From: Limonium bicolor
Taxonomy: Eukaryota; Streptophyta; Magnoliopsida; Caryophyllales; Plumbaginaceae
Length of the DNA stretch: 64,000 bases
Assembly (NCBI GenBank): GCA_023374045.1
Contig: CM041777.1
Coordinates: 485,437,594-485,501,593, forward strand
Reading direction: 5' to 3'
The translations under genes were made by a program, and so were the position numbers. Under the pieces are notes generated by a model. That model saw nothing but the letters and a program-made list of their open reading frames with translations, was not told where the DNA came from and did not search any database. Shown here in pieces: positions 1 to 64,000 of the stretch. Each line of letters starts with the position of its first letter. Positions within the stretch are counted from its first letter, which is position 1.

Positions 1-1356
1 CGTGTGTAAGAGGATCATCATTCCTCTGTGAGGTCCAGGTGCCCTGGGTGAGCTGAGAGCTTAATTCACCCTAATACAACACACAAATACAGTTATTAGT
101 TTAACTAGTTCATATACAAATGAAATGAACAGTTTGACTAAAAATGAAATGATATCACTTACCATTTGAGTAATAACTACTCTCGTGGCTTCATCGTATT
201 GAGGATTTTCGGAGTAGAGTTCTTCGGAATGTGGCTTAACTCCCACACTTTCATTCTTCTGCCATGGTATCCAATGAGCCATCCGTGGGAAGATATCCCT
301 TTTGCTCCCATTCTGGTACCCTTTGAGCAATACCTTTTCCACCTAAGTGGTGAGGGTATAGATTCTTCTTAGCATTTTCTTGTTGTTGCGCACGGAAAGC
401 CTGCACAAATTAATATGATCATGTTTAGTGAAATTGAACACAAAAAAACATAAGACATTAAGAGTAATTTATGTATGTATGACAATAAAGTGCACCTGGA
501 ACTCCGGTGTGTGACGTGACTCAACAAATTGGACCCATGCTCTTGGTGATGCCCTCGTAAACCACCCATGGTGGTCTCTCACCGCCGAGACCATGATCTG
601 GAGCATCTGGATCTTCTGGATCAGGCATCTTGTAGATGTACTTGTCAGCCAACTTATTCTTGTGGTCCCGGAACTGTTTCGACATCGATGATAGCACATC
701 CTTTTTAAGTGCGGGATCCACGGAGAAACGAGACTACATACATGATCATTCAGTTAGTAAAGTAAACATAAATATTCTATTATTTCACAAAAGATCATAG
801 TAATAATGTAGAGATTTACCTGAAGACACTCAAACATAGTATCCTTCAACGCTTGAGGCACTTGCTTCCAGTTGTGGTTTATGTTACAATATGTCTTCAC
901 CAAATGGCTACCGTAAGCGGTGAAGTCATTCTTCCAATTTCCATGAGGTTGGTTGTACTCATTGAATTGCACCAGTTTTGTAGGAGGGCCCTTGTTAGCC
1001 TTCAGCCCACGTGTGGGACCTCTCTTCTTTTGCTTCTTGACCTCTGGTGGGACAACTGGCGCTCTTCGGTTTGCTGTGAAGGGCCAGCCTCAGTCTCGCG
1101 TACAACTACCTGGGCGTTCTTTTTCTTTCCTCCTCTTATGACCCGCTTACATGGTCTCTGCTGTTGTGGCTCATCTTCTCCAATCAAGAGAAACTGTCCA
1201 ACGGGGTCATCCATAGGGTGATCATCCACTGCAAAAAAAATAATAAAGCATTTTCATCAGATAAAGTCATTATATAAATTAACATAAATACTATAAGCAT
1301 AACAATAACAGTTAAGATGACATTACAGTCTATATTCTACTAACAACATTACCTGA
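1..1356 (-). pseudogene. CACTA (En/Spm) transposase gene, Transposase_24-like 3' exons
   Basis: Reading the minus strand from 1356 downward gives exons separated by short introns with GT/AG borders: introns at about 1352-1229, 819-734 and 495-401, and a further donor at 162. The exons encode a basic, glutamine-rich linker (about 1228-1000), then an aromatic, charged region with motifs such as YGSHLVKTYCNINHNWKQVP and PHHLGGKGIAQRVPEWEQKG. These resemble the plant Transposase_24 (Ptta/En/Spm) family, which accompanies CACTA transposases and is thought to bind element ends. The gene runs off the window at position 1 and its terminal inverted repeat is not visible. Upstream on the same strand are DUF4216 and DUF4218 segments, the usual CACTA order. 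The family call comes from remembered motifs, not an alignment. Broken upstream parts make the gene as a whole inactive. Confidence 0.72.
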
Positions 1357-2205
1357 CACGAAAACATAAATCATTTCATATTTTCTACCCAAACACCCTC
1401 ATCATGGTCTGATCGTGCGTAGAGCAAATCGTTTTCGGTAACATCAATCGAATCTGGTAATCTTGTAGGAAACAAGGATATTTCCTCTACCGTTTCATTG
1501 TCATCGTTATCCTCATTTTCATTTTCGATTACAACCGGCCTTCTTCCTGGAAGAACAACAGACCATCTACAGTCTTTCGGATGCTCAACATATCACACTT
1601 GTTCGCAATCCTTTCCCAAAACAAATTGATCATCCTTATAACCGACACGTGAAAGATCAACCAAGGTAAGCCCTCCATCATTTTGGTACCCGCGTCGGTT
1701 GTCCACCCACTTGCACCGGAACAACAGAAAGGAATCAATGTCAGTCTAGTTCCTAGATGTCCTCGATGACACCATAATACCAACTAGAGTTACTAACTGG
1801 TTGAGATCGGTTACCGCTGTGGTACTCAGTGGCAGCAGCTTCAATTTTTACCCCACTATTCTGGTTTATCGATTTGACATCTTGGCGTGCAGTGTAGTAT
1901 GTATACCCACTAATATCATACCCCTCAAATGATGTAATATTAGTTTCAGGTCCGATTGCCAAACATCTGATCTCTTCACTTACAGCTTCTGGATCTGATG
2001 ATGATAATTTCAACACTTGATCTTTGAACCATTGGATAAAACTCGGTTTTGTTCCTTTGTTAGCCAAATGTGGTCTTTCAAAGGATTTTGATGCCTTAAC
2101 TCAACCATATGGGTTTCGAAATAAGGTTCAACAACCTCAAGATGTTGTAAGATAAACAAATGTGCTTGATGAATAAGTTGACACGAAACTTGCACGAACC
2201 AATGA
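1353..2205 (-). pseudogene. CACTA transposase relic, DUF4216 segment
   Basis: The minus strand encodes the DUF4216 hallmark of plant CACTA transposases: a GYTYYTARQD block followed by QNSGV, then WYYGVIEDI, a block around FRCKWVDNRRG, and a PKDCRWSVVLPGRR tail. Upstream of it lies the usual HLEVVEPYFETHM and FIQWFKDQV stretch. The reading is broken. A one-base frameshift lies near 2047, between WLTKEQNRV and FIQWFKDQV. A second frameshift lies near 2190-2205. An in-frame TGA at 1593-1595 sits where a coding residue would be expected, just before YVEHPKD. After the stop the same frame continues to an acidic tail and a plausible splice donor at 1352. The segment is therefore a degraded copy. 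Confidence 0.8.
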
Positions 2206-2745
2206 CACCTTTACCCTTAAACCTGCCATAGTGTCGTGGTTTTGGGATACCAATTGACTCTGCCTCGCTCAAATAATCGGTCACAAATTCCGTGACTTCC
2301 TCAGTTACTGTTGCTTCAACAATGCTCCCCCTGGTCGATACCTATTCTTCATTCTACTTTTCAGAATACCCATGTACCGTTCAAATGGGTACATGTACCG
2401 TAAGTATACCGGACCACAGAACTATATCTCTCTAACGATGTGCACAATTAGATGCACCATTATGTCAAAGAAATATGGTGGGAAATACATCTCAAGTTGA
2501 CATAATGTGACAATAATTTCACGTTGTAGATCATCTAGAGAGGTTACGTCAATTGCCTGGAGCAAACAGTGTTGAAAAAGAAACATAACCGAGTTAAAAC
2601 ATTTCTGACATCAGATGGCAATATCCCTCGGATTGCGACTGGAAGAAGATGTAACATCAGTACATGATAATTGTGAGATTTCATACCTAAAAGTTTTAAA
2701 TCCTTCATCGATACAATGTTCTTCCAGTTTGAAGAGTACCCAGAC
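2205..2745 (-). pseudogene. CACTA transposase relic, DUF4218 segment, cut by LTR insertion
   Basis: The minus strand reads GYSSNWKNIVSMKDL, then MKSHNYHVLMLHLLPVAIRG, then ICQLEMYFPP-type and GGPVYLRYMYPFERYMGILK-type sequence. This is the DUF4218 signature that follows the TNPD-like catalytic domain in plant CACTA elements. Translation stays open from about 2745 to about 2205 with one shift of frame between the two halves. The upstream catalytic Transposase_21 domain is missing because the LTR of element E begins at 2746, directly inside the domain. The rest of the CACTA element should lie beyond the right edge of the window, on the other side of the nested insertions. The flanking pentamer CAGAC (2741-2745) is the candidate target duplication, but its partner is outside the window. 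Confidence 0.8.
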
Positions 2746-5700
2746 TGTAACATCCCTTACTTATAAACATGATTAATACCTAAACATCACCTGATATATA
2801 TACAACAATTCGAGTGGTTACAACGGAAGTCTAATATGCACATGCGCCAAAAAGAGATGTTACCGCTGCCACGTGCCCACACACGTGACAAGGTCTCCAA
2901 ACCAACAACCAACCAAAACGTTGCGATGATAGAGATAGCTTACCAAGAATCGTCTAAATTAAATCTTCACTACAACTGTGAGCGACTCTACTGCTTAGGG
3001 CTTAGCCCAAACCTATATAACCCAAAATATAAACCTACCCCGGCCCGCTCTTCGCCATGGAGTAGCCAATGTACATACCTGAAAAAAAAAACATTGCTGG
3101 AGGGTCAGCCCAGCTACTGAGTATGTTATCATGTAATCTTCCTGAACCCTCAGAATTAACCTAGGTATTTGCCAAGTGAGCATGCAGGTTCATTTCATGC
3201 AAAATTCCGGTTTATAAACATATAACAATCATGCTTCAACATAATAATTTAAATATAGCAACAAAATATATCATATAACATAATAAGGCATAACTTAACC
3301 AACATATTCAGGTTTCACACACTAGTTCAAACAAGGCAATCGTTGTTAGTGCCATCTGGCAATTGTTAGCTAAGTTAGAGACCTCCAATTTCCCATCGCG
3401 CGTGTCCTCACATAATTTCACATCACCCATGTCACGTGTGAAGTGACATGTACCCTATTCTGAGGTGGGTCAACCTGGCAGTGGCCCTTACCAAGTCAAC
3501 GAGCACATCGGCCTCGTTGAATCATACCAACATCTGAGCAGACCAGTTGGTCGTCATCTGCTCACCATACCATTACCAATATATGGGTGAACCAGTTTGT
3601 CGTCATCCACTCATCATACTAATTCCATTACCAATTCCAATACCATTATTTGAGTGGACTAGTTAGTCGTCATCCACTCGGTGCACCATAACACGCGACC
3701 AAGAACCCCGTAGGTATCTTGTTCCTAGGCTACTCTCATAAACCCCATTCTACCCCGTTAGCCAAGTACTGGTTAGGGTAGTCATACATATAAAACACAG
3801 ATCATATAAATCATAGTTAGTGCCTTATAAAGGTCATTCCAAATTCTTCCTAAAATCATTCTTAGGAAGGTAGACCATAACAACATAACAAAACTTTTCA
3901 TCTCATAGTAATGTAACATCATGTTACATTTCTTTCCAAGCTACTCAGTGGTAACACATTCTGTAATGTATATATTTTGGTACCATATGTATCTCTATCC
4001 AGTTAGAGTACTCAATTGGCATACAGTTCATTCTCATTCAAATAATCACAAGGATTTCATTGTGATATCATATCATATGGTAAAAATCATTAGAGACACC
4101 ATCACAGTTCAACATGCTATATATAATCAGCATATAATAGTGCAGAAAATTAAACACCCATATCATCTTGTCACACAACACACAATTTATCCGGACCCGA
4201 GGTAACCTTCAGGCCATTCGGATCACACAACAACGTACCTGGTATATGCAGCTTTATATAATGTCCTAACCATGAGTATACCGTCATCCACAACTTGTCA
4301 TGAGCTTCCCATTTCCTGAATCCTAGAGTATGAGAGAAACTTATTATTAATTCCTCATCTTCATCATTATTATTCATTGGGTATTCTTCCTACTTAAGTA
4401 ATATAGCCCATTTCTTGTCTGTTCCACCAAACTAGTAGTAAGGAATTTGTAATTATTACTACCGAGATTCTCCTATGAATATTCGCTCCTTAAGTTATAT
4501 TTTATAGCTTAATTGTGTGAGGTTGATTTAATCGGATACATGTACTCTGTAATAAATTGTATTTGAAATGTATTTAATTTGACCCAAATAAAATCCTATT
4601 TTATTTGAACAAAATAACCATTCACCAATTCTTAGCTTTCTTTACCAGAACTTATATCATAGTCTAAGCGATTTACAATCATCCATAACTAGTCCATAAA
4701 CTCAAACTTCAAGTTTATTCCTAATTCGGAGGTTACTCGAATTTAGTAACACCTTATTTTAGTCTAACCCACTAAGTTACACTTGTATGCGTGTGTATGT
4801 TTTATTTTCTTAAGGTTTTATTGCTTGCTAAGTCTCGCTTAGTTTCCTCATGATTATTTACCTATGTTTTCTTCGGTGTAGATTATTATTGATATAAGGC
4901 CTATTAGATGTTATTTAGTTGAGGTTGGGCCACAACTTAGATGTTGGCCTGAGTTAACTAAGTCATAAATTTACTAGGTTATAAATCCACTAACTTTCTC
5001 TCACGTTTTATTTTAGTTAGCTCATTTGTTTTTTACTAACTTAATTAAGACTATGTATATTTATTTAGGATTGACCCTAATATTTCTGTAATATATCTAC
5101 TCCATATTCTGGGCCTAAGCCCACTACAAGAATTAAGTTAGATTATTTCTAACCAAAAATCCTAACTCAATTTTTAACAGATTTTTATTGTCTAACAGAT
5201 TTAATCCACCTCATTTTTTCCAAAACCTTAATGTAACTTCCTTTTCTGACTAAAGCCCAATTGAGTTTTATATACCCCAGCCAAAATTTCTAGCTTGGTT
5301 ATGTTTCCTACAACCCATTTTGGTTTTGATAAATTCTTAACCCAATTTAATTTTTTTTTCTGTTGTTATCGCAGTGGGCAGGCTGATTTATCTAAGCCCA
5401 GCTGAATTTCAGCCTAAATTAATTTATTTGCTATAATATACCCTAATTCTAAACCCTAATTAATTAATTAATTTTTTTTTCTTCGAAACCCTTAACCGGT
5501 AACCACACCCTAAATCGAACCCCAATTTCCAGATTACCCAAATCAATCAGAAACACTAATTTCTAAATTTCCAGAATCTTAATGCTTCAATCAACCCTAA
5601 ATTTTTATTCGTATCCCATTTTAGTCAATAACCCTAATCCATATAATTTAAAACCCTAATCTCAAATTAACAGCTTCAACTCAGAAGTCAAATAATATTT

Positions 5701-7217
5701 TCAGGGCCCTAATTTAAATCGAAACCCTAGCTAAGTTATTATGATAATTACGATTTCAACACAACAAAATTTCTCTTCTAATTTTCGAAACCCTGCTCTA
5801 TTTCCTAGGGTCCTAATTCGCAGATTATCACCACATATAAACAGAAAATCAGTAGATTACTAGAGACCAGAAACCAAAACTCGAATGTCCAGATTTTAAA
5901 AAAATTCACAAGTCCACAAGTCTTGACAGATCCATGGTTCTTTGGGAACTGAAAGTTCATAAGAAGTTATAGAATAATCCAGAAATTTTGAATTCGAACA
6001 GAACCCTAATCTAAATTTTTTTTCATTTGTTTCGGTGGTATACCTCGTTCTTGGCACGCCAAATGCAGCCTTGCCTCCATTTTTCCTCCTCGGCTCCGCC
6101 TTGACTGGCCTTGGTCTTGGATCTGTTTTCTTCTCCGAGAATTCGAGTATAAGAGAATAAAATAAAGGAAACGAGTTTCAAATCTTTGTTGAGAAGAGGA
6201 AACCAAAATTATGTGTAGATTTACCTTGTTATCGGGTTCAAGATCGGAGAGGAAAGTGAGGAGATGGCACCGGAAGAAAGGAGAATAAGAGAGGCCAGTT
6301 TTTCGCTTGCTTCACCAGAGGATATGAATCTTGTTCCGGAAGATCGAAATAAGTCTTACCGAAGAAGAGTAGAAGAAACGTGATAAAGAAGGGAGTGGGG
6401 CGGTGGTGTTTTCGAGCAAGAAGAAGAAGATAGAAGGGAAGTTAGGGTTGTAACTTACCGTGAGAGAAAATAGAAGAGGGAGGCGGTGGTTTCCAGAACA
6501 GAAGAAAGAAGATAGAAAGATAGAAATAGGTTAGGTTAGATTGGAGATTAGAGGTCAGGGTTGGGAAAGATTACCCTGGGTGATACGAGAAAGGAAGGAA
6601 GGGAATGAAGATGGCCGGCTCGGCTCGCCTCTCTATTTTTTTTGAATGGGCTACCGAATTCAAGAAAGGGAAGCGGGCCTGGTTGGCCATTCGGTCAATT
6701 GGGCCAATTCTGACATAATTTGTTCTTCTAACTAGTTATTTTGACCCTATTAATAGTTAGTTGTTAAATAAATTGTCAAGCTCATGTTTTATTTATTTGT
6801 ATTGTTATTTCATGTAATAGTATATACTAAATGCTAATATAACTTTATCGCTTAATTTATCACTTAAATACTTTAATGTCATCATTTTATGTGATGACAC
6901 GTATTACATTGTTCACCAATTTTATTCTTTGATTTCTCCCTTAATTCATGTTCGTAAGTTCATTATTCATGTAATAATGATGTTACATGTAGTTACTTTC
7001 TTTTTATTTAATTTCCTTTTTTAATTATCTTCCACTTCATTATTTTATGTGAGGTTTATTAACCTCCTTAATTCTTACGTTTCGTTAATAAAATTAATTC
7101 CTCAAATGTATGAATTAACTAACTCATCTCAATAACATCTTTAACCTTAATTAATAATCTAACTTAATTAATTATTTAATTAAACTTTATTTATTTAATA
7201 ATCTTAGGGATATTTCA
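2746..7217 (-). mobile_element. Element E: 3' LTR of a minus-strand Ty3/gypsy element
   Basis: On the minus strand this segment starts TGAAATATCCC and ends GGGATGTTACA. That is a TG...CA pair with an inverted terminal match, like elements A and B. The start resembles the element A LTR start (TGAAATATCCTTG) and lies directly behind a polypurine tract. At 4472 bp it is a long LTR with no credible ORF. It holds a CT/AG-rich stretch around 6050-6600, a cluster of CCCTAA motifs (about 5440-6010), a hairpin array (3535-3680) and otherwise AT-rich sequence. The 5' LTR partner is not in the window because element A interrupts the interior at 10744. E sits inside the CACTA transposase gene. Confidence 0.8.
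3535..3680 (-). repeat. Hairpin-unit array in element E LTR
   Basis: Three diverged units are spaced roughly 60-70 bp apart. Each carries a GACCAGTTGGTCGTCATC-like core between inverted arms. The first has perfect 8-bp arms, TGAGCAGA (3535-3542) and TCTGCTCA (3557-3564). The third pairs GAGTGGA with TCCACTC. Elements B, C and D have arrays of different sequence but similar design in their LTRs. Confidence 0.65.
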
Positions 7218-7242
7218 GTCTACCCCCCTTAAAAGGACTTTA
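7218..7242 (-). other. Polypurine tract of element E
   Basis: On the minus strand the bases just upstream of the LTR start read CCTTTTAAGGGGGGTAGAC. Polypurine tracts directly precede the 3' LTR and prime plus-strand DNA synthesis. Elements A, B and C have near-identical tracts at the same place. Confidence 0.8.
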
Positions 7243-8075
7243 TCCCGAAGTCAATTTTTCTCTAATCACATCTATCTAGTACCAAGTTCTCACATACCTG
7301 TATATACCCTGTGTTTACCCACTAAGTGTAGCATGCATGTTTCAAATCATGTATCAATGTACTCCACGAATTGCATCACCTAACATCAACACCACTACCA
7401 TCACACTTCCATAATCCGAACTTACACCTATTTACAATTTATGTGTCCACTTGTAGGGAGCTTCGAGAATCATCCAACCCTTATGTGGTCAGCGTAAGTG
7501 TTGAACTATCCTTCCACCTCAATTTGTGCTCAGTATCACTTGACCTGACCTGGGTCAAGTTCAACCTCGCACGTCCAATTCAAACAAACACACAATTTTA
7601 ACCAATTTCAGTTATTACCCTACACGCTTCTAGTCATCTGGCGATCAATTCACAAACTAGTATAGTGAATATAATCACAATCATAACCATTTATTTACCA
7701 TTAGCACATCACAACTGTAGAACTAGGTTCAACTGGTTCCTATCTCAGTCTTATACCGAGTAACATTCCATCAAGCACGTGTCTCAATCTTACATTCACA
7801 TACCATGTCATTAAAACCCATGTGTGGAACATAGCCACACTACTCATACATGGAATATAACCACAACGTTATCAACAAATCGATGTATGTCAAGATACCA
7901 TAACTCACTCACAGACATTGAAATGCCTCAATCAATACAAGTCAATCCACATGCACCAAGGTGTTATGCACCAAAGTGCCACAATCCATATGTCCACATA
8001 CACAATGTATGTTTATTCGCACCAAATCATCACTAAAAATAAAATCAACAACACAACACCATGACAATGTTAGGT
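7243..8075 (-). other. Element E 3' untranslated region
   Basis: No coding sequence is seen here. The segment separates the pol remnant from the polypurine tract. It contains a block (7441-7565) that reads, on the minus strand, GAGCACAAATTGAGGTGGAA and then GGTTGGATGATTC and CTCCCTACAAGTGGACACA. Nearly the same block occurs in elements A (21725-21850) and C (50870-50990) at the equivalent place. The rest is AT-rich and not recognised. Confidence 0.55.
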
Positions 8076-8115
8076 GGCCCTACCCCCCTTAAAAGCGGTT
8101 ACGCCCACGTACCCC
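8076..8115 (-). other. Post-pol duplicate polypurine-like motif, element E
   Basis: On the minus strand the sequence reads GGGGTACGTGGGCGTAAC and then CGCTTTTAAGGGGGGTAGG. It is a near copy of the true polypurine tract at 7218-7242 and lies right after the pol remnant. The same motif follows pol or its equivalent in elements A, B and C. Confidence 0.7.
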
Positions 8116-10744
8116 ACATACCAGAGATGCTCAAATTAGAGCGTTGGATACTAAGTACTTATGGAGTCACTCTCATCATTATAACGATTGTGTCTCTAGT
8201 TTATTTGATGTTAGAGGTCTCAATATATCACAGAGTTTCATTCAACTACAGTCTCTTAGTTTTTAATATGTTGAATGGGTGGGGTACCTATTCATTGAAT
8301 CGAAGAGTAAAAAAATTGTCATATATTTCCTTAATTCTACAAGAAGAGTATAGCCTGTATAACAACGACTCATACGCTCCGTGCAATATACGACCCTATG
8401 TAATTTGGGCTTAATTTACCCCTTATCCCCAAACCTAAAGACGCTCTTTACAATTTATACCTCAAGGAAGACTTTATTGTTTATCGAATTCTAAGTCTCT
8501 TTTTGTGATATCCAGATTCTCATATTTCAATTAATCGTTTGAGGTTTTTTTTGTTGCTATAGTTGTTTCTGGTACTTAATGTTTGGAACAAGTTTTGGCT
8601 GGTTTTGTTCCAGCACAATAGTGCCCTAAAAACTCAAAGCACAAGCATATAATATCTTCTAATATCTAAATGGTCCTCTTAGTTTGACCATCTATCCGAA
8701 GATGGCATATAACTAGCTTCAGTTTTGTTCTCCATACTTCCTGTACTTATTCTCATAGTCTATTGAAGAATCAAGAATCCATATCAGATATCATAGTGTT
8801 TAATAACCTTTTTGTGGAATAGGTTCGTGTATCTTTTATAGAAATGAAATATTCTTTCTTTTCACAAGTTTGCCCACATTTATCTAGTTCGGATTTGGTT
8901 CCCCTTAACCGGTAGTAATCCGACTACCAAATTTCTCAATATATTCATAATTTTCATTCTAAATTAGACATCCCTTTTGGTCTCTTATGCTTCAATCCGC
9001 CCTTTTGATAGATCAAGCTCTATATCATACATTTAATAATGTATTATCCCAACCAACCCAACAAAATTTCATGTTTATGCTTTTAGTACTTTTCTAGGGA
9101 CCTTAGATGGTGTGTAAGGATACACGGTATATTCCGGATAGATTATTTTCTTTAAATTTAAACTTCTCTTAGGGCTACCAATCTCATCTACTCTAATCAA
9201 CTCTTTAATAACCCACTTTCGACCGTCAAATTTTAAAGACTAATCACCCATTTGAGCACCTACTCCTGACTGGGTAGCTGATTGTTATGACCTTATATAT
9301 ATTTCTTCAAGCCTAAGATATATCCTAACGCTGCCAAGGAGATATTCAACTATTACCTTACAGACGGTGCATAAAATTGTGAACTTTCGGAGCACTTGAT
9401 ATCATTATAAACTCTTAATGCCTGTTTCTGAAAAGTACTGATTTTCTCTTAACTGATCAATCTTACTGTTAATTTATGGCATAGGGTAGTTGTTGTGCTT
9501 GCCATCGTCAACAGCCTTTGGCAATCATTACTCCATATTGAATTCACTATCTTTCCTCCTATTAATGGGTCATTCAAATGTGTGTTAATTCGTTCAAATT
9601 TTATTATTGATGTCAGTTTATAGGGTGTCTCAACAATAACACTTGCCTGATAATGCATTGAAAAGCTAAATTTGTGAATTCCAATACTACTAGTATTTTT
9701 TTGTTGTTGTTCATGTAGTTGTGTCATTATCGTGTGCACGGCAAAAGCTTGTTGTTTACTTTCAATCTTTTCCTTAAATACTTACAAGACAACACCACAC
9801 TATTTGTAGGTTACATTTCCCTCTAGCTCTTAAGTAGTAGTTTGCACTTTATGCATTGCAATTTACTTTTGTACTTCCGAGGCCTACGCATACCTACCAT
9901 TTTATGGGTTGTTTGCAACTTCTTTCAGAAGAGATATCAATTACCGAGAGACCCTAGAACTAAATATTACGAATACATCAATGCTATTTATAAAGTAGGT
10001 ATTTACACCAGCACGTTATATTAGTTGCACCTTTTGCCTAGTGCGCTATTTTTGATCTTTTGTACAAATTATATCAATGATAACTTTATTATTATCTTTG
10101 ATGTGTGCTTCATCACCTGAATTTCGGGTATTTTCTTGTCTAATTCTTGGCCTACAATACGGAGTTCTTCTGACGTTCGTTCATAATGTATAATTTTAAG
10201 GTTCAATCGTCTCTTATTATTTCACTATGCAATGTTATATCTTCATGCCTATTTTCTTACTCAGTTTGATACTTCTTCAAGTCTAACTTCAATGTTTTAG
10301 TCACGCTTGAGTAGTATTAGCTAGCGTGAGTACAACAGCATTCACTTTCATCCTTTAGTCCAATGGTGTCTCCACCTTGACTCTCCTCAGACGACTAGTG
10401 TGTTTCCTTTCCCAACTTCATAATTTGGTTATCTCTGATTCTCGTAGGAAAGTCTAATATCCTATCGGATGGGAAATGACATAGCGGAACTTCCTTTTTT
10501 GCTTATGGGTTCAAGTTTCTCATTCCATTTTAGATTTGAGTTCAGACGTTTCTTTCTTCATAAATTTTTTACTATAGACATTAGTAAGTATTCCTAACAC
10601 ATGATTGGATTTATGCTATAGGGTGATTCCAACCCCAAGTCCTATTAGGGTTTGTAATTCTTCAAATCCATGAGGTGTTCTCACTCACCTTCTTCCCGTC
10701 TCCTAACAACCCTAGTTATGCTTGCATCCTTTCTTAAACATTTC
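8116..10744 (-). pseudogene. Element E: decayed chromovirus pol, integrase end recognisable
   Basis: There is no open frame, but the minus strand aligns by eye with the integrase of element B in the same order. A relic of the segment around FHDISMDFVVGLPP lies near 8890-8990, the SDRDTRF region near 8755-8800, the HPQTDGQTE region near 8672-8720, and the RRDLEF...VFL and VFRFGxKGKL segment near 8400-8500. A tail corresponding to the VSQL...HHP segment lies near 8270-8330. The polypeptide is destroyed by many stops and small indels, and base composition has drifted to AT, as expected for old methylated copies. RNase H and RT should lie at about 9300-10744, but I could not align them confidently. 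Gag and the start of pol are missing because element A inserted at 10745. Confidence 0.6.
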
Positions 10745-13700
10745 TGAAATATCCTTGAAGATTATAAATAGTTAAGACTTAATTACGTAATTATTAAAGC
10801 CAAATTATATAATTAATTAAGGCTAATGAGTCTTAATTTATTAAGGAGTTATAGAACCTTGATTATATTTACATATAATAAATTATACGGTTCAAAAGGT
10901 TATTAAACCTTCCAGGAAATGAAGAAGTTAAATAATATAATTTGAAAACAAGAATTAAATAATTATTAAGGCTAATTAAACCTTAATTACATATTTAAAT
11001 TAAAAAAATAATTATTAATTGAGGAGAGCTTATAAGCATAAGCTATAACTATATAAAATTTATATGATTTAAAAATTACTTATTTAGTCTTAATCATATA
11101 TTTAAGAAAATATGGAAATAGTCTATTAAACTCTGAGTCTATGGAAATAATCCTATACAAGAGGAGAAAACTAAAATCACCCGGCCTTAGTTCCTCATTG
11201 GTAATTTCTTAGCTCTAATAAATAACCTTTACCTCATTTGGGAACCATAAGTATCCGATATAACAAGTCTTATTCATCTAAGATAGCCTAATCCCAACCA
11301 CTTCTTTATTATGAAACCCTAACTGGCGAGCAACAAAGAGGCTCAGCGCCGCTTTTCTTCTTGTGCCTGGGCAGAAGTTCAATTGTCCTTTTCATCCTCT
11401 TCGTTCTCTCCTTGTCACTGCCCTTACGGTGGAAAAAAATCAGAGTAACTGCTGCCACTGGAAGACACACACACACATCCTGCGCTATGCTTCATTCTCT
11501 GCTTGTGATCGATTATTTGACAAACAAGAAGCATACACGCTCACCCTCTTCATTCTCTACTTGATTGCGTGTTTCTACAATAGTATATCATGGAAAGTCT
11601 GAAAGTACATTGCACACCAGATTCCATGTTTCCTTGTGTCGTGCTGATGCAAATACCCATAATACACCCAACATACCAGATTTTATACCCCTCCGCCTCT
11701 CACAAACCTTGTTTCTTGTCAATGCAAATCCTACACAAATAAATCACTTACTGCTGCACTTCACATACCACATTTAAATTGGACTGAAATTCCTAGGGTG
11801 CTGGCATACAACTCCACGTCTCTTCATTCGTTCTTGACAACGCGCCTCTTCAACGTTTAACCACTGTTTTCAATGTCATTTCTTCACTTATCTTAACGGT
11901 GACCTGCTCCAGCCACATACCAGATTGACGATGGACAAGCATACATGCTCTACACCCTTTTTCATGCTTCCCCTGTTAGTATGTTGCTGCAGCAATAGAA
12001 GGACACCAGCACTGCTGCATCTCATTGAAGAATAAAGCGTCTCGTTCTCTGTTTCTACAGAGTTTAACTCCCTTATGTCCTTCGATTCTTGAGCCCAGTT
12101 GGTATGTATGCTTCCTCTGTCAATTGTAACTGGAGAAGTTTATTTTTCCGTCGCACTGTGAGCAAATGATAAGCATATGAACAATATTCCTGCTGTCTCA
12201 TAATTAAAAAAATGATTATGATGGGAGCTTAATCTTTTCTGCCGTAACTTAGATACAAACAAACAGGAGCAGCAAGTGGGGACAATAGTATCTGATCTCT
12301 TGAGGCTGTTCGTTAATGCCAAAGACAAGTTGGTTTCTCCTCCTTCAGCCAAGAAATAGTGCGACGAGTATAATGCAACCTAGATTGGTCACCGGTTCTC
12401 ATAGCAGCATCGGCATTAACATGGTAATCATTTTATATTAGCTATACATGTGTTATTCATAGTACAACAGCTTAATTAGTTGGCTATCTATACAAAATCG
12501 ATGCATAGATTTACTTTACAAGTCCTGAAATGTCAACAAAAAAGTAATAATGATAATAAAACTAACAAAAAGAATGTGTGCAAACCGGATCCTTCCATCT
12601 GGATATCCTTATTCCCTCGTTCTCCCTTTCTCTCTATGGTACCTGCTGTTGCTATTTCTCACATCTATATAACAGAGATTTAAATGATAGTTGGTGGTAT
12701 AGGCCATGTTAAAGATGTGATCAATTTATTCAGTATTGAGGGGCATGGGTATATTTGATAAGTAGTGATGGTACATATGTGGGTACACGGCTAATTGCTT
12801 TGCTTGTTTTACCTTATGTGGCCAAACTACTCAACGAATTGACAAACTCAATTGCCTGGTTGGAAATGTGAATGGTTTTCAAAATGGTCATATGTATGTC
12901 ACTGTTTTGGATGTTTGGATTTACTATAAGCAAGAGAATCTTTATTTTATTCAATCATTATTTAATTCAATGTCATAGTACATTTGAAAAATGGTGAAAC
13001 GAGTGTTTACTCATGAGCTAAGGAGGAGATATTAGTAATACATTTTATTTACATATTTATGATATCGGAAATAATGATTATTCTAGTTGTCTTGCATTAC
13101 TGTACTTAGATAACTCAAATTTACGGTGGATGACGCAGCTTAAATAAATTGAATATACTAGAATCTAAGTGATTATTTATATAAGTAAAAATTACGGTAG
13201 AAATATGGTTGGGTATAGATGTAATGGGGGTTGTTTGATACAATAGGTTTGAAGATTAAAAGAAGAAAATGAATTCAGTTGTAAAACTAGCCTAATTGGT
13301 AATGGCTTTTAGAATGTAAATCAAAATCAAATTTTGAGCTTAGGAAATAAAAAGGGTTTTAGTTGAGTTAAAGTTAGTAAATTGGGTTTTTAGTCAACTG
13401 ATTAAATTTTTGTAATGGGTTTAAACTCAAGAGAGAGGTGAATGGAAATACTAATAATGAAGTGGGTCAAGTCTAGATGGGTTAAATAGTATTAATAAAT
13501 TGACGGGTTAAAATGATTAAGGAATGTGTTCTATAAAATTTGTATTAGTTTGTAAAGTTATTAAGTAGTATTAATCGTGTGAGAAGTTAGAGTGTTATAT
13601 ATGTATATATAATGGGTTAATAGTAGACTTTATGAGATGTGTATGCATGATGTATGAATACATATGTGTATAAGTAGTTAGAGGATTAAATAAGAGAGAA

Positions 13701-16071
13701 ATGAACTTATAAGATATAGTATGATTGAATTCGAATTATAAGGTTGGAAGTTATTTGGCTAAATAACGTAACGCCATTAAGGATATTAGCAATTAATAAA
13801 ACTTATGTATTATAAGTACAATATGAAGATTAGGATTAAATTTTAGACTATGGTCTATATTGTTATAAATGTTACAACAATTATGAAATATTAATGTTAT
13901 TAATGAAACTAGTACAAGTGATGAAATAATAAGGTTATAAGATAATGTGGAGTTCAAATAGACTTTGGAAGTTTAGTAATGTATTATATAATGTTGCATA
14001 CCCTTAGGATTATAATCCAAGTATGGGTCTGTGTTGAATAACACAACTAAATGAGGTTAATTACCTTACGTAAAATGATAAGATATATCATTTAATAAAT
14101 GAGTTTTATAATTCTTACATACATATATATATGTATTCATATAAGGACATATGAAATGAATGGGTTATATGATATGGTTGGAAACCATATAATATTACAT
14201 AAGAGACGTTATGAGATGGGAAGATGAATTATAACACATTATATATAAGTTCTTATGTTAAAGTATAAACTATTAAATGGTGAGTGAATTATATAATACA
14301 AGAGTTATAATATGAATTATATAAATTTATGTACTTGGATAAACTAACCAAGTCAACACAATCGGCCAAGTCAACCCAATTGACCAAAGAGGTCAAGTGA
14401 TCAACTCATAACTTGAAAGGAGGAATAAAGATTTATAAGACAATGATATAACTAACATATAGTAACAAACTATATGGAAGTGTGTATTATATACAAATAA
14501 CAAAACTATGAATAAATGAGATGGGTTACTTGGATTGGATCCTAAGTAGTAAATGGATACCACATGTTAATTACAATATAGTTAGAGGGTGATTTAGCTA
14601 ATCCCAAACTGTTTAAAATCCAAATGATAAACGTGGAACAATCACGGGGTAACTACTAGGGGGATTAGTGGCTAGTCGGGGTACCGAATTAGTCCGTATT
14701 ACAGAGAGCTGATATGTAGTTTGTATTCCAGAGTTGAGTGCAATAGATGACGTACGCTATAGGACGGCTACGAGGAGTACCGGACGAGCGTGAATCTTCA
14801 TGCTGGTGTTTCGTCGGTGTATGGTATGTTAATTGTGTGGTATGAAGGTCCTAAGGATTTTCCTGAGGTCCAGACATTGTGTGTTTAATTGTTAAGAGCG
14901 ATGTCTGTGATTTATGTATATTATCTTGTATACTGTATTGCTCAACACCATTGTTTTTTATATTATGCAAACGTCTTATGACTGGAAGTTTATACATCTA
15001 AACTGGAAAAAGACTAGATGACCTTTAGTTATTATGAGTACCTAGCTGAAGGTCAACTATTATAGTCTTAACTGATGGATTAAATATTGTATCACTGACT
15101 AAAGGGCTAACTTATAAAGAGAGGAATCCAGACTGTTTCGACTTTCTGGTTGCACATCGTGATCACTACGAGGGACTATATCAAGAGTCACTCAAGGGAA
15201 TCCATTGTCCACATTCGACGATGGCAGAGGGCACTGCTGTTGGTGCACAGGTTTAGACCGAATCGGTCACCTTTAAGGCAAATATATTATCCAGGGCCAT
15301 AAGGTCGGCTGGTAACGGTTCCTTTGGAACCCAGGGGACTACTATCCATTATCAAGTTGTTAAGGGTTGTCCTAACATGACGCCCGAGGTGGAAATTAAT
15401 TGGAAGGTTAAGTGGTTGGTTTGAGAGGATAAGGGCCATGAGGCCAACTAACAAGTACGGTTAATTAATACGCATCTTGTTTGGTTATTGTTATGGGTTA
15501 TTGGTGTTTGATTGTTTGGTTGATATTTACTATTATGTGATGATATTGTTGTGAACTATTATGTGTTTACTTAACATTTACAGTTATTATTATTATTGTA
15601 TTGGTACAACATGTAAAGAATCTAATATCAAGATGGTTAAACGACTTAAGGGATCCGAATGATTTAAGACTACATTTAGCATACCAGCATATAGTTTGCT
15701 GAGCCTTTCAGTGGGCCAAACATTTCAGGTTATCGAATGAAGACACAAGCCAGAGTGCGGGACACAGGGTAGCTGATGTGTTTTCAATAAACACCTTTTA
15801 GTTTTATTATGTACTATATTATGGAGTTGTTGTATTGGGTTAGTTGCTCATTTGTTTATTTGGATTGTAAGTTTAAGATTGTTCAGTATCTCGTCATCAC
15901 AGCGGTGTGGAGTTAAAGTTGATGGATGGAGTAAGGTTGCCTTGTTACTCATATGGGTGAGTAACGGCGTGTAACACCAAACGTTAGTTAGTTTTATTTT
16001 CCGCTGTGAATTATATTTTGTTATGCTACGACTTGCGCCTATATTACAGGATTAGGATTAGGGGTGTTACA
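10745..16071 (+). repeat. Element A 5' LTR
   Basis: The LTR starts TGAAATATCC, ends GGGGTGTTACA and is 5327 bp long. It matches the split 3' LTR (22438-24372 plus 39149-42240) along its length with scattered substitutions and small indels. It preserves the uninterrupted target sites of two later insertions: CCAGT at 12095-12099, where element B entered the other copy, and the GATGGC ending at 15225, where element C entered. It also shows the site at about 11910-11930 uninterrupted by the LINE. Two gene-like stretches lie near 12240-12360 and 12700-12930. The remainder is AT-rich and non-coding. Confidence 0.88.
12230..12930 (+). other. Gene-like coding stretches inside element A LTR, unrecognised
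   Basis: At 12265-12357 the plus strand reads a peptide containing VSDLLRLFVNAKDKLVSPPS and ends in a stop. The 3' LTR copy (about 39325-39411) preserves most of it. At about 12750-12930 both LTR copies encode a stretch with PYVAKLLNELTNS and GNVNGFQNGHMYV; the 3' copy has a slightly longer open frame (39807-39989). Splice-like borders (ACAG before 12676, GTAATC near 12423) lie between them. The pattern suggests exons of a host gene carried in the LTR, but I do not recognise the gene, and chance cannot be excluded. Confidence 0.3.
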
Positions 16072-16076
16072 AAAAG

Positions 16077-16104
16077 TGGTATCAGAGTGGAGTACCGCTC
16101 TGAT
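16077..16104 (+). other. Element A primer-binding site within a hairpin
   Basis: TGGTATCAGAG starts five bases after the LTR end and matches the 3' end complement of plant initiator tRNA-Met, the common primer site. Bases 16081-16090 (ATCAGAGTGG) can pair with 16095-16104 (CCGCTCTGAT) across a 4-base loop with one G-T wobble. Element B has the same arrangement with a perfect stem. Confidence 0.8.
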
Positions 16105-16294
16105 GATGAGATATTAGGATTAAGGGACAGTGAGCGTAGGACTTACCATGGATAAACGGGAACGTCTGTGAGGTACGAGACTTTTAGAGTCCCAACCGTG
16201 CTTAGAGCACGAAAGCATATTCTAAACTAACGTGTGTTTCCTTGTGTTTGCAACACGGTATTTACCGAGTACTTATATACGACACCTAATTCTC

Positions 16295-16520
16295 AGTTGT
16301 CGAGTAGAGGTAGAGGTCACCAAAAGTGGGACATGTCGGGGAATAATAGAGGTCCTACAATCTCGAATAGCGTTGAGACAACAGCGGCCGCTCTAGAGTG
16401 TTGGGAGAACTTCCTGGGAAACAGTGGTGGTACCCCACCCACCGCTGCCCATATCTCGAATATCACCTATAGAGGCAATGTAGTGAAAGACGTTAAGGAG
16501 ACGGCAGATCCCTCCTGATC
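16295..16520 (+). pseudogene. Element A possible gag N-terminal remnant
   Basis: An open stretch starting at 16234 includes SSRGRGHQKWDMSGNNRG and then TTAAALECWENF. This loosely recalls the start of element B gag, an RGRGRG-rich start followed by an IVAAALGHMGY stretch, and it sits at the corresponding distance from the primer site. It stops at 16516 with no continuing gag. The resemblance is short and could be coincidental. Confidence 0.3.
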
Positions 16521-19500
16521 AGGAAGACTGAAGTGATTGTTGTAATAACAAGATAGATAAAAGAACTGATGAATAGGTAAATCAATAAGGACCGGGGGTC
16601 CCGATAGTTACGCACTATCTAGTAGCGTTACTTATACGCAGTAAAAATTATACATTAAACCCTGCTTCGAAGAGGGATAGAAATAAGACATCGAAACCCT
16701 GTCCAGTTAACAAAGGAAAGCACCAGCGAGTGCACGTGAAGAGTGAAAGATAGAATGACGAGTCTAAAACGACTACAAAATTTCATAACATGCGGAATCA
16801 ATTACCGCTTAGAAGTCTCTCCTAGGAAGGGATGACTTCAACCAAATACAACTTAGAAAGTTCAGAAGAACCTAGCCTACAACCGCAATAACCGTGCAGA
16901 GTTACGAAACAAAATTAACTTAAAATTGCTACAATGCAACACCTAATCAAGAAATTTCGTAACAAGGACATCTAGAGTACTCCATCAGCTAGACCCAAAG
17001 CACCACGAGGTAGCTACAAGGGGCAGACCCCAGCTTGTACAACCAGATGGGGGAAGGAGTCACCCAGGGGCAGAATACTTCGAACCTTGCGGGAACTTTA
17101 GGCGCTGGTATTAGTACCCAGCGTGATCTAGGTAACCACAACTCCTTAACTTAATAAACTGACTGCATGAACACATGAGTCAGGAACTTCCTACTACCAT
17201 GATGAATATCTGAAACGAAGCTCGATAAGAGCCTAACTTAGACAGCCCAGCAATAGGACCACCCTAAGAATCTCACATACTTTAACAAACCTTTTAACAA
17301 CCATAATATTACCCCTTCCAAACTAGAAACGCCTAAGCCATACTCAAAGGAACAAAGCGTCAAACAGACCAACAATGCTAAACCAATAACTCATCCTGCA
17401 TGGTGCACTTGCTACAGCAAGCGCTATAACAATCAATACATTAACCATTCCGTCTACCCCGCGCACTTGCCACAACAAGTGCTGCAACTACAAACGAATT
17501 CTATGAGACCATGTAGACCACAAGGTATGACACCATGGCTACCGGTAACCACCAATTATTCGAACAACTTTCGTACAAAATCCGTGATTACAACCTATCA
17601 CAAATAGAGTCACAAAACCCTTTAAAAAATTGAGGCCTACGAACCCCGGGAGGACCGATGAGTCCGACCATTACAACTAAAGGGCACACACCAGCCCGTA
17701 ACAAACTACATTCGTTAAACATTAATAATCATTAACATCGGCTTACAAGCCAAACACCATAAACATATACCAGCATTAGATGCCAATCACTACTAGTGAT
17801 AAGTGTTGAGTTCGTAGGACCGACACAACCTTATATGAAACTTTGTAACACTTCCTGGATGCTCCGCCATCATTAGTGACGGTAGGAAAGCAAGGAATCG
17901 AAGTACACCAGCTATAGACAGCTAGGATATATCCAATTTAATGAATGAGGTACCAAATGTGAATACTCGTGAGTAACAACTCACTCCCCAATATATAGGG
18001 AATTGTATAAGAAAGTATGATCCTGTAACGATCAGGGCCAATTCTATGCCCAAAATGGCACACACCAACACACAATAAATACCGGGAAAAAGAAAGAACA
18101 TGTTAGTCCTCAATAGGACCAATGATGAGCACGTTATACTGCAACACAGTTATTACCTAAACCAACCCGTAAATGTGAATTGGCATTAAATACTTACACA
18201 ATTAACATCCAAAGTACTACCTTTACCAAGGAGTACCATAACCAACAAGAATGAACAAACATCGAGATAAAATTTTATAACCGTTATTCCATTTGATCAC
18301 ACTGATCATTAGACGAAGTTCCCACATTAAGGAATGGCTACCGCCATTGGTGTCCCGCTATTTAATAGGTGACAAATATGGGTACGTACTTAAGACAAGT
18401 CGTCTACTAACATGACGACTGTCAGTAATAAAAATAATGTGAGTTAAACGATGGCAATAGCCTAATCAATACTACGAGACCCTAACTTTAAACACTGTGA
18501 CACAAACCTAAGTGAAGGTTTCTAATATACCACTATAAGGACGAGTTCAGGAGAGCGAAAAGTATCGCCTCCAACTACCTTCCAATATATGCCACTAGAG
18601 CAACAACACCTAAAATGATACAACAAATGATGAAAACTGGTTAAAGACCCAACTACAATGGGGACTTCCATAAAAGAAGAGAACAAAGATCTTCACCATG
18701 AAGTCCGGAATTACACTAAAGGATGTAACCCAGGAAAAAGGTAAAGTTACAAGCACTATAAATAAGTGCTATAAACGAATAAATAACCCACACAAATACA
18801 AGAGCTTGAAAACGATCAACCAGCGCTAAACCGCGCACAAATAAACTGATAACGGTAATTTGGAGTCAATACATGGAATCACTTTAATAAAGAACTTATT
18901 AACCAATAGACCAACATGGACTTGCCAATGCAGGAGGTCAAAAAAAAATTCCTTTAAAACATCAGTAAACTTACGTCAACAATGAAACCAATGGCAGATG
19001 AGGAAAATCACCTTGTACCATCACAATACGAACCGCACCATTAGGGCGAAATAGCGCGAGCACACATCTAATGGAAGATATGTAATCATACCCATTGGGC
19101 AGGAGACCTAGAGAACAAAATTTCACTCGGGACACGCCCCAACACTAAATAAAAAGGGAGATTGACAACAGAATACTTCACAAACGTGTGACAAACACTA
19201 CGAGTATACAAAACGGGATATGGGACGACTGCACTCCATAGGAGCTTGTGGGCTTGACATACTTATTTGTAAGTTAGTCAAGTAAGTAGTAATGCATCAG
19301 TAGGGTACCCCATACATGTAGACAAGTAGTGTAAGGAACACAACAAGTAGTCAACTCCGTGCCAAGGTTAGTGATGCAAATCCAGACCAATACAACTAGT
19401 TACCTCGAATAAATTGATGAGAAAAGTCCCAGTTAACCAATGAGACTAGAGGAACCAAAAACCTCGAGTATAACACGACTAAAGTCGTAACTCCATAAAA

Positions 19501-21092
19501 GAATGGTTAACACAATAACGTTATAGAAAACCTTCTAAAAGACGAAAGAGCCGATATTCAACTAAATGACAAGGCATGAAAACCCATTAAACGGGCTAGT
19601 AAATATAAAAATCCTAATAAGGATCAAGAGTTACTTACACAAGCACAATCCTGGTCATCCAAAAGAACATATTTAATGATAATAATAGCCACCCGGAAGA
19701 GGGGCATAAAGAGAACTATCCTCCAAACGAAAACCACAAGGTAATACGGTATGATGTAACAACCACCGTATGCTCAAATTTAGAGCAATGGTATGCTTTC
19801 ACCCAAAGCGGGTTGAACATAAACACAATACCATACAATAAAATAAAGGCAAAGCTAGTATACCAGCGAATGCCTCAAGCTATATAGCAAATATACAATA
19901 ACTTGCAACCGTCGTAATAATAAGGTATGGCGCACACGGAAGCGACCATTGTAAACAACCATTAATAATAAATACGTTGGCGAATAACAGACGAGTGAAA
20001 CTCACATAAAACTCAATTATAAGGAACTAAAATTGAGACAGGCTATACAACAGCCTAGACCATTCAAGGAAACGCTCCAAATAAATGCAGCGTTCAATAC
20101 TATATAACCACACAGAAAAACATGAGTGTACACTTACACTCCGGGTGGAATAACACGAAAAATAGAAAACATATGAAACATACCAGGGGACAAATGCCCC
20201 AGCTGCCTAAGAGCATACCCATACGGGATGCCGAAAGATGTAGAACATAAAGATGAGAACAACAAATGGCTTCTCTTAGCACAAAGCAGGGCGAACTATA
20301 CTAACATTGTTGTTTGACCGTCATATAGGAAGATACAATGTTTATCAACAAGAAGTAACTACAACTAACGTATTACTCTGGAACAAAACAACCTGGAGAC
20401 ACGGAATGACAAGAATTATCTTCGTGGATTTATAGGCTAATATATCTCAAAATTTCAGAGACTAGTGCAAAGAGCACTAAGGACAAACAATAGCCAATGT
20501 CATACTTCACCTCAACTAGAAACCAATGAGTGACGATAATAACAATTCAAAATATATTCCGTGCTAGTAATCCAGAACATTTGGATACGATTTAGACCTA
20601 ATCGTGTGCATGTATAATTAATGATACCGCACCGATTGAGATACCCCTATTTCCAAATTAAGAAAAGACCGTGAATGACACTGTCTTATTTGAACAAGGT
20701 CAGCAATAACTTGCTGCCAATAAACCATCTATAATATGTCTTTAGGAATGAAAAGGGAAAACCAAGCCCTATTACGTGGGTATGCACCTCGCTACGGAGC
20801 GAGTGGGCCCATTAGAACATGTTAGGGAGAGCGCACAAAGTACTCCACGCCCTTGGCTAAAAAAGCACACACCTCACCCTTAGTATATTTTTCCTTTTAG
20901 AGCCAATTGACTAGAGATAGACCCGTCTCTCGAATATGACAAGACTCCACTCCGAAGTTTCATTAGGGAAACGAGGGAGACCAGGAACAAGACCATTAAA
21001 GGGTCTAAGTCCTTTGGTCGAACCATGGGAGTTGGAGAACTCTAGGAGAGCCAAGTAGCAAACGCTCTTGGCATAGCTACTGTTGTATACTT
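16521..21092 (+). other. Element A non-coding interior
   Basis: No gag-pol reading frame can be recognised in about 4.6 kb. All open stretches are short and scattered. The base composition is rich in A and C on the plus strand, unlike element B pol. Part of it is shared with the interior of element C: 19158-19380 aligns with about 47957-48180, both beginning around TTGACAACAGAATACTTCAC. It also holds GCACTTG...CAAGTGC hairpins at 17405-17424 and 17463-17482, a counterpart of which lies in element C. Conservation between two different elements fits a non-autonomous interior that is kept for cis functions. Confidence 0.6.
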
Positions 21093-21129
21093 GTGGGGTA
21101 CGGGGGAGTAACCCTTTTAAGGGGGGTAG
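21093..21129 (+). other. Post-pol-position duplicate polypurine-like motif, element A
   Basis: The sequence includes GGGGTACGGGGGAGTAACC followed by CTTTTAAGGGGGGTAG. It is a near copy of the true polypurine tract before 22438 and of the motifs at 8076, 34559 and 50271. In element B this motif lies just after the pol stop codon, so it marks where pol would have ended in A. Confidence 0.7.
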
Positions 21130-21167
21130 AGCCTCTTGGCAGTACACAGGGTACACTAAGTTTTGGT

Positions 21168-21275
21168 GGGTGTGTATGTGGGGCATACTTAAACTATGTT
21201 TGTTTATATATGTGTGTATGCGGGGCATACTTAAACTATGTTTGCTTGTATATGTGCGTACGTGGGCCATACTTA
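21168..21275 (+). repeat. Short tandem repeat in element A 3' UTR
   Basis: Units of roughly 45 bp contain TGTGTATG, GGGGCATACTTAAACTATG and a TTTGTTTATATA-like tail. Two copies are nearly identical and a third is diverged (GGGCCATACTTAG). Confidence 0.75.
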
Positions 21276-22139
21276 GTTAGTTGTTGGATGTGCATTTGTG
21301 CACTCGTATGTGTGTTAAGTATCCTATGAGATACTTGGTTGCATGTGTTTATACATTTGCTTATGATGTATCCTACGTGATACTTGTATGATATTTTGAT
21401 ATGTATACATATATACTTGACAAAAACCTGCCAAACTTGTTAATTCTAATGTGGGAATACTAGTAAGAGGGAGTATAAACTCCAGTAATATCGGTATGGA
21501 ACCATTTAGTAGCCTAGTGGAAGTTAAAACCTCTAGGAAATGGATGGGTGGTGAATTAAAGGAACTTTGTTCTATGGTTGAGATAAGTACAATCATTTGT
21601 GTCTATGACTAGATTAATGATACTAGTTGGTTTGTGTATCTACTGAACACAATGTGACAAAAATAATAGAGTATAAGACTAGAACTAGTTAAATAAATTG
21701 GTTGGTTGAAATTGACGTAGGAGGTCAAACTTGGTCCTAGTCAGATCAAGGGAGGCTGAACACAAATTGGGGTGGAAGGATAGTCCAGCACTGACGCTGA
21801 CTACGTCGGAGTTGGATGATTCCCGAAACTCCCTACAAGTGGACACAAATATGTGTAGATGATGAGCTTAAATATTGTGGAGATTAGGTGACACTACCCA
21901 AGGGACTGTGGACCATAGAGTTCTTTGTCGTTAAGACCGCTCTCCCGCGGGTAGCTATAGACGTTTGGTTATATGTGCATTTATGCACTTGGTGGTAGTG
22001 TGTGAGTATCATTTGAGATAATAGTTAGATATATACGTACCTATATGTTTGTGAATGTGGTGGACTCAGGAAAGTCCTTTGCTATGGTTTTCACCATCGA
22101 TGGTTGAGTGTATGTGTATGATTGTTTCATTTTGGTTGG

Positions 22140-22260
22140 AACATAGGTGCACTATCGTTGCACTAGCTAGTCGATGTGCACTCTTGTTGCACTTTGACTG
22201 TTTATATGTGTACTCTTGTTACACTTTGGGTTGATATACATGTGCACTTGTTGTGCCTCA
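22140..22260 (+). repeat. GTGCACT...TTGCACT repeat cluster in element A 3' UTR
   Basis: Diverged units of the form GTGCACTCTTGTTGCACTTT recur three to four times at about 35-50 bp spacing. The motif resembles the GCACTTG hairpin seen in the interiors of A and C, but the relation is uncertain. Confidence 0.5.
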
Positions 22261-22414
22261 GTGGTTATTATTGTGGATGTTATCGAGATGATATGTGCTA
22301 GACATGCACTGGGAGATAAAGTTGTTGAGATACGGGACTTGATCCCTAGAGTTGAGATTAGTATGGAACTAATGTTCTAGGACTATTTGAATTGGGGAAT
22401 ATGACTTCGGGACG

Positions 22415-22437
22415 AAGTTCTTTTAAGAGGGATAGAC
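22415..22437 (+). other. Polypurine tract of element A
   Basis: GTTCTTTTAAGAGGGATAGAC directly precedes the 3' LTR start TGAAATATCC. The position and composition match the tracts of E, B and C. Confidence 0.8.
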
Positions 22438-24372
22438 TGAAATATCCTTGAAGATTATAAATAGTTAAGACTTAATTATGTAATTATTAAAGCCAAATTG
22501 TATAATTAATTAAGGCTAATGAGTCTTAATTTATTAAGGAGTTATGGAACCTAGATTATATTTACATGTAATAAATTATATGGTTCAAAAGGTTATTAAA
22601 CCTTCTAGGAAATGATGAAGTTAAATAATATAATTTGAAAAAAATTAAATAATTATTCAGGCTAATTAACCTTAATTACATATTTAAATTAAAAAATAAT
22701 TATTAATTGAGGAGAGTTTATAAAGCATAAACTATATAACTATATAAAATTTATATGATTTTATAATGACTTATTTAGTCTTAATCATATATTTAAGTAA
22801 ATATGGAAATAGTCTATTAAACTCTGAGTCTATGAAAATAATCCTATACAAGAGGAGAAAACTAAAATCACCCGGCCTTAGTTCCTCATTGGTAATTTCT
22901 TAGCTCTAATAAATAACCCTTTACCTCATTTGGGAACCATAAGTATCCGATATAACAAGTCTTATTCATCTAAAGATAGCCTATCCCAACCCAACCACTT
23001 CTATATTATGAAACCCTAACTGGCGAGCAACAAAGAGGCTCTGCACCGCTTTTCTTCTTGTGCCTGGGCAGAAGTTCAATTGTCCTCTTCATCCTCTTCG
23101 TTTTCTCCTTGTCACTGCCCTTACGGTGGAAAAAAAATCAGAGAAACTGCTGCCACTGGAACACACACACACATCCTGCGCTATGCTTTATTCTCTGCTT
23201 GTGATTATTTGACAAACAAGAAGCATACACGCTCACCCTCTTCATTCTCTACTTGATTGCGTGTTTCTACGGTAGTATATCATGGAAAGTCTGAAAGTAC
23301 ATTGCACACCAGATTCATGTTTCCTTGTGTCGTGCTGATGCAAATACCCACAATACACCCAACATACCAGATTTTATACCCCTCCGCCTCTCACAAACCT
23401 TGTTTCTTTTCAATGCAAATCCTACACAAATAAATCACTTACTGCTGCACTTCACATACCACATTTAAATTGGACTGAAATTCCTATGGTGTTGCATACA
23501 ACTCCACGTCTCTTCATTCCTTCTTGACAACGCGCCTCTTCAACGTTTAACCACTGTTTTCAATGTCATTTCTTCACTTATCTTAACGGTGACCTGCTCC
23601 AGCCACATACCAGATTGACGGTATGGGATGATTGGATCCGTGGTAAAGAAATCAAATGGGCCTGGAGGGCTACAATTCGAGCTCTCTGTTTGGTGGCATG
23701 GGAAGATAGAAATAGAAAAACTTTTAACCCGGACGCTTCGATGAATTGGGATCCTTTGAAACAATGAAGCTTAATGTCTGGCGATGGTGCAACCTTAATG
23801 GGATCATTCCCCCCCTTGATATGCATTCATTTCTTCATGATGATTGCTTATTTCATCGATGGAAAGCATTGATGTGAGGCTCTTGTGCTTGTCTTCGTGC
23901 GGATGCAATCTGGTCCCTGGTGTGGCCGTTGCCACTTGGAGTACTCAGGCTCCCTCAGTTCAGAAGAGGTCCTCATTCTGCTGGCAATTTCGAGGCATCC
24001 TTGCCTATCTGGTTGGTTGGTGTGAGTTTTAATGCATTTCTAGCAGTATATTGTCTTATGAACAATCAAATATTCGTAGGCTTTTTTCCTTTTCCCTATT
24101 CTCCCCCCATTCTTGTTAGTCTGTACATACATTATTTACTTCCACTCATCAATACAAGGCCCGGCGCCACCCATTAAAAATAAAAAAAAACATACCAGAT
24201 TGACGATGGAAAAATACATGCTCTACACCCTTTTTCATGCTTCCCCTGTTAGTATGTTGCTGCAGCAATAGAAGGACACCAGCACTGCTGCATGTCATTG
24301 AAGAATAAAGCATCTCGTTCTCTGTTTCTATAGAGTTTAGCTCCCTTATGTCCTTCGATTCTTGAGCCCAGT
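22438..24372 (+). repeat. Element A 3' LTR, first part
   Basis: It starts TGAAATATCCTTG and aligns with 10745-12099 of the 5' LTR. The extra 570 bp at 23621-24190 are a LINE fragment. The segment ends at CCAGT (24368-24372), where element B begins. The LTR resumes at 39149. Confidence 0.9.
23621..24190 (+). mobile_element. 5'-truncated LINE insertion
   Basis: The insertion is absent from the A 5' LTR. It is flanked by a 15-16 bp target duplication (CATACCAGATTGACG at 23606-23620 and 24191-24205) and ends in an A-rich tail (ATTAAAAATAAAAAAAAA). Both features identify target-primed reverse transcription. The 5' part reads WDDWIRGKEIKWAWRA and ALCLVAWEDRNRKTF. This resembles the C-terminal tail after the reverse transcriptase in plant L1-type LINEs, where a WxxWxERNxRxF motif is common. 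A stop follows and then a roughly 400-bp 3' UTR. Only the last part of the element was copied, which is usual for LINEs. It entered after element A, because only one LTR carries it. Confidence 0.88.
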
Positions 24373-27300
24373 TGAAATACCCCAAACCCAGATATGGTGT
24401 TTAGATGATAAACTAAGATATAAGGAGGCTAGTTAATTCCTAAGAAACATTAAGAAACAATTTAAATCAAAGGAAACACCATAAGAGCAGTTTAAGCAAA
24501 AACGTGCTCTAAGCTTGGAGAGACTTGGGTGAGCACCCAAATATCATTCTTAGAACTTAGTAATATCCTAATGGTCATATTAAATAAATTACCAAAGAAA
24601 ACCAAGCTCAAAAACAAGTTAAAACACAAATTGTGCTTTAAGGACTCTTAAAGCACATTTTTGAAAAATTGTCTTAGAAAGGGGTTTTAAGTGGCTAAAT
24701 GCCCATGATTACTCCCTAATTAACTCATGTACTACTTAGTATCACATTAATCGAATCTAATGGGAAATCAAAAATTTCACAAATATGTGGACTAATTTAT
24801 GAATAGTAACCGAATAGTGCCTAGTTTAGTCTTTAGTCAATTAAGTTTAGTTAGTTGGTCAAACAAGACCATGACCAGCTTAATTAAAGGGGGTGGCCGG
24901 TTTTTAAGGTGATGATTCACCACATGATCAAATAACAAAAGAGAAGAAGATATAAAGTAAGGTTACTATTTGCTTTTAAAAAAGAAAATCTTACCTTTTA
25001 AGTCATCTCTCCTCCTTTCATCATTCTTCATCTTCTTCACCGATTTTTGCTGCTCCTCTCTTCTTCTTTGACGTGAAGAACAACCCCCATGCTAGCTCCA
25101 TCTCTCTTTGACCATAACTCACTCATCTTAGCTCCAAAACCAAAACAAATACATATTCTTTTTAGTTAGCTCAAGCTCTCTCTTTCTATCTTTCCAAAAC
25201 TTCAAGAGCTTCATTTTGGTGCCAAGACAAACCACCATTAGAGGAGGAAATAGAAGTTTAAGGAGTTCATTGGCTTCTCCATTCTCTTAAGGTAAGGAAA
25301 ATGTAAGAAAATCTAGGTTTCCACCGTTTTTCTTCATTACCGAAAAAATCATACTCATGGGGCTTCATTTTTATGCCTTGTTCTAGCTTATTTTCTATTC
25401 TCCAAGGGCTAGAGGAGTTCCTTCTTGCTTCATATCCAAGCCTATTCTAAGACTCCAAGGTAAAACAATTATCTTAATACCTTAAAACACATTTTAACCT
25501 AGGGTTTGTTCCTTAAGGTTAATGTATTATCTAGCACTCATTAGAGTCATTGGATATTTGTTAGAACATTGGCAAGGATAATTGTTTGGTGACCGAGATT
25601 AAGCAAGGGAAAAACCTAAGGAGGAAAGTTTGTGAGCTTGTAGAAGAACAAGGTAAATTTCTTACCTTAAGGTGTTTAATGCATTAAGGGATGGGATTTA
25701 GATATATAGTAAGTTTAGTTTATAGTTTACATTAGAAAAGGGCAATAAAACCTAGGAAAAACAATGATGATATTTGAGAACTTGTGACAAAGGAGCAAAT
25801 GAGAAAATGGATAGTTTAAGAATGTCAAGGTGAATTATAAGAGAATTTATATTGCAATGGGAGCCTTGTTGTGTGTATTTGCAGGTTAAAGGCGATTATT
25901 ATGTGGGAAATTTAGTGTTTAAGATTTATGCATTTAAGGGCCGAAGAGCCAAGTCATTTAAGGGCCTAAGTGCCAAGCAATTTAAGTTTATGCACTATAT
26001 TGTGATGTAGTGTAGTTTTGGTGTATGATGTGTGTTAAGATGGTGTAATGAGAATTTAGGTGTTCATGGCTGTTTGATGGTGAAAAACTAAGTGTTTAAG
26101 TGTGACAATATACTAGAGAATCCATGGCAAAATTTGGTAAAGAACCTAAGTGTTTAAGATGTGTTAAGGAGATTTCATGACTAAGGAAGGACTAGGAAAA
26201 TTTAGGGGTTGTTTTGATGAAAAAGAGTGAGTTTAAGGTGTTCTTGTGAGTTACAATGACTTAGGCATCATCATGAAGGATTTAGGAATCAAATGATTGT
26301 CTTGGGATATACTTGTGTATTTAGGACTTAGGCAAATATTGGTAAACAAGTAGGAAGAAGATAATGAGTTGGGAAAAGGAGGCATAAACTTGTGAAGGAA
26401 CTTCAAGTGATGGTGTGAAGGAATTTTAGATGGTGAAAGATGCTTGGGAGATGATGTTATAGTGGTGAGGAAACATATTGGCATAGTGGTTATAATAGGT
26501 ATGAAACACCACTTAGAAGCCTAGTGAAAAACATTACAAGTGTTGGCATTATTACAAGAAAAATGCATAATGACTAAAGTGGATTTTGGTGAGTGGTTTA
26601 ATGAGGTTAATGGAAAGCTAAAGGTGTGTTTGAAGTGCCCAAATGGGGTTAGAACATACTAGGGTATATGGGGTGAAGTTTGGAGTCAAATGAGAATTTA
26701 GAAACAAAGGTCTAGAGCCGACCGACCTTGGGGACAACACCTGCAAGGTCGGTCGAGCCCAGTTTACACTACCGGAAAAGTTTCTGGAATGGACCGACCT
26801 TGGGGACCGGACTTGCAAGGTCGATCATGCCTAAAATTTTGTACGAGAATTGGTCTCTGGAATCGACCGAACTTGGGACCGACCTTGACAAGGTCGGTCG
26901 GGCCTAAATTTTCAAGGGAAAAACTCTCGGGAGTGAACCGACCTTGGGGACCGGACTTGCAAGGTCGGTTGGGGTAAAAAAATCTCAAACAGTAATATGT
27001 TCTGGAATGGACCGACCTTGGGAAAGGTCGGTCAGTAAGGTCGGTCGAGCCAAAAAGCTTATAAAAAAAACTTTTAAGTTCCAAAAAAATGTCCATTGGT
27101 ATTAGGGTATGCCATTAAGAGGGTAATGATGATTAGGAACTTAGGGACCTAAGGAATTAAGTTAAGTTAAGTATAAACCTTAATGTTTAAAATTAAGTTT
27201 ATAAGGTTAAGTGGTAAGGACTTAAGAGGTGTTAAGAGGGGATCAATAAGGGTTAAGTAAGTTAAGAAGTTAATTAATGTATAAGTAATTAATAAACTAA

Positions 27301-28626
27301 GTTGGATGAATGTTTTAGGATTGGGAGGTTTGGAACCCGAGGAGAATTAAACAACAGGGACAATCGACGGTGAGCGGTACAGTCTTTCTTGTGACCTGCT
27401 TGCTAACGAGGTGTCCCTCGGCTTGTGTGCTATCTGTTTATTTGCTATGACTAAGACAAGATAAAGCATGAAACCGGTTATACTTGTTCTCGTTGTGATT
27501 ATGTCTTCTTTACACTAACCCATGAGACTTGAAGTTTGCTACTAACTAAGTTTAGTACTTATTGAGTTAAGAAGAGGAGTTGTAAATTGGTATCTGTTGG
27601 TTAATACCCGTTAAGGTTTAACAAACACATGGTTTAAAGATTTTCACTAACTGGAACTTAAGGGGGGAGTGAGGAACCCGGGACTGACTCCGGTCTTGCA
27701 TGCTAAGGAAAGGGGGGTCGGTATCTGAATCAGATCCGTCCTCAGCTTAAGGACTTGTCTTCGGACTTGTTGCCTAGGGTCGGTTGCCGGCTCGGCTACT
27801 CTGGACTTCCCGTCCAAGGTAGGTGGCATTAAGATGGTGCGGTAGGATCACCTAAATCCTAAGACTAAGATAAGTTGTTTATTCAACCAATGGAGTTAAT
27901 AGCTCATTGGCTAGGGTTGCTTTTGACCCGACACAAATAAACATTGAGGTAAAAATCATTCATTCTAACTATGAACGGTTTGTATACTGAGATTAAGATA
28001 AGGATAAGACTGAGGTATGTTAAGGTGAACTGAGGATAAGTGGAATCAGATCTGGGGGAGGTTACTACTAACCCACTTGTTATGGGAACGCTTGAGTCGT
28101 TCATTTGTGCTTGGACTATGTATGTTCATTTGTGGATTGTTGTTTTATTGCATTTCATATTAAGATTGTGATTCTAATCAACTTCCATGCTATCGACAAT
28201 TAGTTGTCGTAGCCCCGTTAGCTTGGGGGCCATGAGAGGGTCGTACCAGCATTCGTGCTGACCCCCTTTGGGGGCTGTTTTTACACTTGCAGGTAAGCGG
28301 CCCATGAAGTCACACCATGAGAGTAGGAGCGGGTAGACTTAAGTGGGACTCTTATTTTGATTACGGGTTGCGCATGTGCTCCTGTCTGTTGATATTAAAC
28401 TGATGGTAGTTATGTTATTAACAGAGATACTAAGTACTCGGTTGGTGTAATGTTTTTGGATAGTTGTATGATCTTTTGGATTACCAGTTGTAAAAGTTTA
28501 AGAAACGGTATTTCTTGTTGTTCAGACCGTGGCAAGATCCTGGTGTTGGTTTATTTCCGCTGCGATGTTTATGTTTTAGTTGTTAAGTTTAGGGTAACCA
28601 CGATTGGCTTAGGACGGGGTGTTACA
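24373..28626 (+). repeat. Element B 5' LTR
   Basis: This 4254-bp LTR runs TGAAATACCCC to GGGGTGTTACA. It matches 34827-39148 closely; a whole 72-bp hairpin unit is missing here compared with the 3' LTR. A TATAAAG sequence at 24951 followed by a CT-rich stretch (25010-25080) is a possible promoter, but the 3' LTR copy has lost the TATA. Three AAGGTAA donor-like sites (about 25289, 25458 and 25650) follow. No gene is contained. Confidence 0.92.
26717..27049 (+). repeat. Hairpin-unit array in element B 5' LTR, five units
   Basis: Five units of about 70 bp each carry an inverted pair of the type GACCGACCTTG and CAAGGTCGGTC around GGGGACCGGACTT. They are separated by AT-rich spacers that often end in TCTGGAATG. 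Each unit could fold into a GC-rich stem in otherwise AT-rich sequence. Confidence 0.88.
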
Positions 28627-28631
28627 AAAAG

Positions 28632-28659
28632 TGGTATCAGAGCGTAGTTACGCTCTGAT
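28632..28659 (+). other. Element B primer-binding site within a perfect hairpin
   Basis: TGGTATCAGAGC (28632-28643) matches the initiator tRNA-Met primer site. Bases 28636-28646 (ATCAGAGCGTA) pair perfectly with 28649-28659 (TACGCTCTGAT) over a 2-base loop, so most of the primer site can be folded into a stem. Confidence 0.88.
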
Positions 28660-28860
28660 CAAGAAATACCGGACATAGGTGACCACTGAGTTAGGGTAAG
28701 AGTTAAGATATATGCAACGGATAAGGGCGTGAGTTGTTAGAGTGAGTAGAGTCAGATGACCACTATTAAGTGTGGATCGTCTTTACCGTCTACGGACGAT
28801 ACAAATCCTTGAACCGAAACCGTTATGGATTTGAACCTAATGTGAGTTGTGCTTATTCAG

Positions 28861-30190
28861 ATGTCAGGAAGGAGAGGAGGCCGAGGCCGTGGTCGCGGTG
28901 ACGAGGCTGAGATACCGGAAGGGCAGACGATCGCGGAGATCGTGGCTGCCGCATTGGGGCACATGGGCTATCAGCCTGGTGCACCCCCACCTCCACCGCC
29001 ACAGCCCTGGGAACCGAACTGGGTGAAGAGTCTGGCTGACCTTCGACCCGTACACTTTAAGGGAGAGACTGATCCCGCCAAACTTGAGGCTTACATCTCC
29101 GAGCTGGAGACCGCCTTCGAGACCCTTGACGTCCCTGCTGGGATCAAGGTTCGTCTGGCTGCGTTCTACCTGAAAGGGGCAGCAGGCGATTGGTGGAAGC
29201 TGGTGAGGGCCGAGCATGTGGCCAATCCAGAGTTCGGCTGGGAGCAGTACACCGCATTGCTACGAGCTAAGTACTATCCCGCCCATGTCCGGACAAAGAA
29301 GCGTCTAAAGTTGGATGCGCTTAAGCAGACCGACAAGATGACGGTGGACGAGTATTACTTAGAGTTCACCACCTTGCTCCGTCTTCTGCCAGGTCTTGGA
29401 TATTTAGACCAGATACTGGTGGACCGCTTCTATGGCGGGCTTAGCCATCGACTCCGCTACGGCATGGGGCCGACGAGCTATACTACCTTGCAGGTAATAA
29501 GAACGACTAAGATATGACTATGAGAGTAAGATTTAGATTGTGAGAAATAAGAGAAACTAATACTTTGGAAAGCATGAGTGCTATCATGCCGCTGCTAAGG
29601 TTGAGATAACCGTCCAGCTGAGGGACGAGGACAATGCCAAGAGAAAGAACACCGGGAAGAGCACAGTGCATCAAAGGCAAGGAGGGTACAAGAAACAGAA
29701 GTACCAGCCTCAAGCCCAGAAAAGTCAGAACCAAAAAGGGAAGGAGGAAAAGGAGAAGGCACCAGAAGTGCCACTGAAGTTGACATATGCATATGCAGCT
29801 AAGCCCCTGCGCTCAAGGGCGCCAAAGGGATCTGAGACTGATAAGAGAGCCGGTGGTGGCTACCAGCGATGCTACATCTGTTAGTGGTGTCACAAGGACC
29901 ACCCCGGGCTCGATTGTAAGGGGAACAAGGTTGAGTGCAACTATTGTGGGGTGTATGGGCACCGAGCATACGAGTGTTTCCGGAACCTCGCTAGCAGAGC
30001 CTTTATGCCCGAGATGAAGGGCAAGGGCAAGACCGATCAGGGAGCTGGATCTGACGGTCAGAGAAGGGTGCAGCAAGCTGTAGATAAGAACCCACGGGTA
30101 GTCCAGAAGTCGGGACCCACACTACACATGGTAGACCGGGATGATGAGCCTGAACCCTCATCGAGGCCAGGTACCGCTATGAACCGTTAA
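28861..30190 (+). pseudogene. Element B gag, broken
   Basis: Gag forms the particle and binds RNA. The start chosen is the ATG at 28861, giving MSGRRGGRGRGRGDE and a proline run; an open frame extends a few codons upstream without an ATG. The retrotransposon gag domain spans roughly residues 55-205 and includes KGAAGDWWKLV and YYPAHVRTKKR. The frame is lost at about 29494, with stops and indels through 29590. It resumes with HECYHAAAKVEITVQLRDED, a lysine/glutamine-rich linker and two zinc knuckles. The first is split by an in-frame TAG at 29882-29884. The second is a standard CCHC (CNYCGVYGHRAYEC). The reading ends in an acidic tail at 30190. Protease and the AlkB-type region follow. Confidence 0.88.
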
Positions 30191-30287
30191 GTGATATAAT
30201 TACCTGCTTACCGCATTATCATGCATGTTTGGTGAATAAATGAGTTAAATAAGAATACAATAAGATTAGACCTTGAGTAAGATATGA

Positions 30288-31043
30288 CCTATTACCACCT
30301 TAGGAAGCTTCAACATATGCTATCCAATACCTTCAACACCTAACCTGGAAGACACCGACATCCCAACCCGAGACTTTCCAACCGAACAATGTCAGGTTAT
30401 CCGCCCAGGTATGATTTTATTAAGGGGATACCTGACACCAGTAGCACAAATAGCCATCATCAGGAGATGCAGTCAACTAGGAGTGGGACTGGGAGGTTTT
30501 TATACACCGGAGTACCCAGGAGGAGCAAGGATGAAATTAAAGATGATGAGATTAGGCAAGGATTGGAATCCTTATGCCAAGACGTACCAAACCACGAGGA
30601 TACAAGATGGAGTCTCACCACCTGGAATACCCGAAGAGTTCCATCCGGTTATTACATAAGTCGTGGAGATCGCTCAGCAGTTGGAAGCTGACCTGATTCC
30701 AGACATACAAGTGAACATCTGCATTGTAAACTTCTATGAGAAAGATGGGCGACTTGGACTACATCAGGATAAGGACGAGACAATGGAGTCTCTCGAAAGG
30801 GGGATGCCCGTAGTGTCTTGGTCCATTGGAGATGACGCTGAACTTTTGTATGGCGAGCAGAAGCGTGTGGACCGTGCTAATAAGTTAATACTTAAGTCAG
30901 GGGATGTATTAGTTATGGGAGGAGAATCAAGGATGTTATACCATGTGATTAAGAGAATCAAGCTGAATACAGCACCGTCAGCAGTGATTAATGCGATGCA
31001 TATGAGACCAGGACGGTTAAACCTAACCTTTAGACAATATTAG
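30288..31043 (+). pseudogene. AlkB-type Fe(II)/2-oxoglutarate dioxygenase domain captured in element B
   Basis: AlkB enzymes oxidatively remove methyl groups from DNA or RNA bases. The frame is open from 30288 apart from one TAA at 30657-30659. The first ATG is at 30411, but similarity seems to begin just before it (VIRPGMILLRGYLT). Motifs in order are GLGGFYTPEYPGGARMKLKM, the PPGIPEEF segment, VNFYEKDGRLGLHQDKDE with the iron ligands His (30762) and Asp (30768), PVVSWSIGDDAELLYG, SGDVLVMGGESRMLYH with the third ligand His (30942), and PGRLNLTFRQY with the two cofactor-binding arginines (31014, 31032). The sequence resembles plant ALKBH1-type proteins and has no introns. It lies between the gag zinc knuckles and the protease, where chromoviruses normally have nothing. 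Apart from the stop, all key residues are kept. Confidence 0.87.
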
Positions 31044-31061
31044 CCATGTAATGTTCTAAGT

Positions 31062-32510
31062 ATGATGCAAGGATTGAGATGTAAGAAAGAAGCACATGTT
31101 GTAAACAGGATGGTTATGAATAAAATAACAATGTTGTTCATATTAATTGTTACGACTCTTGTTATACCATCATTACTCATGAAAGCTTGTGAAATACAAT
31201 TAGGTTATGGACTCGGTACGGAAGGTGCGCTAAGCATACTTACAGAGGCACAGGCCGGCGCAAGCGGTACTATCCTCACCGGCACCTTTCCGATTAATGG
31301 GATTGAGGCATCCGTTCTCTTTGACTCAGGGGCCTCGCATACCTTTATCTCGGCATCGTTTGCGAGAAGGTTGGGGCTAGACGCTGATGAGCTACCCGAC
31401 TTCACGGTTACGCTCCCGTCTAAGGAGAAGGTTCGTTGTACTCGCTACTACCGAGGAGCCATCGTCAGAATTATGGGGGAAGATTTTCCGGTCAGTTTCA
31501 TTGAGTTCAAAGAGTTGGGATTTGATGTTATTTTTGGGATGAACTGGTTGGAGCGGCAGAAGGGTTGTATCCTCTGCGCCGAGCACAGACTGCTGCTCAG
31601 GAGTCCATCTGGGGTAACAATATCATACCGCCAGAGGCCCAGAGAGCCTTCGTCTAAGATCATCACCGCTATGGCAATGTATAAGGAGTTGAGGAGGAAG
31701 GAAGAAGTATATCTCTGCTATGTCCAGGACATAGAGAGGGACCCCGAGTTCGACCCCGACTTACCGGTAGTGTCGGAGTTCCCCGATCTGTTTCCACGGG
31801 AACTGCCCGGCATGCCACCCACTCGGGAGGTAGAGTTCACCATCGAGCTGCTACTAGGAACCGGACCGATAGCCAAGGCACCATATCGCATGGCTCCGGC
31901 ACAAATGAATGAGTTAAAGGATCAGTTGAAAGACTTGTTAGATAAGGGATTTATTAGACCAAGTGTATCACCATGGGGAGCGCTAGTTCTCTTCATGAAG
32001 AAGAAAGATGGTAGTCTCCGCCTCTGCATCGACTACAGGGAGTTGAATGCAGTAACTGTGAAGAATAAGTATCCACTACCCCGCATTGATGATCTGTTCG
32101 ATCAGTTAAAGGGAGCATCTGTGTTTTCCAAGATTGATCTCAGATCGGGGTACCATCAGATAGCCATTAAGGAGGGAGATATTGAGAAGACAGCATTCCG
32201 GACACGATACGGCCACTATGAGTTTACAGTGATGCCATTCGGTTTGTCGAACGCACCGGCGAAATTTATGGATCTGATGAACCGCTTGTTCCGGGAGCAG
32301 CTGGACAATTCGGTTGTGGTATTCATCGACGACATTTTGATATATTCAAAATCAAGAGCTGAGCATGAGGAACATTTGAGGAAGGTGTTAGAGGTACTGA
32401 GGGAGAACCAGTTATATGCTAAGTTCTCCAAGTGTGAGTTTTGGCTTGACCAGGTCTCTTTCTTGGGTCATGTCATCTTAGATGCTGGGATCGCGGTGGC
32501 CGAGACCTAA
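31062..32510 (+). pseudogene. Element B protease and reverse transcriptase
   Basis: This is the longest open frame of the element (482 codons). Residues 18-40 are hydrophobic and of unclear origin. The aspartic protease has its active site DSGAS at residues 88-92 and a conserved [10 protein letters not shown] at about 154-163. The reverse transcriptase follows from about residue 265. It includes [46 protein letters not shown], an [11 protein letters not shown] block, and FIDD (421-424), the gypsy form of the catalytic YxDD. The frame ends at 32510 after a frameshift at about 32490, so the thumb continues in another frame. The protein cleaves the polyprotein and copies RNA to DNA. Neighbouring frames show the element is dead. 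Confidence 0.93.
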
Positions 32511-33105
32511 GACAGTTACCGACATTCGGAGCTTTCTTGGTTTGGAGGGTTACTACCGGAGGTTTGTTAAGGATTTCAGCAAGGTCGTGAAGTCGATGAC
32601 CAGTCTGATGAAGAAAGATGCACCGTTCGTTTGGACGGATGATTGTGAGTTATCGTTTCAGAGTTTGAAGGACTCACTGACCACTGCACCGGTTCTGACC
32701 ATTTCAGACGGTATGGAGGGCTTTGAGGTTTATTGTGACGCATCCGGCAGAGGGCTGGGCTGCGTGCTTATGCAACATGGCAAGGTGGTGGCATATGCCT
32801 CACACCAGTTGAAGAAACATGAGGAGAACTACCCCACACATGACTTAGGGCTGGGAGCTGTAGTCTTCGCTTTGAAGATATGGCGCCACTATTTGTACGG
32901 GGTTAGTGTGATGATCTACACCGACCATAAGAGCTTGAAATATATATTCACTCAGAAGGAGTTGAATCTTCGACAGAGGAGATGGTTAGAGTTTTAAAAA
33001 GACTATGACATTGACCTCCAATACAAAGAAGGGAAGGCCAATGTTGTAGCGGACGCCCTGAGCCGTCGAGCACACTCACTCCATTCACTAGTCTCTTTCT
33101 CCAGC
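32482..33105 (+). pseudogene. Element B RT connection and RNase H
   Basis: After the frameshift the RT thumb resumes with [20 protein letters not shown]. The RNase H domain follows: [18 protein letters not shown] with the first catalytic Asp, [17 protein letters not shown], and [13 protein letters not shown] with another Asp. Family members usually have a Glu in the THDLEL motif. Here the position is Gly, so a catalytic residue is lost. A TAA at 32995-32997 interrupts the frame in the WLEF-KDYDIDLQY segment. After it the same frame continues through GKANVVADALSRR to the integrase. RNase H removes the RNA template and trims the polypurine primer. Confidence 0.9.
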
Positions 33106-34157
33106 TTGGTTGATGAGGTGCGAGAGGCTCAGAGGACAGATGAGTATATGAGGGAGGTCAGACAGAAGCTGACAGATGGTACCTTTGAGAGTCAGAAATA
33201 CGACTTCAGACTTCATGATGATGATCTGTTTAGACTTAAGGGCAGGTTATGCATACCACGGGGCAACACGGATCTGAAAGACCGTATACTTAGAGAATCT
33301 CACTGTTCTTCAGTTTCCATCCATCAGGGAGCCTCTAAGATGTATAAAGACATGAAGAGATACTTCTGGTGGTCGGGGATGAAGGCAGATGTTACCGAGT
33401 TCGTCTTGAGGTGTCTCACGTGCCAGAAGGTGAAATTGAGCACCGACGACCGGGCGGAATGGTAGAGTCAATGCCAGTTCCGGAGTGGAAGTTTCATGAT
33501 ATCTCCATGGACTTCGTAGTTGGACTTCCACCTGCTAGGGGAGGTCTCAACATGATATGGGTGGTGGTGGATCGCCTTACCAAAGTAGCCCGATTCATAC
33601 CGATGAAGGATACTTGGAAGGTAACAAAATTAGCTGAGTTATTTGAGAAGGAAATTATGAGACATCACGGGATACCGAAGACCATAGTGTCAGATAGAGA
33701 TACCAGATTCCTTTCGAGGTACTGAGAGCTACCAGAGAAGCGTTGGGTACACAACTAAAGCTGAGTACCGCGTTCCATCCTCAGACAGATGGTCAGACTG
33801 AGCGTACGATTCAGACACTCAAGGACATGCTGAGGGCATGTGCCTTAGACTTCCAGGGTAGTTGGATTGACAAGTTACATCTGATCGAGTTCTCATACAA
33901 TAATAGCTATCACGCTTCGATCAAGATGGCGCCTTTTCAAGCGTTGTACGGTAGACCATGTCGTACACCGCTGCTGGGATGAGTCGAGTGAGACGGTCAT
34001 TATAGGACCAGAATACTTAGAACAAGTTCAGGCTGAAGTTCAGCAAATCAGAGAGAATATGAAAGTTGCTCAAGATAGGAAGAAGTCGTATGCTGATGTT
34101 CGACGGCGAGACCTAGAGTTCACAGTTGGCGACCGGGTATTTTTGTGAGTTTCACCG
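33106..34157 (+). pseudogene. Element B integrase, several breaks
   Basis: Integrase inserts the DNA copy into the chromosome. The N-terminal zinc-binding module has His at 66 and 73 and Cys at 103 and 106 of the reading begun at 33106 (HCSSVSIH, CLTC). A frameshift at 33430-33465 leads into the catalytic core. The first Asp is in ISMDFVVGLPP (33510) and the second in IVSDRDTRF. After a TGA at 33723-33725 and another frameshift, the catalytic Glu follows in [14 protein letters not shown] further frameshift lies near 33975. The frame then reads through YADVRRRDLEFTVGDRVFL to a TGA at 34146-34148. All DDE residues are visible, but at least two stops and three frameshifts rule out function. Confidence 0.92.
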
Positions 34158-34547
34158 ATGAAGGGTGTATTCAGATTTGGGCAGAAGGGCAAATTGAGTC
34201 TGAAGTTTGTTGGTCCTTATGAGATTACGGAGCGGGTGGGCCCAGTTGCTTACAGGTTGAATGTACCTGCTGAGCTGGGTAAAGTGCATGATGTTTTTCA
34301 TGTTTCACAGCTTAAGAAATACATGCACCACCCCTCCCATGTGTTAGAGCCTGAGAGGTTGAATTTAGAACCGAATATGAGATCAGTGGAGATTCCTCAG
34401 AGGATCTTGGATAGTAAGACTAGGGACACTCGCCATAAGTCAGTACGACTGGTGAAGGTTCTCTGGTCTAACCAAGATGTCGAAGAGGCCACGTGGGAAT
34501 TAGAGGATAAGATGAGGTCGAAGTACCCTTCTTTGTTTACCGACTAG
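34158..34547 (+). pseudogene. Element B integrase C-terminus and chromodomain
   Basis: The open stretch begins [20 protein letters not shown], the integrase C-terminal GPY/F module. It continues through [20 protein letters not shown] and ends in a chromodomain (about residues 75-128: [40 protein letters not shown]). In chromoviruses this domain is thought to direct integration towards particular chromatin. The closing YPSLF and the LVKVLW...EEATWE core are typical of the Tekay lineage. The real pol stop is at 34545-34547. The upstream TGA at 34146 separates it from the rest of integrase. Confidence 0.92.
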
Positions 34548-34552
34548 ATCGT

Positions 34553-34590
34553 CTGTATAGGGTACGGGGCGTACCCCTTTTTAAGGGGGG
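34553..34590 (+). other. Post-pol duplicate polypurine-like motif, element B
   Basis: GGGTACGGGGCGTACCC forms a palindrome with 7-base arms. CCCCTTTTTAAGGGGGG follows, which resembles the true polypurine tract about 235 bp downstream. Elements E, A and C have the same pair. Confidence 0.75.
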
Positions 34591-34826
34591 AGCTTCCTCG
34601 CTTTTGAGTTAGTAACGAACATGTTTGTCGTTTGTTTGGGTTGTGTAAGTTTATGTAAGTTGTTACATTGGTGGTAAGTTGAGATATGTATAATACTTAT
34701 GTATTTTACTTGTGGAAGACCTTTGAGTCTTGAGGTGTGTGAATGTGAATGTATGATATAGTATTAAGATTAAGGATTAAGCATATATGTGAACTTTGGG
34801 GACAAAGTTCTTTTAAGGGGGTAAAT
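34591..34826 (+). other. Element B 3' UTR and polypurine tract
   Basis: A short non-coding stretch ends in AAGTTCTTTTAAGGGGGTAAAT directly before the 3' LTR; the purine-rich core is about 34813-34826. The E/A/C conserved UTR block is not present. Confidence 0.8.
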
Positions 34827-37800
34827 TGAAATACCCCAAACCCAGATATGGTGTTTAGATGATAAACTAGGATATAAGGAGGCTATTTAATGCCTAAGAA
34901 ACATTAAGAAACAATTTAAATCAAAGGAAACACCATAAGAGCAGTTTAAGCAAAAACGTGCTCTAAGCTTGGAGAGACTTGGGTGAGCACCCAAATATCA
35001 TTTTAGACCTTATTAATATCCTAATGGTCATATTAAATCAATTACCAAAGAAAACCAAGCTCAAAAACAAGTTAAAACACAAATTGTGCTTTAAGGACTC
35101 TTAAAGCACATTTTTGAAAAATTGTCTTAGAAAGGGGTTTTAAGTGGCTAAATGCCCATGATTACTCCCTAATTAACTTATGTACTACTTAGTATCACAT
35201 TAGGAAGTCTAAATCAATGGGAAATCAAAAATTTCACAAATATGTGGACTAATTTATGAATAGTAACCGAATAGTGCCTAGTTTAGTCTTTAGTCAATTA
35301 GGTTTAGTTAGTTGGTCAAACAAGACCATGACTAGCTTAATTAAAGGGGGTGGCTGGTTTTTAAGGTGATTATTCACCACATGATCAAATAACAAAAGAG
35401 AAGAAGAGATAAAGTAAGGTTACTATTTGCTTTTAAAAAAGAAAATCTTACCTTTTAAGTCATCTCTCTCCTCCTTACTTCATTCTTCATCTTCTTCACC
35501 AATTTTTTCTGCTCCTCTCTTCTTCTTTGACGTGAAGAACAACCCCTATGCTAGCTCCATCTCTCGTTGACCATAACTCACTCATCTTAGCTCCAAAACC
35601 CAAACAAAATACATATTCTTCTTAGTTAGCTCAAGCTCTCTCTTTCTATCTTTCCAAAACTTCAGGAGCTTCATTTTGGTGCCAAGCCAAACCGCCATTA
35701 GAGGAGGAAATATAAGTTTAAGGAGTTCATTGGCTTCTCCATTCTCTTAAGGTAAGGAAAATGTAAGAAAATCTAGGTTTCCACCATTTTTCTTCATTAC
35801 CGAAAAAATTATACTCATGGGGCTTCATTTTTATGCCTTGTTCTAGCTTATTTTCTATTCTCCAAGGGCTAGAGGAGGTCCTTCTTGCTTCATATCCAAG
35901 CCTATTCTAAGACTCCAAGGTAAACAATCATCTTAATACCTTAAAACACATTTTAACCTAGAGTTTGTTCCTTAAGGTTAATGTATTATCTAGCACTCAT
36001 TAGAGTCATTGGATATTGGTTAGAACATTGGCAAGGATAATTGTTTGGTGACCGAGATTGAGCAAGGGAAAAACCTAAGGAGGAAAGTTTGTGAGCTTGT
36101 AGAAGAACAAGGTAAATTTCTTACCTTAAGGTGTTTAATGCATTAAGGGATGGGATTTAGATATATAGTAAGTTTAGTTTATAGTTTACATTAGAAAAGG
36201 GCAATAAAACCTAGGAAAAACAATGATGATATTTGAGAACTTGTGACTAAGGAGCAAATGAGAAAAGGGATAGTTTAAGAATGTCAAGGTGAATTATAAG
36301 AGAATTTATATTGCAATGGGAGCCTTGTTGTGTATTTGCAGGTTAAAGGTGATTATTATGTGGGAAATTCAGTGTTTAAGATTTATGCATTTAAGGGCCT
36401 AAGAGCCAAGTCATTTAAGGGCCTAAGTGCCAAGCAATTTAAGTTTATGCACTATATTGTGATGTAGTGTAGTTTTGGTGTATGATGTGTGTTAAGATGG
36501 TGTAATGAGAATTTAGGTGTTCATGGTTGTTTGATGGAAAAAAACTAAGTGTTTAAGTGTGACAATATACTAGAGAATCCATGGCAAAATTTGTTGAAGA
36601 ACCTAAGTGTTTAATGTGTTAAGGAGATTTCATGACTAAGGAAGGACTAGGAAACTTTAGGGGTTGTTTTGATGAAAAATAGTGAGTTTAAGGTATTCTT
36701 GTGAGTTAGAATGACTTAGGCATCATCATGGAGGATTTAGGAATCAAATGAGTGTCTTGGGATATACTTATGTATTTAGGACTTAGGCAAATATTGGTAA
36801 ACAAGTAGGAAGAAGATAATGAGTTGGGAAAAGGAGGCATAAACTTGTGAAGGAACTTCAAGTGGTGGTGTGAAGGAATTTTAGATGGTGAAAGATGCTT
36901 GGGAGATGATGTTATAGTGGTGAGGAAACATTTTGGCATAGTGGTTATAATAGGTATGAAACACCACTTAGAAGCCTAGTGAAAAACATTACATGTGTTG
37001 GCATTATTACAAGAAAAATGCATAATGACTAAAGTGGATTTTGGTGAGTGGTTTAATGAGGTTAATGGAAAGCTAAAGGTGTGTTTGAAGTGCCCAAATG
37101 GGGTAAGAACATACTAGGGTATATGGGGTGAAGTTTGGAGTCAAATGAGAATTTAGAAACAAAGGTCTGAAGCCGACCGACCTTGGGGACCGGACCTGCA
37201 AGGTCGGTCGAGCCCAGTTTACACTACTGGAAAAGTTTCTGGAATGGACCGACCTTGGGGACCGGACTTGCAAGGTCGGTCGGCTTGTATTTTGTGTACG
37301 AATTGAGTCTCTGGAATGGACCGACCTTGGGACCGGACTTGCACGGTCGGTCATGCCTAAAATTTTGTACGAGAATTGGTCTCTGGAATCGACCAAACTT
37401 GGGACCGACCTTGACAAGGTCGGTCGGGCCTAAATTTTCAAGGGAAAAACTCTCGGGAGTGGACCGACCTTGGGGACCAGACTTGCAAGGTCGGCCGGGG
37501 TAAAAAAATTTCAAACGGTAATATGTTCTGGAATGGACCGACCTTGGGAAAGGTCGGTCGGTAAGATCGGTCGAGCCAAAAAGCTTATAAAAAAAATTAA
37601 AGTTCCAAAAAAATGTCCATTGGTATTAGGGTATGCCATTAAGAGGGTAATGATGATTAGGAACTTAGGGACCTAAGGAATTACGTTAAGTTAAGTATAA
37701 ACCTTAATGTTTAAAATTAAGTTTATAAGGTTAAGTGGTAAGGACTTAAGAGGTGTTAAGAGGGGATAAATAAGGGTTAAGTAAGTTAAGAAGTTAAGTA

Positions 37801-39148
37801 ATGTATAAGTAATTAATAACTAAGTTGGATGAATGTTTTAGGATTGGGAGGTTTGGAACCCGAGGAGAATTAAACAACCGGGACAATCGACGGTGAACGG
37901 TACAGTCTTTCTTGTGACCTCCTTGATAACGAGGTGTCCCTTGGCTTGTGTGCTATCTGTTTATTTGCTATGACTAAGACAAGATAAAGCATGCAACCGG
38001 TTATACTTGTTCTCGTTGTGATTGTGTCTTCTTTACACTAACCCACGAGACTTGAAGTTTGCTACTAACTAAGTTTAGTACTTATTGAGGTAAGAAGAGG
38101 AGTTGTAAATTGGTATCTGTTGGTTAATACCCGTTAAGGTTTAACTAACACATGGTTTTAAGATTTTCACTAACTGGAACTTAATGGGGGAGTGAGGAAC
38201 CCAGGACTGACTCCGGTCTTGCATGCTAAGGAAAGGGGGGTCGGTATCTGAATCAGATCCGTCCTCCGCTTAAGGACTTGTCTTCGGACTTGTTGCCTAG
38301 GGTCGGTTGCCGGCTCGGCTACACTGGACTTCCCGTCCAAGGTAGGTGGCATTAAGATGGTGCGGTAGGATCACCTAAATCCTAAGACTAAGATAAGTTG
38401 TTTATTCAACCAATGGAGTTAATAGCTCATTGGCTAGGGTTGCTTTTGACCCGACACAAATAAACATTGAGGTAAAATACATCCATTCTAACTATGAACT
38501 GTTTGTATACTGAGATTAAGATAAGGATAAGACTGAGGTATGTTAAGGGGAACTGAGGATAAGTGGAATCAGATCTGGGGAAGGTTACTACTAACCCACT
38601 TGTTAAGGGAACGCTTGAGTCGTTCATTTGTGCTTGGACTATGTATGTTCATTTGTGGATTGTTGTTTTATTTCATTTCATATTATGATTGTGATTCTAA
38701 TCAACTTCCATGTTATCGACAATTAGTCGTCGTAGCCCCGTTAGCTTGGGGGCCATAAGAGGGTCGTACCAGCATTCGTGCTAACCCCCTTTGGGGCTGT
38801 TTTTACACTTGCAGGTAAGCAGCCCATGAAGTCACACCATGAGAGTAGGAGCGGGTAGACTTAAGTGGGACTCTTATTTTGATTACGGGTTGCGCCTATG
38901 CTCCTGTCTGTTGATATTAAACTGATGGTAGTTATGTTATTAATAGAGATACTAAGTACTGGGTTGGTGTAATGTTTTTGGATAGTTATATGATCTTTTG
39001 GATTACCGGTTGTAAAAGTTTAAGAAACGGTATTTCTTGTTGTTCAGACCGTGGCAAGGTCCTGGTTTTGGTTTATTTCCGCTGTGATGTTTATGTTTCA
39101 GTTGTTAAGTTTACGATAACCACGATTGGCTTAGGACGGGGTGTTACA
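34827..39148 (+). repeat. Element B 3' LTR
   Basis: This 4322-bp LTR starts TGAAATACCCC and ends GGTGTTACA. It matches the 5' LTR closely; the 68-bp length difference is mostly one extra hairpin unit. It is followed by CCAGT (39149-39153), the copy of the target duplication at 24368-24372. No gene is contained. Confidence 0.92.
37172..37576 (+). repeat. Hairpin-unit array in element B 3' LTR, six units
   Basis: It has the same unit type as at 26717-27049, but six units instead of five. The additional unit covers roughly 37250-37320 and has its own spacer (GCTTGTATTTTGTGTACG). Confidence 0.88.
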
Positions 39149-42100
39149 CCAGTTGGTATGTATGCTTCCTCTGTCAATTGTAACTGGAGAAGTTTATTTT
39201 TCCGTCGCACTGTGAGCAAATGATAAGCATATGAACAATATTCCTGCTGTCTCATAATTTAAAAAATGATTATGATGGGAGCTTAATCTTTTCTGCCGTA
39301 ACTTGGATACAAACAAACAGGAGCAGCAAGTGGGAAAAGTAGTATCTGATCTCTTGAGGTTGTTCGTTAAAGCCAAAGACAAGTTGGTTTCTCCTCCTTC
39401 AGCCAAGAAATAGTGCAACGAATATAATGCAACCTAGATTGGTCACCGGTTCTCATAGCAGCATCGGCATTAACATGGTAATCATTTTATATTAGCTATA
39501 CATGTGTTATTCATAGTACAACAGCTTAATTAGCTGGCTATCTATACAAAATCGATGTATAGATTTACTTTACAAGTCTGAAATGTCAACAGAAAAGTAA
39601 TAATGATAATAAAACTAACAAAATGAATGTGTGAAAACCGGGTCCTTCCATCTGGATATCCTTATTCCCTCGTTCTCCATTTCTCTCTATGGTACCTGTG
39701 TTGCTATTTCTCACATCTATATAACAGAGATTTAAATGATACTTGGTGGTATAGGCCATGTTAAAGATGTGACCAATTTATTCAGTATTGAGGGGCATGG
39801 GTATATTTGATAAGTACTGATGCTACATATGTGGGTACATGGCTAATTACTTTGCTTGTTTTACCTTATGTGGCCAAACTGCTCAACGAATTGACAAACT
39901 CAGTTGTCTGGATGAATGGAAATGTGAATGGTTTTCAAAATGGTCATATGTATGTCACTATTTTGGATGTTTTGTTTTACTATAAGTAAGAGAATCTTTA
40001 TTTTATTCAATCATTATTTAATTCAATGTCGTAGTACATTTGAAAAATGGTGAAACGAGTGTTTACTCGTGAGCTAAGGAGGAGATATTAGTAATACATT
40101 TTACTTACATATTTATGATATCGGAAATAATGATTATTCTAGTTGTCTTGCATCACTGTACTTAGATAACTCAAATTTACGGTGGGTGACGCAGCTTAAA
40201 TAAATTGAATATACTAGAATCTAAGTGATTATTTATATAAGTAAAAATTACGGAAAATATGGTTGGGTATAGATGTAAAGGGGGTTGTTTGATACAATGG
40301 GTTTGAAGATTAAAAGAAGAAAATGAATTGAGTAGTAAAACTAGCCTAATTGGTAATGGCTTTTAGAATGTAAATTAAAATCAAATTTTGAGCTTAGGAA
40401 ATAAAAAGGGTTTTAGTTGAGTTAAAGTTAGTAAATTGGGTTTTTAGTCAACTGATTAAATTTTTGTAATGGGTTTAAACTCAAGAGAGAGGTGAATGGA
40501 AATACTAATAATGAAGTGGGTCAAGTCTAGATGGGTTAAATAGTATTAATAAATTGATGGGTTAAAATGATTAAGGAATGTGTTCTATAAAATTTGTATT
40601 AGTTTGTAAAGTTATTAAGTAGTATTAACCGTGTGAGAAGTTAGAGTGTTATATATGTATATATAATGGGTTAATAGTAGACTTTATGAGATGTGTATGC
40701 ATGATGTATGAATACGTATGTGTATAAGTAGTTAGAGGATTAAATAAGAGAGAAATTAACTTATAAGATATAGTATGATTGAATTCGAATTATAAGGTTG
40801 GAAGTTATTTGGCTAAATAATGTAACGCCATTAAGGATATTAGCAATTAATAAAACTTATTATAAGTACAATATGAAGATTAGGATTAAATTTTAGACTA
40901 TGGTCTATATTCTTATAAATGTTACAGGAATTATGAAATATTAATGTTTTAATGAAACTAGTACAAGTGATGAAAATAATAAGGTATAAGAAAATGTGGA
41001 GTTTAAATAGACTTTGGAAGTTTAGTAATGTATTATAAATGTTGCATACCCTTAGGATTATAATCCAAGTATGGGTCTGTGTTGAATAACACAACTAAAT
41101 GAGGTTAATTACCTTACGTAAAATGATAAGATATATCATTTAATAAATGAGTTTTACAATTCTTACATACATATATATGTATTTATATAAGGACATATGA
41201 AGTGAATGGGTTATATGATATGGTTGGAAACCATATAATATTACATAAGAGATGTTATGAGATGGGAAGATGAATTATAACACATTATATATAAGTTCTT
41301 ATGTTAATGTATAAACTATTAAATGGTGAGTGAATTATATAATACAAGAGTTATAATATGAATTATATAAATTTATGTACTTGGATAAACTAACCAAGTC
41401 AACACAATCGGCCAAGTCATAACTTGAAAGGAGGAATAAAGATTTATAAGACAATGATATAACTAACATATAGTAACAAACTATATGGAAGTGTGTATTA
41501 TATACAAATAACAAACCTATGAATAAATGAGATGGGTTACTTGGATTGGATCCTAAGTACTAAATGGATACGACATGTTAATTACAATATAGTTAGAGGG
41601 CAATTTAGCTAATCCCAAACTGTTTAAAATCCAAATGATAAACGTGGAACAATCACGGGGTAACTACTAGGGGGATTAGTGGCTAGTCGAGGTACCGAAT
41701 TAGTCTGTATTACAGAGAGCTGATATGTAGTTTGTATTCCAGAGTTGAGTGCAATAGAGGACGTACGCTATAGGACGAGCTACGAGGAGTACCGACGGAC
41801 GAGCGTGAATCTTTATGCTGGTGTTTTGTCGGTGTACGGTATGTTAATTGTGTGGTCTGAAGGTCCTAAGGATTTTCCTGAGGTCCAGACGTTGTGTGTT
41901 TAATTGTTAAGAGCGATGTCTGTGATTTATGTATATTATCTTGTATACTGTATTGCTCAACACCATTGTTTTTTCTATTACGCGAACGTCTTATGACTGG
42001 AAGTTTATACATCTAAACTGGAAAAAGACTAGATGACCTTTAGGTATTATGAGAACCTAACTGATGGTTTACTGTTATAGTCTTAACTCAAGGATTAAAT

Positions 42101-42240
42101 ATTGTATCACTGACTAAAGGGCTAACTTATAAAGAGAGGAATCCAGACTGTTTCGACTTTCTGGTTGCGCATCGTGATCACTACGAGGGACTATATCAAG
42201 AGTCACTCAAGGGAATCCATTGTCCACATTCGACGATGGC
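39149..42240 (+). repeat. Element A 3' LTR, second part
   Basis: It begins with CCAGTTGGTATG, exactly continuing the sequence broken by element B, and aligns with 12095-15225 of the 5' LTR. A deletion of about 35 bp at 41405-41415, between short repeats, distinguishes it from 14360-14405. It ends at CGACGATGGC, where element C starts. Confidence 0.9.
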
Positions 42241-44298
42241 TTTAATACCCCGGATCTAAAAATCGTGATTAAATTACTCTAATAGGATTGTTAAAGGCCT
42301 AATGGTGCCTAAAGAGTTTTGGTAAGGGAAATAAAACCAAAAGAAAAGAGAAAATGCGTAAAACGCGAAAAACGCTAAAACGCGCATTAAATAAGTATAA
42401 GAGATATATGATCTCGTTAGGGTCCGAGATGGATTCCTAAGGCTTAGTTAGGCCTAATTAGTATCCGGGAGTGATTCCCGAAGAAAACGAATCCAAATAA
42501 TGGATTAAAACGCTAACGGAGTTTTAAAGCACGTTTTTGGAGAAAACCCGAAAACGTGGCTTTAAGTGGTCAAACGGACCCGTAAAAATTATAGTTGATT
42601 AAATAACTATAATTAAGTATTAATGGGAGTTTAATAACCATTAAAAATAAAGAAACGAGAAAAATCCAAAAAACGGGCCCGGTTAGTGAATAGTGCCAAA
42701 CCGGGTAAAACAACGAGCGTTTTCTGTAAAAAAAAGAAAAATGCTCCAGCTCACTAATAATGTGGGACCGGTTTTATAACTACACGCACACCTATACTTA
42801 AGTAATTAGCTAGCTTTTATTAAGTCACAAAAGGACAAAGTAAAAAAGTAAAAGGGGAATAGTAAAAAGGGATTTTATACTACTCTCTCCCCTCTTTTCT
42901 TTTCATTCATGATTTCTTTTCCCCCTCCAAACCGAGCTCCTTCTTCTTCATCCTCTGTGAATGGCGATTTCACAAGTGAGCAAGCAGCTCCATCTTCTTC
43001 CTCCTCTATCTTTCTCATTTCTTCACCAAATCACACAAAAACACCACCGTTAGATTTGTATCGGCAAGGGCTACGTTTTCCACCCATCAAAAGCTTGAAA
43101 CCTCCATCTTCACCTCCATGGCAGTTTGACCTTTTGAAGCTTGAATGGGTGCTTCTGACTCTCCATCATCTCCTTTTTGCTCTAAGGTAAAAATAAAAGC
43201 AAGAGTTTCATCCTTTGTAGCTTTTCCTTGCAAAATCAAAAATTTCCCAACGTTGGGAATTTTCTCCATTTCAGCCGGTTTCTCCATGCCTTTGTGGAGT
43301 GTTGGAAACTTCATCAATTGATGGCCAAGCTATCCTTTTGGACATTCTAAGGTAATACCTAAGCTAAGCTTTGAAAACTAACTCTTAAGATGTTAGTTTT
43401 GTGAGGAGAGTTGAACTAAATTGACTTGTTTTGTGTGATGTGGGGATATGATTGTAGTTAGCAATCTATGCCCCTCTGTTTGGTGTGGAAACAAGAAGAG
43501 AAAGAAGGAACAAGAGAAAGAGGAAGAAGAGAAAGAAACCGAAAATTTGCAAGGTAATGAACTCACCTTGAGTTAGTTTTGTTTGGCTTGCAAAACAGAA
43601 TTTTAATGTAGAATTAAGGATCTTGTTTTAGTGCAGTTAAGATACTACCATTAGAATGAGTAATGAGGATGTTTAATGTTGTTTAAGTGTGAGAAATAAG
43701 CTTGGGAATTAAGCTAGTTTTTATGTGTGAATAAATGGGAATGTGATGTGGTTTTTGATGTCTAAACCAAACAGGGGAGAAGAAGTGTTTATGAGCTGTT
43801 TTAGTGTGGTGAAAATGCTTAGGAAAGAAGTAAGTGCTGCCAAAATTTGCCTAGAAACAATGGTAATTGTGAGAAAAACACCTAGGAGTAACTAGGTACA
43901 TTTGAGGGGAAATGAGAGGTTAAACACTTAGAGATTTGATGAGGAAGAGAGTGGCATAGGGATAGATCTGGAAATGGAAATAATGCAAACTTGAAGTACT
44001 GGAAATGACATTATTTGAATGATAAGGAGGGAGCTCAAATCTGTCACATAGGAAGAGCTAGAAATGCTTAGTGTGCAAAGTGTTGAAAAGAGAATGGAAA
44101 TTTGTAAGTTTTGGGTATGATTTTGAGTGAAATAACCAAGAGTAAGTGAGAGGACTTGGTGGTTGATTAAGGTGGTTTAGAAGGGTAATTGAGTGCTAAA
44201 ACATGTAGATTATAAATGGGAAAGATTGGAAAATCAATGGTGAAAGAATGAGGTTGTAACAGATTTGGAAAATGCCAAATCTCTCAAAACTGCAGCAG

Positions 44299-44626
44299 GG
44301 TCCGGGACTAGGTCTAGGACCATGTTCCGGACCACCCCCTAAAATACCCCCGAGAGTTTTCCAGTTTTATAGGTCCGGGACTTACGTCCCTGCCCATGTC
44401 CCGGACCACCCCTTAAATAATGGCCGAGGATAGAAGTCTGTACTTGGTCCGGGACTAGAGATATGGACAAGGTCCCGGACCATATTGAAATTCATGCCGA
44501 GAGTTCGAGTGCAGGTTTGGTCCGGGACTTAAGATATGTATAAGGTCCCGACCACTTCAAAAATATGGCCGAGAGTTAAGACCAGCATTGGTCCGGGACT
44601 TAAGGTAGGGACCAGGTCCCGGACCA
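44299..44626 (+). repeat. Hairpin-unit array in element C 5' LTR, five units
   Basis: Five units of about 70 bp each have GGTCCGGGACT on one side and GGTCCCGGACC on the other, with a variable centre. They are separated by spacers containing GGCCGAGAG-like sequence. The arms are complementary and would form GC-rich stems. Confidence 0.88.
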
Positions 44627-45867
44627 CCCCAGAATCCTACAGAGAGTGTTTTAAAGGTTTCTAATGATGGGGGTTTGAATGTTAATGATGCTATAAGATG
44701 TTAAGCCTTGTTTGGTGACATGTAAAGGCCCTAGGAAGTGTAAGAAAGTGTTAGAAGTGATTGAGAAGTGGGAACTCAAATTAACAAGAGTAAAACCGAG
44801 ATAACGGGATAACGGGGAAGTACGGGAGTAGCATTTTATTATGTACCGTATGAGCCTAGTATTAATATTAATGTTTGAAACATAACCAGAGAATCGTGCG
44901 TGACCCAAGCATGGTGAGATGACACGGTAAAAGTAAAACCCCGGTGAAAGGTATGATTTTCTCATACTCCGCGTGCTAACCGAGTTACGTTGATTTGTGT
45001 GTTTTGTGCCGGCTTAATCAAGACTAAAGCATGAAAATAATCCCTTGTTTGATTATGTATCTCTTGTTGTATGTTGAATGAGCTAACTCACTTGTATGCC
45101 GGTGTGGTCTAACATAGAGTAAAGACCGACTCATTGTGAGTAACGTTTGGCTAGTGACCCATAGATCGGGCCGATGCTTATGAATGAAAACGTGCAAACA
45201 CACAAACTATCCGTTAAAGTATAACGATAACGCAAACATATGAACTCCCTAGAATGTGAGGAGAAGTACGGGTTGAGTAAATACCCGATAACGGTTAGAA
45301 AACCATATTGAAACAATCTACAAAACAAATGAGAGTGGAAAGATAAGTGAACTTACTGCAAGAAGACTAAAGATAGTTCGGAGATGTGAACTAGTAAGAA
45401 GGTAAAAGAGACCTAAGGGATTAGTAGCTCCCTTGTGCCATGGTCGACCTCCTATATGAGGATTTTACCCGGTATAAGAAAATAACCGAAAGTATGAGTA
45501 AATGAAACGTATGGGTAACTCTTAAAACCTAAGATTAACCGAACTTGTGTATTGTTCCCAAAGTCATTAGAAACATCGAGAGTGATGCTTCTAGACTAAA
45601 ACACATAATATTATTATAGCTCTGAGAGCGGAGTGTATGGGAATGAGAGTAGTCCGAGAGTAGTCGGACCTATGTAAAAGAGTTAGGAACTAAGAGAGAG
45701 TTCCGTGAACTAGTTGAACCTTCCCACCATGCTAGACCCAGAGTAGGCTCGAAACCGGGGAAGTAAGACTATGCTTGAGAGCCATGAGTTTTGGCCTAAG
45801 TATGTATTAAGAGTAACAAGCGTGATGTAGGAGACCTGTAGTGTCTCGAGAACCTACAAGAGCTTGA

Positions 45868-46040
45868 GTATAAATAACCCAAGAGTGTGGGTGAGATAAT
45901 GAGTACAAATAACCCAATGTGTGGGTGAGATAACGAGTATAAGTAACCCGTGAGAATGGGTGAGTATAGTACGAGTAGCCCAAGAGAATGGGTGTGTATA
46001 TGAATAGGTAACCCGAGAGAGCGGGTGAGATATTGAATAA
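45868..46040 (+). repeat. 33-36 bp tandem repeat in element C LTR
   Basis: Five units have the form GAGTATAAATAACCC, then AGAG and GGGTGAGATAAT. Within each unit CCCA or CCCG can pair with TGGG or CGGG, giving a small stem. Units differ by a few bases. Confidence 0.8.
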
Positions 46041-46678
46041 GTAAACAAGGCATAGTGAGGTATAACCCTCAAGGCCTAAGAGTAAACTGATACAACTAAC
46101 AACCTTGTTATGTTAGTTAGGAATTGTGTTCCGTGATTGGATGTAGATTCCTTGAGTAATACTCATATATATACTGTATTGCTATGATGCATGATGTTTG
46201 ACTAAAATGAACTCCATGTATATCCGACAAAAGTAGTCGGCGTACCCCGGTTAGCGCTCGGGGTATGCGAATTTCATATGCAGCGTTAAGCTGAGCCCCT
46301 AGGGGCAACGTTTTTATTTTTCAGGTACACCGAAGATGTTACCGTTCGAGAGTAGGACTGGTCGGTGGGTTGCATGGGTAGTTAGATTTAATTACTTATG
46401 TATTGAAAGAGGTGTAAGACCGAATATGTTGTCGGCATCCATATATTGTAGACTCGGTATAGTAAAGAAGTGAGTTGAGTATGGTATTTGTATTGTGTAT
46501 TCGGTTGTTCCAGTTCATCAGACCGTTACTGTATGTGGAAATAAGCCTGGTGAGCCATATGGGTGGCTAACGGCGTTGTATCACCCTCTGTTGTATTTAG
46601 AGTTCCGCTGCGAGTTTATTGGTAATTGTGACCGTTTAAGAGGTAATGGCGTGATTTGCAGTTGGGGTGTTAAAAAAA

Positions 46679-46700
46679 TGGTATCATATCGCTCTGATGG
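46679..46700 (+). other. Element C degenerate primer-binding site
   Basis: TGGTATCATATCGCTCTGAT sits four bases after the LTR end, where A and B have TGGTATCAGAG. Two bases of the primer match are changed, while the right arm of the hairpin seen in A and B (GCTCTGAT) is kept. Confidence 0.6.
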
Positions 46701-49700
46701 CTGGAAATACTGAGCTTACGAAATACCGAGTTAGGAATTAGAGACTTAGGGCTATGGGTTGAGTGGTAGCGTGAGAGATGCGCTAGATAGGAACTTCCAG
46801 TATGATCTGGATACCTACAATACCAAACCCGCCCTCCACAACCCCCGTATTAAAAGCTCGGGAAAGAACGCCAGAGAGACGGGGAAACCCGATCTGGCAG
46901 CCGTTAAATATAGCTCCATATCAACCTGAACCTATCATGCGGTAGATTTCGAAGAACCGGAAATCCCGGAGATGAATCCCGCTGGAATGACTATAATCGC
47001 ACTTAGTGGCGAAGGATCAGACATCCTATTCAAAGGAGACCGTAATCTGTGGCAGCTTGGGGCAATATGCTTGCAGTCGCGAGAACCTGGCTGGCCGAGC
47101 AGCAGCAAGAAGAAAAGCACCAACCGTGCAACAAGGCAGATTCTTGAGTAATAACGAGAACCGGGACACAAGCCTACGGGCCACCATAGTTAATTAATAC
47201 CACCAACGATATATCAACCGACTAAGAATCTAGTCAAGGATAGATACACCCACCCTGCCACACCCGAAGAGGTTGCAATACCTAGCGGGCGTAGCTTAGG
47301 CAGCTACAAGCATAACTACTTGACATACCCGAATAGGACTACAGAAGTAGTGCCTAAATGACTCAACCCTCGGTAACCACAGTAAAGACGTGGGAACGAG
47401 CAACGAGGTAGAACATAGAACTAAGTAATTTAAGAAATCCGAGAGTGGAGAAGCACCTAAATGAATGACAGTCGTGTCAGTATGAATGAGAAATAGCTCT
47501 AAAGAGTAGTTACCCAGCTAAAGGATCAAAGGAAAAGCCGACAAGGCTATCAAATACAATGTAAACTATACCGTGACCGGTATGAGTTAACCTAAAAACC
47601 GCCTGTACCGCGCACTTGCCACGGCAAGTGCAGTAACAACAGGACTAATAAGAGGAACATTAATAAGCAAGAAGTACTAGCAAAGTGCGAAGATAGCGAA
47701 GAAGGCCAATATAGCAACTCAACCTTAAGAATTTTGAAATCAAACCTTGGAAAGGCCTAACGGCCTGACCACTGTATTGAAGAGCATACCAGTCGGTGAG
47801 AAGCTAGATCTGGTAAGGAGCAACCGGAAAAGGAATGCCATGAAGATTTTATTTTCAAGACTCAAATTTTTCATTCAAACATAGAATTTTCCAAAAACCC
47901 CGAAATTTTTAAACCAACCCAGGGAACCACGGTAATTATCATAGGACGATATAAGAGGAGTTGACAACAGAATACTTCACCTAGGCGTGAAACCGACACT
48001 ACAAGTGTACACAAACGAGACATGGAACGACCGCACTCCGAAGGAGCTTGCGGGCCTGACAGACCAGTTATGAGTTAGTCGGGTAAGTGGCAACGTATCA
48101 ATAAGATACTCCATGTATGTATACAAGTAGAGTACGGAACATGGGAAGTAGTCGACTCCATACTACGGACCATAAGACAAGTTAAAACCAAGACGGTTGG
48201 ACACCTCGAATGATCGAAGAACACAAAGATGTTTACCAAGCTAAAGGAGTCTAGAAACCAGTAAGGTGACAGACCTAAGGATATAGCGTGGATAAGTGCG
48301 AGAAGCACAGAGTATTAAGTATAGACATTGGATATGTCTCAGGAATCAAGGAGGAAATACCTAATAACTGGAATGAATACCAGTGTAAGCAATATGATGA
48401 ATGCCTTAAATGATCATATCAATGTTTGATAAACGGGATAGGATTCCCACAACATGCCTCACTGAGGAGAATAACGACCTGACCAAGAAGGTAAAGAAAA
48501 AAACAAATGATCTACCCAATAACGGGAGACATTACAACCCTAAATGGAATAGTTCAAAATATGTGTGACCGCAAGGCGGAGAAAGTAACTGAACATAACC
48601 ACAAGTACAAGCCAGATGTAATGGCACGATTCAGTAACACCCAGAGCAATCCGTGAAGGGTGCCGGAGTCAACAGTAGTTGAGCGAAACATTGTGTTGAG
48701 AACACAAGTGTTAAAGCGAACACTCGGGTAGAACCTGAAGGGATCCCTCATGAAACGAGATACCCTAGATTGCCAGAGGGCATGAATTAATATCAAGTTA
48801 TTTAAAAGGGTCTTCCATGTACGGAAGTGTGATTAGGCAACCATATCAAGAGCCCAGCAATACCTCCAAACCATTTAATGGAATACGGAGAAGAAGAAAC
48901 CTATATAAACAGCCGAACAGAGCATGGCTCTAGGCAAGGTGGCTTGTAAGCCGGTAAACCAACTACCATTCGTAGATTTAAACGTTGCAAAACTTGTGCA
49001 TAAAGGCATAAAAAGGAATTGTGGAGAACGAACCACTACCTTAGAGTGGGGGATACCACTTGATATTATGGGGCCTATGGAGTGGCAATTGCGTGAATCC
49101 TCCAGAGAAGGGCTACCACATAAGAATGTAATGCGAAACCGCTAGAGCGGCGTAGTGATACTTAAGCATGTGTATATTGCCAGGGAGTAATTTGAACAGA
49201 GATAGTATGTAGAAAGGCTTTGATAGCAATGGAAGGAAACCGAGAGAGCAATCGGTTGAGAAGTACACACAGTACGGGTGCAATGTGAAACGCAGTGTGA
49301 GCAATGCGCAAGAAGCACTGAGAGATTTTAAAAGAATAGCGTATTTGTTGAGCCAAGTGAATGGCAAGCCATAGTGTAAATGGCGAGAACACCTGGGCGG
49401 AAGCTAAAGTAGTAGCGGATGCCATGAAAATGAGTAGGAACATGGTACGCAGCAAGCGACCGTTGTAAGAGCATAGCCAGTTCATGAGATGAAGTTGGTG
49501 AGAAAGATGATAAAGGAGACATTCATTCCTATCTCATGAGAGATTTACTCTCAAGGGTTTACGCTTCTGCACTCTGTATGACTGAGTGTTTTGGTATTGC
49601 ACTTGTGCGGTAATGATCAAGTGAGAGAGCCAGGAATTGAGAGATGTCAACAAAGCCTGTTGAGTGAGAATCTAGAGAGATAACCGTGCGGCTGTTGGCC

Positions 49701-50269
49701 AAAGAGGCGCGAAGAATGTTGGCCCATAACCCACAGGTCCCAGGACCGATGGATGGTAAACGCAGAGTAGTATGAATGAGAAATTCTTGTACAGAAACAA
49801 GTAAATAAACATAATTGAGAAGCACTATTAAACGAGGAAGCACTACAAACTGAGTATAGCTTGATCTCAACCGACAATAAGTCGGAATAGTAAGTGAATA
49901 ATCACGAAGGTATACAGAGTTATACAAAAATAGATTTCTAGAGAGTTGGAGAGAAAATCTATAACTCATCGAATTCGCATACGGTAAGAGATATCAGGCG
50001 ATGATTGAGAAACCTTTATTTCCAATACAAAAAGGGATAAAAAGGGACTGAATAATGCATTGAGAATACAAAGGGCGAATTAAACGCAGCAAAAGCTAGT
50101 GGGCCTTAATTCAAAGGTTAAGTATACCTGACAAATGTGAGTAATTGGCAAATCATAAACGCCTTGAAGCCTTAGAGGCTAGAACCGAACCCGGTTATGA
50201 GTAAATTAACCGCAGTGAGTTAAAAACACTTCATAGACCGAATTAGTGACCAATGTTCAATGATAACAT
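46701..50269 (+). other. Element C non-coding interior
   Basis: About 3.6 kb without a recognisable protein. The open stretches are short and match nothing I know, including one at 48924-49145. 47957-48180 aligns with element A 19158-19380. A perfect GCACTTGCC hairpin lies at 47612-47631, with counterparts in A. The composition is purine-rich on this strand. It fits a LARD interior. Confidence 0.6.
47612..47631 (+). other. Conserved hairpin in element C interior
   Basis: GCACTTGCC and GGCAAGTGC are perfect 9-base arms around a 2-base AC loop. Element A has two related hairpins (17405-17424 with one mismatch, 17463-17482 with 7-base arms). Confidence 0.7.
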
Positions 50270-50312
50270 TGGTCGTACGGGGGCGGTAACCCCTTTTAAG
50301 GGGGTAGGCGAG
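50270..50312 (+). other. Post-pol-position duplicate polypurine-like motif, element C
   Basis: CGTACGGGGGCGGTAACC followed by CCTTTTAAGGGGGTAGG repeats the pattern at 8076, 21093 and 34553. It lies about 1.4 kb before the true tract. Confidence 0.7.
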
Positions 50313-51680
50313 AAACCGCTTAGAGTATGTTCACGTACAGGTGGCGTAAAAACTATGTGCATGGACAAAAGGAATTGTTTTATGATTGGAACTCCTGTTA
50401 CAAACATTGCACCTATTCATTGTGTAATTCTAGCTATTTCGCATGAGAGATCAAGTAACGAGTATGTAATATTATGAAGGAGGAGTAGAAAACTCCTGGG
50501 GAATGAGAATCCCTATAGTATAATGTCTATTGAGATTGATATGAGATATGATGTGTATGACTCGGTATGAAACCGAGGTGTAACCTAGAAGGGAGTGAGT
50601 TCCCTAGGTGTTGTATTGAGAATGATTGATGGAGTGTTCCATCCTTTGGAGTTGTATGTGGTATGTTTTAAATTGAGTAACAATATGACTATGAGACCAT
50701 AAGTATGTAATGCCTAGGCAAGGTAAGTGAAACAAATCGGGAATTATGGATGACTTTAGTTCCATAACTAAGAGATAAATTAAATGATTGTTTTATGAAC
50801 ATCACTAGAAGAGTAAAAGATAGGAAACGAAAATGCTTGACTATCTGATGTTTGAACTGAGTGGGAGGGGAACTTGATCTGCGAGCGATCAAGGGAAAAC
50901 CGAACACAAATTGGGGTGGAAGATAGTCAACACTGATGCTGATCACATCAGGGTTGGATGATTCGTGAGCTCCCTATAAGTGGTCACAGTAATCACGATA
51001 AGAAAGATACAACTACCAAAATTTGATTTGGAGTTGTGTGATGTCTTAAAAGAATTTTCAAACCGTTTTGAAAAAGGATTTCTTCAAGTATGAAGATGGA
51101 AACGAAAAGGGTTTTAGAACCCTATCACCCGCGATGGCTAACCTTAAGTCTTGATGACCGGTAGAACGGTGGGCGTGTATAGTTTGAACCATTGCACCGT
51201 ACGGCGGCGGGTCCTAAGTGACCGGTTGGGGCGGTGTCAGTGTGTGATTTTTCCAAAGGCAAGCGGGACGGGAGAGTCCTGAGACGTTCCTGTGTTGAGT
51301 GAGTCAACCAGAGTGCATGAGGATATGTATTGTGTAACGTTTTGATCAGAACCGAAGGGACCGTGGGCCAGAGAGAGTAGGTGCCCATTGTCATTGAAAC
51401 GCCGTGAACCAGAAAGAGTAAGTGTCAACGTGACCTGTACCTGAGGGATCAGTAGTATATTACTCATATGGATCGAGGACTATAGTGATTTCTTGTCTTC
51501 GGACCGATCCCATGGAGAGAGTACAAAGAGTATTTTGATTGCTATACATGCTGTGATAGTGTTGGTATGTGTAGTGTGAAATGAGACTGACTTGTGGAGT
51601 CTGTAAGGTTATACATGTATTAACCTTGCCATAGCGTGCCATTGAGAGTAACGATAAAGATTCACCAACTTTGAGGACAA
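50313..51680 (+). other. Element C 3' untranslated region
   Basis: Non-coding. 50870-50990 carries the block shared with A and E (GAACACAAATTGGGGTGGAA, GGTTGGATGATTC, CTCCCTATAAGTGG). No gene is seen in the remainder. Confidence 0.6.
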
Positions 51681-51700
51681 AGTCCTAAGGGGGGGTAGAT
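51681..51700 (+). other. Polypurine tract of element C
   Basis: AGTCCTAAGGGGGGGTAGAT directly precedes the 3' LTR start TTTAATACCCC. Confidence 0.8.
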
Positions 51701-54220
51701 TTTAATACCCCGGATTAAAAATCGTGATTAAAATTACTCTAATAGGATTGTTAAAGGCTTAATGGTGCTAAAGAGTTTTGGTAAGGGAAATAAAACCAAA
51801 GAAAAGAGAAAATGCGTAAAACGCGAAAAACGCTTAAAACGCGCATTAAATAAGTATAAGAGATATATGATCTCGTTAGGGTCCGATGGATCCTAAGGCT
51901 TAGTTAGGCCTAATTAGTATACGGGAGTGATTCCCGAAAGAAAACGATCCAAATAATGGATAAAACGCTAACGGAGTTTTAAAGCACGTTTTTCAAGAAA
52001 AACCTGAAAACGTGGCTTTAAGTGGTCAACGGACCCGTAAAAATTATGTGATTAAATAACTATAATTAAGTATTAATCGGAGTTAATAATCATTAAAAAA
52101 AAGAAACGAGAAAAATCCAAAAAACGGGGCCTAGTTAGTGAATAGTGCCAAACCGGGTAAAACAACCAGCGTTTTCTGTAAAAAATGAAAAAGCTCCAGC
52201 TCACTAATAATGTGGGACGGTTTTATAACTACACACACACCTATACTAAGTAATTAGCTAGCTTTTATTAAGTCACAAAAGGACAAAAATTAAAGTAAAA
52301 GGAATAATAAAAAAGGATTTATACTACTCTCTCCCCTCTTTCTTTCATTCACGATTTCTTTTCCCCCTCCAAACCGAGCTCCTTCTCTTCATCCTCTGTG
52401 AATGGCGATTTCACAAGTTGAGCAAGCAGCTCCATCTTCTTCCTCCTCTATCTTTCTCATTTCTTCACCAAATCACACAAAAACACCACTGTTAGATCGT
52501 ATCGGCAAGGCTACGTTTTCCACCCATCAAAAGCTTGGAACCTCCATCTTCACTCCATGGCAGTTTGACCTTTGAAGCTTGAATGGGTGCTTTTGACTCT
52601 CCATCATCTCCTTTTTGCTCTAGGTAAAAAATAAAAGCAAGAGTTTCATCCTTTGTGGCTTTTCCTTACAAAATAAAAAAATTTCCCAACATTGGGAATT
52701 TTCTCCAGTTCAGCCGGTTTTCTCCATGCCTTTGTGGAGTGTTGGAAACTTCATCAATTGATGGCCAAGCTATCCTTTGGACATTCTAAGGTAATACCTA
52801 AGCTAAGCTTTGAACTAACTCTTAAGATGTTAGTTTTGTGAGGAGAGTTGAACTAAATTGACTTGTTTTGTGTGATGTTGGGGATATGATTGTAGTAGCA
52901 ATCTATGCCCCTATGTTTGTGTGGAAACAGAAGAGAAAGAAGGAACAAGAGAAAAGAGGAAGAAGAGAAAGAAACCAAAAATTTGCAAGGTAATGAACTC
53001 ACTTGAGTTAGTTTAGTTTGGCTTGCAAAACAGAATTTTAATGTAGAATTAAGGATCTTGTTTAGTGTAGTTAAGATACTACCACTAGAATGAGTAATGA
53101 GGATGTTAATGTGTTTAAGTGTGAGAAATAAGCTTGGGAATTAAGCTAGTTTTTATGTGTGTGAAATGGAATGTGATGTGGTTTTGATGTTAAACCAAAC
53201 AGGGGAGAAGAAGGGTTTGAGCTGTTTAGTGTGGTGAAAATGCTTAGGAAAGCAAGTAAGTGCTTCCAAAATTTGCCTAAAAACAATGGTAATTGTAGAA
53301 AACACCTAGGAGTAACTAGGTACATTTGAGGGGAAATGAGAGGTTAAACACTTAAAGATATGATGAGGAAGGAGTGGCATTGGGAATAGATCTGGAAATG
53401 GAAATAATGCAAACTTGAAGTACTGAAATGACATTATTTGAATGATAAGGAGGGAGCTCAAATCTGTCACATAGGAAGAGCTAGAAATGCTTAGTGTGCA
53501 AAGTATGAAAAGAGAATGGAAATTTGTAAGTTTTGGGTGTGATTTTGAGTGAAACAACCAAGAGTAAGTGAGAGGACTTGGTGGTTGGATGAAGGTGGTT
53601 TGAAGGGTAATTGAGTGCTAAAACATGAGATTATAGTGGGAAAGATTGGAAAATCAATGGTGAAAGAAGAGGTTGTAACATTTGGAAAATGCCAAATCTG
53701 TCAAAACTGCAGCAGGGTCCGGGACTAGGTCTAGGACCATGTTCCGGACCACCCCCTAAACCCCCGAGTTTTCCAGTTTGATAGGTCCGGGACTTAAGTC
53801 CCTGCCCATGTCCCGGACCACCCCTTAAATAATGGCCGAGGATAGAATCTGTACTTGGTCCAGACTAGAGATATGGACAAGGTCCCGGACCATATTGAAA
53901 TTCATGCCGAGAGTTCGAGTGCAGGTTTGGTCCGGGACTTAAGATATGTATAAGGTCCCGGACCACTTCAAAAATATGGCCGAGAGTTAGACCACATTGG
54001 TCCGGGACTTAAGATAGGGACCAAGTCCCGGACCACCCCCAGAATCCTACAGAAGTGTTTTAAAGGTTTCTAATGATGGGGGTTTGAATGTTAATGATGC
54101 TATATAAGATGTTAAGGCCTTGTTTGGTGACATGTAAAGGCCCTAGGAAGTGTAAGAAAGTGTTAGAAGTGATTGAGAAGTAGGAACTCAAATTAACAAG
54201 AGTAAAACCGAGATAACGGG
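51701..54220 (+). repeat. Element C 3' LTR, first part
   Basis: It aligns with 42241-44808 of the 5' LTR. Differences are dominated by single missing bases (2520 bp against 2568 bp), many in short runs, with fewer substitutions. It ends at ACGGG (54216-54220), where element D entered. The LTR resumes at 63521. Confidence 0.9.
53716..54036 (+). repeat. Hairpin-unit array in element C 3' LTR, five units
   Basis: It corresponds unit by unit to 44299-44626 and has five units with GGTCCGGGACT and GGTCCCGGACC arms. Arm differences are few (for example one unit starts GGTCCAGACT). Confidence 0.88.
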
Positions 54221-54710
54221 TGTTATACCCAAAATTTCAACCCCCCGGAGGTGAGTCTCTTCTAATAGGCTAGTGGTGAGGGTTCCCAGATCGATCGGCA
54301 CATTTCAGAGTGCTAGGGACAGCTTAGTCATCTCCAGGGCCATTTTCGTAATTTTTCAAGGCTCCTAAGCCCCCTACAGGCTTTCTCTCTCCTCCAAATA
54401 AGGGTCAAATCAATTCAAAATGCTTTGAAATTTTTACCCAAGATAGAGGATGACATTTTAAGCATAATGGCGTTGGAATTTTGATTTTTCGAATTTCCAA
54501 TAATTTTCTAGCAATTTCTGATTGAATCTGACGAGAAATTGAATTTAAAAATATTCCAATATCCAAAAAATTCGATTCCACTTTAGAAAAATCAGAAATA
54601 TCATCCTTTACCCATGTGTGAAATTTCATAATCAAATTCCTTTTGGAAGCCCTTGAGCTAAAACGTCGGTAAATCTCGGTTTTTACCGGATTTTTCTATC
54701 TTTAAAGAGG

Positions 54711-54721
54711 TCTATATAAGG
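54711..54721 (+). promoter_or_regulatory. TATA box of element D LTR
   Basis: TCTATATAAGG is an excellent plant TATA box in the middle of the LTR and is repeated unchanged at 62253-62263. Transcription would be expected to begin about 30 bases downstream, setting the U3/R border near 54745. Confidence 0.7.
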
Positions 54722-55293
54722 AACCTTATCCCATGATCAAAGAAGAACCTCAAGAACCCTAAGCAACCAGAAAACCTAGCCGTCTCATTCTCCTCACGTT
54801 TTTACACATCCAAGCACCAAAATCACATCAAAAATCTCTCGAAATCACCACCTAAACACACTTTTCAACTCCTAACACATCAACAATCATCAAACATCAA
54901 CCAAACCACCTCCAAAACGTGAAGAACATCATCAACAATCAACAACCAGAAGCCCGGGTCGAATTCAATCCGGAACCGGCATCATCGGAGCCTCCGAAGA
55001 ATCCCAACGTGAAGAATCATCTTGAATTCGAAGGTAAAACAGGTTACAATCCCACTTTTCTGATTCCCCACGACCTTGTTAACTCTCTGTCAAAGTTTGG
55101 GTTCAAACCAACCTGTTTACGCTTCTGTATTGACGTTTGTTTAAGCTTCTGTCCAATAACTTGTTTACAAAGTTTCGTGCTTAATTCGAGTTCAAATTGA
55201 AAACCTTCAATCACTAACGACTTGTAAATCTTTCAGGCTACACACCCATAAAATTTGAGCTCAAAACACCCTCGGGAACCTTCTGAAAACCCC

Positions 55294-55550
55294 TGTCCGT
55301 GGGTGGTCCGTGACCTCGGACCTATGGTCCGGGACCTCGGACGCGTTGTCCGAGACCACGGACACCCACGGACGGCGGCGGGATTTTAAAAATTCAAAAC
55401 TTAGGTTTTTCTAACGATGTCCGGGCCCACGGACAGCCTGTCCGTGGCCCCGGACTTTGCAAATTTTTGTTTTCCTTCAATTTCGACTTTTCTGCATATT
55501 TAGGTTAACTGGGGTCCGTGGTCTCGGACTCTTGGTCCGTGGCTACGGAC
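55294..55550 (+). repeat. Palindrome-rich array in element D LTR
   Basis: Many copies of GTCCGTGG or CCACGGAC and of CCTCGGAC or GTCCGAG are placed in alternating orientation, for example GTCCGTGGTCTCGGAC and GTCCGAGACCACGGAC. They can pair in several ways. The copy at 62837-63092 differs by two bases near its start. Confidence 0.8.
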
Positions 55551-55978
55551 GTAAGCAAAATTTGACCTAATTCTGCCTCCGAAACCCTAGTTTAGGTAGC
55601 TTTCAATTTCACTTTAATTTTCTGTCAAAAAACGCTAAAAAAAAAAAAAAACAGAAGCTTGCGCACTTAGGTTAAAACGACTCGTAATAAGCCGTAAATA
55701 AACTAAGTAGAGGAAAAACGACTCTAGGGTAATGAAAGTAATTTGAACCCTAATTAAGTCGAATATCAAGCCCCCGAACCCGAACTCTCCTTTCCTAATT
55801 TGATCTAGGTTAAAATTAGGTGGCGACTCATAATAGGTTCCAGTGAGCTAGCTTAGGTTTTAATAATTATTGTTATATGACATAGTTATTAATCTTAGGT
55901 TATAAGTGGACCTAAAACCCGATAGATCCTAATCAACTTAATCACATAGGATAGGGTTTAAAATCGAGGCTCACAGAC

Positions 55979-55997
55979 TGGCGACTCTGCTGGGGAC
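55979..55997 (+). other. Element D primer-binding site, tRNA-Arg type
   Basis: TGGCGACTCTGCTGGGGAC starts three bases after the LTR end. This is the primer site I associate with plant Ogre/Tat elements, matching tRNA-Arg. It differs from the tRNA-Met site of elements A-C. Confidence 0.78.
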
Positions 55998-57202
55998 AAA
56001 CTTCTTAATTTTAACTTGTTTAATTTTAAGAAAGAGGGCTTAACTCGAAAATGTTTATTTATGGCTTTATTACTCTGTTTGTTTACCTTCGTGCGCACTT
56101 TAATTTTCTGCACCTTGGCATCATATGAGAGCGAGGGTCCACACAAACCAATTTCACCCCGGGACCCATTTGAGGGTCCCCTGTCAGGGACTCACACCTT
56201 TTAGGTGATGTGAATAAGCGGGGGAAAAGAGGAGGGTGTCGTCTAACCACACCCCCTTAATACCTGGGCTTTAGCCCCAAGCGTCTTCCTGGCAGTGCCC
56301 TTACCTAGCCCTTTGTTTGGTCAGTCAAAGACCCGACCGTAGACGCACACCTTCAGGTGATGTGAAAAGAGTGGGGAAGCCCAAAGAGAATAGCGTACAA
56401 GCCCTATTCCTTTGTGGTGACCTGGGCCCGCGCCCCAAGCACCTCTCCGGATCGATCCATACCCGGTTTGACTTAAACGTCTAGTGAGGACATGTTGAAT
56501 TTGTGTGGGCCTTGTTTGCTTGTATGATCGGCCCACTACCCAGCCTAGAGATTGATAGGAACTTCTCCTACATCAACCTAGCCCAAAACGAATTGGCAGC
56601 TCTATTTTTGCGGCCCAGAGGCCCTGTTTGGTTTAACATGTGAGTCGTTCGGGCTTCGGCCCAAAAGCTTAGACTTAGGTGATTTCTCTTCTGGCCCATT
56701 TTGAATTATCCAATTAGTTCTAGGCCCATAAAAAGGAAATCCATCTGAACTCGAAATAACTCACAAGTCCCGAAAGCAAAATCTTTTTCTGCTTAGCAAC
56801 CATCTTCTCTGGCCCAAAGAAAGTTGGGCCCATTTGTGATTTAGGGACCATTCCAGCCCATGTGCTTTACTCCAGGCCCAAACACATTCCGGCCCAAGGG
56901 CTCATTCTAGACTAGGTAGACTTCTTATCCGGGCCCTAGCCCCAAACCCTAGATCTAGGTGTCACCTCTCAGGCCCAATCAAAGCCATCTGTTTACATTT
57001 CAGTCCAAATTCCAGTTCATAGCCTGAGAGATACTTCAGCCCAAGCACCTCATTTCCTGGGTATCTTGGCCCACTTGCTTTCAGCCTAAGCCTGTTTCGA
57101 TCTACCTTGTGAAGTGTCATTATCACCTTAGTGTCTTTCAACCCACTTCCTCTTGTTAGCTAATAATGGACTTCTTGGAAACAGGCAAGCCCGAATCCAG
57201 AT
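55998..57202 (+). other. Element D leader
   Basis: 1.2 kb of non-coding sequence between the primer site and gag. An imperfect duplication (about 56190-56300 and 56345-56460) shares an ACACCTT...AGGTGATGTGAA start and a GCCCCAAGC segment. From 56520 to 57080 about a dozen GGCCCA or AGCCCA hexamers occur. No gene is seen. Confidence 0.6.
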
Positions 57203-58462
57203 ATGGCAGAAGGAGGAAACCCGATCAACACCGAGGCCCAGTTGGCCGCTGTGCTGCAAGGGTACAAGGTCTTGGAGTCCATTGTCGAGGAACTGAGGAG
57301 TAAGGCTAATCTCCAGGAGACAAACCAGCACACTCTGGAAAAGCTTGTGGATGAAAATCTTAATCGTAATTACATCGAGATTGACTCTGTTAGGGCCCAA
57401 GATCCTCAAACACGTATGGGGAAGGATGTTCCTGACAACCAGCTAGCTGCAGAGGTCAAAAGGGTTTTGAAAAGGATTGAGCGCATAGAGAAAACCAACA
57501 AACCAGCTGGCTTCGATTATTTCTCCACGGCGTCGTATCCCGAAGTTGCTCTTCCCCTAAAGCTGAAGCTGCCTGCACTCGCTTTGTACAAGGGTTCCTC
57601 GGATCCACAGATTCACTTGGCTATGTTCGACCGAGAAATGTCCATCTTGGGGCTCAACGATATGCAAAAAGCCAAAGTTTTCGCACGCTATCTAGACGAG
57701 ACTCCTCAGCGTTGGTATCTCACTCAGAAGATGAATACCAAAACCTACGAGGAGGTTTGCGAGGCTTTCCTAAATCATTTCGAGTATGCTAAGAACCTCG
57801 AGGTCACCAGAATCGATCTGGCAGGAACTCGACAGAAAGACGGTGAGTCCATGTCTGACTTCATCAAGCGTTGGAGGAGAAAGGCTGCAGCCATGCCTAC
57901 CAGAATGGACGAGCAGGAGCAAATCCGCATGATAATTGAGAACATGCGAAAACAACACAACCATGAGCTAAAATTTATGTACTTTCCGAGTTTGGACATG
58001 TTGATGGGACAAGTCGGTATTCTAGAGGAAAGGATTCATAAGGAAGGTTTGGAGCTCGAGTGCTCAAGAAACTCCGGCAGTGGCTCCAAATTATCTAAGC
58101 CAGGACCAGAAAAGGCTTATCTTCAGACAGTAGCTTGCGCTCAAAGCAGTTTCCCAGAAGTGAATATGGTTCAACGACCTAGATCTCCGCATCAAAACCT
58201 TAGGACAATACCCTTACCACGCCGAGACTCATCGCAAAGGGAATTCACCAACATTGGCCGAGCACCAAGTCAGGCGTTTGAAGAGCTTCAGAAGAGAAAC
58301 CTGCTACAGCCCCTGGCCCCTCGGCCAGGAACCACTCATTTGGGGAGGCATCTTAATCAATTCTGCCACTACCATCAGTTGCCTGGCCATTCTGCTGACA
58401 ATTGCCGAGCATTGAAGCACAAGATTCAAGACCTCCTCGAGCAAGGAGTCCAATTTTTCTAA
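57203..58462 (+). CDS. Element D gag polyprotein, intact
   Basis: The product is a 419-residue structural protein that would assemble the particle and bind element RNA. The start is the ATG of MAEGGNPINTEAQLAA, the first in a long open frame. A predicted helical, coiled-coil-like N-terminus (about residues 10-100) leads to FDYFSTASYPEVALPLKLKL. The gag domain follows (about 120-290) with KAKVFARYLDETPQRWYL, SMSDFIKRWRRKAAAM and LMGQVGILEERI. Near the end, CHYHQLPGHSADNC (from about residue 388) is the C-x2-H-x4-H-x4-C knuckle variant typical of Tat/Ogre gag, followed by LKHKIQDLLEQG. It contains no stop or frameshift, unlike every other protein in the window. No pol follows, so the element would need enzymes from a relative. 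Confidence 0.92.
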   Translation: MAEGGNPINTEAQLAAVLQGYKVLESIVEELRSKANLQETNQHTLEKLVDENLNRNYIEIDSVRAQDPQTRMGKDVPDNQLAAEVKRVLKRIERIEKTNKPAGFDYFSTASYPEVALPLKLKLPALALYKGSSDPQIHLAMFDREMSILGLNDMQKAKVFARYLDETPQRWYLTQKMNTKTYEEVCEAFLNHFEYAKNLEVTRIDLAGTRQKDGESMSDFIKRWRRKAAAMPTRMDEQEQIRMIIENMRKQHNHELKFMYFPSLDMLMGQVGILEERIHKEGLELECSRNSGSGSKLSKPGPEKAYLQTVACAQSSFPEVNMVQRPRSPHQNLRTIPLPRRDSSQREFTNIGRAPSQAFEELQKRNLLQPLAPRPGTTHLGRHLNQFCHYHQLPGHSADNCRALKHKIQDLLEQGVQFF

Positions 58463-60055
58463 GTGTGCAGATCGTTTTCTTGCATCTTCAAATTTTCCTA
58501 GTAGCTTATTAGTTAGTTTTCAGTCACCTCTGATTGTAATCTTTACGTTTCTTTCATGATTCATAAATAAAATCATAGTTCCATTTTCACAACTCCTGTA
58601 CTAACCATTTTTCATTCATCGAAAAAAGAAGGAAAACAAAATAGTTTTTTAAGGAAAAGGATCGCGAAGCAATCATTTTCTGACTATGCAATGGAACGGC
58701 TTGTCTCTTGTTTCTAAAAATTTGAACATGCCTAACCAAACACCACAACTCACCCTATAATATCCAAACAACCCACAAAGCATTCCAAAATCCACATCTG
58801 TTTAAGTGTTGTCATAAACCCCAGGTCAATACTGGGGGCAATCTGAGTTCAGGATCGTCATCTTTAATCTTTCGTTTACGCGTGCGAACTAGTCTCTGAG
58901 TGAAATTCACGAGAGTGTCTTGAGTGGAAAAACCATGAGTGAACGAGCGTGTCATTTTTACACGACTCCGGTGAGTCCACATTCAAAGGTGAGGCAAACG
59001 GTATAACTCCGACCGAAGGAGATAATTTGTAAATTTACGCTTAGACCTGTGAAAAGTAACAAAGAACGGATATACAACTATCAGGAATGACGAAGCACCT
59101 AGGTACAGCACCACATAGCCAAAAGCTTGTAAACCCTGACATTAAACCCTAGGCACCCCCGTTGAGCCTTTTGTATATCCCTTTTCAATATTATGAGCCC
59201 CACAAAATAACCCAGCCAATGATGAATGTCCGACCCGGTGACCAAAGGAAGCAAGGAGCCCGACTCTCGGATAACATTATCATCAGTCCGAAGAAGCAAT
59301 GCCGCTATCAGCATGACGAAGTGATCCGTAAATGGTCCCAAAGTGACACAGGATCAAAAGAGCTCACGTCAAAACAGCTCTCGAAGCCCAAAACCGGGAA
59401 ACACAAGAACCCCAAAGGCAAAGTCAAGAAAGGATAAAACAAAAAGGCGAACCCGAAGTGCCTCGAAGAAGTCCAAATGACAAAAAAAGAAAATGGTGTA
59501 AAGGACAACTCCAAAAGTCCAGGTCCAGAAGCTCAAAAACAACGTCAACATGAAGCAGTTAGACGACTTCAAGACAAGGAAGATGAATCTGAGAGAGGAC
59601 GCAAGTTGCAGCTTTGGTCACCCATTTTAGCTCCACATACCTCAAATATCCCTCCATGATCCCGTCGTCTTTCATCACACCCTATGGCCACGTTATAAGC
59701 TTTAAAGACTTCCGACTTGATAGTTGTGTGTCCAATCACGTGAAAGTAACAGATCAAATGCGTAAATCCATCAAATATCGAATTCAATGGTTTAGAAGTT
59801 ATGACCATGAGCGAGAAATGAGTGCAAACACCGACCACATCGAGTGTAGGTTAGGGAGCACCACATCAAAGCATAAACCTCGACCCTGTGAGGGTGAGAC
59901 TTGTTCGCATGTTTAATCAAAGAAAATACTGGGGGCAATTGATCGTTCCGATCAATTGCCATGAACTCTAGCTCAGATTGTCCTAAGGAAAAATACTGGG
60001 GGCAATTGTTGGTTCCAACAATTGCCATGACAACACCAATTGAAACCTAAAGCTT
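58463..60055 (+). other. Element D post-gag non-coding region
   Basis: The position where pol would lie holds only short open stretches (for example 59162-59437, lysine-rich; 59614-59916) that resemble no pol domain. ACTGGGGGCAAT, a polypurine-like motif, occurs at about 58835, 59927 and 59995. The last two lead into perfect hairpins. Confidence 0.6.
59924..60028 (+). other. Pair of polypurine-led perfect hairpins
   Basis: Each copy starts AAATACTGGGGGCAATTG. In the first, arms 59934-59945 and 59949-59960 (12 bases each) pair perfectly over TTC. In the second, arms 60001-60012 and 60015-60026 (12 bases each) pair perfectly over TT. The inner five bases of the stems differ (ATCG versus TTGG side), yet both remain fully paired. 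Confidence 0.88.
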
Positions 60056-60300
60056 GAGCACCACCATCCCACCACAGGCATAAGCCCTTACCACCACACC
60101 TCCACTACACAGGCCCACATAAGCCCTTACCTCCACACCTCCACTACACAGGCACACATAAGCCCCTACCACCACACACACACACTCTCAAGCCCGTCAT
60201 TAGCCTTACCTCCACAAAAACATCAAACCCGTCATAACCCTGACCACCATCCAAAATCACAACGCAGTCCCAGGTCTATCACAAGCACCACAACAAACAC
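60056..60300 (+). repeat. CACC-rich tandem repeat, element D
   Basis: Three to four units of about 45 bp contain CATAAGCCCTTACC, CCACACCTCCACTACACAGG and related sequence, decaying into CA-rich sequence to the right. Confidence 0.7.
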
Positions 60301-60662
60301 CACACACTTCCACCAACGGCATGTTCATTTTCTAAGAAACAAATTGCAGATTTGAAATTTTTAGTCAGGAAATGATTATTTCACTTTCCTTTTTCAGCAG
60401 AGTTTTTCTTAAGCATTGCCATGTTTAGCACATTTTTCAATAGTTCCTTGTTTTGGGCTAGCTTCCAACAAACACTTTAGTTGCATTTTACAACTTTTGC
60501 ACAACACCTCAACATTGCCACCTTTTCCAACAGTTTCCTGTTTTGAACGAGTATCTTTCATGTATTTTGATTGCATACATCTTATCATCATTGCCATGTT
60601 TGGCACTCCAATAATCAGTTTTCATCATTTGCACGAGACCATTATCTTCCTAACTCATTTTT
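60301..60662 (+). other. Element D unremarkable spacer with diverged repeats
   Basis: No gene. ATTGCCATGTTTAGCAC and ATTGCCATGTTTGGCAC-like stretches recur at about 60416 and 60591 with related TTCCTGTTTTG sequence between, suggesting an old repeat of about 100 bp. Confidence 0.45.
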
Positions 60663-61085
60663 AGTTCGAGACCTAAAATCGGCGCAAGGCCCTGCAGATT
60701 CCTCTTTCAGTACGAGACCTAGCATCTTCATTCAGTACGAGACCTAGAATCAGTGTGAGAGCCAGCTTTTCCTTCATCCATTCAGTACGAGACTTCAGTG
60801 CGAGACCACCATCTTCATCAGTGCGAGGCCCATCATTTTCTTCAGTGCGAGACCACCATCTTCATCAGTGCGAGGCCCATCATTTTCTTCAGTGCGAGAC
60901 CACCATCTTCATCAGTGCGAGGCCCATCATTTTCTTCAGTGCGAGACCATGCATCTTCATCAGTGCGAGACCCATCATCTTTATCAGTGCGAGACCCATC
61001 AGTTTCATCAGTGCGAGACCGAGCATCATCATCCAGTGCGAGACCAGTACGAGACCTAGTATCATCTTCAGTGCGAGATAGAGCG
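60663..61085 (+). repeat. CAGTGCGAGACC tandem repeat array, element D
   Basis: About seventeen copies of CAGTGCGAGACC or close variants occur at 20-25 bp spacing. Inside, a 48-bp higher-order unit (starting near 60796, 60844 and 60892) is repeated almost exactly, alternating GAGACC and GAGGCC. Confidence 0.88.
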
Positions 61086-61092
61086 TGATCTA

Positions 61093-61245
61093 AGTTGGCG
61101 GGGCAGAGGCAATAAGTCCCCATCTTTATGTCAACTTCTTGGGAGAAGCAACTAGTGGGCAGTGGCAATAAGTCCCCTTGGTAATCTAGAAGTTATCCCA
61201 GCACCCCAGTTGGTGGGCAGAGGCAATAAGTCCCCATAGTATACC
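61093..61245 (+). repeat. GGCAATAAGTCCCC triplet repeat, element D
   Basis: Three units of about 55-60 bp share GGGCAGAGGCAATAAGTCCC, with diverged sequence between that includes CAACTTCTTGGGAG or CTAGAAGTTATCCCAG. Confidence 0.8.
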
Positions 61246-61374
61246 AACCAGGAGCATTGGAACGGGTTTCGGTCCCCAGAAGCATCCGAGCATCATCAGC
61301 ATCAACATCATCATCAGCATCGTTAGCATATCATCATCATATCATCTTTTTTCTGCATGACATCTACATTTGCA

Positions 61375-61660
61375 TTACAGGTTCCCGACCCCTTAGAATG
61401 TTCGGCATACTTCATTTCATTTTAGGTAGTCAACGCCTTAGAATAGCTTGACATCATCTCATTCGTTATAGGTGGTCAACGCCTTAGAATAGCTTGACAT
61501 CATCTCATTCGTTATAGGTAGTCGGCGCCTTAGAATAGTCTGACATTATTTCATTTTTTACCTTTAGGTGGCCGACGCTTTAGAATCGCTCGACATCCTT
61601 CCACTTTACTCATAGGTAGTCAGCGCCTTAGAACAGCTCGACACAACTTGTTGGTTTTCA
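61375..61660 (+). repeat. CGCCTTAGAATAGC tandem repeat, element D
   Basis: About six units of 46-62 bp share AGGTAGTCAACGCCTTAGAA, then AGCTTGACATCATCTCATT. The second and third units are nearly identical; the outer ones are more diverged. Confidence 0.88.
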
Positions 61661-61746
61661 ATTGCACGAGGGGTCTTTTAAGATCCAAAATTTTGGGGTA
61701 TCACTCAAGCATCAACTAGCCTTTTCATTTCCATTACAAAGTCTAG

Positions 61747-61762
61747 TTGACGGGGGGCAATC
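61747..61762 (+). other. Polypurine tract of element D
   Basis: GTTGACGGGGGGCAATC ends directly at the 3' LTR start TGTTATACCC. It resembles the internal ACTGGGGGCAAT motifs. Confidence 0.8.
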
Positions 61763-63520
61763 TGTTATACCCAAAATTTCAACCCCCCGGAGGTGAGTCT
61801 CTTCTAATAGGCTAGTAGTGAGGGTTCCCAGATCGATCGGCACATTTCAGAGTGCTAGGGACAGCTTAGTCATCTCCAGGGCCATTTTCGTAATTTTTCA
61901 AGGCTCCTAAGCCCCCTACAGGCTTTCTCTCTCCTCCAAATAAGGGTCAAATCAATTCAAAATGCTTTGAAATTTTTACCCAAGATAGAGGATGACATTT
62001 TAAGCATAATGGCGTTGGAATTTTGATTTTTCGAATTTCCAATAATTTTCTAGCAATTTCTGATTGAATCTGACGAGAAATTGAATTTAAAAATATTCCA
62101 ATATCCAAAAAATTCGATTCCACTTTAGAAAAATCAGAAATATCATCCTTTACCCATGTGTGAAATTTCATAATCAAATTCCTTTTGGAAGCCCTTGAGC
62201 TAAAACGTCGGTAAATCTCGGTTTTTACCGGATTTTTCTATCTTTAAAGAGGTCTATATAAGGAACCTTATCCCATGATCAAAGAAGAACCTCAAGAACC
62301 CTAAGCAACCAGAAAACCTAGCCGTCTCATTCTCCTCACGTTTTTACACATCCAAGCACCAAAATCACATCAAAAATCTCTCGAAATCACCACCTAAACA
62401 CACTTTTCAACTCCTAACACATCAACAATCATCAAACATCAACCAAACCACCTCCAAAACGTGAAGAACATCATCAACAATCAACAACCAGAAGCCCGGG
62501 TCGAATTCAATCCGGAACCGGCATCATCGGAGCCTCCGAAGAATCCCAACGTGAAGAATCATCTTGAATTCGAAGGTAAAACAGGTTACAATCCCACTTT
62601 TCTGATTCCCCACGACCTTGTTAACTCTCTGTCAAAGTTTGGGTTCAAACCAACCTGTTTACGCTTCTGTATTGACGTTTGTTTAAGCTTCTGTCCAATA
62701 ACTTGTTTACAAAGTTTCGTGCTTAATTCGAGTTCAAATTGAAAACCTTCAATCACTAACGACTTGTAAATCTTTCAGGCTACACACCCATAAAATTTGA
62801 GCTCAAAACACCCTCGGGAACCTTCTGAAAACCCCTGTCCGTGTGGTCCGTGACCTCGGACCTATGGTCCGGGACCTCGGACGCGTTGTCCGAGACCACG
62901 GACACCCACGGACGGCGGCGGGATTTTAAAAATTCAAAACTTAGGTTTTTCTAACGATGTCCGGGCCCACGGACAGCCTGTCCGTGGCCCCGGACTTTGC
63001 AAATTTTTGTTTTCCCTCAATTTCGACTTTTCTGCATATTTAGGTTAACTGGGGTCCGTGGTCTCGGACTCTTGGTCCGTGGCTACGGACGTAAGCAAAA
63101 TTTGACCTAATTCTGCCTCCGAAACCCTAGTTTAGGTAGCTTTCAATTTCACTTTAATTTTCTGTCAAAAATGCTAAAAAAACACAAAAAAACAGAAGCT
63201 CGCGCATTTAGGTTAAAACGACTCGTAATAAGCCGTAATTAAACTAAGTAGAGGAAAAACGACTTCTAGGGGTAATGAAAGTAATTGAACCCTAATTAAG
63301 TCGAATATCAAGCCCCCGAACCCGAACTCTCCTTTCCTAATTTGATCTAGGTTAAAATTAGGTGGCGACTCATAATAGGTTCCAGTGAGCTAGCTTAGGT
63401 TTTAATAATTATTGTTATATGACATAGTTATTAATCTTAGGTTATAAGTGGACCTAAAAACCCGATTAGATCCTAATCAACTTAATCCACATAGGATAGG
63501 GTTTAAAATCGAGGCTCACA
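61763..63520 (+). repeat. Element D 3' LTR
   Basis: 1758 bp, TGTTATACCC to GAGGCTCACA, nearly identical to the 5' LTR. It contains the TATA box at 62253 and the stem-rich array at 62837-63092. It is followed by the target duplication ACGGG. Confidence 0.93.
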
Positions 63521-64000
63521 ACGGGATAACGGGGAAGTACGGGAGTAGCATTTTATTATGTACCGTATGAGCCTGGTATTAATATTAATGTTTGAAACAT
63601 TACCAGAGAATCGTGCGTGACCCGAGCATGGTGAGATGACACGGTAAAAGTAAAACCCCGGTGAAAGGTATGATTTTCTCATACTCCGCGTGCTAACCGA
63701 GTTACGTTGATTTGTGTGTTTGTGTGCCAGCTTAATCAAGACTAAAGCATGAAAATAATCCCTTGTTTGATTATGTATGTCTTGTTGTATGTTGAATGAA
63801 CTAACACACTTGTATGCCGGTGTGGTCTAACATAGAGTAAAGACTGACTCATTGTGAGTAATGTTTGGCTTGTGACCCATAGATCGGGTCAATGCTTATG
63901 AATGAAAATGTGCAAACACACAAACTATCCGTTAAAGTATAATGATAACACAAACATATGAACTCCCTAGAATGTGAGGAGAAGTACGGGTTGAGTAAAT
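63521..64000 (+). repeat. Element C 3' LTR, second part, cut by window end
   Basis: ACGGGATAACGGGGAAG continues the C LTR interrupted at 54220 and aligns with 44804-45280 of the 5' LTR with few differences. The rest of the LTR lies beyond the window. Confidence 0.9.

What the first reader, a model, noticed from the sequence alone, without database searches (positions are those of the whole stretch)
30288..31043. AlkB-type dioxygenase domain inside a chromovirus, between gag and protease
A nearly complete AlkB domain with the iron ligands (HxD...H) and both cofactor arginines sits in sense orientation between the gag zinc knuckles and the protease of element B. It resembles plant ALKBH1-type proteins, has no introns and is broken by a single TAA (30657-30659). 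Other parts of the same element carry many breaks, so the domain has stayed comparatively intact. AlkB domains occur in some plant RNA viruses, where they are thought to remove RNA methylation. A retrotransposon carrying one might counter RNA m6A or DNA methylation by the host. I do not know of a described chromovirus family with this domain, but cannot search.
Basis: partly seen in the sequence, partly recalled or inferred. Interest (0 to 1): 0.9.

Follow-up and report, generated by a model that had tools for sequence, protein, structure and literature searches.

The report
AlkB demethylase carried by plant retrotransposons
A many-copy family of plant retrotransposons with a chromodomain carries its own AlkB (ALKBH1-type) demethylase gene, kept under selection and placed like an alternative exon between its gag and pol genes; the only earlier report I found is of a quite different orchid element.

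Summary
Window 30304-31043 encodes an ALKBH1-type AlkB domain between gag and protease of a chromovirus (24373-39148; LTRs 4254/4322 bp, target duplication CCAGT, chromodomain). It is no one-off capture. In the 2.92-Gb host assembly all 150 scored AlkB places passed Pfam's cut-off, and 40 scored places, the window included, match its domain at 94-100% DNA identity. All 20 long copies fetched have AlkB between gag and pol. Three subfamilies differ by dN about 0.2 and dS 1.6-2.4 (dN/dS 0.08-0.12), with no indel in 244 codons. Seven cofactor residues are kept in 34 of 34 copies and the window. Splice-like signals surround it: one donor ending gag, one acceptor before AlkB, one before pol, in the same phase. 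One subfamily lacks a usable ATG. Best model: alternative splicing yields Gag-AlkB or Gag-Pol; inferred, no RNA seen. Precedent: Phalaenopsis Ogre-type elements with an ALKBH5-type ORF active in vitro (PMC9289625); this case differs in lineage, AlkB type, position and expression. Substrate unknown. Not obtained: RNA evidence, the host's own ALKBH1 gene, an unbiased copy sample.

The parts
24368..24372 (.). target site duplication CCAGT, left copy
24373..28626 (+). 5' LTR (4254 bp) of the chromovirus
   Evidence: K2P 0.028 to the 3' LTR
28632..28643 (+). primer binding site TGGTATCAGAGC (initiator-Met type by recall)
   Evidence: same motif, up to 2 mismatches, in 18 of 20 long copies
28861..29493 (+). 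gag, first exon (capsid, PF03732), up to ...TTLQ
29494..29572 (+). inferred intron 1 of gag; the acceptor is less clear here than in sister copies
   Evidence: alignment; phase 0 in L026
29573..30170 (+). rest of gag with zinc knuckle, broken by TAG 29882-29884; intron 2 of sister subfamilies is precisely absent near 29823
30171..30303 (+). inferred intron between gag donor (CCAG|GTA) and AlkB acceptor (TTAG|GA)
30304..31043 (+). ALKBH1-type AlkB exon with its own stop; one internal TAA at 30657-30659, not seen in three sibling copies
31044..31203 (+). spacer ending in the pol acceptor (TTAG|G), same phase as the AlkB acceptor
31204..34148 (+). pol: protease, RT, RNase H, integrase, with frame breaks
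   Evidence: the integrase core rve only weak
34149..34547 (+). integrase tail with SH3-like part and chromodomain (about 34395-34529)
34827..39148 (+). 3' LTR (4322 bp)
39149..39153 (.). target site duplication CCAGT, right copy

Best explanation
An ancestor of this plant chromovirus family captured an ALKBH1-type AlkB gene between gag and protease, and the family has kept it under purifying selection while splitting into subfamilies and multiplying. The domain sits as an alternative exon in an intron between gag and pol. Splicing from one donor at the end of gag to the first acceptor gives a Gag-AlkB protein that ends at the AlkB stop; splicing to the second acceptor skips AlkB and gives Gag-Pol. 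Gag would carry the enzyme to the element's RNA and particles, where it removes methyl groups (most simply N6- or N1-methyladenine) that hinder the RNA or its copying. Shown by sequence: the gene, its place, its copies, the intact active site, selection, conserved in-phase splice-like signals. Inferred: that the splices occur, that the fusion is made, and the substrate.
For: Copies: 150 scored of 38325 loose candidates, all over the cut-off, 149 without a stop in the match; 40 scored of 5122 loose candidates at 94-100% to the window's domain. Order: 20 of 20 long copies have AlkB before protease/RT, with a gag or zinc-knuckle match before it. Selection: dN/dS 0.118, 0.101, 0.084 between three subfamilies, 244 codons, no gaps; third positions and spacers change 3 to 5 times as fast as first and second positions. 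Active site kept in 34 of 34 full-length copies and the window. Splice-like signals: GT and both AGs unchanged in 17 of 17 copies of one type and present in the six sequences of three types aligned; AlkB-side AG in 36 of 36; phases agree. In one type, 7 of 7 copies have no Met before residue 75, inside the domain. Gag has two more inferred introns, one precisely absent in the window's element. Fold: best PDB match OsALKBH1, TM 0.86.
Against: No RNA or protein evidence. The window copy is dead (stop in AlkB, broken gag and pol). The copies read come from the best-scoring places, so 30 of 36 open overstates intactness; of three siblings of the window's type only one is fully open. About 59% of spacer columns are invariant among the 17 copies, so six invariant splice bases in that type alone are only modest evidence; the weight rests on three types and the shared phase. 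The L010 type does have a Met at residue 35 in 27 of 27 copies, so a separate protein is possible there. The intron 1 acceptor is unclear in the window. The fraction of the family without AlkB is unknown.
Confidence: 0.65

Rival explanations
1. AlkB is an element gene under selection but is made as a protein of its own, by internal initiation, re-initiation or a spliced leader, not fused to Gag.
For: The L010 and window types have a Met at the start of the core domain. The orchid case has a separate ORF (PMC9289625).
Against: The 32 codons before that Met are also held in frame without gaps across types (dN 0.19-0.41 against dS of about 1 or more). 7 of 7 L013-type copies have no Met before residue 75. 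Both acceptors share the gag donor's phase.
Confidence: 0.22
2. The enzyme acts on the element's tRNA primer: it removes m1A58 from initiator tRNA or acts on lesions that block reverse transcription, not on m6A.
For: Primer site of the initiator-Met type (type by recall). Animal ALKBH1 erases tRNA m1A58 (PMC7475180, passages). AlkB crystal structures with 1meA/3meC-type substrates are among the close folds.
Against: In HIV-1, primer m1A58 is useful as the plus-strand stop (PMC13191261, passages), so erasing it could harm. Plant ALKBH1 is described as a DNA 6mA demethylase (PMC10469495, abstract). No direct test.
Confidence: 0.12
3. The domain has been kept mainly to repair or unmethylate the single-stranded cDNA or the inserted DNA (6mA), as plant ALKBH1 does.
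For: Closest enzyme is OsALKBH1, with preference for single-stranded or unpaired 6mA DNA (PMC10469495, abstract).
Against: No evidence on substrate here; RNA is equally possible.
Confidence: 0.3
4. One-off retrocopy of a host gene that landed in this copy and carries no function.
For: The window copy is broken and the domain has no introns inside.
Against: Many copies, three types with dS 1.6-2.4 and dN/dS about 0.1, one group with P0001-P0005 at 99/99 in the tree.
Confidence: 0.01

Closest known systems
Phalaenopsis Ogre-type Ty3/gypsy elements with paALKBH5-like ORF2, Gypsy_Pa_2799 (PMC9289625, read from start through Discussion)
   Same: Plant Ty3/gypsy element with a captured AlkB gene, many copies, cofactor residues kept.
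   Different: There: Tat/Ogre lineage, 25.5 kb, ALKBH5-type, 565-aa ORF2 apart from a single Gag-Pol ORF1, activity shown in vitro. Here: chromovirus, ALKBH1-type, 244-residue domain between gag and protease with splice-like signals, activity untested.
Rice OsALKBH1 (5xeg, 5xoi) and plant ALKBH1 proteins
   Same: Best match by sequence and fold; same active site; shared FxIC motif before the domain.
   Different: Carried by a retrotransposon; own clade on a long stem with P0001-P0005; short linker before the domain; lacks the long N-terminal part seen in some cellular proteins.
Ogre and EVADE splicing (PMC6317226 and PMC12786077, passages)
   Same: An intron at the gag-pol border or alternative splicing sets which polyprotein is made.
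   Different: Here the intron holds an exon for an enzyme, in a chromovirus, and gag seems to have two more introns; splicing not shown.
AlkB domains of plant RNA viruses (named in PMC9289625; fold search)
   Same: AlkB fold used by a plant genetic parasite.
   Different: 11-21% identity in the 50 viral fold matches listed; part of a replicase, a separate origin.
Fungal DNA transposons with TET/JBP dioxygenase (PMC12730594, search listing only)
   Same: Mobile element with a demethylating dioxygenase.
   Different: DNA transposon, other enzyme family.

Membership tests
Ty3/gypsy chromovirus | LTRs with target duplication, primer site, gag-PR-RT-RH-INT order | tested here: met
Ty3/gypsy chromovirus | chromodomain at the integrase end | tested here: met
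   PF00385 just over its cut-off (25.9 against 25.1 bits)
Ty3/gypsy chromovirus | place among named chromovirus clades (Tekay, Reina, CRM, Galadriel) in an RT tree | not tested
   no named reference set at hand
ALKBH1-type AlkB dioxygenase | AlkB domain with HxD...H and R..R | tested here: met
ALKBH1-type AlkB dioxygenase | closer to ALKBH1 than to other AlkB types by sequence and fold | tested here: met
   nested with plant ALKBH1 proteins against bacterial AlkB; ALKBH5-type rows were not in the tree
ALKBH1-type AlkB dioxygenase | demethylase activity | not testable with these tools
   none
Orchid AlkB-bearing Ogre elements | non-chromovirus (Tat/Ogre) lineage | tested here: not met
   chromodomain present
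Orchid AlkB-bearing Ogre elements | ALKBH5-type domain in an ORF apart from a single Gag-Pol ORF | tested here: not met
   ALKBH1-type; lies between gag and protease
LTR element with spliced gag-pol intron | gag and pol frames separated by a stretch with conserved in-phase splice signals | tested here: met
LTR element with spliced gag-pol intron | spliced transcripts observed | not testable with these tools
   no RNA reads available

The most novel reading that the evidence does not exclude
An old lineage of plant chromoviruses, perhaps in several species (P0001-P0005 and the pol P0163 come from unnamed contigs), uses alternative splicing to fuse a captured ALKBH1-type demethylase to Gag, so that the eraser is packed into the particle beside the RNA, the tRNA primer and the growing cDNA. 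It would be a second, independent capture of an AlkB eraser by plant retrotransposons, and the first delivered by Gag.
Probability: 0.5. Interest if true: 0.92.

Novelty: new variant of a known kind. Interest (0 to 1): 0.8.

Why it matters
Two retrotransposon lineages in plants have each kept an AlkB enzyme, of different types. That is convergent evidence that nucleic-acid methylation or methyl damage limits retrotransposons in plants. Many copies, and recent insertions in the two cases dated (LTRs about 97-98% identical), make it testable in living tissue: which transcripts are spliced, and what the enzyme demethylates. The inferred introns, one precisely absent in the window's element, would be unusual, since plant LTR elements are said to lack introns generally (PMC12786077, passage).

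Tried and rejected
Considered and rejected, or without result: (1) One-off retrocopy (see rivals). (2) Orchid-type ALKBH5 capture: sequence and fold point to ALKBH1. (3) A separate AlkB start at Met35: not general, 7 of 7 L013-type copies lack it. (4) Relatives in IMG/VR: two scans, no confirmed match. (5) AlkB fused to gag or pol in annotated long proteins: 41 hits; by names and Pfam labels none has a gag or RT domain; four of the 41 were read in full. Only proteins of 0.55 to 1.75 times the 1100-residue query could appear. (6) A structure model from a 10-row alignment failed (pLDDT 33); 68 rows gave pLDDT 89.5. (7) Two arbitrarily chosen 10-kb stretches of the genome held no family DNA at E 1e-20; one held a distant RT/RNase H at 33-41%. 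The family's share of the genome is not estimated. (8) LTR dating worked for the window and one of four other copies; in three the 3' LTR was not found in the stretch fetched. One search stopped with an error after the window's values and was redone. (9) Codon-model trees were run, but no omega was read out; all rates given are NG86. (10) The pair of gag-pol relatives: of 11 looked at, the protease motif was found by my pattern in 4 only. (11) In one search five loci gave no or a short AlkB frame, three of them because they lie on the other strand; redid this on both strands. Not obtained, because the genome search was nearly always busy: the host's own ALKBH1 gene and an unbiased, pol-based sample.

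Full report
What is there. Element B of the window is an LTR retrotransposon at 24373-39148. Its LTRs are 4254 and 4322 bp, differ by K2P 0.028 over 4244 sites, and are flanked by the 5-base duplication CCAGT. It lies inside the 3' LTR of another element. TGGTATCAGAGC follows the 5' LTR. Pfam finds gag, a weak zinc knuckle, protease, RT, RNase H, integrase pieces (the core only weakly) and a chromodomain just over its cut-off. So it is a chromovirus; its named clade was not tested.

The AlkB domain. The frame at 30288-31043 has one stop inside and its own stop at the end. Searched as two pieces, both match PF13532 (the first below the cut-off) and, best of all solved structures, rice ALKBH1. 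In the protein database the closest to the second piece are P0001-P0005, unnamed, at 65-73%; the next 29 rows, many of them named plants or algae, are at 46-59%. In a tree of 44 rows the 11 element domains and P0001-P0005 form one group (99/99) on a long stem, apart from 23 cellular and 5 bacterial proteins. Five of the 28 cellular rows that I chose were dropped for lack of a trimming motif. The 11 element rows alone hold together only at 84/81. A model of an L010-type copy from 68 aligned sequences has pLDDT 89.5; its best PDB match is OsALKBH1 (TM 0.86, 49% identity). In the 50 viral fold matches listed, identity is 11-21%.

It is a family gene. The window lies in a 2.92-Gb assembly of 2686 contigs. 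A PF13532 search gave 38325 loose candidates, of which 150 were scored: all 150 are over the cut-off and 149 have no stop inside the match. A DNA search with the window's domain gave 5122 loose candidates, 40 scored, all over the full length or within a base of it, at 94-100%, the window itself being the 100% one. The tool calls such counts lower bounds. I fetched 20 long copies, all from + strand places of the 150-list. All 20 have both AlkB halves before protease/RT and a gag or zinc-knuckle match before AlkB (L028 lacks the capsid match, L022 the knuckle match); 19 run on to the chromodomain region, L015 stops after part of RT. The primer-site motif was found in 18 of 20 and the LTR-start motif after pol in 19 of 20. 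With 5 loci cut by the search and 11 short stretches, 36 copies were read over the domain: 30 have no stop, 6 have one or two. These come from the best-scoring places and overstate intactness. Of three siblings of the window's own type, one is open throughout, one has two stops, one has a frameshift near the start; none shares the window's stop.

Selection. Window, L010 and L013 types align over 244 codons without a gap. dN/dS pairs are 0.188/1.60, 0.214/2.12 and 0.201/2.41 (NG86; dS near saturation). Within types pN/pS is 0.182 (22 copies) and 0.136 (7 copies), copies with stops left out. In 17 L010-type copies the spacers before and after diverge by 8.8 and 8.0%, AlkB third positions by 7.3%, first and second by 2.7 and 1.8%; gaps fall in 19 of 153 and 21 of 187 spacer columns but in 3 of 741 AlkB columns. 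In four sequences of the window's type the difference between positions is smaller (3.8, 4.4 and 6.6%), as expected for copies decaying after insertion. Seven cofactor residues are identical in 34 of 34 full-length copies and in the window. The domain is thus a working gene on the evolutionary scale, though the window copy is dead.

How it is probably expressed. In six sequences of three types the end of gag carries CCAG|GTA, the AlkB part begins after AG|GA and pol after TTAG|G. In 17 of 17 L010-type copies the GT and both AGs are unchanged, while about 59% of spacer columns are invariant; the AlkB-side AG is present in 36 of 36 copies. Donor and both acceptors have the same phase, so each join would keep the frame (window and L010; L026, where pol then runs into a frameshift of that copy). 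Gag shows two further inferred introns: after ...TTLQ, phase 0, and before the zinc knuckle, phase 1. The second is precisely absent in the window's element, as expected if a spliced RNA was copied into DNA. The L013 type has no ATG in the AlkB frame before residue 75 in 7 of 7 copies. In four relatives with gag and pol in one frame the gag-protease linker is continuous (P0175, P0177, P0179, P0181, of 11 looked at). The best reading is alternative splicing to Gag-AlkB or Gag-Pol. No RNA was seen; this is an inference.

What it may do. [quoted passage not shown] Animal ALKBH1 also erases tRNA m1A58 (PMC7475180, passage). In Arabidopsis, m6A on ONSEN RNA holds it in stress granules and the host eraser ALKBH9B frees it (PMC12786077, passage). 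A Gag-borne eraser would meet the RNA, the primer tRNA and single-stranded cDNA. Which is the substrate cannot be told from sequence.

What is known. PMC9289625 (start through Discussion) reports Phalaenopsis Ogre-type elements with an ALKBH5-type ORF2 that demethylates m6A RNA in vitro, and no such domain in consensuses from the other genomes of its 121. In PMC12786077 the passages with AlkB name that case only, and Ogre and EVADE are given as exceptions among plant LTR elements that generally lack introns. PMC6317226 (passages) describes separated ORFs in Bianca and Ogre and a spliced intron in Ogre. My paper searches listed no AlkB-bearing chromovirus. They cover open-licence PMC papers only, and showed 20 of 193, 15 of 15, 4 of 4, 15 of 40, 15 of 188 and 10 of 285 hits.

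Limits. The fraction of the family without AlkB is unknown. Other species are suggested only by unnamed contigs (P0001-P0005; P0163, a 1095-aa pol at 74% without a gag domain in its frame); they could be the same species.

Noticed in passing
window 10744-42240: Element A: LTR pair 10744-15225 and 22437-24374 plus 39149-42240 (about 95-97% alike); element B sits inside its 3' LTR.
   Followed up: partly
window 42241-64000: Two more repeat pairs, 42241-45282 with 51701-54220 and 63520-64000, and 54221-55975 with 61763-63520 (99%), look like another nested pair of LTR elements.
   Followed up: no
window 60793-61046 and 61361-61643: Short tandem-like repeats.
   Followed up: no
G000 C1:497439466-497470353: Four AlkB places with equal scores about 10 kb apart in a row, perhaps tandem copies of an element.
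   Followed up: no
window about 29823; L010, L013 gag: An inferred intron before the zinc knuckle is present in two subfamilies and precisely absent in the window's element.
   Followed up: partly
P0121, P0122 (Smallanthus sonchifolius): Annotated proteins with more than one ALKBH1 unit in a row, perhaps merged tandem genes.
   Followed up: no
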